Source: a virus. From it: DNA of 64,000 nt. The notes beneath the pieces were generated by a model, which saw only the letters and a list, made by a program, of their open reading frames with translations, did no database searches and was not told the DNA's origin. A program made the position numbers and the translations under genes. Positions within the stretch are counted from its first letter, which is position 1. Each line of letters begins with the position of its first letter. Of the stretch, positions 1 to 64,000 are shown in pieces. The DNA lies in the IMG/VR virus record IMGVR_UViG_3300021962_000040, positions 53,754 to 117,753 of that record, one strand, 5' to 3'.

Positions 1-1
1 A

Positions 2-397
2 AAAAGTATAATAAGGATATTTAACAGACAAGTGTGGGAAGCTGTAATTAAATATAGAGATGGAGTAGAATTACCAGATTCACTTGGTTATTTGTTCATA
101 GGAACATGTGCACCAAGCAAGTCTGTGAATACTAATTATGCTTTATCAAAGCAGTATGGAAAAGTACTGCAGAATAAGAACTGGGAAACTGATGGTAATT
201 TGGGTAAAATCTTTTATACCAATTGGTCCACCAAGTATAAGTTTAAGAACCGTGAGTTGTGGAGATTTGAAGCAGTTAGAGACTTTAAAAGAACTGTTGC
301 TAAAGAATATCCTGAGAACTGGACTAAGTATGTGTTTATGAAAAACAAATACAGAGTAGCTCACTTATACTCCGCCAAAACTGCTGAAAAAGTATAG
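2..397 (+). CDS. Conserved phage protein of unknown function (5' partial)
   Basis: The reading frame is open to the left edge, so the gene probably starts outside the window. A GTG at 32 is the only start-like codon near the edge, and the residues before it read on without a stop. The protein has an LGYLFIGTC segment followed by KIFYTNW and ELWRFEAVRDFKR, a pattern I recognise as a small conserved protein next to tail genes in crAss-like phages; its function is not known to me. It ends with TAG 27 nt before the next gene, in the same direction, so it probably belongs to the same transcript. No catalytic motif is visible. Confidence 0.7.
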   Translation, partial: KSIIRIFNRQVWEAVIKYRDGVELPDSLGYLFIGTCAPSKSVNTNYALSKQYGKVLQNKNWETDGNLGKIFYTNWSTKYKFKNRELWRFEAVRDFKRTVAKEYPENWTKYVFMKNKYRVAHLYSAKTAEKV

Positions 398-424
398 TTT
401 TGGCTAACTATAAAAATTAAAAAC

Positions 425-1090
425 ATGGCAACAATTGCAGACGTAGTATCAAGAATAAGGGGTCAAATAAAGGCAGAAAGTCAAGATGCTTTTACTACTG
501 ACCGATACATATATAGCCTTATCCAGAAGTTTTCTCAAGTATTAATGAGAAGACAAGACTTTGCTAATAAGTTAATGAAGTTTAACTCAATATGGAAAAC
601 TCTTCCTTATGTAGAACTTATTGAAGTAGATAAAGTAGAAGCTCATTGTTCAGGCATTCAAAGTGGCTGTACAATTATGAGAACAAAGAATCCATTGCCT
701 GATATGATTGAAGGTTACTGGGGCCCATTGATTAGAAGTATTACTTCAATTGACGGTTCTCAAGAATTACAACCTACTCAACCAGCTACCTATCTGTCAA
801 TGACAAAGACAACATCTTTTAGATATAATACAACCAAGTACTTTTGGTTTATTGATCATCACATTTACTTTCCAGATTTGGAATGGGATGCTGTTAAGAT
901 AGAAGCTGTTTTTGATTCAGACATTTCAGCTTGGCAATGTGATGATAAGTGCGTTCCAATATATGAGCAAGACATCAATATTCCAGAATCTTTATTTGCT
1001 GAGGTTGAATCTCAAGTTTTAACTGTGATGAGTAATACTTTGAGAATTCCTTCAGAAGATTCTGATAACAAAATAAATCCCCATAGATAA
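425..1090 (+). CDS. Putative tail ring / tail stabilisation protein
   Basis: A 221-residue protein that starts MATIADVV and has no signal peptide or membrane segment. Position and size match the short ring or tail-adaptor proteins placed between head genes and the large tail protein in crAss-like phages, often compared with P22 gp4-type tail proteins. This assignment rests mainly on context and general resemblance. The stop codon TAA overlaps the next ATG (TAATG at 1088-1092), so translation of the two genes is probably coupled. A cysteine pair near residues 76-83 and another near 177-182 might be structural. Confidence 0.6.
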   Translation: MATIADVVSRIRGQIKAESQDAFTTDRYIYSLIQKFSQVLMRRQDFANKLMKFNSIWKTLPYVELIEVDKVEAHCSGIQSGCTIMRTKNPLPDMIEGYWGPLIRSITSIDGSQELQPTQPATYLSMTKTTSFRYNTTKYFWFIDHHIYFPDLEWDAVKIEAVFDSDISAWQCDDKCVPIYEQDINIPESLFAEVESQVLTVMSNTLRIPSEDSDNKINPHR

Positions 1091-1977
1091 TGGCAATCTC
1101 TCATAAATATAGAACCTTTGATCAACTGTACAATGATGTTACAGTTGATTTTGCTGCATATGCTCTAGAGGGTTTTATAGACCCTCAGCAATTGATTAAA
1201 GTAGCTACTAGAGTTAATTATGATTTGGGTCTAAGAATTCATAGAACTAAAGAAGTAGTGTTAGATGTTGAGCATGGTAAGGCTAGATTGCCTTATGACT
1301 TTGCCTATTTAAACTATGCATTTAGATGTGGCAGCTATACAGTTGCTGACAGACAACCAAGTGGTACTCACATTGAAACATTTAATGATGTTCCTTATGT
1401 ACCAGCTCCAGGAGAATCTGGTCCATGTAAAGACCCTACCTGCAAAGATGTATGTGTTATAAAGACTTGTGATAATAAGAATGAATATCAGATTGTTCAA
1501 AAAGTAGGTGGTGCAAATCAGTATAGAGTATTTACTGCTTTTGTTCCATTGAGAATGAACACTGTTAATAAGTTTACTTGTGACTGTCCTAATATTAATG
1601 AGCAGGCGGCAGATGTTGCTGAAATCAAGGATGGTTTTATTCTAACCTCTTTTACTACAGGTAAGGTTTATTTAAACTATCAAGGGGCAATGGAAGATAC
1701 TGATGGAAATTTGCTTGTCTTAGATCATCCTTATTGTAATGAATACTATGAATACGCATTAAAGCAAAGAGTCATAGAAAATATGATTTTTGCTGGTGAA
1801 AATCTAGGCAGTCAGTTGACATTGATTGAGCAGAGATTAAGAGCTGCTAGAAACAATGCATTGAGTTTTGTTAATACCCCAGACTTTAGAGAACTATATG
1901 AAGTATGGTGGAATAACAGAAGAGCTCAATATCATAATTATTATAACATGTTTAAAAGTCATCCAGTGATTGGATAA
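1090..1977 (+). CDS. Putative tail tubular / ring protein
   Basis: A 295-residue protein whose start codon overlaps the stop of the upstream ring protein. The C-terminal half has a GKVYLNYQGAMEDTDGN segment followed by an amphipathic helix with many Tyr and Arg. This resembles the 'read as strand, then long helix' pattern of phage tail tubular/adaptor proteins (P22 gp4, T7 gp11 type). A Cys-rich insert (CKDPTCKDVC, then CDC) lies in the middle and could bind metal or form disulphides outside the cell. With its neighbours it probably makes part of the short tail barrel. Family assignment is by inference, not a clear motif. Confidence 0.6.
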   Translation: MAISHKYRTFDQLYNDVTVDFAAYALEGFIDPQQLIKVATRVNYDLGLRIHRTKEVVLDVEHGKARLPYDFAYLNYAFRCGSYTVADRQPSGTHIETFNDVPYVPAPGESGPCKDPTCKDVCVIKTCDNKNEYQIVQKVGGANQYRVFTAFVPLRMNTVNKFTCDCPNINEQAADVAEIKDGFILTSFTTGKVYLNYQGAMEDTDGNLLVLDHPYCNEYYEYALKQRVIENMIFAGENLGSQLTLIEQRLRAARNNALSFVNTPDFRELYEVWWNNRRAQYHNYYNMFKSHPVIG

Positions 1978-1986
1978 TAATTTATT

Positions 1987-4900
1987 ATGGCACAACAACA
2001 GTATTCAAACTCCTCTTCTATAGAGACCAATACTTTTGCAAAAGGTATGGTGAAGGATTTATATGCTTCATTACAACCTAAAGAAAACTGGTCTCATGCT
2101 AGAAATGCATATAATAACTCAGTAGATGGGGATGCTGGTGTCATTGGTAATGAGCCGGCAAACTTGCAATGTGGAATTGTTCCATATACAATTATTGGAT
2201 TTATACATAAAAGAGCAGATCAATGGTATGTATTTTCAACAGATGACATCAATTCAGAAATTGGATTTTATGATGAAAGTACCTGTAGTTATACAACTAT
2301 TGTAAATGATCCTTGCTTAAACTTTAATAGAAAGTTCTTAATTACAGGTGCTTCAAAAGAGAACTATGATTGCACTTGGCAGATTTACTGGGATGATTCT
2401 AACAATCCGTCAAGAACTTTGAATGTTGATGAAATTCCTTGGGTACAAACCATAGTAAGTGCACCCGGCTCTGATTGTATTATTTATCAAGATACAGCAG
2501 TACTTGATTGTGAAAAACTAAGATTAGCTCCACTAGTTAATACACCTTGTTTAAACTTAACAAAAGCTCTTGATGGTGGTTTGTTAAGAAATGGTACATA
2601 TCAAGCATTTATTGCTTATATGGAAAATGATGTTGTTGTTACAGACTATATTGGTATTTCTAATCTTCAGAGCTTATTCAATCATGATAACAATGCTGGA
2701 TCTTTAAACATAGAAATAACTAATCTTGATAAAGACTATGAGTTCTTCCAACTTGTTATTCTTAGTAACAATCAACAAAACATTGTTGCAAAGATAATTG
2801 GAAGCTATAGCACAGAGCAATCTAATATTAGCATTGATTATATTGATCCGGCAACATTAAGTCTTGACTTTACAGTTTTATTTGCTAGAAAGCCTGCCTA
2901 TGAAAAATCAGATGCAATGTATGTTGTAAATGATTATTTGATTAGACAGGGTCCTACAGAACAATTTGATTTTAATTATCAACCAATTGCAAATCAGATT
3001 AAAACTAACTGGGTTGTTGCTGAATATCCATCTACATACTATTATAAAGGTGGTAATAAAACAGGTTTCTTAAGAGATGAGGTTTACTCATTCTTTATTA
3101 GATGGATCTATAATACAGGTGAAAGAAGTAAATCATATCACATTCCCGGTAGACCTCCTAAACTTGCAGGTGAAAACCAGTATGGTGAAGTAGTAAATGA
3201 AACAGCTCAATCAAACGGTATTAACTCCCTTAATGGGCCAAACTATAACTTTGAGGTATTTGATACGTCAACTGTTACATCATTAGCACCTTTACCGTTA
3301 ACTGATGGTGGTGTTATTTTAGGTAGGGGTGAGATGGGTTATTGGCAGTCTACTGAACAATACCCTGCTACTAAACCAGAAATATGGAATGCAACTTATG
3401 TAGATCCTACAAATGGCGTGAACATTGGTGCTACGTCAAATCAACAGTTTGATCTTTGTGGTAAAAAGATTAGACATCATAAGATGCCTACAGAAGAAAA
3501 AAATTCAATTCTTCAGATCTATAGTACTACATCAGATGCTGTTAGAATCTTAGGAGTTGAGTTTACAAATATTGGCAAACCTAAATTTAATGATGGAACA
3601 TATATTCCTAACATTGTAGGTTATGAAATTTTAAGAGGATCAAGAGAAGGTGCTAAATCTGTTTTAGCAAAAGGTATATTTAGGAACATGCGTAAGTATA
3701 CAATTCCAAATAATACCACCACTCTTCAAGGTCTTTATCCAAACTACCCATATAATGACTTAACACCTGACATCTATTTTCATGATGGTGCAAATGGTAG
3801 TGGTCCTGGTAAAATGACAGATGGTTGTGATAACTTAACAGATTCAATAAACAATCATGCTCCATTAACCGGATATGCTCAGAATGTATTTACATTTCAC
3901 TCTCCTGAGTTGATGTTTAAAAGACCATATCTTAACTCTTATGAAGCAAGATTATATGGTGAACTTAATGGCACATCTATTGGATACTTTATCAAATCAG
4001 AACAACACCCTCAGTATAAATTATTGAGAAACGTTGCTGCATTACTATCAGGTATTATAGGTGTTGGTTATGCTATTAATGCTATTCAGGGTATTAGAAA
4101 GAATAAAATTAATTATGCTATACCAACTTGGGAAGCTGGTAATGCTGATAGCTGGTTTGTAGCTGGATTTACTAATGGTACTACATCAGTTAACCAAGGT
4201 ATAAACGTTGGTATAGCGGCTGCAGCACTTGCCGGAACTAGTGGTAATGCTCTTGCTGAAATTTTATCAGATGATGGTTATGCTGTAGGTTCTTTATTTG
4301 GAGGAACAGGTGTTAGACAACTTGCAAATATTCAACAAGGTGTTGTTCAATCAGCATTTGGTTTAACTCCATTAATTAGAGGTGGTTCTGCGGAAAAGGA
4401 ATTTGAACTTAGAGATGAAGCTGGTGGAATGCCTTCTGTTCTTCAAGTATTTATCAGCTGGTTAACTGCTAGACAAAAAATTGCAGAAGGTGCTCAAAAG
4501 ATTATTGATGTAATTTACAATTTTGTTCAGCCTTCTGATTTTGCTTTGAAGCATAATTCACATGCTGATATATTTAATTACTCTCCAACTATTAATGGAA
4601 ATAGATATAGATCAATAGTTAGAGAACAGAATTATATTGGATCCGCTTTTCAAGTGTTTGATGGTCAATATAAAATTAACAACTTATTTAGACCAAGAAC
4701 TGCAGCTATTGCAATTACAGATACATTTAATGATCCTCAAGTAAAAGATACCTCAAGATATGTTGTAGGTGGTGGTTACAATAGTGCTGGTACTGGTATT
4801 AATACAAGTTACAACTATTTAGAATCCCCTGGTGTACCTAGAGCAAGGAGTGTATCAATGCATTACGGTGCTTTGAAGTTTAATTTTCAAAATCAATATG

Positions 4901-7900
4901 GACAAATAGACGGTATCAAGCAAGTGGTGATGAGAGGTTGTGTTAACTTTGTTGATCCAAAAAAACCAGATGCCTTTAAATATTCCAGTGATTCTTTATT
5001 TGCCGGAGATACATACATTGGTAGATATACTGAAAAAGTTATCATGCCAATCTTTAGTGATTTCTTATATGGTCAACCTGATGGATATACTTATGACTAT
5101 TTAAAAAGGGTTAATATCCCTTATCCAAGATTCTGGATGAATACTCAAAAGTATGATACTACAGATTTGGCCAATGAGATTATGACATTAGGTTTAGCAA
5201 ATACACAACAAGCTTTACCTAATGACCTTTACTATTTAGACAGAGGTGATAGTTGTAGCACATTTGCTACAATGTTTGGAGCTTCAGATCCTAACCCAGC
5301 ATTTGCAATGAGATATGCATACATGTATACTCATTGTAATGGTGTTTTGGATTTCTTTGTAGAATCAGAATTGAATATTGTACAAAGAGACTGGGAAGAT
5401 AGAAGAAAGGATAGACATTATGATGCCTATGAATACAATGATGTAGATGAGTTATTCCATGCAGATATTATCAAAGAAGATAACTTCTACAAATATGATT
5501 ACTCTTTAAGTGCTAGTAGATTTATCACTAACCTAACATCATACGGTGAAGTACAAACAAGAGATTATGATCCTCATGAAGCAGAGACTTGTTTTGATTA
5601 CTATCCAAATAGATTAATCTATTCTTTACAATCTCAAGAAGAAGCCAAGAAAGATTTCTGGAGAGTATTCTTACCAAACAACTACAAGGAGTTTAAGGAT
5701 AAGGTGAGCGTAATTAAACCAATGAGTAAAAATGGTGCAATCATATTCTTCCCTTATATGTCACCACAATTGTTCCAAGGTGTAGATACACTTGAAACAG
5801 ATCTTGGTACTAAGCTTACAATTGGAGACGGTGGTTTATTTAGCCAACCATTCCAGAATGTTGCAAATTCTGATTTACCAAATGAATATGGATCTTGTGA
5901 AAGTGCAAGAACTGTTGTTAATACTCCTCTTGGTTTATTCTATTTATCACAAGCTCAAGGTAAGGTTTTCCAATTTACAGGTAGCTTAGAGAACATTGCA
6001 AACCGTGGAATGAAGTGGTGGTTTAATAAGTATTTACCATCTGTTTTAATTAGAGAGTTTCCTGAATTAGAAGGTACTCCTTTAGCAGATAATCCTGTTA
6101 TTGGTGTTGGTTGTCAAGCTGTATATGATATCAATGATGACATTGTATACTTCTGTAAAAAGGACTTTAGTGTTAAACCACAATACAAAGCTGGTATGAC
6201 ATTTAATCCTGTGACTAATACTTTCACTTATGTGTATCCATCAGGACTTCAAATTCCAGTTACACTTGGAGATAAGTTTTTCTTTGATGATGCTTGCTGG
6301 ACTGTATCATATGATCCAAAAGCAAAAGCTTGGATATCTTTTCATGACTGGTGTCCTGAATTAACTATACCAAGTATAAATCACTTCTTAACAACTAAGA
6401 CAGTTGATCTTGAAGAACCTTATTGTCCTCCTGGATATAGTTATAATCCAAACACTCAACAGTGTGAAAGAGCTTTTAGTGAATCTGCACCAGCTGTTGT
6501 TACCGTTCAGGAATTAGAAGCAATCATAACAGGCGGTCCTCAAAACTGTTTGTTTGACGTAATACTTGCAGTTGATACATCCGGAAGTACGGGTGGATCT
6601 TCTGGATCAATTGGTCAGGCTGAAAGAACTTTTGTTACTGAGTTTATCAATAATCCAAATATTCAAAGTGGTTTAGCTTTAGGAAATATTCAAATCGGCA
6701 TTACTTCATGGGCCAGTACTAATCAAAATATTAGTATGTCACCAAATGGATTCTCAATGAGCAATACTTTAACAGCTGCTCAAGTTGATGCGTGGTATGT
6801 AGCTAACTGGTACAATGGTGGTACTTCTGTTGCATCTGCAATGGTATTTGCTCAGAATATTTTGAATAACAAGGTTGGTTCACAACTTGGTGATAGAACA
6901 GCTCTTGCAAACTTTAAACAGTATCTTGTAATTATTACAGATACTACAGCACCACCTCCAGCAAATACAGGATGTGCATATCAATCTAATACATTAGGTG
7001 GATCCAGTACAGGTCCTGCTAATCAGTTTGTAATGGCTGTGTTTGCCGGAGCTACAAGCCCTACTCCACCAAACCCTGGTACATTAAGTAATATTAGCTG
7101 TAACCAACCTTCTTATGAGTTTGGTGTAGCTGGTAATGATTTGCCTGGTATTGCAGCTGTTGTTGATAGTGTATTTGCACAAGCTTGTGGTGGCGGTTAT
7201 CAATGTAATTGTCCAACAGGATATACTTTAGTTTATCCAAATACTACAACTACTCCAATACACTGGACTCAATCAACAGGTACATGTGCACCAAATGGTG
7301 GTGATAGTTATGCTCCTATTTGTAGAAGGGTAACTTGTGCATGTCCTCCACCTCCTGCAGTTTGGGCTACAACAACTCAAACAGGTCAGTGTGATAACTT
7401 GTATTTAGCTGGACCAAATGGCGATCCTAATTATGTTAACCAGACTCCATTGACATGTAATTATATTGGTTTAGAAACTACACCAGCAAGTAATAAGTCT
7501 GGTAGTATCTGGAGACATAATTACCGTTGTGATTTGTACTCTAACTATTATGGTCAAGATTACCCATGGGAAGTTGAATTAATTGAGAATACAGGTCAAA
7601 TTGTAAATACAATTAGAAGTGTTGAGTATCAATTAGAATCCTATGTTTACAAAGGAGATCTTTATCATGGTTGTGGAGATGATAGATGGCATGATCTAGA
7701 CTTTAACTTTGATGAGGCTATTCTTTACAATACTGAACAAGTGTCTGGATTACTTACATTAGAACTTAATCCAAAGGAAAACCCTTATAATATTCTTCAG
7801 TATCCTATTGTAGGAGCTAATGATATCAAAATACTTTATTCAAAAGAAGAACAGAAGTATAGATTTAATCAGTTCTGGGATGTCACAAAAGATAGAGGAG

Positions 7901-8115
7901 AGTTTTCAAATGCTGAGCAAGAAATCTTTATAACAAGATTGAATGGTTATATCAGAGATCTGAATGCAGCTAACCTTAACTACCAGAAAGCTGAAGACCA
8001 AAGAAAGAAGTTTAGACACTATTACAATAAACTTATCTTAAGAAGAAAAGTATCTGGTGATAGAAAAATGCTTCTCAAACTTAATAATACTAAATTAGTT
8101 TTATCTCTTAGATAA
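1987..8115 (+). CDS. Giant tail protein (muzzle-like) with a von Willebrand A domain insert
   Basis: A 2042-residue protein filling the position of the large tail-tip (muzzle-type) protein of crAss-like phages. A hydrophobic Gly-rich segment lies near residues 678-705. The C-terminal third carries a clear vWA/MIDAS domain: DxSxS at D1530-S1532-S1534, Thr at T1613 (NGGTS) and Asp at D1652 (VIITD), the order expected for metal-dependent adhesion sites. Cys-rich segments of the CPPGYSYNP and CNCPTGYT type flank the vWA domain. I infer a tail component with an adhesion module that may touch the host surface. The stop codon overlaps the next start (TAATG). The vWA call is firm, the muzzle role is inferred. 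Confidence 0.8.
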   Translation: MAQQQYSNSSSIETNTFAKGMVKDLYASLQPKENWSHARNAYNNSVDGDAGVIGNEPANLQCGIVPYTIIGFIHKRADQWYVFSTDDINSEIGFYDESTCSYTTIVNDPCLNFNRKFLITGASKENYDCTWQIYWDDSNNPSRTLNVDEIPWVQTIVSAPGSDCIIYQDTAVLDCEKLRLAPLVNTPCLNLTKALDGGLLRNGTYQAFIAYMENDVVVTDYIGISNLQSLFNHDNNAGSLNIEITNLDKDYEFFQLVILSNNQQNIVAKIIGSYSTEQSNISIDYIDPATLSLDFTVLFARKPAYEKSDAMYVVNDYLIRQGPTEQFDFNYQPIANQIKTNWVVAEYPSTYYYKGGNKTGFLRDEVYSFFIRWIYNTGERSKSYHIPGRPPKLAGENQYGEVVNETAQSNGINSLNGPNYNFEVFDTSTVTSLAPLPLTDGGVILGRGEMGYWQSTEQYPATKPEIWNATYVDPTNGVNIGATSNQQFDLCGKKIRHHKMPTEEKNSILQIYSTTSDAVRILGVEFTNIGKPKFNDGTYIPNIVGYEILRGSREGAKSVLAKGIFRNMRKYTIPNNTTTLQGLYPNYPYNDLTPDIYFHDGANGSGPGKMTDGCDNLTDSINNHAPLTGYAQNVFTFHSPELMFKRPYLNSYEARLYGELNGTSIGYFIKSEQHPQYKLLRNVAALLSGIIGVGYAINAIQGIRKNKINYAIPTWEAGNADSWFVAGFTNGTTSVNQGINVGIAAAALAGTSGNALAEILSDDGYAVGSLFGGTGVRQLANIQQGVVQSAFGLTPLIRGGSAEKEFELRDEAGGMPSVLQVFISWLTARQKIAEGAQKIIDVIYNFVQPSDFALKHNSHADIFNYSPTINGNRYRSIVREQNYIGSAFQVFDGQYKINNLFRPRTAAIAITDTFNDPQVKDTSRYVVGGGYNSAGTGINTSYNYLESPGVPRARSVSMHYGALKFNFQNQYGQIDGIKQVVMRGCVNFVDPKKPDAFKYSSDSLFAGDTYIGRYTEKVIMPIFSDFLYGQPDGYTYDYLKRVNIPYPRFWMNTQKYDTTDLANEIMTLGLANTQQALPNDLYYLDRGDSCSTFATMFGASDPNPAFAMRYAYMYTHCNGVLDFFVESELNIVQRDWEDRRKDRHYDAYEYNDVDELFHADIIKEDNFYKYDYSLSASRFITNLTSYGEVQTRDYDPHEAETCFDYYPNRLIYSLQSQEEAKKDFWRVFLPNNYKEFKDKVSVIKPMSKNGAIIFFPYMSPQLFQGVDTLETDLGTKLTIGDGGLFSQPFQNVANSDLPNEYGSCESARTVVNTPLGLFYLSQAQGKVFQFTGSLENIANRGMKWWFNKYLPSVLIREFPELEGTPLADNPVIGVGCQAVYDINDDIVYFCKKDFSVKPQYKAGMTFNPVTNTFTYVYPSGLQIPVTLGDKFFFDDACWTVSYDPKAKAWISFHDWCPELTIPSINHFLTTKTVDLEEPYCPPGYSYNPNTQQCERAFSESAPAVVTVQELEAIITGGPQNCLFDVILAVDTSGSTGGSSGSIGQAERTFVTEFINNPNIQSGLALGNIQIGITSWASTNQNISMSPNGFSMSNTLTAAQVDAWYVANWYNGGTSVASAMVFAQNILNNKVGSQLGDRTALANFKQYLVIITDTTAPPPANTGCAYQSNTLGGSSTGPANQFVMAVFAGATSPTPPNPGTLSNISCNQPSYEFGVAGNDLPGIAAVVDSVFAQACGGGYQCNCPTGYTLVYPNTTTTPIHWTQSTGTCAPNGGDSYAPICRRVTCACPPPPAVWATTTQTGQCDNLYLAGPNGDPNYVNQTPLTCNYIGLETTPASNKSGSIWRHNYRCDLYSNYYGQDYPWEVELIENTGQIVNTIRSVEYQLESYVYKGDLYHGCGDDRWHDLDFNFDEAILYNTEQVSGLLTLELNPKENPYNILQYPIVGANDIKILYSKEEQKYRFNQFWDVTKDRGEFSNAEQEIFITRLNGYIRDLNAANLNYQKAEDQRKKFRHYYNKLILRRKVSGDRKMLLKLNNTKLVLSLR

Positions 8116-9755
8116 TGAAAGGCAAACTTGATTACATACATAGAAGAGGCTTACCCGGAGGACCTAATGAACAGTTTACTTATGTAACTGGAGTGTTCTC
8201 TGTGGATGGCTATAGAAATGATTCTCCAGATGTAAATAATTCTTTTAATGTTATTCCTTCAGGTAGAATTACTATGAAAGAAAAGGATGGGCAACCTTTG
8301 AAAAAAGGACCCATTCTTGGTATTGATAATCTAGGTAATCAACAAATGATGATGCCTGGAGGAGAATATCAGTTTCCTGGTAATCAGGTATTTGAACTAC
8401 CTCTTAAAAAAGAAGGTGGTGCATTACTAGACAAAACTATTAAATGTTCTGGTTGTGGTTGGGAATGGAAAGCTGTTGATGGTGGTTCTGATATTATGGA
8501 CTGTCATAAGTGTGGTGGTGAAGGATTGGTTAAAGCACAAGACGGTATTGAAGTAGATGAAGAAGATGATGATAGAGAAATGGTTGAAGGTATTGCTAAT
8601 ATCTTAAGACAAGTAAAAAGTGTTAAGAATAGAAAGCAGATTGCTGACAATATGGTTGAAGACTTTGAAGAAGAAGATGTAGATTATAATCTTCAAGAGT
8701 TTTTAAAAATGTCTAGAGTAATGAAAGAGGGAGGGGATCTAAGAAAAGCTCAGATGGGTTATATGATGCCTCCTATAGGTTTTGGTATGATGAATACCGT
8801 TTCAAATTTATATGATTATTTTTTTGGTAATGATCCAAAAGCCAATACTTCATCTGGTAAAACACCTGTAACAGAAAAAGAAAAATTAGAGTATAAGCAA
8901 TTATTTGCTGATTATAATGCTAAGAAAAAAGAGTTTGATGTTCAGAGAAGAACTAATGATAATATTTTAGGTATTGATAATTCAAAAAATATTTCTTTAT
9001 CATCTGGTAGATTTCAAGGAGCCAGTGTTTCTCCTCAAGTTGTAAATGAAGCTGTAAGTGCCGCTAAGTCACAAGGTGTTGATCCATGGTTAATGCTATC
9101 TGTAATAGGTAGAGAATCTACATTTGGTAGTGGAGCGGCTGGTAATTTAAAACGTGCTGGTGACAAAAGCAGATTAGTTTCTGGTTGGGATGTTGCTGAA
9201 AACTATCAACCTTATGAACCTTTGAGATACCTTGCCGATAAAAAGGTTCCTGGAATTGAAGTTAAAAAAGATAACCATGGTTGGCATTATGATATAGAAG
9301 ATAGACAAGCTCTAAACAACTATATTAAACAACACCCGGAATTAGTAGAACAATATAGAGAAAAGATTGAGGCTACTCCTGAACTAGGTAAATTAGATAG
9401 TTTTGATTTAGCTGCAAAGTTTCTCAAAGAAAAAGGTCTTGCAAGATATAATCCGGGAGATCCAGATTATTCTTCAATGGTTAGGCAAGATATGAAAACC
9501 TTAAAGTCTGACCCAAAGTTAAGATCATATATGAGAACACTTGGATATGAAGAAGGTGGTGAACTTGACAAATATCCAGATGGTGGTGAATTAGAACAAT
9601 ATAAAAAATATATTAATGGTGAGTATGAAAATACACCTGAAGAATTAGAGGCTGAAAAGATATATGATAAACTAAATAGAGTTTATTATAAGGCGGCTAA
9701 AGATGCAGGAATGAGTGCACCTAATTATATTATGAGCACACTACTTACACTTTAA
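8115..9755 (+). CDS. Virion protein with zinc ribbon and lytic transglycosylase-like domain
   Basis: A 546-residue protein. Residues 1-100 are a Gly/Pro-rich region ending in KKEGG. Residues 111-133 hold a zinc ribbon, C111-x2-C114-x15-C130-x2-C133. An acidic stretch follows. Around residue 320-340 lies DPWLMLSVIGRESTFG, the typical helix and catalytic Glu (E334) context of SLT-type lytic transglycosylases or goose-type lysozymes, so the protein may open peptidoglycan during DNA entry. xxGG motifs recur (KKEGG, MKEGG, YEEGG, YPDGG). The gene follows the giant tail protein with a TAATG overlap. Enzymatic activity is inferred from this single motif and context. Confidence 0.7.
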   Translation: MKGKLDYIHRRGLPGGPNEQFTYVTGVFSVDGYRNDSPDVNNSFNVIPSGRITMKEKDGQPLKKGPILGIDNLGNQQMMMPGGEYQFPGNQVFELPLKKEGGALLDKTIKCSGCGWEWKAVDGGSDIMDCHKCGGEGLVKAQDGIEVDEEDDDREMVEGIANILRQVKSVKNRKQIADNMVEDFEEEDVDYNLQEFLKMSRVMKEGGDLRKAQMGYMMPPIGFGMMNTVSNLYDYFFGNDPKANTSSGKTPVTEKEKLEYKQLFADYNAKKKEFDVQRRTNDNILGIDNSKNISLSSGRFQGASVSPQVVNEAVSAAKSQGVDPWLMLSVIGRESTFGSGAAGNLKRAGDKSRLVSGWDVAENYQPYEPLRYLADKKVPGIEVKKDNHGWHYDIEDRQALNNYIKQHPELVEQYREKIEATPELGKLDSFDLAAKFLKEKGLARYNPGDPDYSSMVRQDMKTLKSDPKLRSYMRTLGYEEGGELDKYPDGGELEQYKKYINGEYENTPEELEAEKIYDKLNRVYYKAAKDAGMSAPNYIMSTLLTL

Positions 9756-9779
9756 TAATTAGTAAAAGTGGTTATTTAT

Positions 9780-9797
9780 TTGTATATTAATAGTATA
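9780..9797 (+). promoter_or_regulatory. Candidate phage promoter (TTGTATATTA motif)
   Basis: In the short gap before the 667-residue virion gene, TTGTATATTA is followed by TATATAA. The same ten-base core (one base changed at the 42976 site) occurs in three other rightward intergenic gaps (42223, 42976, 47441). Repetition only in gaps and in one orientation suggests a promoter; no transcription data are available. Confidence 0.4.
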
Positions 9798-9801
9798 TAA
9801 T

Positions 9802-11805
9802 ATGGGAATGAGATATTTAAATCAAAAAAGTTTAAAGTATATGCAAGATGGTGGAGCTGCTGCACCAGCACAAGAGGTATCTCTTTCCCAGCAAGTTGCA
9901 TCTATGTTGCAATCTGGTGCAGATCCTAGAAGTGTTGCTCAACAACTATTGTCAAGTGGTGTAGATGAAGCGGACATTAAAGAGATCTTTATGGATCTTG
10001 GAATGGCTCCTAGTGATGTTGATGCTTTATTTCAATCAGAAGAAGAAGTTCAACAAGAGTTAGATCAAGCATTGGCTGAAGCTCAAGCTGAAGAATCAGC
10101 AGCAGAACCAGCTGATCAACCTGAACCTGCAGATACTGAAGTGGAATTTGGTGCATTTGGTAATTCAATGCCAGAGGCTCAGTTTGGTTTAGAGACACCG
10201 TTGGCACCAACAATAAATCAATACTTTGGTGGTATTGCTAGACAAAAGGGTGATGACTATGTTAAAAATCCAATGGCTAATTATTTGCCAATGGATCTTG
10301 GTACAAAAGGTAATCCTGTTGGTGCAGCCTTTTTATTAGCTGAAGGATATACAGATTTATTTGGAGGAAAGACTGATCCAAACACTGGATTAAAAGAAGG
10401 TTTCTTTAGAGATGTTGATGTAAAAAAAGCAAGACAAAAAGCAGCCGTACCTTCATACTATGATTATAAAGTAACTACTGCTGCAGGTGATGATAAGGAA
10501 TATGTCACAGATAAATTGGATTTATATAATGCTGCAAAGAATGACGGTAGTCTAAGAACTAAACAGCAATATGCAAAAGATGTAGCTGCAAATTCACAAG
10601 TTGATTTTAACCCTAAGACTGGTCAATATGAGGGAGTGTTTTCAAGTAGAGCTATTGATAAAAGTCTATTAGGAAAACAACAGCAAGAAGATTTAAATAA
10701 ATTTTTGGAAAAAAGTGTCTCTGTTAAAGATTTAAATGATAGATTTGACCCAGAAACTGTTAAGATGATTACCCAGTCTCAAAAAGAAGGGATGGGATCT
10801 TTAGGTATAAATGCAATGGGTCAGGCCTCATCTTATAAAGATGTAGAAGCAAACCCATATTTATATGAAACAATGATGGGTGTAAATACATTACAAAGTA
10901 AAGGCACAACCCCTACACTTCCTGGTATGGAACAACCTAAAGGTTTACCCAATTACAGTTGGATGAACTCCGGAATTGTTCCTACTACATCTCCTGTATT
11001 AACAAATACAGCAGGTCCCAGAGCAGATCAACAAGCTCCTATGAGTTTTCAAGATTGGACTCTACAAGATCCTGTAAGACGTATGACACCAGATGCTCAA
11101 GCTCAATATAATTTATACATACAGTCTTTACCTAAACAAAAAGATGGTGGAGATATCAAATTACCTAAAGCTCAATTTGGTCCACCCGATTGGATGATGG
11201 GTAGTTTATTTACTACACCAACTGTGGTTAATGATCCTCAAGGTTTAAATAATTATTTTAGCAGCATGGGGCAAACTAATTATGCACAAGATACACAAGC
11301 TGTAGCTGATGCACAATTACAACAAAGACAGCCAGAGTTAGGTCCAACACCTCAGCAACAAGCAGCTCAAAATTTCTTTAAAGAAGGTGAACCTGTCTTT
11401 ACTGGTAAACCCATTCCTCCAGGAGCTCCTAAAGTGGAGATTACAAATAAACTTGCAGGAGATATAAATAGAGTTATGGATAGTAGAGCTATGCAAGGTT
11501 TTGGTAAAGTAAGTAACTTTGCTGTAAATGCTGCCGGCTTTGTTAATGAAATGTATAAAAACAAAAAAGCTAGAGAAGCGGAAGCAAGACTTTATGAAAT
11601 GAGTCAAGCTGATAATGCCTTTGGTTATTTTGAAGATCCTGTAAATAAGCAAGGAACCTGGGATACTAACACAGGTCTTGCTGAACAAGATAACCGTGTT
11701 GAATATATGAGAGCTCAACAAGGTGGAGAGATTGGTGAAATTGATTTAGATCCTGATACAATAGCAAGGCTTATTGCGGCTGGTGCTAACATCCAAATAT
11801 TATAA
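9802..11805 (+). CDS. Low-complexity virion/cargo protein of unknown function
   Basis: A 667-residue protein rich in Gln, Ala and Glu in its first 130 residues, with a probably disordered acidic stretch near residues 75-115. It begins with a short basic segment followed by YMQDGG, and has further KQKDGG and AQQGG motifs plus repeated AQFG tetrapeptides (near residues 127 and 455). These motifs also occur in the genes on either side. No enzyme domain is recognised. Its place between the tail protein and the giant polymerase suggests a protein packed in the virion and ejected with DNA, as for crAss-like cargo proteins; that is inference. Confidence 0.65.
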   Translation: MGMRYLNQKSLKYMQDGGAAAPAQEVSLSQQVASMLQSGADPRSVAQQLLSSGVDEADIKEIFMDLGMAPSDVDALFQSEEEVQQELDQALAEAQAEESAAEPADQPEPADTEVEFGAFGNSMPEAQFGLETPLAPTINQYFGGIARQKGDDYVKNPMANYLPMDLGTKGNPVGAAFLLAEGYTDLFGGKTDPNTGLKEGFFRDVDVKKARQKAAVPSYYDYKVTTAAGDDKEYVTDKLDLYNAAKNDGSLRTKQQYAKDVAANSQVDFNPKTGQYEGVFSSRAIDKSLLGKQQQEDLNKFLEKSVSVKDLNDRFDPETVKMITQSQKEGMGSLGINAMGQASSYKDVEANPYLYETMMGVNTLQSKGTTPTLPGMEQPKGLPNYSWMNSGIVPTTSPVLTNTAGPRADQQAPMSFQDWTLQDPVRRMTPDAQAQYNLYIQSLPKQKDGGDIKLPKAQFGPPDWMMGSLFTTPTVVNDPQGLNNYFSSMGQTNYAQDTQAVADAQLQQRQPELGPTPQQQAAQNFFKEGEPVFTGKPIPPGAPKVEITNKLAGDINRVMDSRAMQGFGKVSNFAVNAAGFVNEMYKNKKAREAEARLYEMSQADNAFGYFEDPVNKQGTWDTNTGLAEQDNRVEYMRAQQGGEIGEIDLDPDTIARLIAAGANIQIL

Positions 11806-11807
11806 AA

Positions 11808-14318
11808 ATGGCAAAAGTAAAAATTAATAGTTTACCTCCAGGCTTTACTATCAAAGATGGTAAAGTTATTACATCTATGCAACAAGGTGGTACTACAACT
11901 GGTGATCAATTTGACTTTGGTTTGACTACAACAGTTAAATCTGCTGACAGAGATAATGACACTAAAGATATAAGTATAAAATATACTTTGAACGCTGTCC
12001 CTAGGGAAGAAGCTAATATTGAAGCAGAAGGTGGAGAAACAGTCCTAACTGATTTGGATAATGATGGTTTGTTTGGTCTTTATGAAATTAAAGGACCAAG
12101 ACACACAAGTGGTGGTGTTCCTTTAAATCTACCAGAACAATCTTTTATCTTCTCAGATACAAAGGATATGAAACTGGGAGGTAAGGATCTTGAAGAGTTT
12201 GGAATTAAGAGTAAAAGAAAACTTAGCCCTGCAAAGATCTCAAAGAAGTATGATCTTAATACATATTATGGTTCTTACAAAGACCAATTTGCAGATGATA
12301 TTTCTATAAAGAGTGCTGAGTTAATGATGGACAAGAATAAACAAGCTTTGTCCAAGTTAGCTTTTGTACAAGAATCTAAGAAGGATTTTAAAGAGGGTGT
12401 TCCTGTAGCATCTCATGGCTACTTAGTTTCACAAGGTATTGATCCAATTGACTTTACAGCTAAAGTAGAAAAGATTTCTGCAGAGAAAGCAGCTAAGAAA
12501 GCAATTGATGCACTGCCTGAAGAGAAAAGACAACAGGTTCTTGCATTACAACAAATGATGCAACAAGCTGAAAGCTCTGAACAACAAATGGTTCAAGAAC
12601 CATCTCCTGAACAAATGGTTATGGAGACTGGTAAGTATGGTAAAGAATTAAGAAAAGCTGCACCAGGATTTGAAATGGGTAGTATTCCTAGTGGATCACC
12701 TTATGTATATGGTGCTGGTTTAGATATTACAGATCCAGATAATCCTGATGCATTAACATCTTATACAGCAGCACCCTATACCAACACTTTAACTCCAGAT
12801 CCAGGTGATGGTGATAAACCTAAACCAAAGGCTAATGCAAATGATGGCAGAGGTCCTAAAAAGAATGTTGCCGTTGATCAAGGTAGAGTTAACAGATATA
12901 ATAATATTGGAGTTCAAATGGACTTCAGCAATGTTGGTGAAACAAAGTATGTTGACTTACAACCATCAGAACAAAAGGCTGGTAGATATGGAGATGCAAC
13001 TCAGAATGAAGCTGGGTGGGTATCATCATGGAAAGGTATATATCCTGAATCAGATCAATTAATTCTTTCATTAGATGCTTATAAAGCAAAACCTGCAAAT
13101 TATAAAAATCCAGAAGTTGTTAAGTTTCAGAAATGGACTTATGATGAATACATTCCTGCTGAGGTAGAAAGAATTAACCAAAAAAGAGTTGAGGCCGGTT
13201 ATGCTCCATTAAATGAGCAGCAGACTAAAGACCTTACAGAAGATCTTAGAAATGATTTTGGTTTTGATGAAAAGCAAACAGGTAAAGGATATGATGGTAA
13301 GTTTGGTACATTTACGTCATCACGTAGACCATTTACCTATCAGATTAAACCTAATGAAATACCACCTCCACAAGGTTGTCCTTGTCCTGATGGAACGTTT
13401 TCACAAGCCTGCTGTCCACCTAAAGAACCACCTAAAGTTCCGCCTGTAGCTCCTCCTTCTAAAAGACCTGGAGCAGAATGGTGGTTACAAGATTTAATTC
13501 AATTAAATGCAATTGCAAATAGAGAAAGAGATATGTTCTTTCCTTTCCAACCTGCTGTTGCAAATGTTGATTTAGGATATGTATTGGAAGAACCTACTAG
13601 AGCTATTGCAGCAACTAATGAAAGACTTGGTTTACAAACTCAAGCAGCTGCTAGTTTTGGTGGACCTCAAGCTCTTGCAGCTAGAACTGCACAAGCACAA
13701 GGTCAGGCTGCTGCTGAAATTGCAAATGAGGTTGCAAGAGTAAACCAAAGAAACGTTAGTACTATTAACAATGGTTTGGCTATGCAAGCTCAAATGGATA
13801 TGCAGCTTGGTAGAGAAAGAAGAGATAGAACTGTTAAAGAGTATGATGATACTCAAGCTGTTCTTCAAAGATACATGGATGAAAAGAACTATGATAGAGA
13901 GCAATATGCAATGTCTTTATCTAATGCTGTTACCAATAGGGCTAACACATATAACTTAAATTCAATTCAAGATTATTTTCAAATTGATCCTACTACAGGT
14001 GGTATGCTTGGACAATTCTCAGGTAAGGCTTTTGAAGCTGTTGCACTTCCGGATCCTAATAGAAATATTAGGGATTATGCTGAGACAGCTAGAATGCTTA
14101 AGGCTGCCGGAATTGAGCCAACAGCGGAGTTAGTTCAAGGTGCAATGGGGCAACCTGTAGCTACAGCACAAGAGACAAATGCTCAAAGAGCTTTTAGATC
14201 ATTGCCTCCAGGATTCGGTTATGCTTATAATCCAGGAATGTATCAACAAGGTAAAGGTAAAAAGGGTAAGGAAATCAAACCTGCATTGCCTTTCTTCATG
14301 GGTAAGATTGGTGAATAA
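11808..14318 (+). CDS. Conserved virion protein of unknown function
   Basis: An 836-residue protein. The N-terminal 130 residues contain a conserved-looking block (EAEGGETVLTDLDNDGL, then GPRHTSGGVPLNLPEQ and SFIFSDT), a pattern I have seen in large structural proteins of several phages, without a known function. The centre is Pro/Gln rich with a CPCPDGTFSQACCPP cysteine cluster. Residues 560-740 are strongly helical and Gln/Ala/Arg rich, a likely coiled coil. It starts 3 nt after the previous gene and contains an early MQQGG motif and a basic C-terminal tail (QQGKGKKGKE). Probably a virion component by position. Confidence 0.65.
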   Translation: MAKVKINSLPPGFTIKDGKVITSMQQGGTTTGDQFDFGLTTTVKSADRDNDTKDISIKYTLNAVPREEANIEAEGGETVLTDLDNDGLFGLYEIKGPRHTSGGVPLNLPEQSFIFSDTKDMKLGGKDLEEFGIKSKRKLSPAKISKKYDLNTYYGSYKDQFADDISIKSAELMMDKNKQALSKLAFVQESKKDFKEGVPVASHGYLVSQGIDPIDFTAKVEKISAEKAAKKAIDALPEEKRQQVLALQQMMQQAESSEQQMVQEPSPEQMVMETGKYGKELRKAAPGFEMGSIPSGSPYVYGAGLDITDPDNPDALTSYTAAPYTNTLTPDPGDGDKPKPKANANDGRGPKKNVAVDQGRVNRYNNIGVQMDFSNVGETKYVDLQPSEQKAGRYGDATQNEAGWVSSWKGIYPESDQLILSLDAYKAKPANYKNPEVVKFQKWTYDEYIPAEVERINQKRVEAGYAPLNEQQTKDLTEDLRNDFGFDEKQTGKGYDGKFGTFTSSRRPFTYQIKPNEIPPPQGCPCPDGTFSQACCPPKEPPKVPPVAPPSKRPGAEWWLQDLIQLNAIANRERDMFFPFQPAVANVDLGYVLEEPTRAIAATNERLGLQTQAAASFGGPQALAARTAQAQGQAAAEIANEVARVNQRNVSTINNGLAMQAQMDMQLGRERRDRTVKEYDDTQAVLQRYMDEKNYDREQYAMSLSNAVTNRANTYNLNSIQDYFQIDPTTGGMLGQFSGKAFEAVALPDPNRNIRDYAETARMLKAAGIEPTAELVQGAMGQPVATAQETNAQRAFRSLPPGFGYAYNPGMYQQGKGKKGKEIKPALPFFMGKIGE

Positions 14319-14377
14319 ACCACAAAAGTTTAATAAATAAGTTTTTAAAACTTAGAAAATTTTAGTAATTTAGAGAT

Positions 14378-17300
14378 ATGGCAACATACACACAAGGATA
14401 CCAACCATACATGCCGGATTGGCAACCCTTTACGCCAGACTACAAATTCCTGTCTGATATATTAGAGGTTAAGACTAACAGGTATAATACAAACTATAAA
14501 GCATTAAATGATCTTTATAGCAAGGTTGTATATTCAGATCTTTCTAGAAAAGACACCCAGGATATGAGAAACCAATATGCTGAGACTTTGGGTAAGCAAT
14601 TGGAAATAGTTTCTGGAATGGATTTATCAGTAGCACAAAACGTTGATTCAGCAAAACAATTATTTAAACCTTTCTTTGAAGAGGATATAATTGTAAAAGA
14701 TCTGGTTGTTACAAAACAATATCAGAATGAAATGCAATATGCTAGTATGTTGATGAACTCTCCTGATAAAGATCAGAGAGAGATGTACTGGCAGACTGGT
14801 GTTAAAGCATTAGAATATCAGATGGAAGACTTTAAAAATGCTTCTGCTGATAAAGCATTAACTATGGGTGCACCCCGCTATACTCCAGATGCTGATTTGA
14901 ATGAAAAGGCAATTGAGTATTTAAAAAAGCAAGGTCTTGATGTTACTCAAGAATATGTTGATGAAACTGGTTATTGGATTGTAAAAGATAGAAATGGAAA
15001 CTTAGTTACTCAACAAGCTTATGTGATGGCACAGAAAGCATTGAGTGATGATCCAATGGTTCAACAAGCTTACTATACAGATGCTTATGTAAAGTCTAGA
15101 GACTTTGCAAAGTCTGGTATTGATGCCGGTCAGTTTAGATCTGTTGATGAAGGTCAAGCTGCTTGGGCAAAAGAAACTATTTCTAGAGTTGAAGCTCAAA
15201 TTGCTGCTAGATCAATCAAGCAGAAGGATAAAGTTGAAGAACTAAAGAATGCAAATATCAACTGGGATGAGTATGTAAAACAGTCTGGTATTATTCCAGG
15301 ATCTGATGAAGATAAAGAATATGTAACTCAGAAAAGATCTTATGATGCGGCTTTATCTGGATTACAACTTACAGAAGAAACATTAAAGAATTCACAAGGT
15401 AGTCCTGATCAAAGTACTCAAGGTTTATTGAATAGAGCTTATAACCTTATCATGGGTTATAATATGCAGAATGATTTAAGTGCAGCTGCTGTTGCATTTT
15501 CTAATATCAATAAAAGCAGAGAGCTTAAAGTTAATGAGTATAAAAAACAACAACTTCAATTTCAGCATGACTTTTCTAAAATGGCGGCTGAGTATCAATA
15601 TGATGTTGCATTAGAAGGTCTTAAACAACAAAATAGAGTTGAGCTTGAAAAAGTAAAACAAAAACTTGCAGATCCTTTTGGTGCAATGATTTCAGATATT
15701 CTTTCTGGAGGTGGTGCAAATTATGGACAATTAGGTACTGAAGAAGTTATGACAGATCCTGAAACAGGTAAACCTCTTGATCCAAAAGATGCTGACTACG
15801 TAAAGATTATTAATGGTAAGTATAATAATTTAAGAGCTGATGTTGTAGAAGATCAAGTTAATCTTGCTTTGAATGCATTAGAAAAGATTGAACCTAATGC
15901 AAATAACTATTATAAAGTTAATGAGCAGATTAAAGGTGACCTTCCTACTATTAAAAGAGAATTATTAAAACCTGAGAATGCAGGAATAGCTGATAAGTTC
16001 TATAAGGATATTGCTAACAAGTTTAGAGATTCTGAACAACTTATGGCACAAAATCCAAACTTTGTAAAAAGAAACGGAGGAGCTGACTATCAAGATTTAA
16101 ATTCTCAATTTGAAAAGACAACAGCTAAAAGAATGCAGTTTGATGCTGCAGTAACTCAAGGTAACCAGATCTACTATGATAACTTTATGAAAGTTGTTAC
16201 ATCAGAATTAGGTGACCAAGCTAAGTATGTTAAAAAAGAATTTGAGAATGGAGCACCTAAGATTTTTAAGAATAATCAAGGTGGTCAAATTGATTTAAAA
16301 TCAGAGTCTGAGTTTATTGCTGATTATGTTGCTGCAGCTAAAGCAAAGCAAATTAAAAAAGGTGATGGTGGAAAAGGTGGTCATATAGGCTGGTCTTATG
16401 ATACTCCTGAAAGATCCGATAGATATACAGCAGGAATGATTATAGGAGGTCTTGCACCAAGTCCTCAGTATTTAACTGAACGGGCTCAATCAAGACCTAC
16501 AACAGGAGGTTGGAGATTCAATGAAAATGCAGCAAAGTCTGAAGCAGCTGCTGCATACAGTAGACAAAAGCAATTAATCAATGGAACATTAAACGGTACT
16601 CTTGAAACTATTGCTGAACAAGATGGTAAAAAGATAGATGCAAAAGTAAGAATGTTCCAACCTTGGGATCCTTATCAATATATGAGAGGTAAATCTTTAC
16701 AGGAAATGGAAACTGGAGATGCTTTGAAAAATCCTTTTTATGTTACTCAGGTTGACCCTGTAAGCATGAGAAAAGATATTGGTCAGGTTCAAGCTTTAGC
16801 TGATGTTGTTAAACAAGTAAATCAAACACCGTCTCAAGATTTAATTTTTCACCAAGGTGATATTGGTAAAATAGAGGGTGTTGAAATGAATGTACCAGAT
16901 CCTAAAGCAAGAAAAATTTATGATCTTTGGCTGCAAGACATGGCCCGCTTTAGAGATCCTAAAGCTTCTAAGACAAATATACCAAGTGTTACAATTGGTT
17001 ATGCTCCAGCTTATGGACCACCTGATCAATTAGCAAAAGATAAAGCAGCTTATGTAATGACATTTAATACAGCTTGGTTAAAAAGTCTTCAAGGTACTTC
17101 TGATAAGCCAGGTGCTATTGGATTAAAAGATGTTGAAGATTATCAGCAGATTACAATATCATTTCCTCAAACTGCAGATATGAACCCTAAAAAAGCTGGT
17201 GAATATAATTTCTCTGCTACTGTAAATGAAGTTACTTATAGTCCTAACAAACAAGTAGTTCATAATATTCAAGGTGGTGGAAAATTTAGAGTTTATCCAG

Positions 17301-17536
17301 ATGCAAATAGCAATTTTATTGGAGAATTCATATCTTTACAATATAATCCACAATCAGGTAATTTTGATACAATGCCGGCTGAGAGAGTAAACCTAACTCA
17401 GATGATGCAAGAAAGAAATGAAACAGTTGGATATATTGATAACTTGGTAACTAATTATGTTGGAACATTGTATCAAATTGCACAACAGAATAATAGAGAC
17501 CAAGCAAATACTAAGAAAACCAAAGCTAAAAAATAA
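14378..17536 (+). CDS. Large helical virion/ejection protein of unknown function
   Basis: A 1052-residue protein starting MATYTQGYQPYMPDWQPFTPDY, followed by long helical segments with Gln, Lys and Glu. Its N-terminal 'PDWQPFTPDYKFL' signature is characteristic of a protein that sits directly upstream of the RNA polymerase gene in crAss-like phages, where it is likely a cargo or ejection protein. No catalytic motif or membrane segment is evident. A 59-nt gap upstream holds an AT-rich palindrome (AAGTTTTTAAAACTT near 14339). It is followed after 15 nt by the giant polymerase gene in the same direction. Confidence 0.65.
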   Translation: MATYTQGYQPYMPDWQPFTPDYKFLSDILEVKTNRYNTNYKALNDLYSKVVYSDLSRKDTQDMRNQYAETLGKQLEIVSGMDLSVAQNVDSAKQLFKPFFEEDIIVKDLVVTKQYQNEMQYASMLMNSPDKDQREMYWQTGVKALEYQMEDFKNASADKALTMGAPRYTPDADLNEKAIEYLKKQGLDVTQEYVDETGYWIVKDRNGNLVTQQAYVMAQKALSDDPMVQQAYYTDAYVKSRDFAKSGIDAGQFRSVDEGQAAWAKETISRVEAQIAARSIKQKDKVEELKNANINWDEYVKQSGIIPGSDEDKEYVTQKRSYDAALSGLQLTEETLKNSQGSPDQSTQGLLNRAYNLIMGYNMQNDLSAAAVAFSNINKSRELKVNEYKKQQLQFQHDFSKMAAEYQYDVALEGLKQQNRVELEKVKQKLADPFGAMISDILSGGGANYGQLGTEEVMTDPETGKPLDPKDADYVKIINGKYNNLRADVVEDQVNLALNALEKIEPNANNYYKVNEQIKGDLPTIKRELLKPENAGIADKFYKDIANKFRDSEQLMAQNPNFVKRNGGADYQDLNSQFEKTTAKRMQFDAAVTQGNQIYYDNFMKVVTSELGDQAKYVKKEFENGAPKIFKNNQGGQIDLKSESEFIADYVAAAKAKQIKKGDGGKGGHIGWSYDTPERSDRYTAGMIIGGLAPSPQYLTERAQSRPTTGGWRFNENAAKSEAAAAYSRQKQLINGTLNGTLETIAEQDGKKIDAKVRMFQPWDPYQYMRGKSLQEMETGDALKNPFYVTQVDPVSMRKDIGQVQALADVVKQVNQTPSQDLIFHQGDIGKIEGVEMNVPDPKARKIYDLWLQDMARFRDPKASKTNIPSVTIGYAPAYGPPDQLAKDKAAYVMTFNTAWLKSLQGTSDKPGAIGLKDVEDYQQITISFPQTADMNPKKAGEYNFSATVNEVTYSPNKQVVHNIQGGGKFRVYPDANSNFIGEFISLQYNPQSGNFDTMPAERVNLTQMMQERNETVGYIDNLVTNYVGTLYQIAQQNNRDQANTKKTKAKK

Positions 17537-17551
17537 GTTATACCAATTATA

Positions 17552-20500
17552 ATGGCTGATAATATTACTCAACAACTAGAGCAAAATGGGGCTTTACCAA
17601 GTGCGGAGCCTATGATTCCTTCAAGCGGTAGATTTGATTATCAACCGGTTGCTGATTTATTGTTACCTCCCAACACTCCTGAGTTTACGGAGCTGATGAC
17701 CCCGGAGTATAAAGCAATGCTTGAAAGGCACGCAAGTCAAATTAATAGTTTTGCTCCTGCTGCTATTGGTAATTTAAATGACCCTAATCCAACATTAGCT
17801 ACAGATACCCTTAATCCTTTTAGACAAAAGGTTGGTTTAGATTTATCTACACCTGAAGGTAAGATGCAGTTGTTTAGAAATGCTGGAATGAGTGCTAAAC
17901 CTACAGGTGAAGTAAAAATTGCAGATCCTTTATATGCTGGTATTAGATCACATAACTTTGATAGATACTATAAGCATGCTGAGTTTTCTAATTTAGGTTG
18001 GCATCCTTATGCAAATAATGAGGAGACTTACAATGCAAACTCTTCTTGGTGGGATGATGCTGGCCGTATGATGGGTCAGTTTACAGGTTTAGCAGGTACA
18101 GGTTTTGTTTCAGCTTATAGATCTATTGGTGATTTATTTGATGATGATGATTATTTTACAGGAACTGATTTAACATCAGCTTCTGAATTTGCTGATGCAA
18201 TGCGTATTGGTAATTCTACAAGAGGTGGTTTTGGTGGTGGACTCAATAATTTATTATTACAGTCTGGTTATACAATGGGTGTAATTGGATCTATTGCTGT
18301 AGAAGAACTTGCCTTATGGGGAGCTGCTGCTGCACAAGGTGGTCTGAACCCTGTATCAGATGCGGCTGCTGTAAGCAGAACTGGTTGGAACATTGCTAGA
18401 CTTGGTAAGACAATTGCTAATACATTTGATTTAAGTAGACTTACCAATGCAACTAGAAATATGTATAGAGGACTTAGATCTGTTGATTCAGCTAAGGATG
18501 TATATACAGGATTTAAAGCAGGCGGAAGATTTTTGGCAGATGTTATTGCTCCAGAAACTGCACAAGCAATTAGAAGTTTAACTAGTACAGCTAATGGTGC
18601 TCAGAACTTGAGCAATATGGCTAAGGTTGCTAAAACCTTTGGAGGCTTTTATAGAGATTTGAGATCTTTGAATTTGGCACTTGCTGAATCTAAGATGGAA
18701 GGTGGTATGGTTTATCAACAACAGTTGGCAAATGGTTATGCACTTAAAACTCAAATGAATAATGGACAGCCTTTAGATGAAGCTCAAATGAACGATGTTG
18801 TTGAAAAAGCATCAAGAGCTGCTTACTATACTACATTATTGAATGCTCCAACTATTTATCTTTCTAACCAACTTGTATTAGGTAATGCATTTGGTGCATA
18901 CAATAGAACTTTATCAAGAGTACTTCAAGATAATGTTGAAGGTCTTGGTAGAAGAGTTATTAAAACACAAGGAACTAGAGTAGCCGGTAAAATGGCAACT
19001 AGACCTTTTGCTGATGCAGGAACGGGTGTTGTTGGATATTTGAATAGAATGAAAGCTGCTGGTGTAACTGGTAGTGCAAAGATGGCTGCACAAGCTTCTT
19101 TAAGATACTTTTCAGCAAACTTATCTGAAGGTCTTCAGGAAGTTGCACAGGAAGCTATTGCTGTTGGTACTAAAGGATATCACCAAGCATTATTAGAAGA
19201 TCCAGCTTCAGGAGGTAGAGACTTATTAATGGGTACAATTTCTTCAGCTGTTGGTTCTCAGTTTAGTGCTCAAGGTTTTGAAACCTTTATGTCTGGATTT
19301 ATGATGGGAGGTATTGTACAAGGACCTCAAAAATTATTCTTCCAAGGTGTACCTACTTTGTATCAAAAGACTTTTGAGAAAACAAAGTATGAAGAGTACA
19401 GAAAGAATAAGCAAGAATTTATTGATGGATTAGTTAAATCAATGAATGATACATATGAGGTTACTGCAAATAACCCAATGGAATCAATCTTTGATACCAA
19501 CAAAACAAACTTAGTTACACAAAAGCAAGCCTCTGTAGATATGATGCAAGCTGCTTTTGACCAATCTAATTTTGATTTTGTGGATGCAAAAGACTTTTCT
19601 AAGTTCCAAGCAATCTACACAGTACTTGCAAATGATAAAGGTGGTGAATTCAAATCTCAATTTGAAGACTACCTTAAAATGACAGATCAAGAATTAGCAG
19701 AAGCTTTCCCTACAGCAAAATCTGAGGTTAAGTCAGGTAAGCTAAGACAGAGAATGCAAGATATGATTAGCAAGATTGATGAACTTGAAGAATCATATTA
19801 TGTAAATAAATCTAAATTCAACAATCCTTTTGATGCTTCTATCTATAAGTTTGGATCAAGAGAATGGAATGAAGAGAAGATCAAACAAATGTCTTTTGAA
19901 CATGCAAGATATCTTTACATGTTTACTGAAGATGGTTTCAAAAGAGCTGTTGAAAGATCACAAAAAATTTATGATGAACTAGCTGCTGATCCTATTGTAG
20001 GTAAAATGGCAGCAAGTGATATCACCGTATTACTTGATGAGAACAGTCTTCAAAAAGAAATTGCAACATTACTTGCTGAGATTGGAACTTTAGATGCAAA
20101 AGAAAATAAAGATCTAATTGATTCAAAGACTGCAAAGCTTGAAGGTCTTAACGGCATCCTTTCTGTATTATATGCAGAAGAGAATATTACCAAGGATGGT
20201 GCTTTTGACAGACGTAAAGTAGGTAAGTTAAGAGGAGCATTTGAAAAGTATGTACAGAAACTTGCAAAGAGCAATGATTCTTTCAGTGATCCTGATAAAG
20301 TTTCTGAGGCATTAAAGAAGATTGTAGACTACCGTGAATTAAAAGGTAGAGCTATTGCTTATAATAAGTCTATTGAGTACATGAACAACCCTGAAAGATT
20401 TGATGAAATCCGTAAGAGAAGTTATGACTTCATGAAAAATATCTACAAGAATAGAGCAGAGGTTTTCAGAAAATCAGTAAAGAGTTATGTTGGCAAGATT

Positions 20501-23500
20501 GAAATCAATCAATTCTTAAATGAACTTGCAAAACTGGAAGTATATCCAGATCCAAAAGAAGTTGCTGAGTTTATGAGCAATGGTGATGTAGAAGTACTAA
20601 AAACTTTCTTCACTGAGAATGGTGTTGTCAATCAAGTATCTGATGAAGATATCTATAATGAGATTCAAGCCTTAATCAATATTTACAAATCAGCTGTAAC
20701 TCCACAAGCTACAGAACAAACTGCTGAAGAAAAGATTGATTCTAAAGAAAAGCAAACTAGAAAGAAAGACACTGCTGATATTTTATCAGAAGCAGATCTT
20801 GCTGAGGATACTCCTGAAGTAGAAATATTTGGTACAAAGGAAAATGATAATCCGGTTATTAAAGAGGTACTTGAAGAGAAATATAAAGAGTATGTAAACC
20901 GTCAAGCTAACTTAGGTCAAGTTCCTGTTCAAATGGATACTTGGGTTAATAGTGCTGAGGCAGCTAAGTATATTACTTCATATGAGGCTTTAAAGAAACT
21001 TTGGTATAAAGAACTTCAGAAGACTGGTGAGAAGGCTGAGGCAATTACTGGTAAGTTTAATTCTGATACTGGCTTTAAAGATTGGTTGCAGAAACAACAA
21101 ACCAATGACCTTGTTAGAAAGGTGTTGAAAAGCACAGAAACAAACTTCTCTGACTTTGTAGAAATAGAACAAGACTTTGAAGCAGGGGATGTAGAGGATG
21201 CTGATATTGGAGATGTAAAAGCTGTTGGTAAAGTAATAGACAATACTTTCAATAGTGTGCAGATTGTTGAGACTAAAACATCAATTGTAGATCCTGAGAC
21301 AGGTATGCCTGTTCCAGTTACTCTTTACTCTGTAAGAGATAAAAAGGGTAAACTATTGACTGAAGATAAAACATCTGCAGCCGGTGTATCTGCTGGTGCA
21401 ACATTTGATAATATCAATAAAGCTAGATCAGCTGCTAAGAAACTTGATGATGTATCAGTTGATACTACATCATTCCCATTTGGTGGAATGCAGGTTTCTT
21501 ATGGTGCAACTGTAACTGATAAAGAAGGTAACCGTTACATGGTTATTGGTACACCTGCTGAGGTTGAGAAAGGTAAAAAGCTTTTCTTACTTCCTGTAGA
21601 TGAAATCAAACCTGGTCAATCTAAACAAGATAGAAACAAGTTATCTAAGAAAGTAACTGAGGTAGAATTTAAGAATGATTTTACAGTAGATTCTTTCAAC
21701 TTTAGTAGAGTTCCAAAAGATGCTTCTAGACTATTGATTAATGAAGCTATTGAAGTTTATCCATTAGAAAATGGAATGGGTACTGCTGCAACAGAAGGTA
21801 TCTTAATGGCTAATGCTAGACTTCAAACTATTTTAGAAAACTTAAGTCCTGAAGAGAAAGCAACTCTTACATTGGTAATCAAAAGAAATCCTAATGGTGG
21901 TAAATCTACAGGTAAAAAATATCAGACAAGAGATGAGGAGGGTAACTTTAAAGAAGCAAACCCATACATTAATAGAGTATCTGAACCATTTGCTGTAGGT
22001 ATTGCTTTTGGAAATCAAGTTACTGCAAGTAGAATCAATCAGATTATATCTGAAAAAGGTATGGTCCCAAGTTCACATCCTGATGGGATATTTGCATTTG
22101 TAAGAACAGGTTCTATTCAGTTCTTAAATGATAAGAATCAAGTTGTTAATCCTTTGAATCTTACTAAGGAGATTATTGAGAATACCTTTACAATTTATCC
22201 TTCACAACAAGCAAATGCTGTTAACACAGTTGTTAACAATTTTGCAATTCAACAAGCTTTTGTTGATCAAGTTGCAGATAAGATGGAAGGACAGGATTCT
22301 GCAATTATTCCTATGACAGAATTTTCTGAGTTTGGATTTAATCTTGGATCTAGTGTTGATTTAAAGAGCAACCCAAAATCAGTTAAGGAACTTAAGTACA
22401 ATACAGTTGATGGTGTAAGAGTTCTTTTAATTAATGATAGATTAAAAGACGGGACTATATCAACACGTATTCTTGCTGACATTGAAGACATTGATGAGAG
22501 AGAAGCTTTTGTTGAGAAATTAAAAGGTGATCTTGCTATTTCACAACCCGGCTTATTTGAAAGCTTACAGAAGTCTCAGAGATATGTTGCTATAATTAAA
22601 ACTCCTAATGGTATTTATACAGGTGCTCCGCTTAAGAGTGAGAGACTTGATCAAAATGCAATTTCAGAATTAGGAAAAGAACTTGTTGCTGAAGGTATTA
22701 GAACTATCAATGCTAACTTAGAAGGTGACGGTTCTATTGAAACTAAAACTATAAAAGATAAAAACTTCAATGTTGAGTTTAACAAAGCATTTAATAAAAA
22801 GCTTTACATCACAACAAACATTGAAGGTTATACTGTTGAGATTAATGTTAACTCAGATGGTACCTTTAGAGCTGAGCTCTATGATAAAAAAGGTAAAGCT
22901 CTTATTGGTAGCTCATACTTAGCAGAGGGCCGTCAAGGAACTCTTGATTATGAAGGTCAAGAGAATCCTGATATCATAGAAAGATTATTAGATAATCTTC
23001 AGAAGAAAGGTATTGAGGCTAAGATCAAAGACATTGAAGCTCAAAAGAAAAAAGGAGCTAAAGTAGAAATCCCAGAGTGGACTAAGCTTAAGCTTTCTGT
23101 TAATAATGTAAGAGCATCTTTTGAAGAAGATGCTACTATTGATACAATTCTTGATAGCACAGTTACCAGTCTTAATGAAAATGTAAGAACTAATTACAAA
23201 CTAAGATTGAATGCTGACGCAAATGTAATTGCAGAAGCAATGTTATTTGCTTCTACTTCTACAGCAAATACTTTTGAAAATTTTGTTAATACGGGTGTTG
23301 TTCCTGAAGATGTTCTTTATGATATTGCTAATAAGATTAAAAATAATCAAACACTAACAACTGAAGAACAAGCAATCTTTACAGGTAAAACTTCAAGAAT
23401 TAATCAAATTCTAGTTGAACTCAAAAATGAAACTGCTGAAGAAGCTTATGACAGTGTTTTAGATATGTCAGATGAAGTATTTGAAGAATATGCTAAAGCA

Positions 23501-26500
23501 GACTTCAAAGAACTTCCTCTTGAGATGAAGCAGCAAGTTGCAAATAAAATTGCTAGAGGTGAAAAGCTTTCTACAAGAGAAGAAAGAATGGTGAAGAATG
23601 CTGTATCAGGACCAACCATTCAATTACTTGCAGGAAAAGCTCAAAGAGATAATAAAGTTGATGCTACAGCACAATCTCTTAAAACTGAATTGCAACAAAA
23701 CAAAGCAAGAATAAAAGAGATTGAAGCTGAGATTGACAATGCTGAACCTAACATGGTTAAAGCAAATGAGCTTATTGAAGATAATGAAGAAAGAGCTAAG
23801 TTAATTGCACGTAACAGGGAGATTGAAAGAAAGCTTCTTGCTAACAAGATCATCAGTGAAGAACTTACAGATACTGAAGTTGCTGGTATTGATGAGTTTG
23901 TATTATGGGCTAATGATAATTTGCCAGACTTTATTAGTATTGAGGATATTAATAACTTAAGAGACAACCTTGTTACCAATGGTGTAAGAGTTGGTGCTTT
24001 TGTTCTTTCTATGAATAACATTGCTGGAGGTATGAAAGTTAAAGGAACTTTGTATACTGGTGCTAAATCACCATACAAATTCCATGAGGCTTTCCACGGT
24101 GTGTTCAGATCTCTTCTTACAAATGCTCAACAAGATAAACTTTACAAGATTGCTGAAGCAGAAGTAAAGAGAAAACTTGGAAATAAATTTGAAGAAGAAT
24201 TAGAAAAGTTCAGAAATTCTGCAGACTCATATAAAGCTATGAGCAGAAAAGCTCTTGAGAAAGAGTTCTATGAAGAATACATGGCTGATGAGTTTGAGAA
24301 GTTCAAGAAGGATCCAAGATCTACTAAGACAGATTCTGCAATTAAGAACTTCTTTAACAGAATTATTGAGTGGATTAAATCTTTGTTTAACAGATACAGT
24401 CCTAATGAATTACAAGATCTATTTAGAAACATTGACTCAGGTAAATTTAAATCTGCTTCTCCAATCAACAATAGATTCACAGATAGTCTTGCAACAGGTG
24501 TTACTTTAAATGCCAATAAGATTATCCCAGTTGAATTAGTTGAAGGTGAAGGTGGTCAATTTGGATATAGAACTTTAGATAATGACTTTGCAAGAAGCAT
24601 TGTGTCTTCTATTTCTGCTAGAGTAATTATGCTTGAGCAAGAAAACAAAAATGCTAAGTTCAATTTGAAGCAAGCTGTTAATCAATCTTTTGCTTTATTC
24701 AAATCTTTATACAGTACTAAGAGAGAAGCATATAACTATATGTCTCTTACTGCAGATCAAAAAGGTAATTTAAGAGAGATTGAAAAAGCCTTTACAGACT
24801 TCTCTGATTTTATCAAGGATGCTGTATATGACGAGCTTAAGTATTACGAAATTAAATCAAGAAACATTGAAGAAGACAATGACGCAATGGATGATGAGGT
24901 TGGAGACAGACTACGTACAACAGATCAGTATGATAAAGATCTAACAAGTATTGGTGGTTTCTCTGCTTTGTCTTCTTTCTTGAGAAAATATATTGGTACA
25001 ACACCTATCACTGAAAAAGATGAGTTTGGTAATGATTATCTTATTGAACCACAGAGAGATGAGAAAGGTGAGATTGTTCCAGGCACTGGTGAGAAGTTAA
25101 TGATTACTGTAGATTTTGCTACAGCTTACAATGGTTTCTTAAAAGCCGTTAAGAATCTTAATGACCCTATTCAAATTTTGCAACAGTTATATTTCTTTGG
25201 TATTAATAACCCACAGACAGAAGCTGTTGTAAATAAATTATTTGCTGACTTAGGTATTCAATGGGAAGGTCAACTTGAAAATGGAGAGCTTCCTCAATAC
25301 ACAAGTGAAGTAATTGAAAAATTCAAGGCAGGTGAAATTATTACCGCTGAAGAATTAAATCAAGGTGTGAAAAGACCTTTATTATTACAAGCTGTATTGA
25401 AAGGTTTTGAAAATGCTAGAGTAGATTACTTATTCATTCACAGAAGTTCTGGAGATAAAGTATATACCTATACTGCTGCAAACAGAGATGATGCTCATAC
25501 ACAAGTTGATAGATGGGGACAAGCTTATATTCAAAAGGCTAAGACTCTAAGAACTAATGAAGGAGTTAGAACTGTTGTAGTAAATACTTTAGATAAATTA
25601 TTGAACAGACTTCAGTTTGTAGCGGGTGAAGGAACTACAAGTCAAAAAGCATTAAAGACTTTAACTGATACTAAGCTAAAAGAGTTTGCAGAACAAACAG
25701 CAAGAATTCTAGAAGAGAATGTAGGTATTAGCATTAGTCCTAAGTTCATTGAATTTAGTGTTGCTAAAAATATAGAGAAGCCTACAAGATATCAGAAGGC
25801 TTTGCTTAATGCAAATTCAGATGAAAGACCATTGAGCTACCAAGATGTTGTTGAGCTTAAAAAGATTATTGAAGCAAATCAAGATCTATATAGTGATTCT
25901 GAAGAAGGTGCTAAGAACAGACTTAGAAGAATTGCATTAGGTAATGCAGCCTTTGATGAGAACGTTGGATCATCTGTATTTAAGAACCCTAATGGAGACT
26001 TAGTTTATGCTCACCAATTACCATCATTCCACTTGAAGCAAATTCAATCATTGAATGATGTTGCAGGTGAGGGTGCTAAGATTGATGAGGTTAGAAACTC
26101 AGATGAATATTTATTGAATAACTTCTTGTTAAACAGTGAAGCTTTCAAACAGCTTTCTGCAGAAGGAAGATTAAGAATCTTGAGAATTGCCGGATCTAAA
26201 GTTGGTAATATAGACTTAGATGAAAATGGTTTGATGTCAGAAACATCTGGTGCTTCACCTTCTTCTGGTAAAACCTATGGTGATTCTACTCCAAGAGAGT
26301 TTATCATTAACTTGATTAATGCATACACCTACGCAATTGATCCATTAACTGGTAAAGTTGCAAGTGTGTCTTGGACTAAAGAAGATGGAACAATTGAACT
26401 AGCTGCTATTGCTCCTGTATTATTACGTGTACTTGAAGCATCTAATACAGGTGACATGATTGCTTTACCTGTGGTTAAAGCTGTGATGAAAAACAATGCT

Positions 26501-29500
26501 GGTAAAACTGTTCTTACAGAAACTGCAATAAACAGTATTGTAAACAATGTAGCTGCAGAGTTTGCAAGAATCCAAAAAGAATCTAATCCTGAGACAGCTA
26601 CTCAAGAATTGCATGTTGGTTACAATGCTCTTGCAATTCCTAATAGTGAAACAGGAACTGAAGAAATTATTCCTATCAATGTTGATAGCACTAATGTAAA
26701 TAAAGCAAGGGCCTTTAATTTCCATAAGACTGGAGTATTGTTAAATCCTCTTGGTCAAAAGAAAGAAAGCCGTCAAGGTATTGTTACAATTCAAACATCT
26801 GACATTAAGTTAGAGAGAATTCAAAAAGGAGAACAAACAGCTGTAGTCTATGACCAAAAAGCTGCTGAACAATTCATTGGTTTCACATCTGTTGGTGTTG
26901 TCAGAGATGCAATCATCAAAACTAAAGATGGAGAAAAGAATGTACCAATGAAGATTGTTGGTAGAGGTTTAGTTAGAGTAACTCCTGAAAACAGAGAAAG
27001 AATCTTTGAAGACCTTAAAGGTTCTATTTCCTTGATTAAAAATGATCAATTCAAATATGAGGTAAGACTTGGTACCAAGAAGTTCTATGTTGAATCTATT
27101 AATGAGCAACAGTTCTTACAGGGAAGAAAGCCTATGTATATGTATGAACTAATTGATGCTGAGCTTGCGGACTTTGAAGAGCAAACAGCAGCATTGATTG
27201 GTGGCTTTGATCAACAAGGATATCTTGATAAATTAACAGAAGCTGCACGTTCTCCAGAATATGCGGGTCTTACTTTCACAGAAGCTCTTACCAAACTTGG
27301 TATTAAAGAAGGTGAACTAAAAGCTTTCTTGGAAAACAGACTTAATCAAGAGTTCAATGAATTTAATATTGCATTGGATGAATTGATTGGCACTCAAGGT
27401 GGTTTAGGTACATTCTTATCTAATGGTATTCAAACTGGTAATGAAGCAGTAACTGCAGATACAATTAAAACCGGAAGACTTCTTAATATCTTACCTGAAG
27501 ATAAAGACTATAACCTTAGACAGATCTTCTTTAATGATTATATTAATACAACAGCAATCAACCAAATCTTATTGGGTGATAGTGCCTATAGTTTAAAAGA
27601 TGCTGTTGATGAGATTAAGAGAGCAAAAGCACAATCAGCATCTTACTATAGTGCTGCAAGTTCAATTGCTGCTCCTGAGTATGGTATTTACAAACCATTA
27701 CAAGAGTTCTCAATCTTTGAAATGACAGAACCTTCTGTTAATGCTACGCATAATCAAGGTGAAATCAAGAATGCAGATGCTCAGTTATGGATGACTACAA
27801 AAGCATTCCGTAATTTCCAGTACGGTTTTGGTAAACTTAGTCCTGCTCAAGCACAATTGTTTGATAGAGTTGAAAGAGGAGAGGATATTACAGCTGAAGA
27901 TATCTTTGGAACAGAGGAAGAATCTGGCTACGCTAAAAGACAAGAGATGCTTAACTCTCAAAAACTTGTGTATGCAGATGGAAAGACTTTTGTTAAGATG
28001 TCAGCATTCCCTCTTTTACCACAGTTTACTTCTATCAAAGATGAGAATGGAGAGTACACTATTCCTAAACCAAACAAGGTAGCTCTTCACAATTTAAGAG
28101 TTAAGCTTGAAGCATTTGAAAGAGAGAATGATACAGTTGCTGTAGCAGCTCCACGTTCTGCCTTGAAGATGATGCAGAAAAATGTATCTAACATTCATGG
28201 TGTTACAGGTACTGCCGCTCCTTTAACTAAACAACAATCAGTTACTCTTGATGCTAATTTCTTAGGATTACAAGTAATTAACCCTTCAAATAAAACAGTT
28301 ATCACTGATCCTACTCAAGTTAAATCACTTGTGACATCAGAACAAAATGATGCAACTGAAGTAGTAATCAATGGTGAAAAGTTAACTCTTGGTGAAGTAA
28401 GAGCTGCTTATCACAAAGCAACTAGAGATAGAGGTAACTTGAACTATATCAACAAAAGAAACTTGGTATTCTCTTTTGATATTGACTATGCAATGGATGA
28501 ACTTCATAAGAGTGTTAAAGAGAATGCAATTACTGCAGATCTATATACATACTTGAGATATGCTGAAGCTAGTCTTGCATCTAATGGTTCTTCAAGTCAC
28601 TTGATGGAATTGTTCTCTCTTGATGAATCAGGAAATCAAAAGTATAACTTGAATAATCCTCTTACTTATGATAAGTTCTTGAACTTGTTCATGAGCTATT
28701 TTAGTAAGAGTGTATTTAATGAAAAGGTTCCGGGTGCTACAATCTCTCTTGTTTCAGACTACGGTGTTAGAATTTACAGACGTGTTCTTTCAGTAGATGA
28801 AAATGGAATGCCTGATAAGCATGAGATTATTACTGAGGCTCAGTATGAAGCAATGGCTTCTAAGCCACAGATTTTATTTAATATTGACGAAGGAAGCTAT
28901 CCAGGTAATGATGAAAACTTAACGGGTCTTAAAGATGCTGTTAAAAAATCTAAAGGTGCCGGTGTTGTAATCATTGACCGTTTGAGACACAACATGAAAG
29001 AGTATAACTCAAAAGGAAAAGCAACTGGAGAAAAATATGGTGAGATGTTATTACCACCTCATCACAAAGAAGTAATGTCAGAACTTCAACAAAAAGGTAA
29101 GAGTATTCCTGATGTTGTTGGAAAGATGTTTGCTGTACGTATTCCTTCACAGGATAATCACTCAACCTATAACGTTAAGTGGGTTGACTTTATGCCTGCT
29201 GTTTATGGTTCATCTGGTGTATTTGCAAGAGAACTTATTGAGATATCAGGAGCTGACTTTGATATTGATAAGGTGTACACTCAATTCAAAGAGTTCTTTG
29301 AAAAGGGTGGAGAGTTCTTTGAATATGGTAAAGCCAAAACAGAAAAAGAACAATTTGAAGATTATGTACAATATGTAAATAAGAAAGTACAAGATACAGA
29401 TTCTATTTACGGTGAAGCTTTATACAAGTTCAAAGGAAGAGGTACAACTAATTCTTTGACTGCAGAACAAACACTTGGTGCAAGATCACAAGGATTTACA

Positions 29501-32500
29501 GAAGATGCAATCAATGCATTGTCAGTTCTTGGAATGCCACGTTTCTATGCTGAGTACTCTACCTATAGAAAGAAGTTTGGTCATGAACCATATGCAGCTG
29601 CAATCAACAATGATATTCTTGATTACAAGTTTGCATTGATGGGTAATGATAATGTTACAGAAAGAAAGCCTTTGTTCTTAGATAAGAATGGAAATACTAC
29701 AACTGTAAATACAGGTAAGCCAGCTCTAGATGAGAATGGTAAACAAAAGACAGCTGTTCCAATTTCTTATGAAGCTGCAGATATGGAAGTATTAAAAGAT
29801 CTTTGGGATGAACTAAAGACAGAACTTCCTGAATGGGCCGCATTATCTGAAGAAGAAGGTATTGATGTAGATAACCTTTATGGTAAGCTTAGAATGTTTG
29901 CTAATAACAAAGAAGGATCTAGATCAATTGGTGCTGTAGTATTACCTAACTTGTATTTGAACTTACTTCAAGAGTATGATGTCAAAATAGAAAGCATAAA
30001 AATTGCTGGTGAAGAAGTTATGCCTCAAATTAAATTTGGAGGTCTTACATTCAGCAGCTTTAAAAATACATATGAGTTATATGAGAATGGAAGTCAAGGT
30101 CAAAGAACTCAATATATCTTATCTGCTTTAATTACTGCAGCAACGGATAATGCCAAAGAAAGATTGTTGGCTAAGCTTGGTCTTAATATTAATGCCCTTT
30201 CTGTTGTAGCAAACTTAGTAGCTTTGGGTGTTCCAGTTAAGACTGGTGTACTTCTTATCAACCACCCTGTAATTAGGCAGGCTTACTTTGAAGAGACTAA
30301 CTCACCTGAAGATGAGCCAGTTACAGCGGCAAATATAATCAGAGATAGAATTGCATTATTACAATCAAGTTTCTTAGAGACTGAGGAACGTGGTAAGAGA
30401 ACTTCTGTTACTCAAAATGCTTTGATGCAATCTATTGAGGCTCCATTAATTAAACCTACAGCAACTGCTGAGGATATGGCTAACCTTAGAGAAAGCGGTG
30501 AAGTTGATAAGATAGATATCATTGAAGAAATTTCTATTCTAGAACAGTTCTTAAATGCTGCTAACTTATCTAACACTACAAGATACATGGGTGATCTATT
30601 AAATCTTACTAATGGATTAGGTCAAGGTCTTGAAGCAATTGATAAAAGAAATGCTGCAGTTGAAAAGCTGGGACTTAATCTTTCTAACAAAGACTACGCT
30701 GCATTAGGTGTTGATAAACCTATGATTGATGCTAGACCTATCTTTAAAGGTAATACATGGCAAGCAGGATATCTTGAAAGATTTGAAGAGTTCACCAATA
30801 ACTTATTACCTAAAGTTGTTCTTTCAGCAAGCCCTCTATTCAGAAGAGTTACTGATGAGATTGTATATCAAAGTACAATCAACAGCTTACCTTATGAGTT
30901 AAGAGATAGAGCTAAAACTAAAGTGGCAAAAGACTTTTTATCTTACTTAACTATTAAAGCTTACATGCATAATGGTATGGTAAATAATTCTCAGTCAGTT
31001 GCTACCTTAACAAATGGATTAATTTATAATCAAGAAGGTGTTGAGAATATCACTAAGGTTGTAGATAGATTACGTTCAATAGAAGACAATAAAAATAACT
31101 ACTTCTTGAATTCCTTTATTATTGCTGAGAAAGCAAGTCTTAAAGGTAACAAGACAGGTTTGAACTTGGCTAGTGCAAATACATTCCTGAGATACAATGA
31201 TTCTCAAAAGCTTGATATCCAAAATGGATTCATGACTTTATTTGCTAATCCATTGACTAGAGAAGATGCAAGAACATTGGTTAACTATATGATGGTTAAA
31301 GATGGTCTTCAGTATGGTTATAAATCACTAGTAGAAGCGGTTGCTCCAATTGCTCTTGACAATTACTTATCACATATTGATACAGTACAAGCTGCAATGG
31401 AAAGAACTGATGACGCAATATTTAAATCTACCTTTGGTGTTACCTTAGATGATTTGGTAATTCAATTCATGCAAGGCTATTTAACATCAGCTGCAAATGC
31501 TTATGTTATCAAAAGAGTTAAGGCTGCAATATATGCACCTGAAACTAAAGGTATCTTGGTTGAACCAAAAGTATACACAAAGAATCTTGCTGCTGCAAAT
31601 CCAGAAGCTATCTATGTATTTGGTGATAACGTTGCAAAGCAAGGTAGTGTAGGAAATAGTTCTGTTAGAGGTTTAGAAAATGCCTTTGGTTTATTCTTTA
31701 AGAAAGATCTAAATAGAACTGAGTCTTCTTACTATACAAATGCTGAAGCTGGTGACTTCATCACAATATTTGATGAGCAAGTAGAGCAATTAACAAATAT
31801 GATTGCTGAAGGAAAACAAGTTATTTTCCCTAAAGACTTCATTACAACTCCTGAACTTGCAGACTTTAAAAAGAATAGCCCGGCTGTATTTGAATATGTA
31901 AAGGCTAAGCTTAAGCAAGATCTTAACTATAACATTGATCCTAAAGCAAAACTTACTGCAGAAGAGAAGAAAGAAAAAAGAGTTGCAGATCCTGCAATAC
32001 TTAGAGCTCCTGTACATGTTAATGCTTCAGGCTTGGTACCTAGATTGGTTGTAGACTTGTATGCTGGAATCACTAAAGTAGAGAGAAATGAAGCTGTATC
32101 AGCAATTAGAAATACTCCAGCTGGTTCAAAGCTTACTAAACAATTGGCAGATACATTCTCAAGAAATAAGAAGGCTTTAAGAAAAGCAGGTTTTAGAAAT
32201 CTTATCAACTTGAAAAAAGGTTCTGACTATCATACTGAAGTTGAATTTCCAATGGTAATCAGACAGAATGTTGGATCAGACTATAAAGCTGAATACAAAT
32301 ACTACATCCTTACTAAAACTCAAAGCTTGTTCCCTAAAGCTAATCTGATTAACTTTAATAACAAAGCTGTTGGTAGTTATGCTGAATATGTAGAGGTAGA
32401 TATCAAAGGATCAACTTCACAGAATCCAATTGGATTTATGTTTGGTGAAAGACCTACAACTAAAGAATTAAGAAACTTTGTTAATAGTGTTAACTCAAAT

Positions 32501-33022
32501 GATCCTTTTGATGCAAACTTTGATTCAATTGATCTTGATGCTGCACTGGATGCAATTGATTTGGCACCTGGTATTGCTCTTTCTGCAAATGCTGTGGTAG
32601 TTGCAAATGAAAAAGGTATCCAAGTTGATGGTGAGAATATCAGCAAACTTGATCCGGCATCACAAGAGGTTGAGGCTAAGGATCTTGTAGAACCTGAAGT
32701 GGAGCCAACAGGTAATGAGGATCTATTTGATGAAGGTAAATCAATTGATATCTCTGCTAACTCATTCTTCTCAACACTTCTTGCTGACAATGATGCTGCG
32801 GAGAATAAATATCCAGAGTTAACAACTTGGTGGGATACTAATGTTGATGATCCATTTAGTCAACAAGCATTAGATAATAGAAACAAACTTAAAGCTCACA
32901 GAGATAATGCTGATATGAAGTTCAAAGTTACAGACTTAGATGACTTTATCCAGATGTTTGAAGATAGTGAGTTCACAAATGAACAAGAATTTTTAGATCA
33001 CTTTAATAATTGTTATCTTTGA
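17552..33022 (+). CDS. Giant virion RNA polymerase fused to a zincin metallopeptidase domain
   Basis: A single uninterrupted ORF of 5156 residues. Residues 1-700 have Gly-rich hydrophobic stretches that could insert into membranes during ejection. A zincin motif lies at H2178-E-A-F-H2182, with a downstream EEYMADEF helix giving a likely third ligand. The RNA polymerase core lies around 3700-3910: K3725-VPG of the first double-psi barrel, a GEMLLPPH segment, then VRIPSQ and finally D3902-F-D-I-D3906-K, matching the metal-binding DxDxD of the second barrel. Near residue 4690 a YVFGDN domain follows, of a type seen in phage proteins. In crAss-like phages this polymerase is carried in the virion and transcribes early genes; the zincin may process the polyprotein. 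Domain calls are firm, processing is inferred. Confidence 0.92.
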   Translation: MADNITQQLEQNGALPSAEPMIPSSGRFDYQPVADLLLPPNTPEFTELMTPEYKAMLERHASQINSFAPAAIGNLNDPNPTLATDTLNPFRQKVGLDLSTPEGKMQLFRNAGMSAKPTGEVKIADPLYAGIRSHNFDRYYKHAEFSNLGWHPYANNEETYNANSSWWDDAGRMMGQFTGLAGTGFVSAYRSIGDLFDDDDYFTGTDLTSASEFADAMRIGNSTRGGFGGGLNNLLLQSGYTMGVIGSIAVEELALWGAAAAQGGLNPVSDAAAVSRTGWNIARLGKTIANTFDLSRLTNATRNMYRGLRSVDSAKDVYTGFKAGGRFLADVIAPETAQAIRSLTSTANGAQNLSNMAKVAKTFGGFYRDLRSLNLALAESKMEGGMVYQQQLANGYALKTQMNNGQPLDEAQMNDVVEKASRAAYYTTLLNAPTIYLSNQLVLGNAFGAYNRTLSRVLQDNVEGLGRRVIKTQGTRVAGKMATRPFADAGTGVVGYLNRMKAAGVTGSAKMAAQASLRYFSANLSEGLQEVAQEAIAVGTKGYHQALLEDPASGGRDLLMGTISSAVGSQFSAQGFETFMSGFMMGGIVQGPQKLFFQGVPTLYQKTFEKTKYEEYRKNKQEFIDGLVKSMNDTYEVTANNPMESIFDTNKTNLVTQKQASVDMMQAAFDQSNFDFVDAKDFSKFQAIYTVLANDKGGEFKSQFEDYLKMTDQELAEAFPTAKSEVKSGKLRQRMQDMISKIDELEESYYVNKSKFNNPFDASIYKFGSREWNEEKIKQMSFEHARYLYMFTEDGFKRAVERSQKIYDELAADPIVGKMAASDITVLLDENSLQKEIATLLAEIGTLDAKENKDLIDSKTAKLEGLNGILSVLYAEENITKDGAFDRRKVGKLRGAFEKYVQKLAKSNDSFSDPDKVSEALKKIVDYRELKGRAIAYNKSIEYMNNPERFDEIRKRSYDFMKNIYKNRAEVFRKSVKSYVGKIEINQFLNELAKLEVYPDPKEVAEFMSNGDVEVLKTFFTENGVVNQVSDEDIYNEIQALINIYKSAVTPQATEQTAEEKIDSKEKQTRKKDTADILSEADLAEDTPEVEIFGTKENDNPVIKEVLEEKYKEYVNRQANLGQVPVQMDTWVNSAEAAKYITSYEALKKLWYKELQKTGEKAEAITGKFNSDTGFKDWLQKQQTNDLVRKVLKSTETNFSDFVEIEQDFEAGDVEDADIGDVKAVGKVIDNTFNSVQIVETKTSIVDPETGMPVPVTLYSVRDKKGKLLTEDKTSAAGVSAGATFDNINKARSAAKKLDDVSVDTTSFPFGGMQVSYGATVTDKEGNRYMVIGTPAEVEKGKKLFLLPVDEIKPGQSKQDRNKLSKKVTEVEFKNDFTVDSFNFSRVPKDASRLLINEAIEVYPLENGMGTAATEGILMANARLQTILENLSPEEKATLTLVIKRNPNGGKSTGKKYQTRDEEGNFKEANPYINRVSEPFAVGIAFGNQVTASRINQIISEKGMVPSSHPDGIFAFVRTGSIQFLNDKNQVVNPLNLTKEIIENTFTIYPSQQANAVNTVVNNFAIQQAFVDQVADKMEGQDSAIIPMTEFSEFGFNLGSSVDLKSNPKSVKELKYNTVDGVRVLLINDRLKDGTISTRILADIEDIDEREAFVEKLKGDLAISQPGLFESLQKSQRYVAIIKTPNGIYTGAPLKSERLDQNAISELGKELVAEGIRTINANLEGDGSIETKTIKDKNFNVEFNKAFNKKLYITTNIEGYTVEINVNSDGTFRAELYDKKGKALIGSSYLAEGRQGTLDYEGQENPDIIERLLDNLQKKGIEAKIKDIEAQKKKGAKVEIPEWTKLKLSVNNVRASFEEDATIDTILDSTVTSLNENVRTNYKLRLNADANVIAEAMLFASTSTANTFENFVNTGVVPEDVLYDIANKIKNNQTLTTEEQAIFTGKTSRINQILVELKNETAEEAYDSVLDMSDEVFEEYAKADFKELPLEMKQQVANKIARGEKLSTREERMVKNAVSGPTIQLLAGKAQRDNKVDATAQSLKTELQQNKARIKEIEAEIDNAEPNMVKANELIEDNEERAKLIARNREIERKLLANKIISEELTDTEVAGIDEFVLWANDNLPDFISIEDINNLRDNLVTNGVRVGAFVLSMNNIAGGMKVKGTLYTGAKSPYKFHEAFHGVFRSLLTNAQQDKLYKIAEAEVKRKLGNKFEEELEKFRNSADSYKAMSRKALEKEFYEEYMADEFEKFKKDPRSTKTDSAIKNFFNRIIEWIKSLFNRYSPNELQDLFRNIDSGKFKSASPINNRFTDSLATGVTLNANKIIPVELVEGEGGQFGYRTLDNDFARSIVSSISARVIMLEQENKNAKFNLKQAVNQSFALFKSLYSTKREAYNYMSLTADQKGNLREIEKAFTDFSDFIKDAVYDELKYYEIKSRNIEEDNDAMDDEVGDRLRTTDQYDKDLTSIGGFSALSSFLRKYIGTTPITEKDEFGNDYLIEPQRDEKGEIVPGTGEKLMITVDFATAYNGFLKAVKNLNDPIQILQQLYFFGINNPQTEAVVNKLFADLGIQWEGQLENGELPQYTSEVIEKFKAGEIITAEELNQGVKRPLLLQAVLKGFENARVDYLFIHRSSGDKVYTYTAANRDDAHTQVDRWGQAYIQKAKTLRTNEGVRTVVVNTLDKLLNRLQFVAGEGTTSQKALKTLTDTKLKEFAEQTARILEENVGISISPKFIEFSVAKNIEKPTRYQKALLNANSDERPLSYQDVVELKKIIEANQDLYSDSEEGAKNRLRRIALGNAAFDENVGSSVFKNPNGDLVYAHQLPSFHLKQIQSLNDVAGEGAKIDEVRNSDEYLLNNFLLNSEAFKQLSAEGRLRILRIAGSKVGNIDLDENGLMSETSGASPSSGKTYGDSTPREFIINLINAYTYAIDPLTGKVASVSWTKEDGTIELAAIAPVLLRVLEASNTGDMIALPVVKAVMKNNAGKTVLTETAINSIVNNVAAEFARIQKESNPETATQELHVGYNALAIPNSETGTEEIIPINVDSTNVNKARAFNFHKTGVLLNPLGQKKESRQGIVTIQTSDIKLERIQKGEQTAVVYDQKAAEQFIGFTSVGVVRDAIIKTKDGEKNVPMKIVGRGLVRVTPENRERIFEDLKGSISLIKNDQFKYEVRLGTKKFYVESINEQQFLQGRKPMYMYELIDAELADFEEQTAALIGGFDQQGYLDKLTEAARSPEYAGLTFTEALTKLGIKEGELKAFLENRLNQEFNEFNIALDELIGTQGGLGTFLSNGIQTGNEAVTADTIKTGRLLNILPEDKDYNLRQIFFNDYINTTAINQILLGDSAYSLKDAVDEIKRAKAQSASYYSAASSIAAPEYGIYKPLQEFSIFEMTEPSVNATHNQGEIKNADAQLWMTTKAFRNFQYGFGKLSPAQAQLFDRVERGEDITAEDIFGTEEESGYAKRQEMLNSQKLVYADGKTFVKMSAFPLLPQFTSIKDENGEYTIPKPNKVALHNLRVKLEAFERENDTVAVAAPRSALKMMQKNVSNIHGVTGTAAPLTKQQSVTLDANFLGLQVINPSNKTVITDPTQVKSLVTSEQNDATEVVINGEKLTLGEVRAAYHKATRDRGNLNYINKRNLVFSFDIDYAMDELHKSVKENAITADLYTYLRYAEASLASNGSSSHLMELFSLDESGNQKYNLNNPLTYDKFLNLFMSYFSKSVFNEKVPGATISLVSDYGVRIYRRVLSVDENGMPDKHEIITEAQYEAMASKPQILFNIDEGSYPGNDENLTGLKDAVKKSKGAGVVIIDRLRHNMKEYNSKGKATGEKYGEMLLPPHHKEVMSELQQKGKSIPDVVGKMFAVRIPSQDNHSTYNVKWVDFMPAVYGSSGVFARELIEISGADFDIDKVYTQFKEFFEKGGEFFEYGKAKTEKEQFEDYVQYVNKKVQDTDSIYGEALYKFKGRGTTNSLTAEQTLGARSQGFTEDAINALSVLGMPRFYAEYSTYRKKFGHEPYAAAINNDILDYKFALMGNDNVTERKPLFLDKNGNTTTVNTGKPALDENGKQKTAVPISYEAADMEVLKDLWDELKTELPEWAALSEEEGIDVDNLYGKLRMFANNKEGSRSIGAVVLPNLYLNLLQEYDVKIESIKIAGEEVMPQIKFGGLTFSSFKNTYELYENGSQGQRTQYILSALITAATDNAKERLLAKLGLNINALSVVANLVALGVPVKTGVLLINHPVIRQAYFEETNSPEDEPVTAANIIRDRIALLQSSFLETEERGKRTSVTQNALMQSIEAPLIKPTATAEDMANLRESGEVDKIDIIEEISILEQFLNAANLSNTTRYMGDLLNLTNGLGQGLEAIDKRNAAVEKLGLNLSNKDYAALGVDKPMIDARPIFKGNTWQAGYLERFEEFTNNLLPKVVLSASPLFRRVTDEIVYQSTINSLPYELRDRAKTKVAKDFLSYLTIKAYMHNGMVNNSQSVATLTNGLIYNQEGVENITKVVDRLRSIEDNKNNYFLNSFIIAEKASLKGNKTGLNLASANTFLRYNDSQKLDIQNGFMTLFANPLTREDARTLVNYMMVKDGLQYGYKSLVEAVAPIALDNYLSHIDTVQAAMERTDDAIFKSTFGVTLDDLVIQFMQGYLTSAANAYVIKRVKAAIYAPETKGILVEPKVYTKNLAAANPEAIYVFGDNVAKQGSVGNSSVRGLENAFGLFFKKDLNRTESSYYTNAEAGDFITIFDEQVEQLTNMIAEGKQVIFPKDFITTPELADFKKNSPAVFEYVKAKLKQDLNYNIDPKAKLTAEEKKEKRVADPAILRAPVHVNASGLVPRLVVDLYAGITKVERNEAVSAIRNTPAGSKLTKQLADTFSRNKKALRKAGFRNLINLKKGSDYHTEVEFPMVIRQNVGSDYKAEYKYYILTKTQSLFPKANLINFNNKAVGSYAEYVEVDIKGSTSQNPIGFMFGERPTTKELRNFVNSVNSNDPFDANFDSIDLDAALDAIDLAPGIALSANAVVVANEKGIQVDGENISKLDPASQEVEAKDLVEPEVEPTGNEDLFDEGKSIDISANSFFSTLLADNDAAENKYPELTTWWDTNVDDPFSQQALDNRNKLKAHRDNADMKFKVTDLDDFIQMFEDSEFTNEQEFLDHFNNCYL

Positions 33023-33025
33023 TAT

Positions 33026-36000
33026 ATGGCATGTTTTAACAGAAATACCCAAGAATATAAAGACCTATTAGGTGCTTTCACTAGCAACATGCAGGTTGAT
33101 GGGATAATTACAGCTTGGCAAAACGTAAATAATACAGAAGCTTTTCCTTCAGTTGCTCAAGCTAACCAGTTTTTAAAAGATAAAAAAGTTGCTTTTAGTC
33201 TGCAGCAAAGAAATTTTGCTGAAGCAGTTTTAGGTAATCTTAGTAGAAAGGGTTTGATTAGCAAGTATAATAACTCATACTATGTTAATAACTCAAATAG
33301 ATCTACCAGAGCCTATGACGCTACAGTATTGAAGAGTAACTTAGATAAAGTAAAAAGATATCTTGATATTAATAACATTCCTTTAGATGCGGTAACGTTT
33401 GATACAACTGCAAAGTCTGTTAGAATATCAGTTAATGAGAGCATCTTTACTCCTAAAGATATGCTTGAATCAACAAGAGGTTGGGATAGAACTAGAAGTA
33501 GACACGTTGTTGTCCACTTAATGAGAATGTTTCCTAATATCAAAGTTGCTTTAGTAAGTGTAAGTAAAGCTCAAAAATATTATGATAGTCTACCTGCTTC
33601 TCAAAAAGCAACTATGCCTTTTGAAAATGTAAGATCTTACTTTGATCCAGTAGCAAACCAAGTAGTTTTAATTGAGGGTAGAGTTACAGATGAAACTGCA
33701 ATTGAGGAAATGCTCCATCCTTTTACGGATGCTTTGTATGTAGATAATGGAGCTCTATTCAATTCTCTTTTGAATGAAGCAAAAGCAATGTTCCCTGTTT
33801 TAAATCAACAGATAGAAGATGCATACTCTGATAAAAGAGGGTTTAATCAAAAGCATAGAGACCTTGAACTTGTTACCCAGGCTTTGACAAGACACTTTAA
33901 AAAAGAGTATGAGGAAAATCCAACCAAGACTTTCTTAGAAAGAATCAAAGACTTCTTTAAATGGTTTGCAAGTATTGTAAACAACTTGCATAAGTATGTT
34001 ACAGGAATTAATTTGAATGGTTTCAAAAGAGACAGCTCCTATTATATGGGAGATACTGCTCTTATGGAACAGGAAGAAGGTGTTGAGGAAGAAGAGATTA
34101 TTGCTCCTATAAGAGAAGGTATTATTACAATTGATACCAAAGATATTAAACCAACAACCACATTGTCTGACATTGCCAGATTATTAAATACATCTGGAAT
34201 TCAGTTTAATGCAACAGCAAGAGCTGATGCAAAAATTAGATACTCTCTAACACCTGAGTTACAAACAACAGTTGATTATGCATTAAGACAATCTAATGCA
34301 ATTCAAGCTGAGGTAGTTAAAAGATTATTCCATCAAGCTCAAGCTACAAAAGAAGAAGTTGGTTCTATGGCTGCCGGTATGGAAGGTCCTATTGTTGTAC
34401 TCAATGAGGAGAACCATGTGTACTATAACTTATTAGACACAACAGAAACATTTAAGTCTACTACAGAAAGAATCAAAGGAAAACTTTCTGAAGAAGATAT
34501 GTTTAATAAGAAACTGAACATTGATCTTGGTAATGACTTTGATAAATTACTTCAAGGTTTGAGTTCAGATAAATCACTGGATGAAGTATTTTCTCAAATG
34601 AATATTCTCAATAGAGAACAAGCTGAGAAAGCTTATCTTCAGTTACAAGAAAATCTTAGAGAAATAACTAGAGGTGGTGGTGTTGCCATTCCTCAAGTAG
34701 TTGTTTATGATCAAAAGTCACAGACTGCCGGTTCAATTGATATTTTAGTTGTACTGCCTGATGGCAAACTTAGAATTGTGGATCTTAAGACAAGTAAGAA
34801 CTCTGTTAGAGATATGGTCTTGAGTGAACAAGCTAAAGCTAAAGCTGGGTTACAAGGCAAGTCTAGATATGATCAAGAATACAAACTAGGAGATGACAGT
34901 GATTTAAAAAGAGCTGGTATTGAAAGTCTATCTACAAGAGCCCAACAAGGTATTCAAGTTAACATCTATAGAAGGATGCTTGAAAACATGGGTTATGAAG
35001 TTGATATGAGTGACATGGGAGCTTCTACTTTCCATGTTCAAGTTGGTATTAAAGGAAAAGATGCTCAGCAAGAATTTACAGGTGAATTTAGATCTGATGA
35101 GTGGGTTTCACATCCTGCAAGTCAGAATGCATTGTATGTAGATTTATTAGTACCTAAGAATGTAGATGCTATTTCTTTAGAGGATCTAGAGAAAAGTATT
35201 GATAGTGCATTGGATAATCCTGTCAATTGGGATTCTGAATTAACAGACTCTGAAAAGATACCTGAAGATACTGAGTTCACAGATCCATATGTAGAGTATG
35301 AAGTAATTACCCAGGCCCTGGAGAATTACAGAATGGCACTTACTACCAAGCTAAAAGCTATGGAGCAAATTAAAAGTGCTATCTACATGGATAGAACTAG
35401 AGAGCAGACTGAAGAGAATATCTTAAATGCTTTGTCTGCAATCAGTATGGCAATGGCTGAAGGTCCTAAAGCAAGAGCTGCTTTATTTACAGAACTTCTT
35501 AGAGATGCCTTTAAACAGATTAAGAACTTTACAGACTACGTAAATAATGTAGACAACTTTGATAAGCCTGAGTATATTACTTATGTTCTTAACTTCAATA
35601 GATTCATTAAAACATTTGAAGGATTATACTCAGTAAAAGATCTAGAGGGTATCAATGCTACTCAAAAATCTTTAATCTTACAGTTACAGACTCAATTGAA
35701 TAACTTGGGTGTTAGTAACTCAAAACAAGAAGGTCTTATCAATGAGGCTATTACAAATTATGTAAAAGCACAAATTAAAAACTGGTCTACCAGAGATGAC
35801 CTTACGGAAGATGTACTCAATGACTTGATGAAACATGCAAGAGATATTGACTACATGGAACTTGGTACAGGTGATCTTGCTACTTCTAGAGATACCATTC
35901 TTGCTGTTATGGATAAGATCTATAAAACTAAAAAGCAAGAGTTGTTAGACAATGTTGAAACAAGAAACAGAACAATTGCCGGGTTAGCATCAAGACTTCA

Positions 36001-38809
36001 GAAGTTATCTCCTAATAAAAATACTCAAGAGATGTATGACTTCATGCTTGAGTTTGATGATAATGGTGAGTTTACAGGTAGATATGTTCAAAGACTTGGA
36101 AGACAATACTTTCAAAAGCAACAACAACTCAGAGACAAACTTTATGATGAAAATGGAAATGCTTTAGAGTATAGAGATATTGATGATGCAAGTACTGCAA
36201 GACCTGAAGATCTAGAATTCAACGTTAAGCTTGCAAAAGCTAAAGCTGATTATGCTGCTTTCTGGGCAGCTGAAAGAGTAGGTTTAGATGATAAACTTAT
36301 GGATGGTGATTTCCATAAGTATACTGATGAGTTCAAAACAGAAAGAGCTAAGTTCCAATACTACGTACCTGTAAATGGTAAAGCTGTATGGAGAAGAAAA
36401 GCCGGTGTATCAGATAGAGCTTATCAAGTTTACTTGGCCAAATACTTTAATGAGGTTGAGTATACTTATGCAAAGAAAGATCAGAATGGTAATTACACTG
36501 GAGCAATTGTAAGAGAGTCTGTTTTCCAAGCTGTGAAGCCTCAGTACAGAATGGCTAATGATTACAATCTACGTACTGGTGAGAGAATGGTTAGCGATAA
36601 GTATGAGAAGATTATGAATCCTACTGATGCTCTAGGGCAGACTCAAAAGGAATTCTATCTTGCTTATCAGGAAATGTATGAGAATCAATTACTTAGCAAA
36701 TTACCTATGGGATATAGATCTCAGATGTTAGGTAATGTGCCTGTTGTAAAAGGTAAGTTGTTTCAAGATGTAAAAGCTAAACCAAATATTGTTGGTAAGC
36801 TTTGGTCTAAAGCTACAAGAAGTGTTAATAATCTTATATCAGAAACTGCAGAACAAAGAGGTATTGTACTTGATGAGGATGGTAACTTGGTTGATCAGCT
36901 TCCTATCTTCTATACAGGAAGAGCTAGAACTGATGAAGAACTTGCAGCAATTAATGCTGAGATAAACTCATTAGAGGAAAGAAGAAAGAAAGGTTTGGTT
37001 ACAAGAGATTCTTATGATAATCAAATGCCTATTCTTAAAGGAAGACTTGCAACAATTCAGGGAAGACCCTCTAAAGGAGAAATAAATAAAGACATGGGCA
37101 CAGCTCTTATGAGATTCAGTGCTATGGCGGAACACTATGAAACAATGTCTTCAGTTGAAGACACTTTCAAAGCATTCATTAAAGTTCTTGAACAACGTTC
37201 TTATCAACCTGCAGATCCTTCAGTTACTTTAGGTAAGTGGGCAAAAGGTAAATTCATACCTAAAGGAAAGAAAGGTGGAGCTCAAAGTAATGTTGTAACT
37301 AGAGCAAAGAAATGGATGTCAATGGTGTTCTATGATAATGATAGAATTACAAAAGGTTTCCTTGAAAAGGTTACGGATGGATTGATGGAATACTCATCTT
37401 TATCATATGTTGCCTTTAACCCATTTGGTAACTTTAACAACTATGCATTAGGTAGAATTAACAACTCTATTGAAGCATTGGGTCAAAGATTCTTCTCAGG
37501 AAAAGCATATGCCAGAGCTGAGTTTGAATTTAACAAAAGAGCTTTACCGGATCTTGTAACAAGACTTGGGTCTGTTGCTAAGAAACCCTTTAATAAAGCA
37601 GACTATGATCCAGAAGAAGCTTCTAGTAAGTATGAAGCTTTAGTTGATCTATACAGAATGATGGACTCTCAAGCTGAAGTAAGAGAAACTCAATTTGGTC
37701 CAGAGCCAATTTCTAAATCTTGGTTTAGAAAAGCAGCAGACTTTGGTTATGTATTACAAGATGCAGCGGAATACAATGTTCAGACTAAGATTGGTGTAGC
37801 CATTCTTATGGATACCTTAGTTATGAATAAAGCTACAGGTGATATGATATCTTTGTATGATGCCTATGAGTTTGATTCAGAGACAAAGCAAGCAAAACTA
37901 AAAGATGGTTATGATACTATTGTGACCCTTGATAGAAAGAATGTTGATGAAGATGGCAAACCTAAAGTAATTAAGGAGAAGAAGTTTACAGATGACTTTA
38001 GATATGAACTTAGAAATAAGATCCGTGAGGTAAACAAACAGATCCATGGTAACTATGCTAAAGATGACAGAATGGTTATTCAATCATATGCTGTTGGTAG
38101 ACTTGCTGCACAGTTCCATAAGTGGGTTGCACCTGCAATCAAAGCAAGATTCCGCAGAGAATACTTTGATGAGAACTTGGGTTGGATGGAAGGTAGATAC
38201 AGAGCCTTCTGGAAATTCTTAGCATTTAGTACTAAGAAGCTTGCTAGTTTTCAGTTTGAGTATGGTAAACATACTGAGCAGTTCTTGGAAGAATATGGAT
38301 ACACCGGAGATGGTTCTCAAAGAGATCAAAGAGCCAGAGATAAACTATTCAGCACTTATAGAGTATTAGGTGAAATTGGAATCATCATGGTAACAGTTGC
38401 TCTTAATGGTATTCTTGCTGCAATGTTTGGTGATGATGATGATGAAACAGATCATGAAAAGAGAATGGAAAACTTCTTGAGATATCAGGCTGATAGAACT
38501 TATAAAGAACTTATTCTATTTACACCTCTAGGTGCACAGCAGATCTATCAAATGTTTAAGTCTCCTATTGCATCTACAAGAACTCTTGGAGAATTTGGTG
38601 AGGCTTTATCATTATCTGTAATGACACCGCTTGCATATGTGGTTGAAGGTAAAGATGATTTTTATGCTGATTCAGATTATGTATACCAGAGAGGTACAAG
38701 AAAAGGTGAGCTTAAGCTTTATAAAAACTGGGCTGATGTTGTACCAGTAATCTATTCTATTAAGAAGTATCAAGAATTCCTTAACCTGACTAACTTCTAT
38801 ATTAAGTAA
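33026..38809 (+). CDS. Second giant virion protein: pseudo-zincin, RecB/Cas4-like nuclease, C-terminal membrane segment
   Basis: A 1927-residue companion starting 3 nt after the polymerase gene. Residues 220-330 look like the zincin region of the upstream giant protein, but the HEXXH is changed to E227-E-M-L-H231, so activity is doubtful. Residues 450-680 form a PD-(D/E)XK nuclease fold: SID572IL, then D586-L-K588-T, and a QxxxY helix (QQGIQVNIY), as in RecB/Cas4-type nucleases. Long helical regions follow. Near residue 1785 a hydrophobic helix (GIIMVTVALNGILAAMFG) with an acidic DDDDE turn may insert in the inner membrane. Such proteins lie next to the polymerase in crAss-like phages and are probably ejected. 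Nuclease function is inferred from motifs. Confidence 0.8.
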   Translation: MACFNRNTQEYKDLLGAFTSNMQVDGIITAWQNVNNTEAFPSVAQANQFLKDKKVAFSLQQRNFAEAVLGNLSRKGLISKYNNSYYVNNSNRSTRAYDATVLKSNLDKVKRYLDINNIPLDAVTFDTTAKSVRISVNESIFTPKDMLESTRGWDRTRSRHVVVHLMRMFPNIKVALVSVSKAQKYYDSLPASQKATMPFENVRSYFDPVANQVVLIEGRVTDETAIEEMLHPFTDALYVDNGALFNSLLNEAKAMFPVLNQQIEDAYSDKRGFNQKHRDLELVTQALTRHFKKEYEENPTKTFLERIKDFFKWFASIVNNLHKYVTGINLNGFKRDSSYYMGDTALMEQEEGVEEEEIIAPIREGIITIDTKDIKPTTTLSDIARLLNTSGIQFNATARADAKIRYSLTPELQTTVDYALRQSNAIQAEVVKRLFHQAQATKEEVGSMAAGMEGPIVVLNEENHVYYNLLDTTETFKSTTERIKGKLSEEDMFNKKLNIDLGNDFDKLLQGLSSDKSLDEVFSQMNILNREQAEKAYLQLQENLREITRGGGVAIPQVVVYDQKSQTAGSIDILVVLPDGKLRIVDLKTSKNSVRDMVLSEQAKAKAGLQGKSRYDQEYKLGDDSDLKRAGIESLSTRAQQGIQVNIYRRMLENMGYEVDMSDMGASTFHVQVGIKGKDAQQEFTGEFRSDEWVSHPASQNALYVDLLVPKNVDAISLEDLEKSIDSALDNPVNWDSELTDSEKIPEDTEFTDPYVEYEVITQALENYRMALTTKLKAMEQIKSAIYMDRTREQTEENILNALSAISMAMAEGPKARAALFTELLRDAFKQIKNFTDYVNNVDNFDKPEYITYVLNFNRFIKTFEGLYSVKDLEGINATQKSLILQLQTQLNNLGVSNSKQEGLINEAITNYVKAQIKNWSTRDDLTEDVLNDLMKHARDIDYMELGTGDLATSRDTILAVMDKIYKTKKQELLDNVETRNRTIAGLASRLQKLSPNKNTQEMYDFMLEFDDNGEFTGRYVQRLGRQYFQKQQQLRDKLYDENGNALEYRDIDDASTARPEDLEFNVKLAKAKADYAAFWAAERVGLDDKLMDGDFHKYTDEFKTERAKFQYYVPVNGKAVWRRKAGVSDRAYQVYLAKYFNEVEYTYAKKDQNGNYTGAIVRESVFQAVKPQYRMANDYNLRTGERMVSDKYEKIMNPTDALGQTQKEFYLAYQEMYENQLLSKLPMGYRSQMLGNVPVVKGKLFQDVKAKPNIVGKLWSKATRSVNNLISETAEQRGIVLDEDGNLVDQLPIFYTGRARTDEELAAINAEINSLEERRKKGLVTRDSYDNQMPILKGRLATIQGRPSKGEINKDMGTALMRFSAMAEHYETMSSVEDTFKAFIKVLEQRSYQPADPSVTLGKWAKGKFIPKGKKGGAQSNVVTRAKKWMSMVFYDNDRITKGFLEKVTDGLMEYSSLSYVAFNPFGNFNNYALGRINNSIEALGQRFFSGKAYARAEFEFNKRALPDLVTRLGSVAKKPFNKADYDPEEASSKYEALVDLYRMMDSQAEVRETQFGPEPISKSWFRKAADFGYVLQDAAEYNVQTKIGVAILMDTLVMNKATGDMISLYDAYEFDSETKQAKLKDGYDTIVTLDRKNVDEDGKPKVIKEKKFTDDFRYELRNKIREVNKQIHGNYAKDDRMVIQSYAVGRLAAQFHKWVAPAIKARFRREYFDENLGWMEGRYRAFWKFLAFSTKKLASFQFEYGKHTEQFLEEYGYTGDGSQRDQRARDKLFSTYRVLGEIGIIMVTVALNGILAAMFGDDDDETDHEKRMENFLRYQADRTYKELILFTPLGAQQIYQMFKSPIASTRTLGEFGEALSLSVMTPLAYVVEGKDDFYADSDYVYQRGTRKGELKLYKNWADVVPVIYSIKKYQEFLNLTNFYIK

Positions 38810-38865
38810 ATTGTAAAGGGGGAGAGACAAGCCAAGCGGGTTGGAGCCCCGGACCCCTGTACAAT
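38810..38865. ncRNA. GC-rich structured element at the convergent junction
   Basis: The spacer between the convergent giant gene and the small zincin gene is much richer in G and C than its surroundings. The ends pair (38810-38821 with 38854-38865, 11 of 12 positions). Inside, CCAA at 38832-38835 can pair with TTGG at 38841-38844, and CGGG at 38837-38840 with CCCG at 38848-38851, which cross and would make a small pseudoknot. No U-run follows on either strand, so it is not a standard intrinsic terminator. It may stop or protect both transcripts. Confidence 0.5.
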
Positions 38866-39230
38866 CACTCTATAATAATTTGTTTGCTTTTAAGAAAGTC
38901 ATATAACAGTTCTGTTATATAACCAATTACCCAAGCAGTAGCTTCTTCATCTGTTATGTTAATAGTTCTGAGTACACTTGAACTAAGATGAAATACTTCA
39001 TGGGCTATTAGATTGTGAGTAAGCTTGCTTTTAACAAGAACAATATAATATTGGAAACGACCTTCAAGGTGGTTCTCAAATACACAACCTTCAGTATCTA
39101 GTAGATCTACTTTTGTGATATTGTCATTGACATGCTTGTTTATTATCTCAATGGAATCACCTATCAAAAGAACAACGGTGGTTTCATACAAGTCAATGGT
39201 AAACATGTGTGACAATATTCTGTTTTTCAT
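38865..39230 (-). CDS. Small zincin-like metallopeptidase
   Basis: A 121-residue protein with HEXXH at H77-E78-V-F-H81, preceded by hydrophobic residues (LTHNLIAHEVFHL) and followed by a DEEATAW segment (residues 94-100) that can supply a third zinc ligand, then a helix GYITELLYDFLK. This is the layout of small phage zincins of unknown substrate. It is the last gene of the leftward nrd cluster. A strong intrinsic terminator (39249-39275) lies between nrdA and this gene, only 18 nt before its ATG. It could process phage or host proteins; the substrate cannot be told. Confidence 0.75.
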   Translation of the reverse strand: MKNRILSHMFTIDLYETTVVLLIGDSIEIINKHVNDNITKVDLLDTEGCVFENHLEGRFQYYIVLVKSKLTHNLIAHEVFHLSSSVLRTINITDEEATAWVIGYITELLYDFLKSKQIIIE

Positions 39231-39248
39231 ATTATAAATTTTTAATAT

Positions 39249-39275
39249 AAAAAAAAGGGGAAGTTACCTTCCCCT
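39249..39275 (-). terminator. Intrinsic terminator between nrdA and the small zincin gene
   Basis: Read leftward, AGGGGAAG pairs perfectly with CTTCCCCT around a GTAA loop and is followed by eight U residues. The zincin start codon (39230) lies 18 nt beyond the U-run. Confidence 0.85.
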
Positions 39276-39280
39276 CTTGT

Positions 39281-40906
39281 TTATCCTTCACAGCTTGCAC
39301 ATTCTAATATATTCCTTGCAAATGCCTGTGCACTACTCATACTAAACTGATAGTAGAGAGTTTTAACACCTTGCTCATGAGCAAACAAATATAATTGATT
39401 AATGTCTTTTGCTGGGACACTAGGGTGAATCATTAAGTTTAATGACTGTGATTGATCAATATACTTCTGTCTTGCGGCAGCTTGAATAATGATCTCTTTA
39501 GGGCTAAGTTCAATGAAAGACTTAAACACAGCTTTGCTTGGGAAATCCAAGTGCTGAACTGAACCATCTTTCTTTAAGATACTCTCCCAAGTATCCGGTG
39601 TATTTAAACCATATTTCTCAAGTTCTGTTTCTAAGAAAGGATTCTTGTATACTGTTTTGCTTTTAGCAAGATCCTTTATGAAGTAGTTTGATTTGATAGG
39701 CTCAATACCCATTGATACTTGACCATGAATAAATGAACTTGATTTAGTAGGAGCTATTGCAACCAGGGTTGCGTTAGCATATCCAGGTCTAATTGAGGTA
39801 ATCCCTTTAGTCTCACACAACATTTTAGATGTTGCATCAGATTTATCTTTGATTGTTTTAAAGATGGATATGTTAGCAAACTTAGCTTCCATAGATTCAA
39901 ACTCAATTAGCTTAGATTGAAGGTACGAATGATATCCCAAAACACCAAGACCAATTGCTCTATGTTCTTTAGCAAATCTATGAGCACGTGCCATACCCGG
40001 AAGGGTAGCAGCTTTGGTAATGAACTCATCTATAACAGCGTTCAAGAATAAAGTGTAGGTTTCAATAGCATCACTCTTTTCAATCTCATCCCAGTGCAAT
40101 AGATTCAAGGAACCTAGACAACATACAAAAGAATTAAAGCTGTCTGTAGGAAGTTGAATTTCAGAGCATAGATTAGACGCTGTGATCTCCAAACCCAATT
40201 CTTTATAAGGGGAATTATTATTGGAGTTGTCTTTGAACATGATGTAAGGGAACCCAAATTCATTTCTTCTTTGGATAATCTTGGCCCATACTTTACGCTT
40301 CTCAGGGTCTCCGGCTTTCATTTCTTCCAACCAGGCATCACCAACTGTGATACCATACTGAAGATTCTGAATTAAGTTACCCTCAGTTCCAATATCTAGG
40401 AACTCAAGAATGTCTGGATGTTCTACGGGTAAGTACGCTGCACATGCACCACGTCTTGCCTCAGATTGTTTACATACATCTACGACAGTGTCATAGATTC
40501 TTGCATAATGTACAGGACCATCTGCAGTCCCTCCTGTTGAGATTTCAGTACCACGGGCTCTGATATTACCCAAGAATACGCTTGTCCCTCCACCATACTT
40601 TGACATCATACCTATTTCACGACCTGCATTCAAGATGCTGTCAAGGTTATCATCTACGTTACTTCCGTAACAGCTGATAGGCAAACCTTTCTGTTTACCA
40701 AAGTTGATCCATACGGGTGTGGACAAACTGTAGTAACCACGACCCATATACTCTTCAAACTTCTGAGCAAAGCCAGGAATGCCGAGATATTTCTCAGCAG
40801 TCCTAGCAATGTCTTTGATTCTTTGTTCAGGAGATTCACTGATGTAACCTCTTGAAAGGAACTTGCGGCTTTCCTCATTAAGCCAATAATACTTAGAATA
40901 AATCAT
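39281..40906 (-). CDS. nrdA: Ribonucleoside-diphosphate reductase, large (alpha) subunit, class I
   Basis: Reduces ribonucleoside diphosphates to deoxy forms together with NrdB. Key residues are all present: C79 (ISCYGS) and C263 (VCCLGSLNL) for the disulphide pair, N245-L-C247-S-E249 for the thiyl radical site, Y518-Y519 for radical transfer, and the C-terminal CASCEG cysteines (536/539) that accept electrons from thioredoxin. At 541 residues it is much shorter than cellular NrdA (about 750) and begins near the core domain, so the N-terminal ATP-cone is absent and dATP feedback inhibition is probably lost. It overlaps the end of nrdB by 14 nt, indicating one operon. Confidence 0.95.
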   Translation of the reverse strand: MIYSKYYWLNEESRKFLSRGYISESPEQRIKDIARTAEKYLGIPGFAQKFEEYMGRGYYSLSTPVWINFGKQKGLPISCYGSNVDDNLDSILNAGREIGMMSKYGGGTSVFLGNIRARGTEISTGGTADGPVHYARIYDTVVDVCKQSEARRGACAAYLPVEHPDILEFLDIGTEGNLIQNLQYGITVGDAWLEEMKAGDPEKRKVWAKIIQRRNEFGFPYIMFKDNSNNNSPYKELGLEITASNLCSEIQLPTDSFNSFVCCLGSLNLLHWDEIEKSDAIETYTLFLNAVIDEFITKAATLPGMARAHRFAKEHRAIGLGVLGYHSYLQSKLIEFESMEAKFANISIFKTIKDKSDATSKMLCETKGITSIRPGYANATLVAIAPTKSSSFIHGQVSMGIEPIKSNYFIKDLAKSKTVYKNPFLETELEKYGLNTPDTWESILKKDGSVQHLDFPSKAVFKSFIELSPKEIIIQAAARQKYIDQSQSLNLMIHPSVPAKDINQLYLFAHEQGVKTLYYQFSMSSAQAFARNILECASCEG

Positions 40907-41873
40907 CTTCTGTAATTGCTTTTGATTTTTTGTTATAGTCTATTTGTTTTTTGTAAAAGAAGTCTCCTTCCTTAGTTGCGGTAATTTCAACCTCAAACCA
41001 ATGTGTCTGATCTAAAAGATCTTGATCCACGTTGAATAAAGGCTGCATGCCAATCTTTCTAAGAGAGTTATTAAATCTATTTTTGATGAAGTTCTTGATG
41101 GTCTCTTTTGGAAGGAAGTCTAACTCACCGTTCTCAAAGATCCAATCCAGGATACCACACTCTGCAGCATACGCTTTCTCACAGGCGGAGTTAATTAAGT
41201 CCTCAAACTCTTGGTCAAACCACTCAGGGTTCTCTGCTTTGATGATGTTAATGATCTCAACGCCAAAGTTGCCATGGATATCCTCTTCTTTACTTGTGGC
41301 CTCAACCACATTTGAGATACCTTTAAAAAGATTCTTTTCCTTATTAAAGGACATCATAATAAGAAACTGGCTGAACAGACTAACGTGCTCAATAAACAAT
41401 GAGAATAGAAGCACACTCTTGGTGTACATTTTATTGTCTTTGCTGCGGGAACCATCTAAGTACTTCTTTAGGTACTTGATTCTGTTGCCAATAGCCGGTA
41501 TGTCAATAACAGTTCTGAACTCTTCTTCAAGACCAAGGATTCTAAGCAGTCTTGCATAGGCATCCTTATGTCTTACTTCAGACTCAGCAAACGTCATACC
41601 CACATCACCTATTTCTGTAATAGGCATTCTCTTGTACATGTCAGCCCAAAAGGTTTTAACATTAACCTCAATCTGTGCAATTGCCAACATAGTTCTTTTA
41701 ATTACTTCTCTCTCCTCATCAGTCACTTTGACTCTAAAGTCATCAATGTCTGTAGTAAAATTATATTCAGTGTCAATCCAATACGAGTGCCTGATGGCAT
41801 CCTTATAGGCTAATAACTGAGGGTACTCATAGGGCAAAATGTTTACTCTAGGTTCAAAAATGTTTCCTTTCAT
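40893..41873 (-). CDS. nrdB: Ribonucleoside-diphosphate reductase, small (beta) subunit, class I
   Basis: Houses the diiron-tyrosyl radical for NrdA. I chose the ATG at 41873 (MKGNIFEPRVNILPYEYP), which matches the usual beginning of NrdB. An ATG at 41924 adds 17 residues but would put a terminator hairpin inside the gene. With the chosen start (326 residues) the metal ligands are E69, E99, H102, E162, E197 and H200, and the radical tyrosine is Y106 (EVRHKDAY). The first ligand is Glu where E. coli has Asp. The gene is first in the nrdB-nrdA unit and is preceded by an unusual structured leader with a terminator 25 nt before the start. Confidence 0.94.
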   Translation of the reverse strand: MKGNIFEPRVNILPYEYPQLLAYKDAIRHSYWIDTEYNFTTDIDDFRVKVTDEEREVIKRTMLAIAQIEVNVKTFWADMYKRMPITEIGDVGMTFAESEVRHKDAYARLLRILGLEEEFRTVIDIPAIGNRIKYLKKYLDGSRSKDNKMYTKSVLLFSLFIEHVSLFSQFLIMMSFNKEKNLFKGISNVVEATSKEEDIHGNFGVEIINIIKAENPEWFDQEFEDLINSACEKAYAAECGILDWIFENGELDFLPKETIKNFIKNRFNNSLRKIGMQPLFNVDQDLLDQTHWFEVEITATKEGDFFYKKQIDYNKKSKAITEDDLF

Positions 41874-41898
41874 GCATGTGTTATTATTAATGTTAGAG

Positions 41899-41939
41899 AA
41901 AAAAAGCTGTGCATTATATCCCAAAAGATGTGCACAGCT
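41899..41939 (-). terminator. Intrinsic terminator in the nrdB leader (attenuator)
   Basis: Read leftward, AGCTGTGCA (41931-41939) pairs with TGCACAGCT (41905-41913), nine base pairs with a 17-nt loop, followed by seven U residues. It ends 25 nt before the nrdB ATG, leaving no space for a promoter between them. Confidence 0.85.
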
Positions 41940-42172
41940 AGTACATCTAATTTAGTAAAATTTAGTCTAGCTACCTAATCTTTCCAGAAAACTTTTATGA
42001 AAGAAAACTTGAAAAATAACAGACCTAGTTCCAAACCCCTGACGGGACTGTAACTATCATTGCTGCACAAAACGTGGCAGTTTATAAGCCTTAATCCTAT
42101 CAGAGGCTCTGTAGGTAAGAAGGAGAATGAAAATTGATTGTGGAAGTCCACTTTGTCTATGCTCATAAGATT
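41934..42172 (-). promoter_or_regulatory. Structured nrdBA leader with antiterminator helix (riboswitch-like)
   Basis: The region between the divergent nrdB and 42273 genes holds several local hairpins when read leftward: 42096-42115 (CCTA/TAGG with CAGA/TCTG), 42063-42080 (CTGC/GCAG), and 42037-42046 (CCC/GGG). Near its end, bases 41967-41974 can pair with 41934-41941 over eight positions (two G-U), which would occupy the first arm of the terminator and so act as an antiterminator. A TAAATTTG box at 42174-42181 could be the -7 element starting this leader. I do not recognise a known riboswitch class. Confidence 0.55.
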
Positions 42173-42173
42173 G

Positions 42174-42181
42174 CAAATTTA
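42174..42181 (-). promoter_or_regulatory. Possible Bacteroidota -7 box (TAAATTTG) for nrdBA
   Basis: Matches TAnnTTTG, the -7 consensus of Bacteroidota primary sigma factor promoters, placed where a transcript would begin just before the structured leader. No clear -33 TTG was found at the usual spacing, so the call is weak. Confidence 0.35.
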
Positions 42182-42222
42182 AAATATTTGATGAATTATA
42201 GTTAGAAAAAGATAAATTTATT

Positions 42223-42239
42223 TTGTATATTATAGTATA
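42223..42239 (+). promoter_or_regulatory. Candidate phage promoter (TTGTATATTA motif)
   Basis: TTGTATATTA followed by AGTATAC, 40 nt before the ATG at 42273. It is one of four similar rightward intergenic sites and would start the block of membrane and small basic proteins. Confidence 0.4.
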
Positions 42240-42272
42240 CGACAGATTACTGTTAACCTATGTTTGTTTATT

Positions 42273-42656
42273 ATGGTATCAAGATTAAGAACAATACTTA
42301 CGTATTATGATTCAGAGCCTACTGAAGTTACTCAGGGGTTTATATGGATGATATTCTTCCCAATAATCCACACTATTGAGTGCGGTCTTAATTTATGGTT
42401 AGTAATTCCAAGTGTGCTTATAGGTTTAGCTTCAATTAAAGGAGCTTGTTCTCACACAGTTGCAGTAAGAAAAACATTAGGATTAGGAGTTTTCCTTTTT
42501 TCCATTGTGGTAATAACATACTACTTTTTGATAAAAAAATTACCCAGTGATGTAACTCATTGGGGCTGGGTACTAGTTTCACTTAGTGCCTTTTTTAATT
42601 TAAGAAGATTAACTAACCATTATTATTTGAAATACGGAAATGGCTGCAATAGATAA
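42273..42656 (+). CDS. Membrane protein of unknown function
   Basis: A 127-residue protein with about three to four hydrophobic segments (FIWMIFFPIIHTIECGLN, LWLVIPSVLIGLASI, GVFLFSIVVITYYFLI and GWVLVSLSAFFNL). I used the ATG at 42273; an in-frame TTG at 42264 is a weaker start. It is the first gene of a rightward block, divergent from nrdB, and overlaps the next gene by 17 nt. Its size and place among lysis-like genes make a holin-related or superinfection role possible, but no specific motif supports this. Confidence 0.65.
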   Translation: MVSRLRTILTYYDSEPTEVTQGFIWMIFFPIIHTIECGLNLWLVIPSVLIGLASIKGACSHTVAVRKTLGLGVFLFSIVVITYYFLIKKLPSDVTHWGWVLVSLSAFFNLRRLTNHYYLKYGNGCNR

Positions 42657-42954
42657 CATAAGCACGGTACTTGTAACTTTGTTTACAGTTTTATTTTCAG
42701 CTGGAGCTTGGAAGTTCTATGAAACTAAAATGAAACTAAAGGCAAAAGATGCCCAAGATGAAAAAAATGATCAGAATATGTTTAGAGATGATTTAAGAGA
42801 AAGGGTTAAACGCTTAGAGCAACTCCTTCAAGAAAGTTCAGAAGAGAAAGATGAGATGAGAGATCAGATTCTTTCTTTGACCAAAGAGGTTAGTGAGCTA
42901 CGTGTGAAAGTAAGTTTCTTAGAGAAAGAGAATGAAAGACTCAAGAATATCTAA
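42640..42954 (+). CDS. Membrane-anchored coiled-coil protein (possible inner-membrane spanin)
   Basis: A 104-residue protein with one N-terminal hydrophobic segment (VLVTLFTVLFSAGAWKFY, residues 10-27) and then a long charged coiled coil with heptads of Leu/Val to the C-terminus (RVKRLEQLLQ, SELRVKVSFLEKENERL). This is the topology of i-spanins, although a separate u-spanin candidate lies at 46400. It starts inside the end of the upstream membrane gene. The coiled-coil layout is clear; the spanin role is a guess. Confidence 0.65.
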   Translation: MAAIDNISTVLVTLFTVLFSAGAWKFYETKMKLKAKDAQDEKNDQNMFRDDLRERVKRLEQLLQESSEEKDEMRDQILSLTKEVSELRVKVSFLEKENERLKNI

Positions 42955-42975
42955 TTTGATTCTTTGCGTATATTT

Positions 42976-42998
42976 TTGTATATTGGTTATATATAAAA
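42976..42998 (+). promoter_or_regulatory. Candidate phage promoter (TTGTATATTG motif)
   Basis: TTGTATATTG followed by TATATATAAAA lies 21 nt before the ATG at 43007. The overlapping TATTTTTG (42971-42978) also fits the Bacteroidota -7 consensus TAnnTTTG. Confidence 0.4.
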
Positions 42999-43006
42999 CT
43001 AAAAAA

Positions 43007-43267
43007 ATGATTAAAAAATTTCTTTACGGTGTTTGGACTTTTTCTTTACAAAAAGGTTGGAACTGGATCTGGTCTAAAACAACTATTGATGAACAGGCAA
43101 TTGCTGTTGTTCAAGAAGTTAAGGAGAGAACAGAGGACGTAATTGAAGAATTCAAAGATGTCAAAGAATCTGTACAAGAAGTTGTACAAGAAACTAAAGA
43201 TGTAGTTGATGCTGCAAAAGGTAAACCAAAAAGAAAAAGAAATGGCAGCAAAGAAAAATTGGATTAA
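43007..43267 (+). CDS. Small coiled-coil protein with basic tail
   Basis: An 86-residue protein starting MIKKFLYGVWTFSLQKGWNW at 43007, right after a candidate promoter. A longer frame back to 42932 would overlap the previous gene and the promoter and is less likely. Residues 30-70 are a regular heptad-like helix rich in Val, Glu and Lys (VVQEVKERTEDVIEEF and similar), and the last 18 residues are strongly basic. The N-terminal aromatic segment may bind membrane. The next gene overlaps by 26 nt. Function unknown. Confidence 0.6.
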   Translation: MIKKFLYGVWTFSLQKGWNWIWSKTTIDEQAIAVVQEVKERTEDVIEEFKDVKESVQEVVQETKDVVDAAKGKPKRKRNGSKEKLD

Positions 43268-43436
43268 AGGTGCTATTAAAAAACCTGGTGCATTAACAGC
43301 TACTGCTAAGAAAGCAGGTGCTGTAAAAGCTGATGGTACAATTAAAAAGGACTGGCTCAAAGAAAAAGCAAAAGGTTCTGGTAAAACTGCACAGCGTGCA
43401 AGATTAGCAATCACTCTTGGTAAAATGAAGAAATAA
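43242..43436 (+). CDS. Small basic conserved protein (WIKGAIKKPGAL family)
   Basis: A 64-residue Lys/Ala-rich protein starting MAAKKNWIKGAIKKPGAL. The WIKGAIKKPGAL segment is a recurring signature in tiny basic proteins of tailed phages and, as I recall, large eukaryotic DNA viruses, with no known function. I chose the ATG at 43242 because it begins the conserved part; an in-frame ATG at 43206 adds 12 residues. Its stop overlaps the next start (TAATG). A DNA-binding or virion-packing role is plausible from the charge only. Confidence 0.7.
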   Translation: MAAKKNWIKGAIKKPGALTATAKKAGAVKADGTIKKDWLKEKAKGSGKTAQRARLAITLGKMKK

Positions 43437-43582
43437 TGGCAAAGGCAAAAGCACAAATGGGGGCAACTACTTTTAAAGCAAAGCCCAAAGTTTCTAGACC
43501 TGGTGTACAGGCTAAGACTAAAACTAGTAAGAACAAAAATAGTAAACTCTATAAAAAGCCATATAGAGGTCAGGGTAAATAA
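43436..43582 (+). CDS. Very small basic protein, 48 residues
   Basis: This short gene begins at the ATG that overlaps the stop of the previous gene (TAATG) and reads MAKAKAQMGATTFKAKPKVS, ending KKPYRGQGK. About a third of the residues are Lys or Arg. Together with its neighbours it forms a string of tiny basic genes in one transcript. The coupling, lack of any gap and MAKAK start like other members of the cluster support it as a real gene. Function unknown, probably nucleic-acid or virion related. Confidence 0.6.
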   Translation: MAKAKAQMGATTFKAKPKVSRPGVQAKTKTSKNKNSKLYKKPYRGQGK

Positions 43583-43585
43583 ATT

Positions 43586-43735
43586 ATGAGTGACTGGGTA
43601 TTAGAAATAGCATTTCACTGGCCTCATGACAGGTTTGCTTTAGGTTGGGACACAATTGCTCCAACTGAAGAAGAACCCTTCTCTACTTTGAGAGTTTATT
43701 TATTATTTGTAACTTTAACTTTAGATATTTACTAA
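43586..43735 (+). CDS. Small conserved phage protein, 49 residues
   Basis: A 49-residue protein beginning MSDWVLEIAFHWPHDRFALG and ending in a Leu/Val-rich segment (LRVYLLFVTLTLDIY). The combination of WPxDR, GWD, and a terminal TLxVYLLxxTLxxD pattern resembles tiny proteins I associate with many Bacteroidota phages; their role is unknown. It lies between two basic genes with gaps of 3 and 1 nt, in the same direction. Unlike its neighbours it is not basic. Confidence 0.6.
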   Translation: MSDWVLEIAFHWPHDRFALGWDTIAPTEEEPFSTLRVYLLFVTLTLDIY

Positions 43736-43736
43736 A

Positions 43737-44078
43737 ATGAAAAAGATGAAAAAATATGGAATGGGAGCAGAGCTCAAAAACATTCCTTCCGATAACAAAG
43801 GTTTAGGTAAATTACCCACTGAAGTCCGTAATCAAATGGGCTACAAGAAAATGGGTGGTGAGAAATTACTAAATAAGATGACCATGGGTGGTGCTATGGA
43901 TATGTCTGAAGAGTTTGTAACCAAGATGCGTAATGGTGGTGACACTATGAGAGCAACCTACAAGTACGGTGGTGCTATGAAAAAGCAGAAGTACAAAATG
44001 GGAGGTTATGTTGAAGAACCTAAGAAGATGCAAATGGGTGGATCTTCACAATCAAGAGTAAACGGGTACAAGAAATGA
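43737..44078 (+). CDS. Small protein made of repeated xxGG motifs
   Basis: A 113-residue basic protein that contains six short motifs of the form aromatic/Met-x-(x)-GG: KKMGGEK, MTMGGAM, MRNGGDT, YKYGGAM, YKMGGYV and MQMGGSS. The same kind of motif appears singly in the virion proteins encoded at 8115-14318, which suggests a shared binding, targeting or processing signal. The first 35 residues also carry a SDNKGLGKLPTEVRNQMGY segment. Its stop overlaps the next start (ATGA). Function unknown. Confidence 0.65.
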   Translation: MKKMKKYGMGAELKNIPSDNKGLGKLPTEVRNQMGYKKMGGEKLLNKMTMGGAMDMSEEFVTKMRNGGDTMRATYKYGGAMKKQKYKMGGYVEEPKKMQMGGSSQSRVNGYKK

Positions 44079-44392
44079 ATATCTTAACAGACATACTTCT
44101 ATTACTGAAGAGAAAGCAATACGTCAAAGGTCTAAAATCCAATGACGTTTTTGTTGTTGGTGTACATGAAGAACCAGATATGCTGGGGATTGCTTCACCT
44201 GTTCCTTATAAAAGTGTGCGTCTGGCAAAGGTTTCTGATGTAGCTAACATACCTTGTAATAAGATTTCTCAAGGTACAGTTACTCCTTCAAGTTCTCCTG
44301 GAGAACCAGGAGATATTAAAGTTGATTCAAATTTTATTTATATTTGTGTAGCTCCAAATACTTGGAAGAGAGCACAGTTAACTAGTTATTAA
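44075..44392 (+). CDS. Short fibre-like or adaptor protein
   Basis: A 105-residue protein starting MNILTDILLLLKRKQYVKGL. The last 35 residues (PGEPGDIKVDSNFIYICVAP, then TWKRA) match the short beta-repeat that closes many phage fibre and appendage proteins. The N-terminal helix and following SNDVFVVG resemble the start of the long fibre at 47470 (VLGLLAKKKT, then DKDYFELG), so both may attach to the virion through the same kind of anchor. It overlaps the xxGG protein by 4 nt. Probably a head or tail appendage. Confidence 0.6.
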   Translation: MNILTDILLLLKRKQYVKGLKSNDVFVVGVHEEPDMLGIASPVPYKSVRLAKVSDVANIPCNKISQGTVTPSSSPGEPGDIKVDSNFIYICVAPNTWKRAQLTSY

Positions 44393-44394
44393 TC

Positions 44395-44580
44395 ATGGCC
44401 ACTAAAAGTAAAGTAAACGCAGCAGGTAATTATACCAAACCTGGTATGAGAAAAAGTTTGTTTGAGAAAATCAAAGCAGGATCTAAAGGAGGTAATCCTG
44501 GACAATGGTCTGCTAGAAAAGCTCAGATGCTTGCTAAAGAATACAAAGCTAATGGCGGTGGCTACAAAACCAAAAAGTGA
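44395..44580 (+). CDS. Small basic conserved protein (KPGMRKxLFExIKAG family)
   Basis: A 61-residue protein with the block AAGNYTKPGMRKSLFEKIKA and then GGNPGQWSARKAQMLAKEYK, ending GGGYKTKK. I recognise this as a strongly conserved small basic protein family of phages, with relatives in giant viruses as far as I recall; its function is unknown. It starts 3 nt after the fibre-like gene and overlaps the next gene (TGATG). High Lys/Arg content suggests DNA contact in the virion, which is inference. Confidence 0.7.
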   Translation: MATKSKVNAAGNYTKPGMRKSLFEKIKAGSKGGNPGQWSARKAQMLAKEYKANGGGYKTKK

Positions 44581-44813
44581 TGGCAATCAAAAAAGCAACA
44601 ACCAAAACAACAGTAAAGAAAGCGGCCCCTGCAAAGAAGGCTGCTTCAGTCATTTCAGGACCTGATAGAAATGAAATGAGAAAATGGGAAATTGAATCAG
44701 CACTTAGTACTCTTAAAAGAGCAGATGAAATCCGTAAGGATGCTAAGATGATGGGTGATGTTAAAAAGTTAGCACAAGAACAAATGAGTGTTCTTAAAAA
44801 CTTTAGCAAGTAA
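44580..44813 (+). CDS. Small basic protein with histone-like Ala/Lys tail
   Basis: A 77-residue protein starting at the ATG that overlaps the previous stop (TGATG); a GTG one codon upstream is unlikely. Residues 1-25 are an Ala/Lys/Thr-rich tail (KKATTKTTVKKAAPAKKAA) like those of histone H1 or bacterial HU-type tails. Residues 26-77 form a charged helical segment (MRKWEIESALSTLKRADEI) . Its stop overlaps the next start (TAATG). A nucleic-acid binding role is suggested by composition alone. Confidence 0.65.
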   Translation: MAIKKATTKTTVKKAAPAKKAASVISGPDRNEMRKWEIESALSTLKRADEIRKDAKMMGDVKKLAQEQMSVLKNFSK

Positions 44814-45055
44814 TGGCAAAAGCAAAGTCTCAACAGAGTCTTGACAGGTGGACCAAACAAAAATGGAGAACACCATCTGGAAAACCTTCTGGTGAAACAG
44901 GAGAAGTTTATGCTCCGTCTGCAACAATTTCCAAATTAAAAAGCACAGCTGCTGGTAAAAAGAAATTAGCGGCAGCTAATGCTAAAAAGAGAGAAGCTAC
45001 TAAGGCAGGCAAACAATTTGCTAGTCATGGTTTACATAAAGGTAAAAAGAGATAA
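44813..45055 (+). CDS. Small basic conserved protein (RWTKQKWRTPSGKPS family)
   Basis: An 80-residue protein with SLDRWTKQKWRTPSGKPSG, then GEVYAPSATISKL and a Lys-rich C-terminus ending KQFASHG and KGKKR. This WTKQKWRTxxGKPS block is one I recall from small proteins of phages and also of giant viruses, function unknown. It overlaps its upstream neighbour by one base. It is the last member of the tiny basic-gene run before the larger appendage gene. Confidence 0.7.
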   Translation: MAKAKSQQSLDRWTKQKWRTPSGKPSGETGEVYAPSATISKLKSTAAGKKKLAAANAKKREATKAGKQFASHGLHKGKKR

Positions 45056-45057
45056 CA

Positions 45058-46395
45058 ATGGGACTAGATCCAAAAAGACGGTTTTATTTAGATGGATATG
45101 GACAGCATCCTGAATGGTATACTTGGCATTATGAAATGCTCAAGAAACTTGTTGATGTAAATACAAGTATTAATAATCAGACAACTCAAGGTTTGTCTTT
45201 TGATCCTACTGCTTCAGATTCATTTGGCCGTTTAAGAACATCTGCTCCATTAACTTTATTTGATTCAAGCCATAGATATACAGACAATCAGCTTTGGTCA
45301 ACAGAGTCTGTGTCTGGTACAGCTGTATTTAACGGAGATCAAGGTTTAGTTGATTTGAATATCACAACAGCTGACGCTTCTAAAGTAATTAGAGAAACAA
45401 ATAAAGTCTTTGCTTATCAACCGGGTAAGTCACTTCTTGTTTTAAATACATTTGTGATGGGTACCCCTCAAGATGGACTTAGACAAAGAGTTGGTTACTT
45501 TGGAGATAAGAATGGATTTTACTTAGAACAACTAGGAACTGATATAGCCTTTGTAGAAAGAAGCTTAGTAAGTGGTTCTGTAACAAATACTCCTGTAGTA
45601 CAAAGTTCATGGAATGGGGATAAACTAGACGGAACTGGTGCTTCTGGATTGACTTTAGATTTAACTAAAGCTCAGATTCTTTGGATTGATTTAGAATGGT
45701 TAGGTGTTGGATCAGTACGCGTTGGATTTGTAATCAACGGTAAGTTTATTGTATGTCATACATTCAATCATGCAAATATCATTGGTAGTACCTATATTAC
45801 AACTGCCTCATTACCATTACGTTATGAGATTGAAAATGTCTTAGGTATTACATCAAGCAGCACTTTAAAACAAATTTGTTCTACAGTTATTTCTGAAGGT
45901 GGTTATGAGTTAAGAGGTTTGCAACAAGCTGTTGGAACTCCTATCTTAACACCTAGACTATTTGCTGTAGCTGGTACATATTATCCTATAGTATCTTTAC
46001 GTTTGAAGACTACAAGACTTGATGCTATTGCAATTGTTACTGCAATTTCATTACTTGGTACAGGAAACGGTAAAAGTTATCAATGGAGATTAGTAGCCGG
46101 TGCTACAACAACTAGTGGATCATGGACAGATGCTGGACCAAATTCTTCTGTAGAATATAATTTATCAGGAACAGCTGTAAGTGGTGGTAGAATCCTAGCT
46201 AGTGGTTATGTTAACTCATCTAACCAAGGATCACCAACAATAAACATATTAAAAGAAGCTCTCTTTGCTAATCAGTTAGAAAGAAACGGATTGACAGGAG
46301 TACCATATGAAGTTACAATAGAAGTAGCTGTAGCTACCACATCCGGTGGTGAAAGTGTTTATGCTTCAATGGACTGGGAGGAAGTAAGTAGATAA
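45058..46395 (+). CDS. Putative virion appendage / decoration protein
   Basis: A 445-residue protein, beta-rich, with SFGRLRTSAPLTLFDSSHRY at residues 55-75. That sequence is typical of a family of structural proteins in marine and other large phages, where it usually heads a beta-sandwich domain. The rest contains many Gly/Ser/Thr and no membrane segment. It lies between the tiny basic proteins and the lysis genes, near the fibre genes, so a surface or tail appendage is likely. The precise location on the particle cannot be told. Confidence 0.65.
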   Translation: MGLDPKRRFYLDGYGQHPEWYTWHYEMLKKLVDVNTSINNQTTQGLSFDPTASDSFGRLRTSAPLTLFDSSHRYTDNQLWSTESVSGTAVFNGDQGLVDLNITTADASKVIRETNKVFAYQPGKSLLVLNTFVMGTPQDGLRQRVGYFGDKNGFYLEQLGTDIAFVERSLVSGSVTNTPVVQSSWNGDKLDGTGASGLTLDLTKAQILWIDLEWLGVGSVRVGFVINGKFIVCHTFNHANIIGSTYITTASLPLRYEIENVLGITSSSTLKQICSTVISEGGYELRGLQQAVGTPILTPRLFAVAGTYYPIVSLRLKTTRLDAIAIVTAISLLGTGNGKSYQWRLVAGATTTSGSWTDAGPNSSVEYNLSGTAVSGGRILASGYVNSSNQGSPTINILKEALFANQLERNGLTGVPYEVTIEVAVATTSGGESVYASMDWEEVSR

Positions 46396-46399
46396 TAAA

Positions 46400-46903
46400 A
46401 TGAAAAAATTAGTCTTATTAATAGTATTAAGTAGTCTCTTGGCATCTTGTGTTGTTACAAGAAAGCAAAGAGAAAAGATCTGTAATGAGTGTAAAACTCA
46501 TACTACAGAATATATCCGTGACAGCATCTATATAAAGGATACTGTGGTTTCCGTAGAACCTGATAGTTCTGCAATTGAAGCATTATTAGAATGTGATAGC
46601 TTGGGTCGTGTGAAGATTGTTGAGATGTCAAGTCTTCAGGGTAAGGTAGTTAATCTGGAGTTAGCTTTAAAGAACAATAGATTAAAAACAAAAGCCAAAA
46701 TAGATACAATTAAAGTATACGTTCCAGGTGCAACAGAAGTACGTTATAGAATCAAAGAGGTTCAGATTGAAAAGCCTGTGACTATTTATAAAGATTACTG
46801 GTGGAAATGGCCTTTACTTATATGGGCACTGTTTGCAACTATAGTATTAGTGATTGTGTTTAGAAAAACAATATTCAGTTTCATAAAAACATTAATAGCA
46901 TGA
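46400..46903 (+). CDS. Unimolecular spanin (lipoprotein with C-terminal membrane anchor)
   Basis: A 167-residue protein with a lipoprotein signal (MKKLVLLIVLSSLLASC; lipobox L-A-S-C17), a periplasmic stretch of helix and strands (residues 18-135), and a C-terminal transmembrane segment (WPLLIWALFATIVLVIVF, about 139-156) followed by basic residues. An outer-membrane lipid anchor and an inner-membrane anchor in one chain is the defining layout of u-spanins, which fuse the two membranes at lysis. The next gene, a holin-like protein, overlaps by 4 nt, supporting a lysis role. The lipobox and anchor are seen; function is inferred. Confidence 0.75.
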   Translation: MKKLVLLIVLSSLLASCVVTRKQREKICNECKTHTTEYIRDSIYIKDTVVSVEPDSSAIEALLECDSLGRVKIVEMSSLQGKVVNLELALKNNRLKTKAKIDTIKVYVPGATEVRYRIKEVQIEKPVTIYKDYWWKWPLLIWALFATIVLVIVFRKTIFSFIKTLIA

Positions 46904-47133
46904 CACCAAAATATAGATTAAGAGAAGGAGTAACTACCTTTATTGGATTACTCTTTTTGATTTCAGCATTAGCTATGGTTGTAATGAATCTTTTCTTTGA
47001 GAAAGACTTTGCAGCTTGGTCTACAATCATTCCTATCTCATTACTGGGATGGGTATTCTTGTGGGCTAAAAACTCTTTACTTGAGGGTATTACTTTAGGA
47101 CTATTTAAAGTTAAAGGAAATGAAGAAGGATAG
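46900..47133 (+). CDS. Holin-like membrane protein
   Basis: A 77-residue protein with two hydrophobic segments (VTTFIGLLFLISALAMVVMN at 11-30 and IIPISLLGWVFLWA at 43-56) and a charged C-terminus, the size and topology of class II holins. It overlaps the u-spanin gene (ATGA) and the following basic gene. No endolysin gene is recognised beside it, so its partner might be elsewhere or be the transglycosylase domain at 8115. Confidence 0.55.
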   Translation: MTPKYRLREGVTTFIGLLFLISALAMVVMNLFFEKDFAAWSTIIPISLLGWVFLWAKNSLLEGITLGLFKVKGNEEG

Positions 47134-47425
47134 CCGTTTAGAAAAAGCCGGTGTAGAAGGTTTTAATAAACCTAAAAGAACACCATCACATCCAACAAAG
47201 TCTCACGTTGTTGTAGCTAAAGAAGGAGAGCAAGTTAAGACTATCCGCTTTGGTCAGCAAGGTGTTAAGACTAATCAAACTGTTGGTCAGAGAGAGGCTT
47301 TTAAATCTAGACATGCTAAGAACATTTCTAAGGGTAAGATGAGTGCGGCTTATTGGGCAGACAAAGTAAAATGGAGCCCAAGCAAGACTGCATCACCTAG
47401 CAAGAAATGGAAGAAAGGCAGCTAA
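47120..47425 (+). CDS. Small basic conserved protein (RFGQQGV / SAAYWADKVKW family)
   Basis: A 101-residue Lys-rich protein. It has TIRFGQQGVKTNQTVGQREA followed by FKSRHAKNI, KGKMSAAYWADKVKWSPSK and a basic tail. This RFGQQGV...RHAKNIxKGKMSAAYWADKVKW arrangement is one I recognise as a conserved small protein of unknown function in many phages. It starts 14 nt before the end of the holin-like gene. Likely nucleic-acid associated given its charge. Confidence 0.7.
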   Translation: MKKDSRLEKAGVEGFNKPKRTPSHPTKSHVVVAKEGEQVKTIRFGQQGVKTNQTVGQREAFKSRHAKNISKGKMSAAYWADKVKWSPSKTASPSKKWKKGS

Positions 47426-47440
47426 AAATTCAGTAATTAT

Positions 47441-47457
47441 TTGTATATTAATATATA
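47441..47457 (+). promoter_or_regulatory. Candidate phage promoter (TTGTATATTA motif)
   Basis: TTGTATATTA followed directly by ATATATAA, 20 nt before the fibre gene start at 47470. It is the fourth copy of the motif found in rightward intergenic gaps. Confidence 0.4.
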
Positions 47458-47469
47458 ACAACAACTACA

Positions 47470-48597
47470 ATGGCAACATTTATACAAGAAGTATTAGGAC
47501 TTCTAGCAAAAAAGAAAACAGTAAATACTCTTATCAAAGATAAAGATTACTTTGAGTTAGGTAGAAAAAGAGATAGCAAACTTGTAACGGGTGGTTATAG
47601 TCCGGAAATGGATGCTCTTGCTATTAAAGCAGAGGATCTTATGTGTGTTATGTTAAGTAACACATTACAAGGTGGTGTTAACTATGTTCCTATTTTTTCT
47701 CCTCCAATCCCTGGATCTAACTGTCCTAAAGGACCTTTAGTAAATTCTAAACTTTATCAGAATCCTAGTACAGGTACTCTTGAGTTTAAAGATGATGCTA
47801 AATTTGAGCACGGTGTAATTGACACTGCAGGTTCTTATGGTACTGCAGGTCAAGTACTTGCATCAACAGTAACTGGTGTGCAATGGGTTACTAATGGTTC
47901 AGGTACTGTAACATCAGTAGATGTTTCTGGTGGTACAACCGGTTTAACATTTAGTGGTGGTCCTATTACAGGTAGCGGTATTCTTACTTTAGGTGGAGTT
48001 CTTGCTCCTGCTAATGGTGGTGACCAAGTTGTAACAATTACTGCAGGTGCCAACGTAACTGTAACAGGATCTTATCCTAACTTTACTGTTGCTGCAACAG
48101 CTACTTCAGTTCCAAAAGCTTATTTATCAGCACAATGGAAAGGTACAATTAACCCATACTTTCCTATTCCTAATACAGGCTTGCCTGTAGAGATTCCTTT
48201 TGACAATACATATTATGCGTTCAATGATGGAGGTGCTGCTGGTATTGGATTTTATAATCCAACTCCAACTGAAGCAAGATTTGTAATTGGTCAAACTGGA
48301 TTATACAAAGTTTCATTAAGCTTGAATCTAGATAATCAAAGTGAAACACTTGTCACAGCTTTGAGAGCTTTCTTATTTGACAATACAATTGGTCAAAGAG
48401 TGTTGCAGTTAATCTATGATGTCCCTGCAACATCTTCTATTGACAATTTAAGATTATACAAAGGTTCTTCAGACTTTATATTAACAGCATCACATGAGTA
48501 TTCTATCATTGTTGATGCTAATGGTAGTGGATCAGGTAGCAATCCTGTTTATAACTATGCTGTTACTGATATCACCTTTGAGTCAATCAAGATTTAA
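47470..48597 (+). CDS. Tail/head fibre with C-terminal C1q/TNF-like domain
   Basis: A 375-residue protein. Residues 1-35 form an anchor helix (VLGLLAKKKTVNTLIKDKDY) like that of the 105-residue protein at 44075. Residues 130-200 hold the classic fibre repeat GTVTSVDVSGGTTGLTFSGG followed by a GSGILTL turn. Residues 215-375 look like a jelly-roll of the C1q/TNF type (YLSAQWKGT start, FVIGQTGLYKVSLSLN strand). Trimeric fibre with a receptor-binding tip is the likely role. Its end overlaps the convergent gene 48583-48888 by 15 nt. Confidence 0.75.
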   Translation: MATFIQEVLGLLAKKKTVNTLIKDKDYFELGRKRDSKLVTGGYSPEMDALAIKAEDLMCVMLSNTLQGGVNYVPIFSPPIPGSNCPKGPLVNSKLYQNPSTGTLEFKDDAKFEHGVIDTAGSYGTAGQVLASTVTGVQWVTNGSGTVTSVDVSGGTTGLTFSGGPITGSGILTLGGVLAPANGGDQVVTITAGANVTVTGSYPNFTVAATATSVPKAYLSAQWKGTINPYFPIPNTGLPVEIPFDNTYYAFNDGGAAGIGFYNPTPTEARFVIGQTGLYKVSLSLNLDNQSETLVTALRAFLFDNTIGQRVLQLIYDVPATSSIDNLRLYKGSSDFILTASHEYSIIVDANGSGSGSNPVYNYAVTDITFESIKI

Positions 48598-48888
48598 TCT
48601 TTTAAATTTAGGGGAGCATCCCAATAAGATGCTCCTTCTTATACTGTCTTTAATGTACTTAGAGGTCTTCAATTTTTTGAGGACTTCTTCCATTATATCC
48701 TCAAACAGTTTCTGATCAATCTCATACTGGTCATAGGGTATAACTCTTTGACCATGTTCATTTATAGGGGACTCTTCAATTAATAAATCAAAGTCAACCG
48801 GTGGAGTAGATGCAGCATATAACTCACGATAAATCTGCATCATTGCGTCTTCTATTCTTTTTTGTTTCACAATCTTACTAGCTTTCAT
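48583..48888 (-). CDS. Conserved phage protein of unknown function
   Basis: A 101-residue protein starting MKASKIVKQKRIEDAMMQIY. The middle (VDFDLLIEESPINEHGQRVI) and the end (RSILLGCSPKFKRL) are conserved features I associate with small proteins of Bacteroidota phages; function unknown. Its 3' end lies on a hairpin that may serve as terminator for the convergent fibre gene. The start overlaps the upstream gene by 11 nt, so it is translated from the leftward small-gene operon. Confidence 0.65.
   Translation of the reverse strand: MKASKIVKQKRIEDAMMQIYRELYAASTPPVDFDLLIEESPINEHGQRVIPYDQYEIDQKLFEDIMEEVLKKLKTSKYIKDSIRRSILLGCSPKFKRLNLD
48613..48635. terminator. Hairpin at the fibre gene 3' end
   Basis: GGAGCATC (48613-48620) pairs with GATGCTCC (48628-48635) over eight base pairs with a seven-base loop, just past the fibre stop codon at 48597 and followed by TTCTT on the plus strand. 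It also encodes the GCS residues of the overlapping leftward gene. Confidence 0.55.
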
Positions 48889-49060
48889 TAACTACTGATA
48901 TCTGGACTTTTTTAAGAAAGTTATCAAACTCTCTCTCAGAAATCCATCTGGGTTTTTGTAAATACATTACAGGTGAATGAACTGACCCATCTACTTTATA
49001 GATAATCACGGACTTTCTAATACTTCTACTTTTGTCTATATAGTATTTTACTTCCGGCAT
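48878..49060 (-). CDS. Small phage protein of unknown function
   Basis: A 60-residue protein starting MPEVKYYIDKSRSIRKSVII. It has no recognised motif or membrane segment. Its start lies within the end of the upstream gene (13-nt overlap) and its end overlaps the next gene by 11 nt, the same packing seen for its neighbours, which supports it as real. Probably one of the accessory small proteins of the early leftward block. Confidence 0.55.
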   Translation of the reverse strand: MPEVKYYIDKSRSIRKSVIIYKVDGSVHSPVMYLQKPRWISEREFDNFLKKVQISVVNES

Positions 49061-49296
49061 AATTCTGTAATCTTATCTTCAACAAGTCTTTCTTGTACTT
49101 TATCAAGACCTGTGCAATAGAATCTACCTTCACCAAACTTTGCTTTGATTTGGCTGTAAGTAAATCCGGGCTTCTTTATAAAGTCTTGGAATTGTTTATC
49201 CAACCACTCTGTAAATTCTGGTATATCTATACCAAGACCATAATGACCTTCTTCAAGGTGCTCCTTATACTTCTCATTAAATTGTTCTGATGTCAT
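49048..49296 (-). CDS. Small phage protein of unknown function
   Basis: An 82-residue protein when started at the ATG at 49296 (MTSEQFNEKYKEHLEEGHYG), which overlaps the upstream stop codon as ATGA; a longer frame to 49347 would run into the upstream gene and lacks this coupling. The sequence GLGIDIPEFTEWLDKQF is helical and acidic. No known domain is recognised. Confidence 0.55.
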   Translation of the reverse strand: MTSEQFNEKYKEHLEEGHYGLGIDIPEFTEWLDKQFQDFIKKPGFTYSQIKAKFGEGRFYCTGLDKVQERLVEDKITELCRK

Positions 49297-49535
49297 GTGT
49301 ATGAAATTATAGGGTGTTGATGTTTTTCTAAACCACAGTTTACACACTTAGTAGCAGAACTGTTTGAAGGATCTGGTGTAAAAGCAGCACAAAGTCTTGT
49401 GGTTGATGTACCGGTGGTTATTGTAGTTGTTACTGTACTTTGCGGACAATGTAAGCACATTGAAGTAGTGGGAGAGTAAACTCTTTTACATTTAGGACAC
49501 TCCCATCCTTGATTAATAAAATTGTAATTATACAT
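49293..49535 (-). CDS. Small zinc-finger protein
   Basis: An 80-residue protein with two zinc-knuckle pairs, C13-x2-C16 and C27-x2-C30 (WECPKCKRVY, then MCLHC), followed by a Thr/Ser-rich linker (TTTITTGTSTTR) and a further CVNC pair with two His residues near the C-terminus. The four-cysteine ribbon probably binds one zinc. Such proteins may bind nucleic acid or the host transcription machinery, but nothing in the sequence decides. Overlaps its downstream neighbour by four bases. Confidence 0.65.
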   Translation of the reverse strand: MYNYNFINQGWECPKCKRVYSPTTSMCLHCPQSTVTTTITTGTSTTRLCAAFTPDPSNSSATKCVNCGLEKHQHPIISYT

Positions 49536-49782
49536 TGTTATCTTTATTAGTGTTGGTTGGAAAATCTCTAGCTATCTTTTCATTGATAGCCTCAGCAATA
49601 AACTTACCTACAGTATCTTGAAATACTGCAGCTTCAATCTCGGTTTCAAATTCATTTTGCAATGCACCCCATCCTCTAATCTCTCCTACCATTTGAGAAC
49701 CTCCATCATCATTTTGTTTGCTCCATAAATACTGACCCCATTGGTCATAGTAAACATCTTTAAGCCATTCTTTTAATGTCAT
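49528..49782 (-). CDS. Conserved phage protein of unknown function
   Basis: An 84-residue protein starting MTLKEWLKDVYYDQWGQYLW. It contains GEIRGWGALQNEF followed by helices FQDTVGKFIAEAINEKI, a pattern I have seen in small proteins of Bacteroidota phages; function unknown. The ATG is preceded by the 24-bp ribosome-binding element described at 49780-49803 and overlaps the upstream stop codon (ATGA). Confidence 0.6.
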   Translation of the reverse strand: MTLKEWLKDVYYDQWGQYLWSKQNDDGGSQMVGEIRGWGALQNEFETEIEAAVFQDTVGKFIAEAINEKIARDFPTNTNKDNNV

Positions 49783-50024
49783 TGCTCACCTCCTCCGTAG
49801 GTTTCGTTGTAGTATTGTTCACCAGTTATTGGTAATGTACTTTCAGGATAATCAATTCCATGAACTGTTCCTTTGTTGTATGCAGTTTCAATTCTTTCCT
49901 TCTCCATTTCTTTGGCTTTGTTATGCCCAGTAATAAAAGCATTTCTTTCTGAATTACTGAATGGATAAAGTTTCATTGCCAATTCTGCAACATCCACTGC
50001 CGTTTGTTGTTTATTGTTTGTCAT
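49779..50024 (-). CDS. Small phage protein with duplicated start and C-terminal sequence
   Basis: An 81-residue protein. It begins MTNNKQQ, exactly as the next upstream gene (50030-50230), because a 26-bp stretch is repeated. It ends YNETYGGGEQ, exactly as the 46-residue protein at 50227-50367. The middle (ELAMKLYPFSNSERNAF, then FITGHNKAKEMEKERI) is helical and resembles small DUF-like proteins of unknown function. The C-terminal codons double as the ribosome-binding site of the following gene. Confidence 0.6.
   Translation of the reverse strand: MTNNKQQTAVDVAELAMKLYPFSNSERNAFITGHNKAKEMEKERIETAYNKGTVHGIDYPESTLPITGEQYYNETYGGGEQ
49780..49803 (-). repeat. 24-bp coupling element, copy A
   Basis: One of three identical 24-bp copies (others at 50228-50251 and 50365-50388). 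Read leftward it carries GGAGGAGGTGAGCA before ATG, an unusually strong Shine-Dalgarno for this genome. Here it also encodes the protein end TYGGGEQ. Confidence 0.85.
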
Positions 50025-50028
50025 TGCT
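50003..50028 (-). repeat. 26-bp repeat at a gene start, copy 1
   Basis: Identical over 26 bp to 50209-50234. It covers the codons for MTNNKQQ plus four bases upstream, so two adjacent genes have the same N-terminus. Marks a duplication of the start region. Confidence 0.8.
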
Positions 50029-50029
50029 T

Positions 50030-50230
50030 TTAAATATAAAAATTTATATCTTCAAATTTTATTTCAGTTATAGAATCATCCATAATTTCTTTATTACTAT
50101 GTCCAATTACTATAACGGAATAATACTTACCATCCAATTCATACACTTGGTATGCGGAATCCTTAACCCATTCACCTTCTCCGATGAATTTTGCTTTATC
50201 TAAATCTATTTGTTGTTTATTGTTTGTCAT
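50030..50230 (-). CDS. Small phage protein of unknown function
   Basis: A 66-residue protein starting MTNNKQQ, from the duplicated start. The rest (KFIGEGEWVKDSAYQVYELD, then GKYYSVIVIGHS) looks like a small beta-rich fold. Its ATG overlaps the upstream 46-residue gene's stop (ATGA) and follows copy B of the 24-bp ribosome-binding element. No motif suggests function. Confidence 0.6.
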   Translation of the reverse strand: MTNNKQQIDLDKAKFIGEGEWVKDSAYQVYELDGKYYSVIVIGHSNKEIMDDSITEIKFEDINFYI

Positions 50231-50234
50231 TGCT
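50209..50234 (-). repeat. 26-bp repeat at a gene start, copy 2
   Basis: Identical to 50003-50028. Overlaps copy B of the 24-bp element by seven bases. Confidence 0.8.
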
Positions 50235-50367
50235 CACCTCCTCCGTAGGTTTCGTTATAAGTGTATTCCTTTTGTTGTTCTGCCAAAATCTCTTTACCTC
50301 TTTTAGAGATAATATTATGTGCATCATTAATAAAAATGCTCTTAATTGCGTTCCATATATATTTCAT
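50227..50367 (-). CDS. 46-residue protein ending in YGGGEQ
   Basis: Reads MKYIWNAIKSIFINDAHNII and then KRGKEILAEQQKEYTYNETY, ending GGGEQ. The ATG follows copy C of the 24-bp ribosome-binding element with the normal spacing, and the stop overlaps the next gene (ATGA), so it fits the operon perfectly despite its size. Its last ten residues are the same as those of the protein at 49779-50024. The N-terminal helix is amphipathic. Function unknown. Confidence 0.6.
   Translation of the reverse strand: MKYIWNAIKSIFINDAHNIISKRGKEILAEQQKEYTYNETYGGGEQ
50228..50251 (-). repeat. 24-bp coupling element, copy B
   Basis: Identical to copies A and C. As in copy A it encodes TYGGGEQ and provides the ribosome-binding site for the next gene; the identity extends a few bases further (TCGTT on the plus strand). 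Confidence 0.85.
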
Positions 50368-50388
50368 TGCTCACCTCCTCCGTAGGTT
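50365..50388 (-). repeat. 24-bp coupling element, copy C
   Basis: Identical to copies A and B but placed after a stop codon, so here it is a pure non-coding ribosome-binding site before the 46-residue gene. Confidence 0.85.
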
Positions 50389-50614
50389 ATTGAGGACTAA
50401 GTCCACATTTATGTTTATGTTGTACATACCACATGATTCTAAATCTATATAGCACAAAGAAATATGTGTCAAATTCATTTATCTCATCAGTTGTTTTGTA
50501 TATCCCTGTGTGATAAACTGACTTCGGTAATTTCACATTCTTTGCAGATTTAGGAAATATATTAAATGCAATAGAATGCCTCTTTGTTAATTGAAAACTT
50601 TTATACATACTCAT
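50387..50614 (-). CDS. Small phage protein of unknown function
   Basis: A 75-residue protein starting MSMYKSFQLTKRHSIAFNIF and ending HKCGLSPQ. It is basic and rich in aromatic residues (DTYFFVLYRFRIMWYVQHK), possibly a small membrane-associated or nucleic-acid binding protein. It overlaps the upstream gene by four bases and its stop codon opens copy C of the 24-bp element. No family is recognised. Confidence 0.55.
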   Translation of the reverse strand: MSMYKSFQLTKRHSIAFNIFPKSAKNVKLPKSVYHTGIYKTTDEINEFDTYFFVLYRFRIMWYVQHKHKCGLSPQ

Positions 50615-50955
50615 CTTTTTAGAATTTCTAATACATAAATTGAGTTCTTAGTTCTGAACCTAATCTTATTCTTCTTTACATAAAAGAGTTCAGTAATTGC
50701 AGTGGTTTGCCATGTGAATGATATCCTTGGATCAAGAATCAAAGATCTACCTACTGCAGGTTCATCATATGCTTTTTTAAAACTACCATCAAAATTAAAC
50801 TCAAGCCATTTAATACTGGTACCTCTTTTAGTTAAACCATCAGACTCTCTAGTGAGTTTATACTGAAAACGTTTAGGTACACTTAGTTTCATTTTGTCTT
50901 GCTCTAAAACTTCCGCTATAGAGTCATCCTTTCTAGATTTTTTATTAACTGTCAT
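50611..50955 (-). CDS. Phage protein of unknown function
   Basis: A 114-residue protein, basic at the N-terminus (MTVNKKSRKDDSIAEVLEQD), with alternating strands later (SIKWLEFNFDGSF, then ITELFYVKKNKIRFRTKN) that suggest a small beta-barrel. The start overlaps the upstream gene by 11 nt and the end overlaps the downstream gene by 4 nt. No known domain is seen. Confidence 0.6.
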   Translation of the reverse strand: MTVNKKSRKDDSIAEVLEQDKMKLSVPKRFQYKLTRESDGLTKRGTSIKWLEFNFDGSFKKAYDEPAVGRSLILDPRISFTWQTTAITELFYVKKNKIRFRTKNSIYVLEILKR

Positions 50956-51244
50956 GGCCTTTGTATTTTACATATTCAATACTCATGTTTGTAACAACTT
51001 GCTGCAAGAGCATCATTAACTCCATAGCTTTATTATAGTCAAGATCTTTTTGATTAATCTTGGTTAGAATTTTAATGCCATTTCCATCATCACGTAATTT
51101 CATTACCGTGGTTTCTCTGACATGTTCAGACCATTCTTCTGAGTTACTGTATTTGAGTTCAAATACTAAACCCTTGTCTGTCATATATTCATGTAGAACA
51201 TAATCAAATTTTCCTTCTACTAATACTATTGTTTGTTTTTCCAT
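50945..51244 (-). CDS. Phage protein of unknown function
   Basis: A 99-residue protein starting MEKQTIVLVEGKFDYVLHEY. Charged strands and one helix (MELMMLLQQVVTNMSIEYV) are visible, but no recognised motif. A terminator-like hairpin (51256-51303) lies 11 nt before its ATG, so its transcription probably depends on read-through from the DUF932-type gene. Confidence 0.6.
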   Translation of the reverse strand: MEKQTIVLVEGKFDYVLHEYMTDKGLVFELKYSNSEEWSEHVRETTVMKLRDDGNGIKILTKINQKDLDYNKAMELMMLLQQVVTNMSIEYVKYKGHDS

Positions 51245-51255
51245 TGTTTCTTTTT

Positions 51256-51303
51256 AAAAGAGAGCCCGGATAGGACAGGCCGCTATCCGGGGTTGGTTCT
51301 CTC
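51256..51303 (-). terminator. Bulged terminator-like hairpin before the 51244 start
   Basis: Read leftward: outer stem GAGAG/CTCTC, a one-sided seven-base bulge, inner stem CCCGGATAG/CTATCCGGG of nine base pairs with a nine-base loop, then UUUU. Very GC-rich for this genome. The downstream ATG is 11 nt away. Confidence 0.65.
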
Positions 51304-51316
51304 AGCTAGTTTAACC

Positions 51317-51391
51317 CTAAAACCTGTCTTTATTTTTCATGAGTCCTCTAATAATAAGGATGCCTCCAATAAGTGTTAATACTATCCACAT
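51317..51391 (-). CDS. 24-residue single-pass membrane peptide
   Basis: Reads MWIVLTLIGGILIIRGLMKN followed by KDRF. The ATG overlaps the stop codon of the DUF932-type gene (TAATG), the same coupling used by accepted gene pairs in this genome. It has one hydrophobic segment (residues 2-16) and a basic end, so it would insert with the C-terminus inside. Too short for usual gene callers. It could instead be chance; conservation in relatives would decide. Confidence 0.4.
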   Translation of the reverse strand: MWIVLTLIGGILIIRGLMKNKDRF

Positions 51392-52260
51392 TATTCAAGC
51401 ATCATTTTAGAAAGCTCCATTGCTGCAAAAGTAGATTCAAAATCAACTTCTACTAAGTGGCTCTCATCAATCAAGACATCAAAGTCAGCAATCTTGATGC
51501 TGTCATTATTAGTAAAGTTATTATTAGATAAAAACTCTACAGTTATGAAGTCATGAAACTCCTTTGTATTTGATAACCAGCTTCTTGGATGTGTCTTTTT
51601 TAAGGCATGTGTAACGTGATTGTAAAAGGCCCATGCATTAGTTTGATCAACGCTGTAATCAAAGCTTGCTTTCTCCATTTCAGACTTAATAATAGTAAGC
51701 TGTGTAGGTTCAAGTATCTCATGTTCATAATACAAACGTCCTGCAAGTTCTGCTTGCTGCTTTTTAGATAACTCAATGTTCTTAAGATTGTCTCTATCTG
51801 CAAGGATACGTTTGAAAGTTTTCTCAGCATTCTTGATTTGACTAGAGATTTGAGAAATGATATCTAAATCTGCAGTACCTGTATGCTTTCTAGAGAAGTT
51901 CATTTCTCCACAAACCATTCCATTATTACAAACCATTACATAGGCCCCAATAGAACATTGGAAACGTATTGATTTGTCATAGGAGTTTGTCCAGGCAAAC
52001 ATCATCCCAAGCTCAGATTCATTATTGATTTCCGAATCTAATGTACTTGGTGTGATATAATAAATACCCTGAGCAACATTTGCTCCTTGATTAGCTCTAA
52101 ACACTTCTTTGGTGATCTTGAAACCACTGTCAGTTAAGAGTTTAGTTGTGTTATCCATCACAAATTTATGTGATATAACTGTGTAAGAGTCTGCGTGATT
52201 AGGCAGACTGGCATTCTCCAGAAACATTCTGGATACTTCTGTTGGTTTTTTGTACCCCAT
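51391..52260 (-). CDS. DUF932 / phage-plasmid-like protein
   Basis: A 289-residue protein. YTVISHKFVMD near residue 26, FRANQGANVAQGIYYI near 55, NSYDKSIRFQ near 92 and VCNNGMVCGE followed by KHTG near 110-127 are the hallmarks of the DUF932 family found in phages and plasmids. Its molecular role is not known; family members often sit with replication genes. It has no membrane segment. The gene lies downstream of the radical SAM gene after a 51-nt AT-rich gap and is followed by a tiny coupled membrane peptide. Confidence 0.8.
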   Translation of the reverse strand: MGYKKPTEVSRMFLENASLPNHADSYTVISHKFVMDNTTKLLTDSGFKITKEVFRANQGANVAQGIYYITPSTLDSEINNESELGMMFAWTNSYDKSIRFQCSIGAYVMVCNNGMVCGEMNFSRKHTGTADLDIISQISSQIKNAEKTFKRILADRDNLKNIELSKKQQAELAGRLYYEHEILEPTQLTIIKSEMEKASFDYSVDQTNAWAFYNHVTHALKKTHPRSWLSNTKEFHDFITVEFLSNNNFTNNDSIKIADFDVLIDESHLVEVDFESTFAAMELSKMMLE

Positions 52261-52311
52261 GGTTTAAACTTTTGTTGTGTAAATATAATTAATTGTACTG
52301 TAACAAACAAA

Positions 52312-53151
52312 TTAAAATATATATCTGATGGTATTTTCTTGAAAATACTGAGTGTATATAGTTTTAAATTTGTCAATGAGTTTGGATTTATAGGTCAATG
52401 GGTACCTCATTATTAGCTCACTATTCTTGATTTCTGAGCTGTATTTCATAAGCTCTTGAGCTAATTCTGAAGATCTGGCCATTTGTCTAGAATGATTAGT
52501 AAGTGCAATAACTTCACACTTGTTCTCACCGGCCACTTCTCTGACCTCTTTAAAAAGATTATTGTAATGTTCCTCCCATCCTGGATAGAATATAACAGGA
52601 CTGTAATTACAATGTACTTCCCAACCCAAGGCTTTAATTCTATCTATGTCTCTGATTCTGCTTGATATACTTTGCATTTTAGGTTCCAGTATATCAGAAT
52701 ATATCTGAGGCATAAGGCTTACCCTAACTCTAGGTTTCTTATTGAAGTGATTTACATCTATCTTCAATAGACTAGGATACTTGGTAGCCATTGTAGTATT
52801 TAACCGTGGATGATTATCATATCTTTTTAAGTAATCTATCAGGGGTTCAGGTAAATGTTTCTGCATTAAGACTAAGTCTGTATTGCATGCTATATCTACC
52901 ATAGTGTATATAGGGTCTTGTTGATCTGGTACCTTAGTGTATTCCTTTTCCCATTCAACTACAGACTGAAATATGTCTTCAACATTTGTGTTTACAAAGA
53001 CTCTCTCACCATTATATCTAGACATATAGCAATAAGTGCTAACGCATCCACCAAAGCAACCGTATATTAGGTTAGGGGCAATGCAGTTAGCACTATTATT
53101 ATTGTCTTTAGTTACAAGAGTCTTGGTCTTTTGAACCTTAATCACTTGCAA
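52312..53151 (-). CDS. Spore photoproduct lyase-like radical SAM protein
   Basis: A 279-residue protein with an iron-sulphur motif at residues 31-40 (CFGGCVSTYC) inside a NLIYG...CYMSRYN context like that of spore photoproduct lyase and relatives. SPL-type enzymes use S-adenosylmethionine to reverse a DNA photolesion, so a DNA repair or nucleotide role is plausible. The spacing is CX3CX4C instead of the usual CX3CX2C. Later blocks (RVRVSLMPQIYSDIL, ALGWEVHCNYSPVIFYPGWE) fit a partial TIM barrel. Substrate is not shown by the sequence. Confidence 0.75.
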   Translation of the reverse strand: MQVIKVQKTKTLVTKDNNNSANCIAPNLIYGCFGGCVSTYCYMSRYNGERVFVNTNVEDIFQSVVEWEKEYTKVPDQQDPIYTMVDIACNTDLVLMQKHLPEPLIDYLKRYDNHPRLNTTMATKYPSLLKIDVNHFNKKPRVRVSLMPQIYSDILEPKMQSISSRIRDIDRIKALGWEVHCNYSPVIFYPGWEEHYNNLFKEVREVAGENKCEVIALTNHSRQMARSSELAQELMKYSSEIKNSELIMRYPLTYKSKLIDKFKTIYTQYFQENTIRYIF

Positions 53152-53317
53152 TTATTTCTTGAATATCATTAATAGCAAGTTGGCACTCATGCATTTCAGA
53201 GCCACCTTCTTCTATTTCTGATAAAGCTAAATAGTAAATATCCTTAATGATTTCTTTCTTACTAGGATATTCAAGCATGCATTGCTGCACAAATTTGTAT
53301 AAATCTGCTTTTACCAT
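53138..53317 (-). CDS. Small acidic helical protein, 59 residues
   Basis: Starts MVKADLYKFVQQCMLEYPSK and ends NDIQEIIASD. It is almost entirely helical and acidic with two cysteines. The stop overlaps the start of the radical SAM gene by 14 nt, and its start overlaps the end of the next upstream gene by 7 nt, matching the packing of the operon, which is the main reason to accept it. It might be a partner of the radical SAM protein. No family is recognised. Confidence 0.55.
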   Translation of the reverse strand: MVKADLYKFVQQCMLEYPSKKEIIKDIYYLALSEIEEGGSEMHECQLAINDIQEIIASD

Positions 53318-53487
53318 TTTGAATATGTAAATAGTACTGTAAAATAAAGCCAGCCTAAGTGAAGCTTAATGTCCCTTGGGCCTGTCTTTGAGATTGCAAA
53401 TAAAGGCAGAGGATAAAAGTATACATATGGATACTGTCTCTGCCCCTGTTTCTTTTTATAAAAGTTGAAAGCTTCTACTTTAATCAT
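53311..53487 (-). CDS. Small conserved phage protein
   Basis: A 58-residue protein started at the ATG at 53487 (MIKVEAFNFYKKKQGQRQYP), which overlaps the stop of the upstream gene by 8 nt. A longer frame to 53514 is less likely. The core QYPYVYFYPLP followed by RDIKLHLGWL is aromatic and typical of a small beta protein seen in Bacteroidota phages, function unknown. Confidence 0.6.
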   Translation of the reverse strand: MIKVEAFNFYKKKQGQRQYPYVYFYPLPLFAISKTGPRDIKLHLGWLYFTVLFTYSKW

Positions 53488-54163
53488 TATTGTAAAGTCC
53501 TGAGTCCTCATCATCCTTCATCATTTGAATGAGAGCTTCTTTCTGTCTTTTCTTTTCTGCTTTTTTTTCTAAAGCTTGAAGTTGCTTTTCCAATCTATCA
53601 ATACTTCCCCAAATAATACTTGCATTAGGATCTAATAACTTAATTTCAGCTACTATTTCTTCCTGTCTACCTCTACTATAAAATCCATGTTCAATATCAT
53701 TAGCAAGATCTTGCAAGTGCATGGGAGCATGAATTGAAATACGTAAATCATAGTCTTGCCATTTTGCTTTCCAATCAATAAAAGCAATTCCATTTGTTAA
53801 TTTCCTAAGCAAATTGTGCAAAGTCCAGTTACGGACTCTAACAATTGATTTGTCAGAACCAAATACATGTAAGAAACGTAAGAACCATCTTGGGCACCAT
53901 TTTGGTTTAGCTTCATGGTCTAAAGCAAGTACTAAAGGATAGAGTGCTTTGAAATAGGAACCTTCTTCATTCCATATTTGTGTTCCTAAATATCCATACT
54001 TCTCAAATCCTTTTGGAAAGAAAATATAACGGATATCATCCAATTCTATACTTCTAGTGTAAATCATACCTTTAGAACGTCCTCTCCAGAACAAAAGACT
54101 TTTTAAAAAATCCTTTGTCTTTTGAGTGAATGTTCTCTTGTCTACTGCTTTGAACTTACTCAT
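53480..54163 (-). CDS. Conserved phage protein of unknown function
   Basis: A 227-residue protein, basic at the N-terminus and with a charged coiled-coil C-terminus (IDRLEKQLQALEKKAEKKRQ). The middle has many Trp and aromatic residues (PKWCPRWFLRFLHVFG, AFIDWKAKWQDYDLRI). I do not recognise a catalytic motif. It overlaps thyX by 4 nt (ATGA), so it is likely co-expressed with the nucleotide genes. Confidence 0.6.
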   Translation of the reverse strand: MSKFKAVDKRTFTQKTKDFLKSLLFWRGRSKGMIYTRSIELDDIRYIFFPKGFEKYGYLGTQIWNEEGSYFKALYPLVLALDHEAKPKWCPRWFLRFLHVFGSDKSIVRVRNWTLHNLLRKLTNGIAFIDWKAKWQDYDLRISIHAPMHLQDLANDIEHGFYSRGRQEEIVAEIKLLDPNASIIWGSIDRLEKQLQALEKKAEKKRQKEALIQMMKDDEDSGLYNND

Positions 54164-54852
54164 AACTTAAAAGCTTTAATTGTTTTTTCAAATGGATTAC
54201 CTGGTAAATCTTTTACAATTTGTAACATCTGTTGTGCCAGTTCTCTTACTTCTTTTTGTGCGTGTTCTGAATTACGCAACTTTAGGAAGTGATAAAAGCT
54301 TCTCCAGTTAAACATAACATCCATGGTGATCTGTGAGTTAAAAGTTTTAAAGAATCTAGCAGATTCCTTAGCCCTCTTTCTACCAAGAACAGGTGTTAGA
54401 TCTTTAAGACATGCATGATAAAGGTAATTTGATATCTCAGTAAAATCTTTCATTACCTGATACCAGTCATCAGCATTTACCTTCCAAGATAATTCATCAT
54501 CAGAATTTTCATCATGTAAATACAAGTCTTCTGATAACGGGATACCTTTAAAGTCTTCAGGTAAATACATCTTGTCCTCTTTTAGTTCTTTATATCTAGC
54601 AGACTCACCATTAATAGAAACTCCAATACGGTGTTTTAATAAATGAATGTGAGTAGCTTGATCTACAGTGACTAAAAAGTGTAAACTAGATTTCTCAAAT
54701 GGAGTATGATGACCTTCTGAGGCCAACATGTCTAGAAGTTTTTCAACTCTTTCTAATTTTTCTTCAGATAAATCTCTGGAAGTGCTGGTCCATGCAGATT
54801 GTGCATGAACCAAATCAGTTCCATAGAATCCTAAAAGTTCTACTTTATTCAT
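54160..54852 (-). CDS. thyX: Flavin-dependent thymidylate synthase
   Basis: Makes dTMP from dUMP with a flavin cofactor. The ThyX signature is present as K-H74-R75-x3-S79-I-N81-G-E83-S84-A-R86-Y87, with S84 and R86 in the dUMP-binding position; the usual leading Arg is Lys. The 230-residue length is typical. The surrounding operon (HAD hydrolase, dNMP kinase) points to dNTP supply for phage replication. Start and stop overlap both neighbours by four bases. Confidence 0.93.
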   Translation of the reverse strand: MNKVELLGFYGTDLVHAQSAWTSTSRDLSEEKLERVEKLLDMLASEGHHTPFEKSSLHFLVTVDQATHIHLLKHRIGVSINGESARYKELKEDKMYLPEDFKGIPLSEDLYLHDENSDDELSWKVNADDWYQVMKDFTEISNYLYHACLKDLTPVLGRKRAKESARFFKTFNSQITMDVMFNWRSFYHFLKLRNSEHAQKEVRELAQQMLQIVKDLPGNPFEKTIKAFKL

Positions 54853-55274
54853 AAAATTCCTTTTTCAATTAAGATTTCTTCAACTTTAATCCAATCAACA
54901 AATGGTCTAGGTGATACTGATAAGTCTAGTTTTAAGGGACATCCCAAAGCAGAATCATCAATCATAACTTCAGCATATGACTTTGGACTTGTTGTCCAAT
55001 TCTGCTGAGTTGGATTAGACTGAATTCCATACAAGGGAATATCATTCTCTTTAAACCAGTTGACAGCATCTGTTAAAAAGTTACCAGTTACATCCATAAT
55101 AGTAGGATCACCTGTTGCTTTTTTTTTAGATCTGTCAGCTCTCATAGTAAATAGAATTAACTGGTGACCAGCATCAGTTAACTTTTTTAATACCGGTACT
55201 GCACCAATATCTTTTCCTACGTGTGGAAAGTCATGGGATACAACTGTTCCATCAAAGTCAATGTTGAATGTCAT
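54849..55274 (-). CDS. HAD-superfamily hydrolase
   Basis: A 141-residue phosphatase-like protein. The first HAD motif is D6-F-D8-G-T at the N-terminus, motif II is FTMRAD (residues 42-47), and motif IV is MIDDSALG near residue 105. There is no large cap domain, as in small HAD nucleotidases of phages. It overlaps thyX and the dNMP kinase by four bases each, suggesting a role in nucleotide metabolism such as dephosphorylating a nucleotide, but the substrate is not shown. Confidence 0.82.
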   Translation of the reverse strand: MTFNIDFDGTVVSHDFPHVGKDIGAVPVLKKLTDAGHQLILFTMRADRSKKKATGDPTIMDVTGNFLTDAVNWFKENDIPLYGIQSNPTQQNWTTSPKSYAEVMIDDSALGCPLKLDLSVSPRPFVDWIKVEEILIEKGIL

Positions 55275-55921
55275 ATTACATTTTCTTTTTCCAGAATCTC
55301 TCTAACAAGACTAATAAGCTTCTCAAGATCTCCATCATTGTTAATTGTGTAGTCAAACTCAAAGCCATCTAATGCAGTTTCACTTACATGATAACTTAAT
55401 GGCATTTCTTTGTATACTCCTGTATTAGGATCAGTATAACCATGGGGTCTAACTACTCTAATTGTAATACCGTGTCTTTTTTTAACAGCTTCCAATTCAT
55501 TAGGAAATCTCATGTCTGTAATAATCCAATGCATATCTTCTTTGAAGTCAGCAAATAGAGCATTGACCCATACGTTTTGATGAAGTCCATTTCTCATTGC
55601 TTCTGTTCCTAGTTTCTGAAGTAAGTCCCTAACGCTCATCATTTCTACAAATGTGACATCCTTGAATGGCTCAATTGCATTTAATGGATTTGATTTAGTT
55701 TCTTTACCCCATTCAGGACCCAAGATAGTTTTCTTAAACTTCTGGTCCTCAAACTTTTCTATAGAGATTCCGGTTAGCAAGCTTGCAACAATTTTTAATT
55801 TACCTGCAAACTTTCTAATGTCCCAGTCAGCACCGTTGTTAGTGATTGCTAACTGTCTGATAATGACACCAACAGTGTCTTTACCTGCACCAATTTTACC
55901 GCTAATACCTATGAGTCTCAT
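55271..55921 (-). CDS. Deoxynucleoside monophosphate kinase
   Basis: A 216-residue P-loop kinase. The Walker A motif is GKIGAGKDT (residues 8-16). LLQKLGTEAMRNGLHQNVWV and then WIITDMRFPNE match T4 gene 1-type dNMP kinases, which phosphorylate dTMP, dGMP and modified dCMP. It supplies diphosphates for the polymerase after ThyX. The C-terminal HVSETAL and FDYTINNDGDLEKL blocks are also typical. Confidence 0.9.
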   Translation of the reverse strand: MRLIGISGKIGAGKDTVGVIIRQLAITNNGADWDIRKFAGKLKIVASLLTGISIEKFEDQKFKKTILGPEWGKETKSNPLNAIEPFKDVTFVEMMSVRDLLQKLGTEAMRNGLHQNVWVNALFADFKEDMHWIITDMRFPNELEAVKKRHGITIRVVRPHGYTDPNTGVYKEMPLSYHVSETALDGFEFDYTINNDGDLEKLISLVREILEKENVI

Positions 55922-56145
55922 TCTTCTCCTGCTAATATGTCAAAGTGATCACCAAGACCTCTAACAACTTTACCAAGTTGCTTGGCCAAGTTCTTTACAG
56001 CTTCTGGTTCCAGAGAGTCAATCCATTTGTCTTGTACCTCTTCAGGGCAATCTTCAAAACAAGTTGGTTCACGCTTCTCTTCATCTTCAAACTTGTGGAA
56101 TATATAGATCCCACTTAAATTTCTACGGTTGATTTTTTGTTCCAT
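55918..56145 (-). CDS. Small acidic phage protein
   Basis: A 75-residue protein with CFEDCPEEVQDKWIDSLE and a C-terminal helix ending in LAGEE. Acidic, soluble, with no recognised domain. The start is inside the upstream gene (23-nt overlap) and the stop overlaps the dNMP kinase start by four bases, the coupling expected in this operon. Confidence 0.55.
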   Translation of the reverse strand: MEQKINRRNLSGIYIFHKFEDEEKREPTCFEDCPEEVQDKWIDSLEPEAVKNLAKQLGKVVRGLGDHFDILAGEE

Positions 56146-56473
56146 TTACTTTTTTATTAATTGTTTCAATATCCTTAAGGATTTTGTCAAGCATTTTTCC
56201 CATTTCTATTTGAGTACTATGCTTGCTTTTAGGATTATATAGTTGACTTAGTACTCTGTATTGAGCATTTAATTCAACTAATGTATTAGATATAGAGGAT
56301 TCATAGTCAGTACGTAATTTAGCAGCTGTCATTAAATCAAAGTCAACACCCATGTGAATTGTCTCATGAATTGTATTTTGAATTAGATCTGCTAAGTTAG
56401 GATCAACGTTAATCCCAACCATATTTAAGGCTACTACAACATGGTTTTTAGGAAGTTTTGCTAGTGTGACCAT
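56123..56473 (-). CDS. Phage protein of unknown function
   Basis: A 116-residue protein, mostly helical, with KNHVVVALNMVGINVDPNLA at the start and a HETIHMGVDF segment near residue 36 that superficially looks like HEXXH shifted by one (HETIH). If this HETIH is a zincin helix, a third ligand is not obvious, so I do not call it a peptidase. The gene is packed with its neighbours by overlaps of 23-26 nt. Confidence 0.55.
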   Translation of the reverse strand: MVTLAKLPKNHVVVALNMVGINVDPNLADLIQNTIHETIHMGVDFDLMTAAKLRTDYESSISNTLVELNAQYRVLSQLYNPKSKHSTQIEMGKMLDKILKDIETINKKVNGTKNQP

Positions 56474-56849
56474 TTAATTTTCTGTATTGAATTTCTTTTC
56501 TAATAAGATCTAAATGCCAATCAGCTCCTCCGTAATCTAATACAGCTTCAAGATGATCATCTTCCATTTCACATAGAGGTATCCAGTGCAATGGTTCTTT
56601 ACCATCAATTCCCCGGCTTCCTCTAGTTGCATACTTTCTTACAAGTTCAAAGTCATCATCAGCATATACTGCAAAGATTTTGATTTTATTCATATCTTTT
56701 GCACCATATCTAAGATAAGCTGTTCCACCGTCTGCCATAGCTTGGTTAGGACAGGAACAAGTCTTATAGTCATGTCTATGGTAACTTACAATTGTTTCCA
56801 TACACTCTTGACAAGTTACAGAGTTGTATACTAGTTGTTTATCTGTCAT
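56448..56849 (-). CDS. Small zinc-binding phage protein (SYHRHDY type)
   Basis: A 133-residue protein started at the ATG at 56849 (MTDKQLVYNSVTCQECMETI). C13-x2-C16, then SYHRHDYKTCSC with C31 and C33, makes a zinc ribbon. The HRHDYxxCxC...DGGxxYLR arrangement is one I recognise from a conserved small phage protein with unknown role. The C-terminal half has a WIPLCEMEDDHLEAVLDYGG helix. A -7-like box lies upstream (56886-56893). Confidence 0.65.
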   Translation of the reverse strand: MTDKQLVYNSVTCQECMETIVSYHRHDYKTCSCPNQAMADGGTAYLRYGAKDMNKIKIFAVYADDDFELVRKYATRGSRGIDGKEPLHWIPLCEMEDDHLEAVLDYGGADWHLDLIRKEIQYRKLNGHTSKTS

Positions 56850-56885
56850 ATTTACAATAATAAAAATGATAAGATCATCATAGTG

Positions 56886-56893
56886 CAAAGGTA
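56886..56893 (-). promoter_or_regulatory. Possible Bacteroidota -7 box (TACCTTTG)
   Basis: In the 100-nt gap between the MazG-like gene and the zinc-binding gene, the leftward strand has TACCTTTG, matching TAnnTTTG. No TTG was found at the usual -33 spacing. It could drive the thyX/kinase operon. Confidence 0.35.
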
Positions 56894-56949
56894 AAGAAGT
56901 AAGTAAAGAAAACTTTTGAAGTTATCTTTATCAAAGTCATGCATTTGCA

Positions 56950-57252
56950 TTATTTATCTTTTACAAACTGACCGTTGACCATCTTACCGGTCCGTTTACT
57001 AATAACATTATAAGCAGACTCTAAACAATCCTCAAGTTTGAGGTTTTGCATTTTAGCCTGGATAATAAGTGTGACCATAATATCTCCCATTGCATCAATG
57101 ATTTCTGGGCGGTCATCTGTGTTTACTGCTCTACAAAACTCTGTAGTTTCTTCTAAAGTTTTTAGAGCTTGAGCCATAGGTGTAGCCTTGGACAAGATTC
57201 CCTTGTCCAAAGCCCACTGCTCTACTGCGGATTCTAATTCTGAGTAGTTCAT
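56950..57252 (-). CDS. MazG-like nucleotide pyrophosphohydrolase
   Basis: A 100-residue protein with the metal-binding pattern E34-E35-x2-E38 and E50-x2-D53 (KTLEETTEFC, then PEIIDAMGD), the signature of the all-alpha NTP pyrophosphatase (MazG) superfamily. These enzymes hydrolyse NTPs or dNTPs and in phages may lower ppGpp or damaged nucleotides. It starts one base after the DNA polymerase stop codon, and shares the direction of that gene. Confidence 0.82.
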   Translation of the reverse strand: MNYSELESAVEQWALDKGILSKATPMAQALKTLEETTEFCRAVNTDDRPEIIDAMGDIMVTLIIQAKMQNLKLEDCLESAYNVISKRTGKMVNGQFVKDK

Positions 57253-57253
57253 A

Positions 57254-59257
57254 TTAAAATAGAGATAGTTGATTTGCTGATACGTTCATGATATTGTTAA
57301 TTTCAGATTCAATAGCTTCAATGTAATAAGACTTGTCAATACCATAGCTTTCCCACTGTGGTTTAACTTCTATCTTATTAAAAAGCTTTTGCATCCATTT
57401 ACCAGCTTCTAACTGGATTTGTCTTCCGTCTACTGTATTTACTTTGATTATCTTAACCTCTTTATTACCACCTACTTTAGCAACATAGTATCTGTTGATC
57501 TTCTGTAGGTCTTCTTCATAGTACTCACCATTTCTGATTGCTTTAGCAACTTGTTTCCATTCACCTCTAGATTTACTACCAATGCAATAGTCTAGAATGT
57601 TTTTGTTCTGTTCTAAATAATCATGAGGGAGAATATCATGTATGAAATAATAGTAGATAGCTTTAGGAATAATTAATTTGGATTTGTTTTTATGAAGAGC
57701 TAGATCATAGAAGTCAAATCTGCCTTTAAGTTTAGACGGTGCATACATAAACTTATCACCCTCCACTTTAAACAAATAGTGTGGGTACTCTTTCTTAATG
57801 TTTCTCCAGGTAGTAATATCTACTTGCTTGAAGTTATTCAAACCAATATAGTTATTAACATCACCAAGTACCAATTTTTGGTACTCATCATGCTCAAGAG
57901 AAAGATTAGTGAGTTGTTCCCATTCTTCACAGATTTTCATATACTCATCCATATAAGTTCTAGGAATCCTTGTCTCAATACCATCTGTATTTTGCATTAA
58001 AGCAACTGCATTTGGTATTCTTTCCATAATCATTTCATATAACATCATCAGACTTAGCTGACCGTTAATTGTAATTCTCATGGTAAGTTCAGGATCATAA
58101 AAGAAACTATCCTTATCATTACTCAAACCAAAGGTTGAGTTCAAGATAATTTTGTAAACATAATTCATTGGGTCCTTCTTAGGAATCTTTTTTCTTTCCT
58201 CAAAGAACCATTCATACTGATCACAAAATTGTTCTGCTGGAAAATGACCGGGTGACCATTTATTCCTGATAACAAGATTAGGATAAAAGGATGTAACATC
58301 TGAAGACATGATTACAAATTCATCATCAGACTTATAGATGCCTGCTTTTCTTGCACCATGAACACCTCCTAAACCAAAGTGTGTTGTAACACCTTTATAG
58401 TTAACGGAGTATTTGAAACCACCTTTCAAATTTTCTGGACTGAGTTCAACAGCCCGGAATCTTTCTAGAAGAGATTTAAATTCAGGTGAATTGAATTGGA
58501 CATAAGGTAAGATAATATCTGCCAGTTTGATGCTACTGCGGTAGGTTCTCATTGCCTTGATATCTCTCTTTTGTATATTAAGTTTCTCTGACATGTAATA
58601 AGCAAATAGTTCTTTACTTATCCGTGGTTCAGAGGCACTATACAAATTGATACCATATGTCTTGGTTAGTTCTTTTCTTAATCTAATTTGTGATTCAGAT
58701 CTTTTAAATATTTCTTTGGTGGATTGTACATCATTAATACAGTACCCCACAATTGTGTCTAGCTGTTCTTTTGTTTCTATCAAAGTATTATGATGGATAG
58801 GCATTTCTAAGATGTTCTCCCAATCCATACTATACTGGATCCATTTTAGACTGGATCTTTTTGCGGGATTATCCCAATGATGCATTTTAAATAAATCAAT
58901 CTGACCTATACACATCTTCCATAATGGATAATCCTGGAATTCTTTTGTGTCACTTTTAGCAATACACTTTGCAGCATACTGATAAATAATCTCAGCAATC
59001 TGGCAACCGCCTAGATTAACCCACAGAGGATAGTTTTCTATAATATAATGAGTAACTTGACCATCAAAGGCCAAACCATTATAAGATATATGCCACTCTC
59101 TGTTCTCTTCATTCTCTTTTAAGAATCCTATGAAGTCTTCAAAGTCATTTTGTAAATCATGAACAATGAAAACTTTTCTTTCTGAGGTCTTGTAATGTTC
59201 AAATACTGCAACAAAGCAATTCCTCAATGTCTCATAATCCATTATCCAATGATTCAT
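57254..59257 (-). CDS. Family B DNA polymerase with proofreading exonuclease
   Basis: A 667-residue replicative polymerase. Exonuclease motifs: D7-Y-E9, N60-x3-F64-D65 and Y172-CIN-D176. Polymerase motifs: A, S-D320-VTSFYP; B, K369-x3-N373-S-x-F376-G; C, QNTD425G. In motif C the first Asp of the usual DTD is Asn, but the metal-binding D425 stays. The size is smaller than cellular PolB, typical for phage members. Start chosen as MNHWIMDYETL, overlapping the upstream thioesterase by 26 nt. It copies the phage genome. Confidence 0.93.
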   Translation of the reverse strand: MNHWIMDYETLRNCFVAVFEHYKTSERKVFIVHDLQNDFEDFIGFLKENEENREWHISYNGLAFDGQVTHYIIENYPLWVNLGGCQIAEIIYQYAAKCIAKSDTKEFQDYPLWKMCIGQIDLFKMHHWDNPAKRSSLKWIQYSMDWENILEMPIHHNTLIETKEQLDTIVGYCINDVQSTKEIFKRSESQIRLRKELTKTYGINLYSASEPRISKELFAYYMSEKLNIQKRDIKAMRTYRSSIKLADIILPYVQFNSPEFKSLLERFRAVELSPENLKGGFKYSVNYKGVTTHFGLGGVHGARKAGIYKSDDEFVIMSSDVTSFYPNLVIRNKWSPGHFPAEQFCDQYEWFFEERKKIPKKDPMNYVYKIILNSTFGLSNDKDSFFYDPELTMRITINGQLSLMMLYEMIMERIPNAVALMQNTDGIETRIPRTYMDEYMKICEEWEQLTNLSLEHDEYQKLVLGDVNNYIGLNNFKQVDITTWRNIKKEYPHYLFKVEGDKFMYAPSKLKGRFDFYDLALHKNKSKLIIPKAIYYYFIHDILPHDYLEQNKNILDYCIGSKSRGEWKQVAKAIRNGEYYEEDLQKINRYYVAKVGGNKEVKIIKVNTVDGRQIQLEAGKWMQKLFNKIEVKPQWESYGIDKSYYIEAIESEINNIMNVSANQLSLF

Positions 59258-59651
59258 TCTTGCTTAGATTTTTATATTTCTGTTTTACATTTGAAGATAA
59301 AGGAATGGGATCTCCATTCTCATCAATTCTAACAAACCTTATATTGGTTGATAGAATAACAACCTGATTACCTGAATAAACATTGTGTGCTCTAGCTTCC
59401 ATGTAGAAGGTCATGCTGGTATTACCAACATGATTAACTTCTCCATAGATTTTAATTAGCTGTCCCTCTTTGGCAGGTTTTTTAAATATGCACTTATCAA
59501 TCATAACCGTAACCATACGTGGTGTATCACATACTTCCATGGCAAATGCTGCAGCTGCTGCATCTAACCAGGCAAGTAGCTTTCCACCAAATAGATTTGC
59601 GTGAAAGCCTAAGTCTGATTTTTTAATTGGGTGTGTGGTTATTAACTGCAT
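59232..59651 (-). CDS. Hot-dog fold acyl-CoA thioesterase
   Basis: A 139-residue protein with the single hot-dog domain of the YciA/ACOT type: FGGKLLAWLDAAAAAFAMEV (residues 21-40) is the central helix and its preceding loop, and GNTSMTFYMEARAHN follows. Such enzymes hydrolyse acyl-CoA thioesters. The gene lies directly upstream of DNA polymerase with a 26-nt overlap, an odd place for a lipid enzyme. A strong terminator ends four nt before its ATG. Function in the phage is unknown. Confidence 0.85.
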   Translation of the reverse strand: MQLITTHPIKKSDLGFHANLFGGKLLAWLDAAAAAFAMEVCDTPRMVTVMIDKCIFKKPAKEGQLIKIYGEVNHVGNTSMTFYMEARAHNVYSGNQVVILSTNIRFVRIDENGDPIPLSSNVKQKYKNLSKNESLDNGL

Positions 59652-59655
59652 AAGG

Positions 59656-59684
59656 AAAAAAAAAGGGATACAATGTACCCCTTT
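59656..59684 (-). terminator. Intrinsic terminator before the thioesterase gene
   Basis: Read leftward, AAAGGGGTAC pairs with GTATCCCTTT (one G-U pair) around an ATT loop, with nine U residues. The ATG at 59651 begins only four nt after the U-run. Confidence 0.85.
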
Positions 59685-59709
59685 GATTATGGTTTCACAG
59701 GAATAAAAC

Positions 59710-60129
59710 TTAAGGCATTATAATGCTTGAAGTCTTAGTTTCCTTTACATCAACAAAGAAAGGGGCAATATCAAACTGCTCAGCATTCACTGCAAACATA
59801 TAAACAAATTGTACAATCTCTTCTTTTTCTGTAATATAAATTTCAGAAAAAGTTTCAATCTGCAATCTTTGCTCTTTTACAGTTTTACCTGTCTCCATAT
59901 TAGGAGCTTTAAGTCTGATTGGTTGACCATTTTCATCAAGTCTAGGCACCATGTGCATAGCTTGTTTCTTTACCTTGCTGATAACTGCAAGTATTCCAGA
60001 TGTAGGATCAAACATTGCCTCTACATAGGGACAATCTTGAGTAACTGGGATCATACTGAAGGATTTTACTCCTCTAAATGCTGAACTAATCAGCATCATG
60101 TTTGTTCCAAAGGATGATTTTTCTGCCAT
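59710..60129 (-). CDS. Conserved phage protein of unknown function
   Basis: A 139-residue soluble protein starting MAEKSSFGTNMMLISSAFRG. The block VPRLDENGQPIRLKAPNMET and then VKEQRLQIETFSEIYI is one I associate with a conserved protein of crAss-like phage replication blocks; function unknown. It starts 5 nt after the next upstream gene and is followed by the terminator before the thioesterase gene. Confidence 0.65.
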   Translation of the reverse strand: MAEKSSFGTNMMLISSAFRGVKSFSMIPVTQDCPYVEAMFDPTSGILAVISKVKKQAMHMVPRLDENGQPIRLKAPNMETGKTVKEQRLQIETFSEIYITEKEEIVQFVYMFAVNAEQFDIAPFFVDVKETKTSSIIMP

Positions 60130-60134
60130 TGTTA

Positions 60135-60716
60135 TTATTGGTTTTGCTTCAAAGATATAAATTTATCTTTTAAAAATTGCAAATCTTCAGGGATTTTTTC
60201 ACACAGTGTTTCTTTAACTATATCAGGTTTACTACAAACTTCATAAACTTCTTTGATTAACTCCACGTTGACTCCTAAACTTTCTGCATATACTTCATGA
60301 AATCCAGATGGATTAAGAAAACTTTCAATATAGTCTGAAGCTTTACCTTTAGAACCAAAGTACTGCAAGATTTTATTCTTGGTACCTATTGATATCTTAG
60401 AGTAATGACCTTTAGCAAACATCATGTGATCATGCTTGTAAGTTTTCATGTCAAATACATAAGCTTGTTTATTACCAAAGTCATGATAAAAATCCAATAG
60501 ACTATGGTTTTTCAGGTGTTTTAATTCAAAGTTTTTAAAGTCAACTGTCTTTTCAGTCTCGTATACACATATAAGTTTGTAGTCTTTGGTATCAAAGAGT
60601 TTATCCCAGCAGATGTAAGTATCTGCCGGGACATACTCAAGGCCTTTCCTTAATCCTAATAAAGGATACAAGAAGACTTTGCTTTTTTGAAAATACTCTG
60701 TGTATACAATTTTCAT
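60135..60716 (-). CDS. Phage protein of unknown function
   Basis: A 193-residue protein with alternating strands and helices and several aromatic-rich parts (YTEYFQKSKVFLYPLLGLRK at residue 5). It starts one base after the nuclease gene's stop. No motif is recognised. The mixed alpha/beta layout and place among replication genes make a role with the nuclease or polymerase possible, without direct support. Confidence 0.6.
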   Translation of the reverse strand: MKIVYTEYFQKSKVFLYPLLGLRKGLEYVPADTYICWDKLFDTKDYKLICVYETEKTVDFKNFELKHLKNHSLLDFYHDFGNKQAYVFDMKTYKHDHMMFAKGHYSKISIGTKNKILQYFGSKGKASDYIESFLNPSGFHEVYAESLGVNVELIKEVYEVCSKPDIVKETLCEKIPEDLQFLKDKFISLKQNQ

Positions 60717-60717
60717 A

Positions 60718-61716
60718 TTACAACACTACTTTTCCAGTTATAAACTCATAAGGTAGTTTATAATTGTTGTTTGTGTAATGATAAGCAGCTTTACTAATTA
60801 CATTTCCAAACTCTTCTGCCCAATTTGCTAAAGTTGACTGAGACACATCAAAAGGATATACCTGATTGTAACGGTCAATTACCACAAATTTAAACAAAAT
60901 ATCATAATCTTTCTTTTCTTCAGGAAGATTTTCATAAACTAGTTTGCAGTAAATAGAAGCCTGGAGCCAGTAATTATAGAAGTCAATGCTTTCAGGAAAA
61001 TCAGCAAGAGCTTTTCCGCTAGTCTTTAAGTCACAAATTGTAACTACTTTAGCTTCATCATCAATCTGATAGAAATCAATGAATCCTTTTAAACCAAATG
61101 GTAATTCATCATTCAAATCACATTCTAAGTATTTCTCAGCAAAGGTTTGAATAGGATCTAAGGCAAAGTCAGTTTCCTTCTTTGCAAAAAGAACCTTGAC
61201 ATCTTCATTATCCATTATGATCTGAGCCTGCTCTTTGCATTTAGCAAGAGTGTCTTGATCTATAACATCAACCTTTGGATTGTTAATGAACTTCCAATAC
61301 TCTAAGTTTTCATCACACTGAATCTTAACTACTCTGGCTGAGTCTTCTTTAAGACTTTGATACAGATTCTCTTCTTTTAAGATCTCAAGTATCTTTTCTT
61401 GAAGACCTTCAGACATAAGATCAATGTCTGATTTATCCGTCATTAACAAGCTTTCTGCTAGTTTATGTAGGATCTTTCGGACATTATCAGTTGGTGTTTT
61501 TCCAGGTACAATCTTAAACTTCTCTTCCAGTTTCTGAGGTTCAAAAACTAAGCAGTGAATAAGCTTACCTTCAATTAAATGTTTATCTAGCTTCTCCTCT
61601 TTGTCTCCTAGAATATAGTCTCTATAAAAAAGAGATGGAGAAAATAATAGCTTATTCAAAGATGAATAGCTGAACTTGAACGGCTTTGAGTAAAACTCTT
61701 TTTCTTTATCTGTCAT
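60718..61716 (-). CDS. RecE/RecB-like PD-(D/E)XK exonuclease
   Basis: A 332-residue protein with the nuclease core GFID214FYQ, then ICD229-L-K231-TSG, and Q252-x3-Y256 (LQASIY), as in RecB/RecE-type PD-(D/E)XK nucleases. The N-terminal YSSLNKLLFSPSLFYRDYIL and a helix ending in HLIEGKLIHCLVF match phage members (DUF3799-like). It probably processes DNA ends for replication or recombination. A bulged terminator-like hairpin lies 14 nt before the ATG. Confidence 0.85.
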   Translation of the reverse strand: MTDKEKEFYSKPFKFSYSSLNKLLFSPSLFYRDYILGDKEEKLDKHLIEGKLIHCLVFEPQKLEEKFKIVPGKTPTDNVRKILHKLAESLLMTDKSDIDLMSEGLQEKILEILKEENLYQSLKEDSARVVKIQCDENLEYWKFINNPKVDVIDQDTLAKCKEQAQIIMDNEDVKVLFAKKETDFALDPIQTFAEKYLECDLNDELPFGLKGFIDFYQIDDEAKVVTICDLKTSGKALADFPESIDFYNYWLQASIYCKLVYENLPEEKKDYDILFKFVVIDRYNQVYPFDVSQSTLANWAEEFGNVISKAAYHYTNNNYKLPYEFITGKVVL

Positions 61717-61730
61717 GGTTTATTTGTTTT

Positions 61731-61791
61731 AAAAAGAAGGGAGTGGGGAGATCTCATTAAGAAATCCCCCCATCAATTATGGCATCTCCCT
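61731..61791 (-). terminator. Bulged terminator-like hairpin before the nuclease gene
   Basis: Read leftward: outer stem AGGGAG/CTCCCT, a 13-base bulge, inner stem TGGGGGGAT/ATCTCCCCA (one G-U pair) with an 11-base loop, then UCUUUUU. AGGGAGAT can also pair with ATCTCCC, an alternative helix that would disrupt the inner stem. Confidence 0.65.
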
Positions 61792-62926
61792 AAAAAGGTA
61801 AATATGAAGTTTCCTTAGTTATAACATCAATACCTAAGTCATTTTTCTTCATCATTCTTTCTTGAAACTGTGCTTTAAGTTTTACATCTTCTAGCTTGAT
61901 ATCAAAAACAGACTCTTGGTTAAAACCAACAGATGTTACAAGATGCTCAAGCATTTTGACTGATACAACTTTGAATGCAAATTCAGTTAAGAAGTTTTCC
62001 TCAATAAGATTTTTAAGCAATCTGTCATAGTAGTGAACATTAAGATTACCATAAGGGATGAAGTTATTAAATCTCTTCCTTAAAGTTTTAACATTCACAC
62101 TGGTCCAGTTAGAACTTCTATCCTTGAGTGTGTGATGGTGCATGTAGAATAGCAAAGCAATAATGTCAAATGATTTTTCAACATTAGAGTTAGCCATCAT
62201 CTCCAATACCAAATTAATATTGTCTGTATCATTACTGTTAATCATGGTAACCAAGTTGTTATACTCAGTCTCTCCAAGAATAATAGAATCTTCAACAGTG
62301 ACACCACATAATGCAGTATCAAATATTAAATTCTTAGCAGCTAAAATGCTCTTTAAGGCCTCTTCATCAGAGATATAAGAAGCTTTGTCTTCTACTGATG
62401 GTATTTCTCTAGTGATATCATAAGCAGTGGTGTTGTGAAAACTCCAACTCATATTGCTTTTAATACTAATAGCAATCTTTTCATCACCTTCTCTAATACT
62501 TTTGATGTATTCTATTGCACGTTCAGTACTTGCAGTATCCCAGTGATTTATTGTTTTCTTATAGTATTCAACAAATGCATCAAACATAACTGTATCAGTC
62601 CACTTTCTTTCAAGAAGTGAATCAATATAATCACTGGATATAATTTTGTAATCAGCTGTTTCAGAAGTTCTTACTACAGATAAGTTGTACTTTTCTTTCA
62701 GAACATCTACTTTATTTCTAGGCAATACCAGCTTAGGATATCTGTAAATAGTTTTATCTTGTAAAGATATCTTATTTACATCAAGTGTTTTAACACTATA
62801 GTGAAGATTGCCTGTATTTCCATGTCTGAAAATAATTACAGGCTTTTCAGTTTGAGGAGCATTTACATGAATTTTATGTGTACCTGCCTCAGCCTTTATT
62901 TCTAATATTAATAAGAATGATTTCAT
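61790..62926 (-). CDS. Phage protein of unknown function, related to its upstream neighbour
   Basis: A 378-residue protein, mainly helical. The part PKLVLPRNKVDVLKEKYNLS followed by ADYKIISSDYIDSLL resembles RAFVLPKCPVSLDRIKVVAK and ADFIISHGDF of the next gene upstream, which suggests that the two are diverged copies. No catalytic signature is found. The stop is 3 nt inside a hairpin that precedes the nuclease gene. Likely part of a conserved crAss-like replication block. Confidence 0.6.
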   Translation of the reverse strand: MKSFLLILEIKAEAGTHKIHVNAPQTEKPVIIFRHGNTGNLHYSVKTLDVNKISLQDKTIYRYPKLVLPRNKVDVLKEKYNLSVVRTSETADYKIISSDYIDSLLERKWTDTVMFDAFVEYYKKTINHWDTASTERAIEYIKSIREGDEKIAISIKSNMSWSFHNTTAYDITREIPSVEDKASYISDEEALKSILAAKNLIFDTALCGVTVEDSIILGETEYNNLVTMINSNDTDNINLVLEMMANSNVEKSFDIIALLFYMHHHTLKDRSSNWTSVNVKTLRKRFNNFIPYGNLNVHYYDRLLKNLIEENFLTEFAFKVVSVKMLEHLVTSVGFNQESVFDIKLEDVKLKAQFQERMMKKNDLGIDVITKETSYLPF

Positions 62927-63945
62927 TTCAAATATTGTTGGTATTTAGGTTTTACAGATACATTAAATACATATAGATCTCTGTTGTAGATTGTAATTTC
63001 TTTTCTGCAAATAGGTTCTAGATATTTAAAAGACTTGGTGTCTAATATCTCATCCTTCTCTAATTGTAGAATCATACCTTGGGCATCCAGTCTAGAGTAC
63101 TTGTACTTAAGATTGTTTACCCAGAACTGCACATCTTTGTTTCTATTGAACTTATAAAGATTATTATCAATCTTTTTCATTAAAGCCCATAGTAGATGAT
63201 GATTCTTACCATTATCAATGGTAGGTAATATCTTAGCAACAATCTCAGTATCCTCATCACTGTAACTACTAATCATATTTTCAACTGTTTCAAGTAAATC
63301 TTCAGTCAGTTCTGATGTACTAGTAGCAGAATGCATCAATGTATCTATATTAATAACTCCTTGAAGAGTACCTGCCTCTAATGCATATGCAATATTAAGA
63401 GCCATTCCGGTTATCATCCAAGAGTCATATAGATTTGTTGTATTACAATTCCAACTGTTAACTTTCTTAGCCCATTTGTCATCATAAATACACTCTAAGT
63501 TAGAGTTATCTACAGTAGGTATTCTACCTGATGTATTATCTATAACATCATAATTCCAAAGTTTTGCCAAAAGAAGAGTTGACTTGATTGTTTCAGAATT
63601 ATTAAGAGGTTCATAAAAGTCTCCGTGACTAATAATAAAATCTGCTTTTTCATAATCCCCAACAATTACAATGTCATGCTCTTTGGCAACAACTTTAATT
63701 CTATCTAGTGATACGGGACATTTAGGTAATACAAAAGCCCGCTTCAAAGTTTTCCAACTAAATGTTGTCTCACTTAAAAGTTTGTCTTTTATATACTGAT
63801 ATTTGTCCGGATCTTGAACACATAATACTGGATCAACAGTGTCAAGATTTGAAGAAGATAGCACCCCATAAATAGGGGCACTATCTAATCCAAAGTGTTG
63901 TAATACTGTTTGATCTAAATCTTGATAAACAGATTTACTTGCCAT
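62923..63945 (-). CDS. Phage protein of unknown function, related to its downstream neighbour
   Basis: A 340-residue protein starting MASKSVYQDLDQTVLQHFGL. It shares a short N-terminal block with the protein encoded at 61790-62926 (VLPK...V, ADFIIS). The remaining sequence is helical and soluble. It overlaps the next gene by four bases and its start touches the stop of the gene at the window edge (TAATG). Function unknown. Confidence 0.6.
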   Translation of the reverse strand: MASKSVYQDLDQTVLQHFGLDSAPIYGVLSSSNLDTVDPVLCVQDPDKYQYIKDKLLSETTFSWKTLKRAFVLPKCPVSLDRIKVVAKEHDIVIVGDYEKADFIISHGDFYEPLNNSETIKSTLLLAKLWNYDVIDNTSGRIPTVDNSNLECIYDDKWAKKVNSWNCNTTNLYDSWMITGMALNIAYALEAGTLQGVINIDTLMHSATSTSELTEDLLETVENMISSYSDEDTEIVAKILPTIDNGKNHHLLWALMKKIDNNLYKFNRNKDVQFWVNNLKYKYSRLDAQGMILQLEKDEILDTKSFKYLEPICRKEITIYNRDLYVFNVSVKPKYQQYLK

Positions 63946-64000
63946 TACTTCATTGTCATTTTGATGATATCTGGATTCATCATCATCTTGTTAAACTTCT
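63945..64000 (-). CDS. 3' end of a gene running off the right edge (partial)
   Basis: The leftward strand reads KFNKMMMNPDIIKMTMK then TAA, with the stop overlapping the next ATG (TAATG), the coupling common in this operon. Only the last 18 codons are visible, so the product cannot be identified. Confidence 0.45.
   Translation of the reverse strand, partial: KFNKMMMNPDIIKMTMK

Follow-up and report, generated by a model that had tools for sequence, protein, structure and literature searches.

A giant fused virion RNA polymerase protein of a Crassvirales phage and a rule of single cysteines at the facing ends of its cargo

How phages move enzymes of 150-570 kDa through a narrow tail and keep them functional is an open question, and it arises for the crAss-like phages, which are the most abundant gut viruses. 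We analyzed a window of 64,000 nucleotides (bases 53,754-117,753 of a 117,753-base IMG/VR virus record), in which a preliminary description had noted one giant protein joining polymerase, protease and YVFGDN sequences and had proposed that it is cut into parts. Is this giant a polyprotein awaiting cleavage or the form in which the enzyme is delivered? The gene proved to be a single intact ORF of 5,156 codons with zero internal stops, and the motifs were located as described: K3725-VPG at residues 3725-3728, VRIPSQ at 3862, DFDID at 3902-3906, the HEAFH of a zincin at 2178-2182 and YVFGDN, previously placed at about 4690, at 4688-4693. A virion polymerase, a probable zincin and a DUF7831 (YVFGDN) domain are, as had been claimed, parts of one chain. 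The ORF and its features are as follows.

17552..33022, + strand: giant AB cargo protein, 5,156 aa, crAss001 gp47-like (A) fused to gp50-like (B); sole Cys is residue 5154
17552..24586, + strand: module A, residues 1 to about 2345 (boundary approximate), homologue of crAss001 gp47, a virion cargo protein
23804..24541, + strand: probable zincin-like metallopeptidase domain at the end of module A, residues about 2085-2330 (HEAFH, EEYxAD; match to the crAss001 gp47 C terminus)
24083..24097, + strand: HEAFH motif (by motif position)
24599..33019, + strand: module B, residues about 2350-5156, homologue of crAss001 gp50 and phi14:2 gp66, catalytic RNA polymerase
29255..29269, + strand: DFDID catalytic metal-binding motif (by motif position)
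31568..31906, + strand: DUF7831 (YVFGDN) domain, residues about 4673-4785 (PF25176, 76.4 bits against a Pfam gathering cut-off of 27)
33026..38809, + strand: module C, a separate protein of 1,927 aa, homologue of crAss001 gp49 and phi14:2 gp65 (RNA polymerase-associated cargo); sole Cys is residue 3

The phage belongs to Crassvirales because of its capsid (crassvirus major capsid protein, PF23898, 1.1e-32), terminase (TerL, phrog_6681, 1.6e-65) and portal (phrog_6547, 3.4e-90) proteins. No close relative was found in INPHARED, and a tblastn search of the INPHARED phages with both halves of the giant returned a DUF7831 match only; the link from the giant to known phages was obtained via crAss001. 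Relatives came from IMG/VR, where 180 zincin-encoding stretches were found and 80 were kept as an environmental clade. The giant has collinear, full-length counterparts there at 45-92% identity, the zincin and the polymerase motif lie in the same ORF at 74 of the 77 loci where the zincin was located, and SGADFDID is invariant across 30 relatives. A chance origin of the ORF and its motifs is thus excluded. The giants of L053 and L060 contain frame breaks, which are probably sequence errors or strain defects; those of the near-identical L058 and L062 are intact.

Module A aligned with crAss001 gp47 (hhalign 97.5%, E 8e-12) collinearly over gp47 residues 50-2317, and module B aligned with crAss001 gp50 (hhalign 100%, E 1e-47) over gp50 residues 12-2332; the relative L005 also matched phi14:2 gp66 by blastp (8e-10), and module C matched crAss001 gp49 (blastp 1.5e-28). 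Full-length homology together with the DxDxD motif identifies module B, at the level of sequence, as a crAss-type virion RNA polymerase (gp50/gp66), and RNA synthesis has reportedly been shown for the phi14:2 polymerase. Direct PDB searches with module B gave no match, as it is too divergent. In crAss001, gp47, gp50 and gp49 are all virion cargo (PMC10172136), so that two known cargo proteins have been fused in the giant. The modules of crAss001 (gp47/gp50/gp49) and phi14:2 (gp67/gp66/gp65) are homologous to A, B and C, have the same roles and carry facing terminal cysteines, but they are three separate proteins, whereas here A and B are fused and a DUF7831 insert is present; the cargo of both phages was detected in virions by mass spectrometry (PMC10172136, PMC6235969; phi14:2 record).

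That the parts are separate elsewhere, as the preliminary description had it, is borne out by crAss001 gp47/gp50 and by Dulem virus 41. Across the crAss-like genomes we saw three layouts: A, B and C as three proteins (Steigviridae, Dulem virus 41), A fused to B with C separate (Suoliviridae and Fipvunavirus) and A separate with B fused to C (Intestiviridae). Among the genomes examined, a full fusion of A, B and C was not found. The Suoliviridae A+B fusions measure 4,460-4,946 aa and have the motif order of the giant. The proteins of Suoliviridae cr1_1 (KNV31_gp076, 4,551 aa) and cr50_1 (KNV26_gp059, 4,774 aa) and of Fipvunavirus Fpv1 (gp33, 4,401 aa) are likewise A+B fusions with a C gene downstream and a cysteine at the C terminus; they differ from the giant in that the gut members have a few more internal cysteines and Fpv1 gp33 lacks a zincin motif at the corresponding place. 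The Intestiviridae (p-crAssphage, crAss002) have the same three modules, with a zincin near the end of A and cysteines at the facing ends, but fuse B to C rather than A to B. GenBank already holds the product names "RNAP associated protein/zincin protease fusion" and, for the Intestiviridae B+C protein, "RNAP catalytic subunit/RNAP subunit fusion," and a review has noted that RNA polymerases of crAss phages can reach about 6,000 aa (PMC10136315). Fusion of these cargo proteins is, accordingly, already known from the public records of relatives; what was unexpected here is the cysteine rule described below.

Does the protease in the chain indicate that the giant is cut? HEAFH and, downstream of it, EEYxAD do not vary among 41 non-redundant relatives, the HEXXH site thus being accompanied by a downstream Glu ligand. 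The domain matched the crAss001 gp47 C terminus (blastp 1e-6, profile 3e-8), with the HEAFH site at residue 2157 there and 2178 here, and a PDB profile search gave PPEP-2 (E 0.017). The AF2 model of the domain has a mean pLDDT of 57.5, with a confident helical core only and strands unresolved; Foldseek returned nothing significant for it, and VIA-align scored Z only 2.5 against the zincins 6fpc (83 aligned) and 4pkt (79 aligned). We conclude that a zincin metallopeptidase probably lies at the end of module A. The preliminary description had gone further, proposing that the giant, with this protease in its chain, is cut up in the virion or once it has been ejected. The invariance of HEAFH, a natural gene split that falls just past the zincin and the processing of P1 DdrB before packaging (PMC5512222) all favor such cutting, and zincin self-processing was proposed for N4-type proteins in 2017 (Iyer et al., PMC5512222). 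However, module A also ends in the zincin in phages that encode A and B by separate genes (crAss001, cr85_1, Dulem virus 41 and Intestiviridae), and it is absent at that place from the fused Fpv1 protein as well as from the split proteins of DAC15, cr111_1 and phi14:2, so the presence of the zincin does not track fusion; nor does any conserved short motif stand out at the A-B junction. Further, the N4 vRNAP and P23-45 gp96, giant vRNAPs that each have a metallopeptidase domain, are packaged uncut (PMC5512222, PMC10770324), and a solved structure of recombinant N4 vRNAP, at full length, retains the HExxH domain (PMC12633501). The step from a protease in the chain to a giant that is cut is thus unsupported, and we regard the model of cutting by the zincin as improbable. 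Judged by sequence and by analogy, cutting inside the virion is unlikely, and the giant is most likely packaged uncut; cutting after ejection may occur.

The cysteine content of the cargo points in the same direction. The giant and module C comprise 7,083 residues together and contain two cysteines in all, one at each facing end.

33011..33013, + strand: TGT codon for Cys5154, which is the giant's sole cysteine and is followed by two residues
33032..33034, + strand: TGT codon for Cys3 of module C, which faces Cys5154

The rest of the genome has 15.1 cysteines per 1,000 residues versus one in 5,156 for the giant and one in 1,927 for module C (Poisson P of 1e-32 and 7e-12, respectively). All 39 complete, non-redundant environmental giants carry their sole cysteine 2-4 residues before the end, with none in the 184,560 residues of their bodies, and their module C partners have a cysteine near the start in 39 of 39 cases; six seeming extra cysteines precede the Met start, at positions 1-5 of ORFs that were delimited from stop to stop. 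In the named phages examined, all from outside the zeta group, a C-terminal cysteine was present in 10/10 A proteins and 8/8 AB fusions, neither of which had one at the N terminus (0/10 and 0/8); an N-terminal cysteine was present in 13/13 C proteins and 4/4 BC fusions, with none at the C terminus (0/13 and 0/4); and separate B proteins had cysteines at both ends (7/7). The rule is therefore a cysteine on both facing ends of each unfused junction and none at fused junctions or outer ends. It held without fail for the 42 named proteins, the 39 environmental pairs and the two distant phages, although the relatives surveyed share ancestry and these counts are not independent events. For example, the sole cysteine of phi14:2 gp67 is its last residue, 1797, those of gp66 are residues 3 and 2179 of 2180, and that of gp65 is residue 3. 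Some gut phages keep internal cysteines (0-7 per protein). The crAss002 RNAP fusion (KNU86_gp33; L104, position 14088) fits the rule only when its start is moved to an in-frame MSC: the annotated start is 32 codons too early, and a start at MSCTPSNPK agrees with the relatives.

The rule extends to phi17:2, in which gp039, gp038 and gp036 obey it and a 517-aa protein lying between two giants has cysteines only at residues 4 and 516, and to Leptolyngbya phage Lbo-JY46, where single cysteines occupy residue 1552 of 1552 and residue 4 of 2748; the environmental loci L122 and L124 also fit. In phi17:2 (L119, 20996-34500), we saw no crAss-type DFDxD polymerase motif in gp036 or gp038, and the polymerase assignment in epsilon phages therefore needs another look. 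The cyanobacterial Lbo-JY46 (L120, 8420-21326) encodes a module C homologue with the same facing-cysteine pair and another protein, of 674 aa, whose only cysteine is residue 5. A cause at the DNA level, such as read-through or conserved junction DNA, was ruled out: the junction gaps measure 2-15 nt in mixed frames, and crAss001 gp47 and gp50 lie on opposite strands. A full-text literature search, whose scope stopped short of key subscription papers (those on the phi14:2 polymerase and, from 2018, on the crAss discovery), found no description of the facing-end rule.

The rule implies selection for joining the parts rather than separating them, and so it favors the fused giant as a linked delivery form over a polyprotein awaiting cleavage. 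We lean, on balance, toward the giant being the main virion RNA polymerase cargo, with cysteine-purged parts coupled end to end and gene fusion as a substitute for coupling. In this mechanism, module A, an ejection-type cargo ending in the putative zincin, would be fused to module B, the two-barrel polymerase, and packaged with module C, and A, B and C would cross the tail in order, as a single train. Internal cysteines would have been purged, as in the N4-type vRNAPs, where their absence is known and has been explained by tail passage and the oxidizing periplasm (PMC2784036, PMC3915230, PMC3715699); here, too, we propose that the purge arose because the chain must cross the tail unfolded and meet an oxidizing periplasm. 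One cysteine kept on each facing end of an unfused junction would couple the neighbors, most simply through a disulfide that the cytoplasm of the new host could reduce, and gene fusion would exchange this link for a peptide bond. In the present phage, A and B would thus be joined by fusion and AB and C by cysteines. The zincin would then be an A-module enzyme directed against host or envelope targets, or would serve a later processing step, and would not be for undoing the fusion. The wider proposition, that in Crassvirales and distant relatives a multi-part RNA polymerase is delivered as a train of covalently joined proteins, with redox-reversible links through single facing cysteines and gene fusion as the alternative at each joint, we consider evenly poised; both the train and the thiol coupling are what we infer from the sequences.

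The cytoplasm of the producing cell is reducing, and any bond would therefore form late, after lysis or during passage through the periplasm. Tail parts of crAss001 are disulfide-bonded (PMC10172136), which makes oxidized bonds in the virion plausible; the crAss001 proteins were run on a reducing gel, which is uninformative on linkage (PMC6235969). A and C, with one cysteine each, could also form A-A or C-C dimers unless neighboring residues give specificity. N4 gp50 (3,500 aa) and P23-45 gp96 (5,002 aa) resemble the giant in size, in their metallopeptidase domain and in lacking internal cysteines; unlike the giant, each is a single chain with no junction, and each has zero cysteines even at its ends. 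The N4 polymerase is, moreover, an unrelated T7-type enzyme and P23-45 gp96 a tape measure.

Three other readings of the terminal cysteines were weighed. They might jointly bind a metal or Fe-S cluster, or a shared third protein such as the portal or a scaffold, so that the ends are held without a direct disulfide. This would cover the facing cysteines and their loss on fusion about equally well and suits reducing conditions in the cytoplasm, and a virion with several cargo copies could offer more ligands for a metal; yet each end offers one cysteine with no conserved His or second Cys adjoining, and the last five residues of the 39 giants contain no His. We consider it unlikely. A second possibility is a tag for packaging or sorting, recognized on each polypeptide. 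It would agree with the presence of at least one terminal cysteine on every unfused cargo polypeptide, but it leaves unexplained that two occur on B alone, that A and C are always without one at their outer ends and that fused junctions have lost theirs, and it seems very unlikely. Finally, the existence of all three layouts implies recurrent fusion and fission, from which functionless remnants of an ancestral polyprotein or splicing junction might be left. Against this, every lineage has kept the terminal cysteines and lost nearly all others, and the offset of the terminal ones from the end varies, which fits a flexible tether and not a splice site; we find remnants hardly credible. End-to-end coupling, our preferred reading, makes the near absence of cysteines except at facing ends a directly testable mechanism of ordered protein delivery. 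The rule predicts which proteins are coupled, their order and which start codons are wrongly annotated and, if true, a full A+B+C fusion would be without terminal cysteines.

In size and domains, the giant also recalls the polyvalent proteins (Iyer et al. 2017, PMC5512222), which are injected, of great length and composed of many domains, zincin and effector domains among them; the probable zincin and DUF7831 occur here, and ART-PolyVal in the relative L091. It differs in that its core is a crAss-type polymerase; the 2017 paper makes no mention of crAss phages (PMC5512222). The DUF7831 profile matched only 13 of 41 relatives, and a PDB profile search with the domain gave no credible match; by its distribution, DUF7831 is an accessory, lineage-specific insert of one sub-clade. 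Module B has two insert-accepting sites, of which the C-terminal one carries DUF7831. The other, near residues 3040-3225, holds ART-PolyVal in L091 and about 1,000 residues in L007/L055. In L091 (12512-14095), the ART-PolyVal (ADP-ribosyltransferase) domain lies within the giant of a close relative and scores above the Pfam cut-off. In L007 (5336-8632; same contig as L055), the roughly 1,000 extra residues in the polymerase half include HEYAH, a second HEXXH, a SLOG-like segment (YAGIGSRSTDP...GADAAF) and a VFVFGSN segment, and the giant reaches roughly 6,250 aa. The RNA polymerase protein of cr126_1 (L109, 13266-20474) is annotated with DUF1768 (NADAR), another accessory domain in the class.

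Two further proteins in the block of the giant contain zero cysteines, and their position and composition suggest that they, too, are cargo.

14378..17536, + strand: 1,052-aa protein upstream of the giant, likely ejected or cargo protein
9802..11805, + strand: 667-aa protein, likely cargo

The tail-region proteins encoded just upstream of the window (G000, 47056-52267) and at window positions 1987-8115 are the opposite of the cargo in their very high cysteine content (52 Cys in 805 aa, 22 in 304, 13 in 187 and 34 in 2,042) and are probably disulfide-stabilized tail parts. The 2,042-aa protein at 1987-8115 has a weak von Willebrand factor A match, below the cut-off, and occupies the position of the crAss tail stabilization protein. 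Elsewhere in the window (52312-53151), the phage genome encodes a spore photoproduct lyase-like protein (PF20903, 2.8e-17).

Follow-up and report, generated by a model that had tools for sequence, protein, structure and literature searches.

The nrdB-nrdA operon of a crAss-like phage is preceded by a conserved and covarying terminator-type hairpin, and comparison of related upstream regions suggests, with somewhat better than an even chance, that this promoter-proximal intrinsic terminator acts as an attenuator of the operon, the transcription steps being predicted from sequence. The hairpin lies immediately behind a promoter-like element resembling those of the phage itself, is found only where nrdB heads its operon or follows that operon's usual small first gene, and is kept where this small gene is absent.

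The window, i.e. the whole stretch of 64,000 nucleotides analysed here, belongs to a virus contig of 117,753 bases encoding a crAss-type major capsid protein (Pfam PF23898 Crass_capsid, 1.1e-32), confirming through protein homology the crAss-like affiliation proposed in the preliminary description; structural proteins gave no match in PHROG, and the capsid was identified by Pfam instead. Pfam domains also bore out the nrdBA genes that had been placed downstream of the leader (Table 1). Among annotated phages, no DNA similarity and no ORF63 match were found, and all NrdB matches were below 60% identity. Elsewhere in the window, a 5156-aa ORF (17552-33022) contains a DFDID sequence fitting the DxDxD motif expected for a crAss-like RNA polymerase, and is by this motif a candidate for that protein.

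Table 1. Features of the nrdB-nrdA region, in window coordinates
Feature	Position	Strand	Details
terminator after nrdA, then promoter-like element	39251..39280	-	conventional terminator-then-promoter order
nrdA, RNR large subunit, 541 aa	39281..40906	-	PF02867, 2.8e-93
nrdB, RNR small subunit, 326 aa	40893..41873	-	PF00268, 1.1e-57
U-tract directly 3' of stem	41899..41904	-	7 U counting the last stem base; T-run kept in both alignments
terminator-type hairpin, 9-bp outer stem	41905..41939	-	AGCUGUGCA...UGCACAGCU; nrdB upstream region; conserved and covarying
promoter-like element P2, ATTTTACTAAATTAGA	41946..41961	-	TAAATT box 41949-41954; start predicted at about 41942, some 3 nt ahead of the hairpin
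ORF63, conserved 63-aa protein gene, no known family	41975..42166	-	adjoins nrdB upstream; conserved in relatives
host-type -7 box P1, TATCTTTT	42207..42214	-	upstream of ORF63; one mismatch to TAnnTTTG; read from sequence
phage promoter-like motif, TATTTTGTATATTATA	42219..42234	+	probably serves the divergent gene at 42273

IMG/VR was scanned three times with NrdB queries, and the nrdB regions obtained were collapsed to 120 distinct upstream regions, 117 of them classifiable by their upstream neighbour. In the source phage, the hairpin (41939-41905) has a folding energy of about -14.5 kcal/mol and its U-tract ends at 41899, leaving 25 nt to the start codon of nrdB (41873, minus strand); among the leaders of relatives, the distance from hairpin to nrdB ranges from 22 to 48 nt. 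Across 27 marine leaders, 93% of the cells of the terminator helix are paired and 8 of its 12 pairs show double changes, and the covariation score of the helix reached 0.505, compared to at most 0.237 for slid-partner controls and unmatched by any of 500 shuffles. The 11 nearest leaders gave a similar picture (89% paired, with 6 of the 11 pairs showing double changes). This record of paired substitutions indicates that the hairpin is under selection. With a stable stem maintained by compensatory change and immediately followed by a U-tract, it represents a candidate intrinsic (Rho-independent) terminator, these features and their conservation being directly observed and termination itself predicted. 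The intrinsic terminator described 25 nt before nrdB was accordingly upheld by the homologous leaders, a comparison that had been proposed as a check and that returned covariation for the terminator stem and no other conserved structure. Two loci depart from this pattern: L280 and L281 keep ORF63 and a near-consensus P2, with a short hairpin and no U-tract.

The region upstream of nrdB, this hairpin included, had been taken for a control RNA of about 270 nt; it is not an untranslated leader, as roughly 190 of these nucleotides are the 63 codons of ORF63, a conserved protein gene. Of the 120 distinct regions, 37 (36 of the 117 classified) have an ORF of about 62-65 codons immediately before nrdB and on its strand, and an alignment of 18 members revealed six invariant residues and 33-52% identity to the ORF63 of the window. 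A separate scan, which used a single protein because the aligned members diverged too much to serve as a profile, recovered 21 loci, with NrdB detected immediately downstream in 20. The predicted structure of ORF63 is small and all-beta (mean pLDDT 75). Searches of ORF63 against Pfam and PHROG returned no match, and fold searches yielded no significant match in the PDB, the top viral hit being an uncharacterised protein (TM 0.75, E 1.3e-3).

The terminator was detected in 47 of the 117 classified upstream regions, comprising 33 of the 36 leaders headed by ORF63, 14 of the 16 with a divergent neighbour, none of the 43 with another same-strand gene directly before nrdB and none of the 22 of unclear upstream class; these counts are not independent samples because of shared ancestry, which partly accounts for the association with the operon head, and of likely recombination involving leaders. 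Eleven leaders devoid of ORF63 still showed double changes at 5 of 12 pairs, with the terminator as their sole consensus structure. At individual loci, ORF63 is missing (L003) or reduced to a remnant (L089), and promoter-like elements, hairpin and U-tract are retained. On the NrdB tree, the presence of ORF63 changed at least eight times among loci that nearly all keep the hairpin. The history of some leaders appears to differ from that of the NrdB bodies behind them, which makes recombination between leader and nrdB gene body likely, and leaders seem to move in this way. The leader type of L036 and L089 conflicts with the position of their NrdB in the tree.

This distribution bears on an alternative function, in which the hairpin would be a gene-end or insulating terminator, closing the ORF63 transcript of the host polymerase while a phage-modified polymerase reads through from P2, with any effect on nrdB being incidental. 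Its location 3' of ORF63 in 33 leaders would fit such a role, as would the position of the other terminators of the source genome, also 3-60 nt before the next gene, and the presence ahead of the hairpin of an element resembling phage promoters. However, 14 leaders carry the hairpin without any same-strand gene ending before it, the 43 leaders that do have another such gene lack it, and compensatory change persists in leaders that lack ORF63 and have a divergent neighbour. Moreover, the other terminators of the genome precede a promoter-like element rather than follow one. We consider a gene-end role unlikely, and the contrast between 0 of 43 and 33 of 36 plus 14 of 16 leaders, together with covariation in the absence of ORF63, favours the attenuator over a plain gene-end terminator.

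The preliminary description was right that a promoter would not fit between the terminator and nrdB. Immediately ahead of the hairpin, however, sits a promoter-like element, P2. P2 (TTTnnTAAATT) resembles the promoter motif of the source phage itself (approximately TTTTTnGTAwATTATA), which was built from 11 intergenic sites of this phage. The core pattern of the motif occurred at 28 sites, versus 7 for a reversed control, summed over 10 records, and the motif recurs upstream of like-sized genes in seven genomes. With a matrix built solely from the other promoter-like sites of the phage, P2 ranked about 20th of 235k positions. Its core (TTT..TA.ATT) is near-invariant in relatives, and its matrix score was weak or undetected in genomes G001, G002, G004 and G006. 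Among the scored promoters, that of nrdB is the sole one with a strong hairpin directly after it, at z between -3.2 and -5.5, the others staying above -2. Farther upstream, P1 approaches the TAnnTTTG sequence known as the flavobacterial sigma-A -7 consensus (PMC9723704), and exact copies of TAnnTTTG were found upstream on the nrdB strand in 31 of 39 leaders, versus 7 of 39 for the reversed pattern. Two further candidates were discarded: a sigma-70-like promoter at 42256-42229 (minus strand) probably reflects a reverse reading of the divergent plus-strand phage motif, which it overlaps, and a palindrome around P2 (TCAATTT...AAATTGA), considered as a second hairpin, is 84% paired in the nearest set and not kept in marine relatives, so it was read as a promoter element.

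At two genes (window 14378 and L231:1624, the latter at window coordinate -32129), only about 5 nt separate the end of the motif from the ATG, and their mRNAs are predicted to be leaderless or nearly so. This spacing suggests that transcription begins some 6-7 nt beyond the TAwATT box. For nrdB, the start would then fall near 41942, with the hairpin at about +4. P2 transcripts are predicted to begin 3-10 nt before the hairpin, a proximity that would also suit a 5'-terminal mRNA hairpin shielding the nrdB mRNA from degradation, the U-tract being of lesser importance. A short conserved hairpin right after the promoter-like motif of a 412-aa phage gene, and the hairpins without U-tract of L280 and L281, point in the same direction. 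Yet a stabiliser would not need the U-tract that nearly all other leaders conserve, and the hairpin would be internal in P1 transcripts, making this protective role unlikely. Alternatively, a small non-coding RNA initiated at P1 or P2 could end at the hairpin, as ORF63-less leaders would then yield a short untranslated RNA; but such an RNA would be only about 45 nt long from P2, and sequence conservation is poor outside the promoter motif and the stem, so that we give this possibility very little credence.

The regulatory RNA initially envisaged was a riboswitch or ligand-sensing attenuator, responding to dNTPs or cobalamin through mutually exclusive terminator and antiterminator. Its appeal came from the terminator preceding an RNR operon and from an alternative helix (41967-41974 with 41934-41941) that can indeed form in the source phage, with eight pairs and a duplex energy of -8.0 kcal/mol, and that would be the prevailing fold of the growing transcript until the 3' arm of the terminator is synthesised. 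However, this helix is no better than chance (equal pairing in 27 of 200 shuffles) and is not conserved, showing no excess over 39 leaders (mean z 0.07), so the exclusive switch that had been deduced from it was not retained. Taken as a whole, the region of 391 nt forms a fold hardly more stable than those of shuffled sequences (z -1.4, with 8 of 100 shuffles as good). Searches of Rfam, at both gathering and permissive thresholds, gave no credible match, and neither an aptamer-like nor any other conserved structure was found upstream of the terminator, which stands alone in ORF63-less leaders. A conserved aptamer ahead of an expression platform is therefore lacking, as is a conserved antiterminator that would exclude the terminator in the compared leaders. 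As most of the region is coding, as transcripts from P2 would carry just a few nucleotides 5' of the hairpin, and as ORF63-less leaders show no other conserved structure, ligand sensing appears highly improbable. The broader proposal of a transcription-control RNA is supported as regards a control terminator, which covaries, is kept without an upstream same-strand gene and occurs only at the operon head, and is not supported as regards a ligand switch.

The attenuator remains our preferred reading, with a terminator located between a predicted promoter and the first structural gene, and tied to the operon. The nrdBA transcripts would start at the host-type P1, upstream of ORF63 where present, or at the phage promoter-like P2, about 10 nt before the hairpin, and both would cross hairpin and U-tract before reaching nrdB. 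A fraction of polymerases would stop at the U-tract, lowering nrdBA output until read-through rises. Since no alternative RNA fold is conserved, relief would most simply come from a phage factor or a phage-modified polymerase ignoring the terminator. The activity of P1 and P2, termination at the hairpin and regulated read-through are all inferred. Against the attenuator stand the modest genome-wide rank of P2 (about 20th), its weak or undetected score in four genomes, and the missing U-tract of L280 and L281.

Known systems offer partial parallels. In phage lambda, a terminator placed shortly after a phage promoter (pR'-tR') blocks the late operon until Q suppresses it. The nrdB leader is alike in its terminator shortly downstream of a phage promoter, here predicted, but tR' lies near +190, whereas the hairpin before nrdB in this crAss-like phage would lie about 4-10 nt after the predicted start (for lambda Q, see PMC7171158). 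The phage P7 protein makes polymerase ignore intrinsic terminators (PMC6624301). Antitermination of this type is a possible way to relieve the nrdB terminator. A two-polymerase logic is also conceivable, by likeness to the early terminator TE of T7, where the host polymerase stops and the phage polymerase reads on; unlike TE, the terminator described here would be part of the nrdB transcript itself, directly behind P2, and is linked to a single operon. Bacterial leader attenuators and riboswitches (trp type, nrdJ motif) likewise have a terminator in the leader that precedes a metabolic operon, but the nrdB leader has no conserved antiterminator or aptamer, and ORF63 is a conserved protein and no short leader peptide. 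Stem-loops of the ompA type, which stabilise mRNA from its 5' end, resemble the hairpin in position and differ by the conserved U-tract that follows the nrdB-leader stem.

If true, attenuation at this site would be a concrete and testable control point for dNTP supply in crAss-like phages. If a phage-modified polymerase passes the hairpin where the host polymerase stops, the leader would also provide a ready antitermination reporter for these phages. More speculatively, and on balance improbably, the first 45 nt or so of the nrdB transcript may form a termination checkpoint, directly behind a phage promoter, through which crAss-like phages control dNTP synthesis and which only phage-modified transcription complexes pass, within a module mobile between phages with or without ORF63. 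The analysis additionally predicts promoter motifs for the crAss-like phage group, for which a limited literature search found none described.

Two minor observations were made outside the nrdB leader. The short hairpin following the predicted promoter of the 412-aa gene (L231:17211) is of the form TGTGC...GCACA, lies directly after the promoter and has no U-tract; the same hairpin occurs at its likely counterparts in G001, G002 and G003, i.e. in four genomes in total. In L230, a sequence resembling a tRNA gene was noticed by eye immediately ahead of the gene located at window coordinate -39692.
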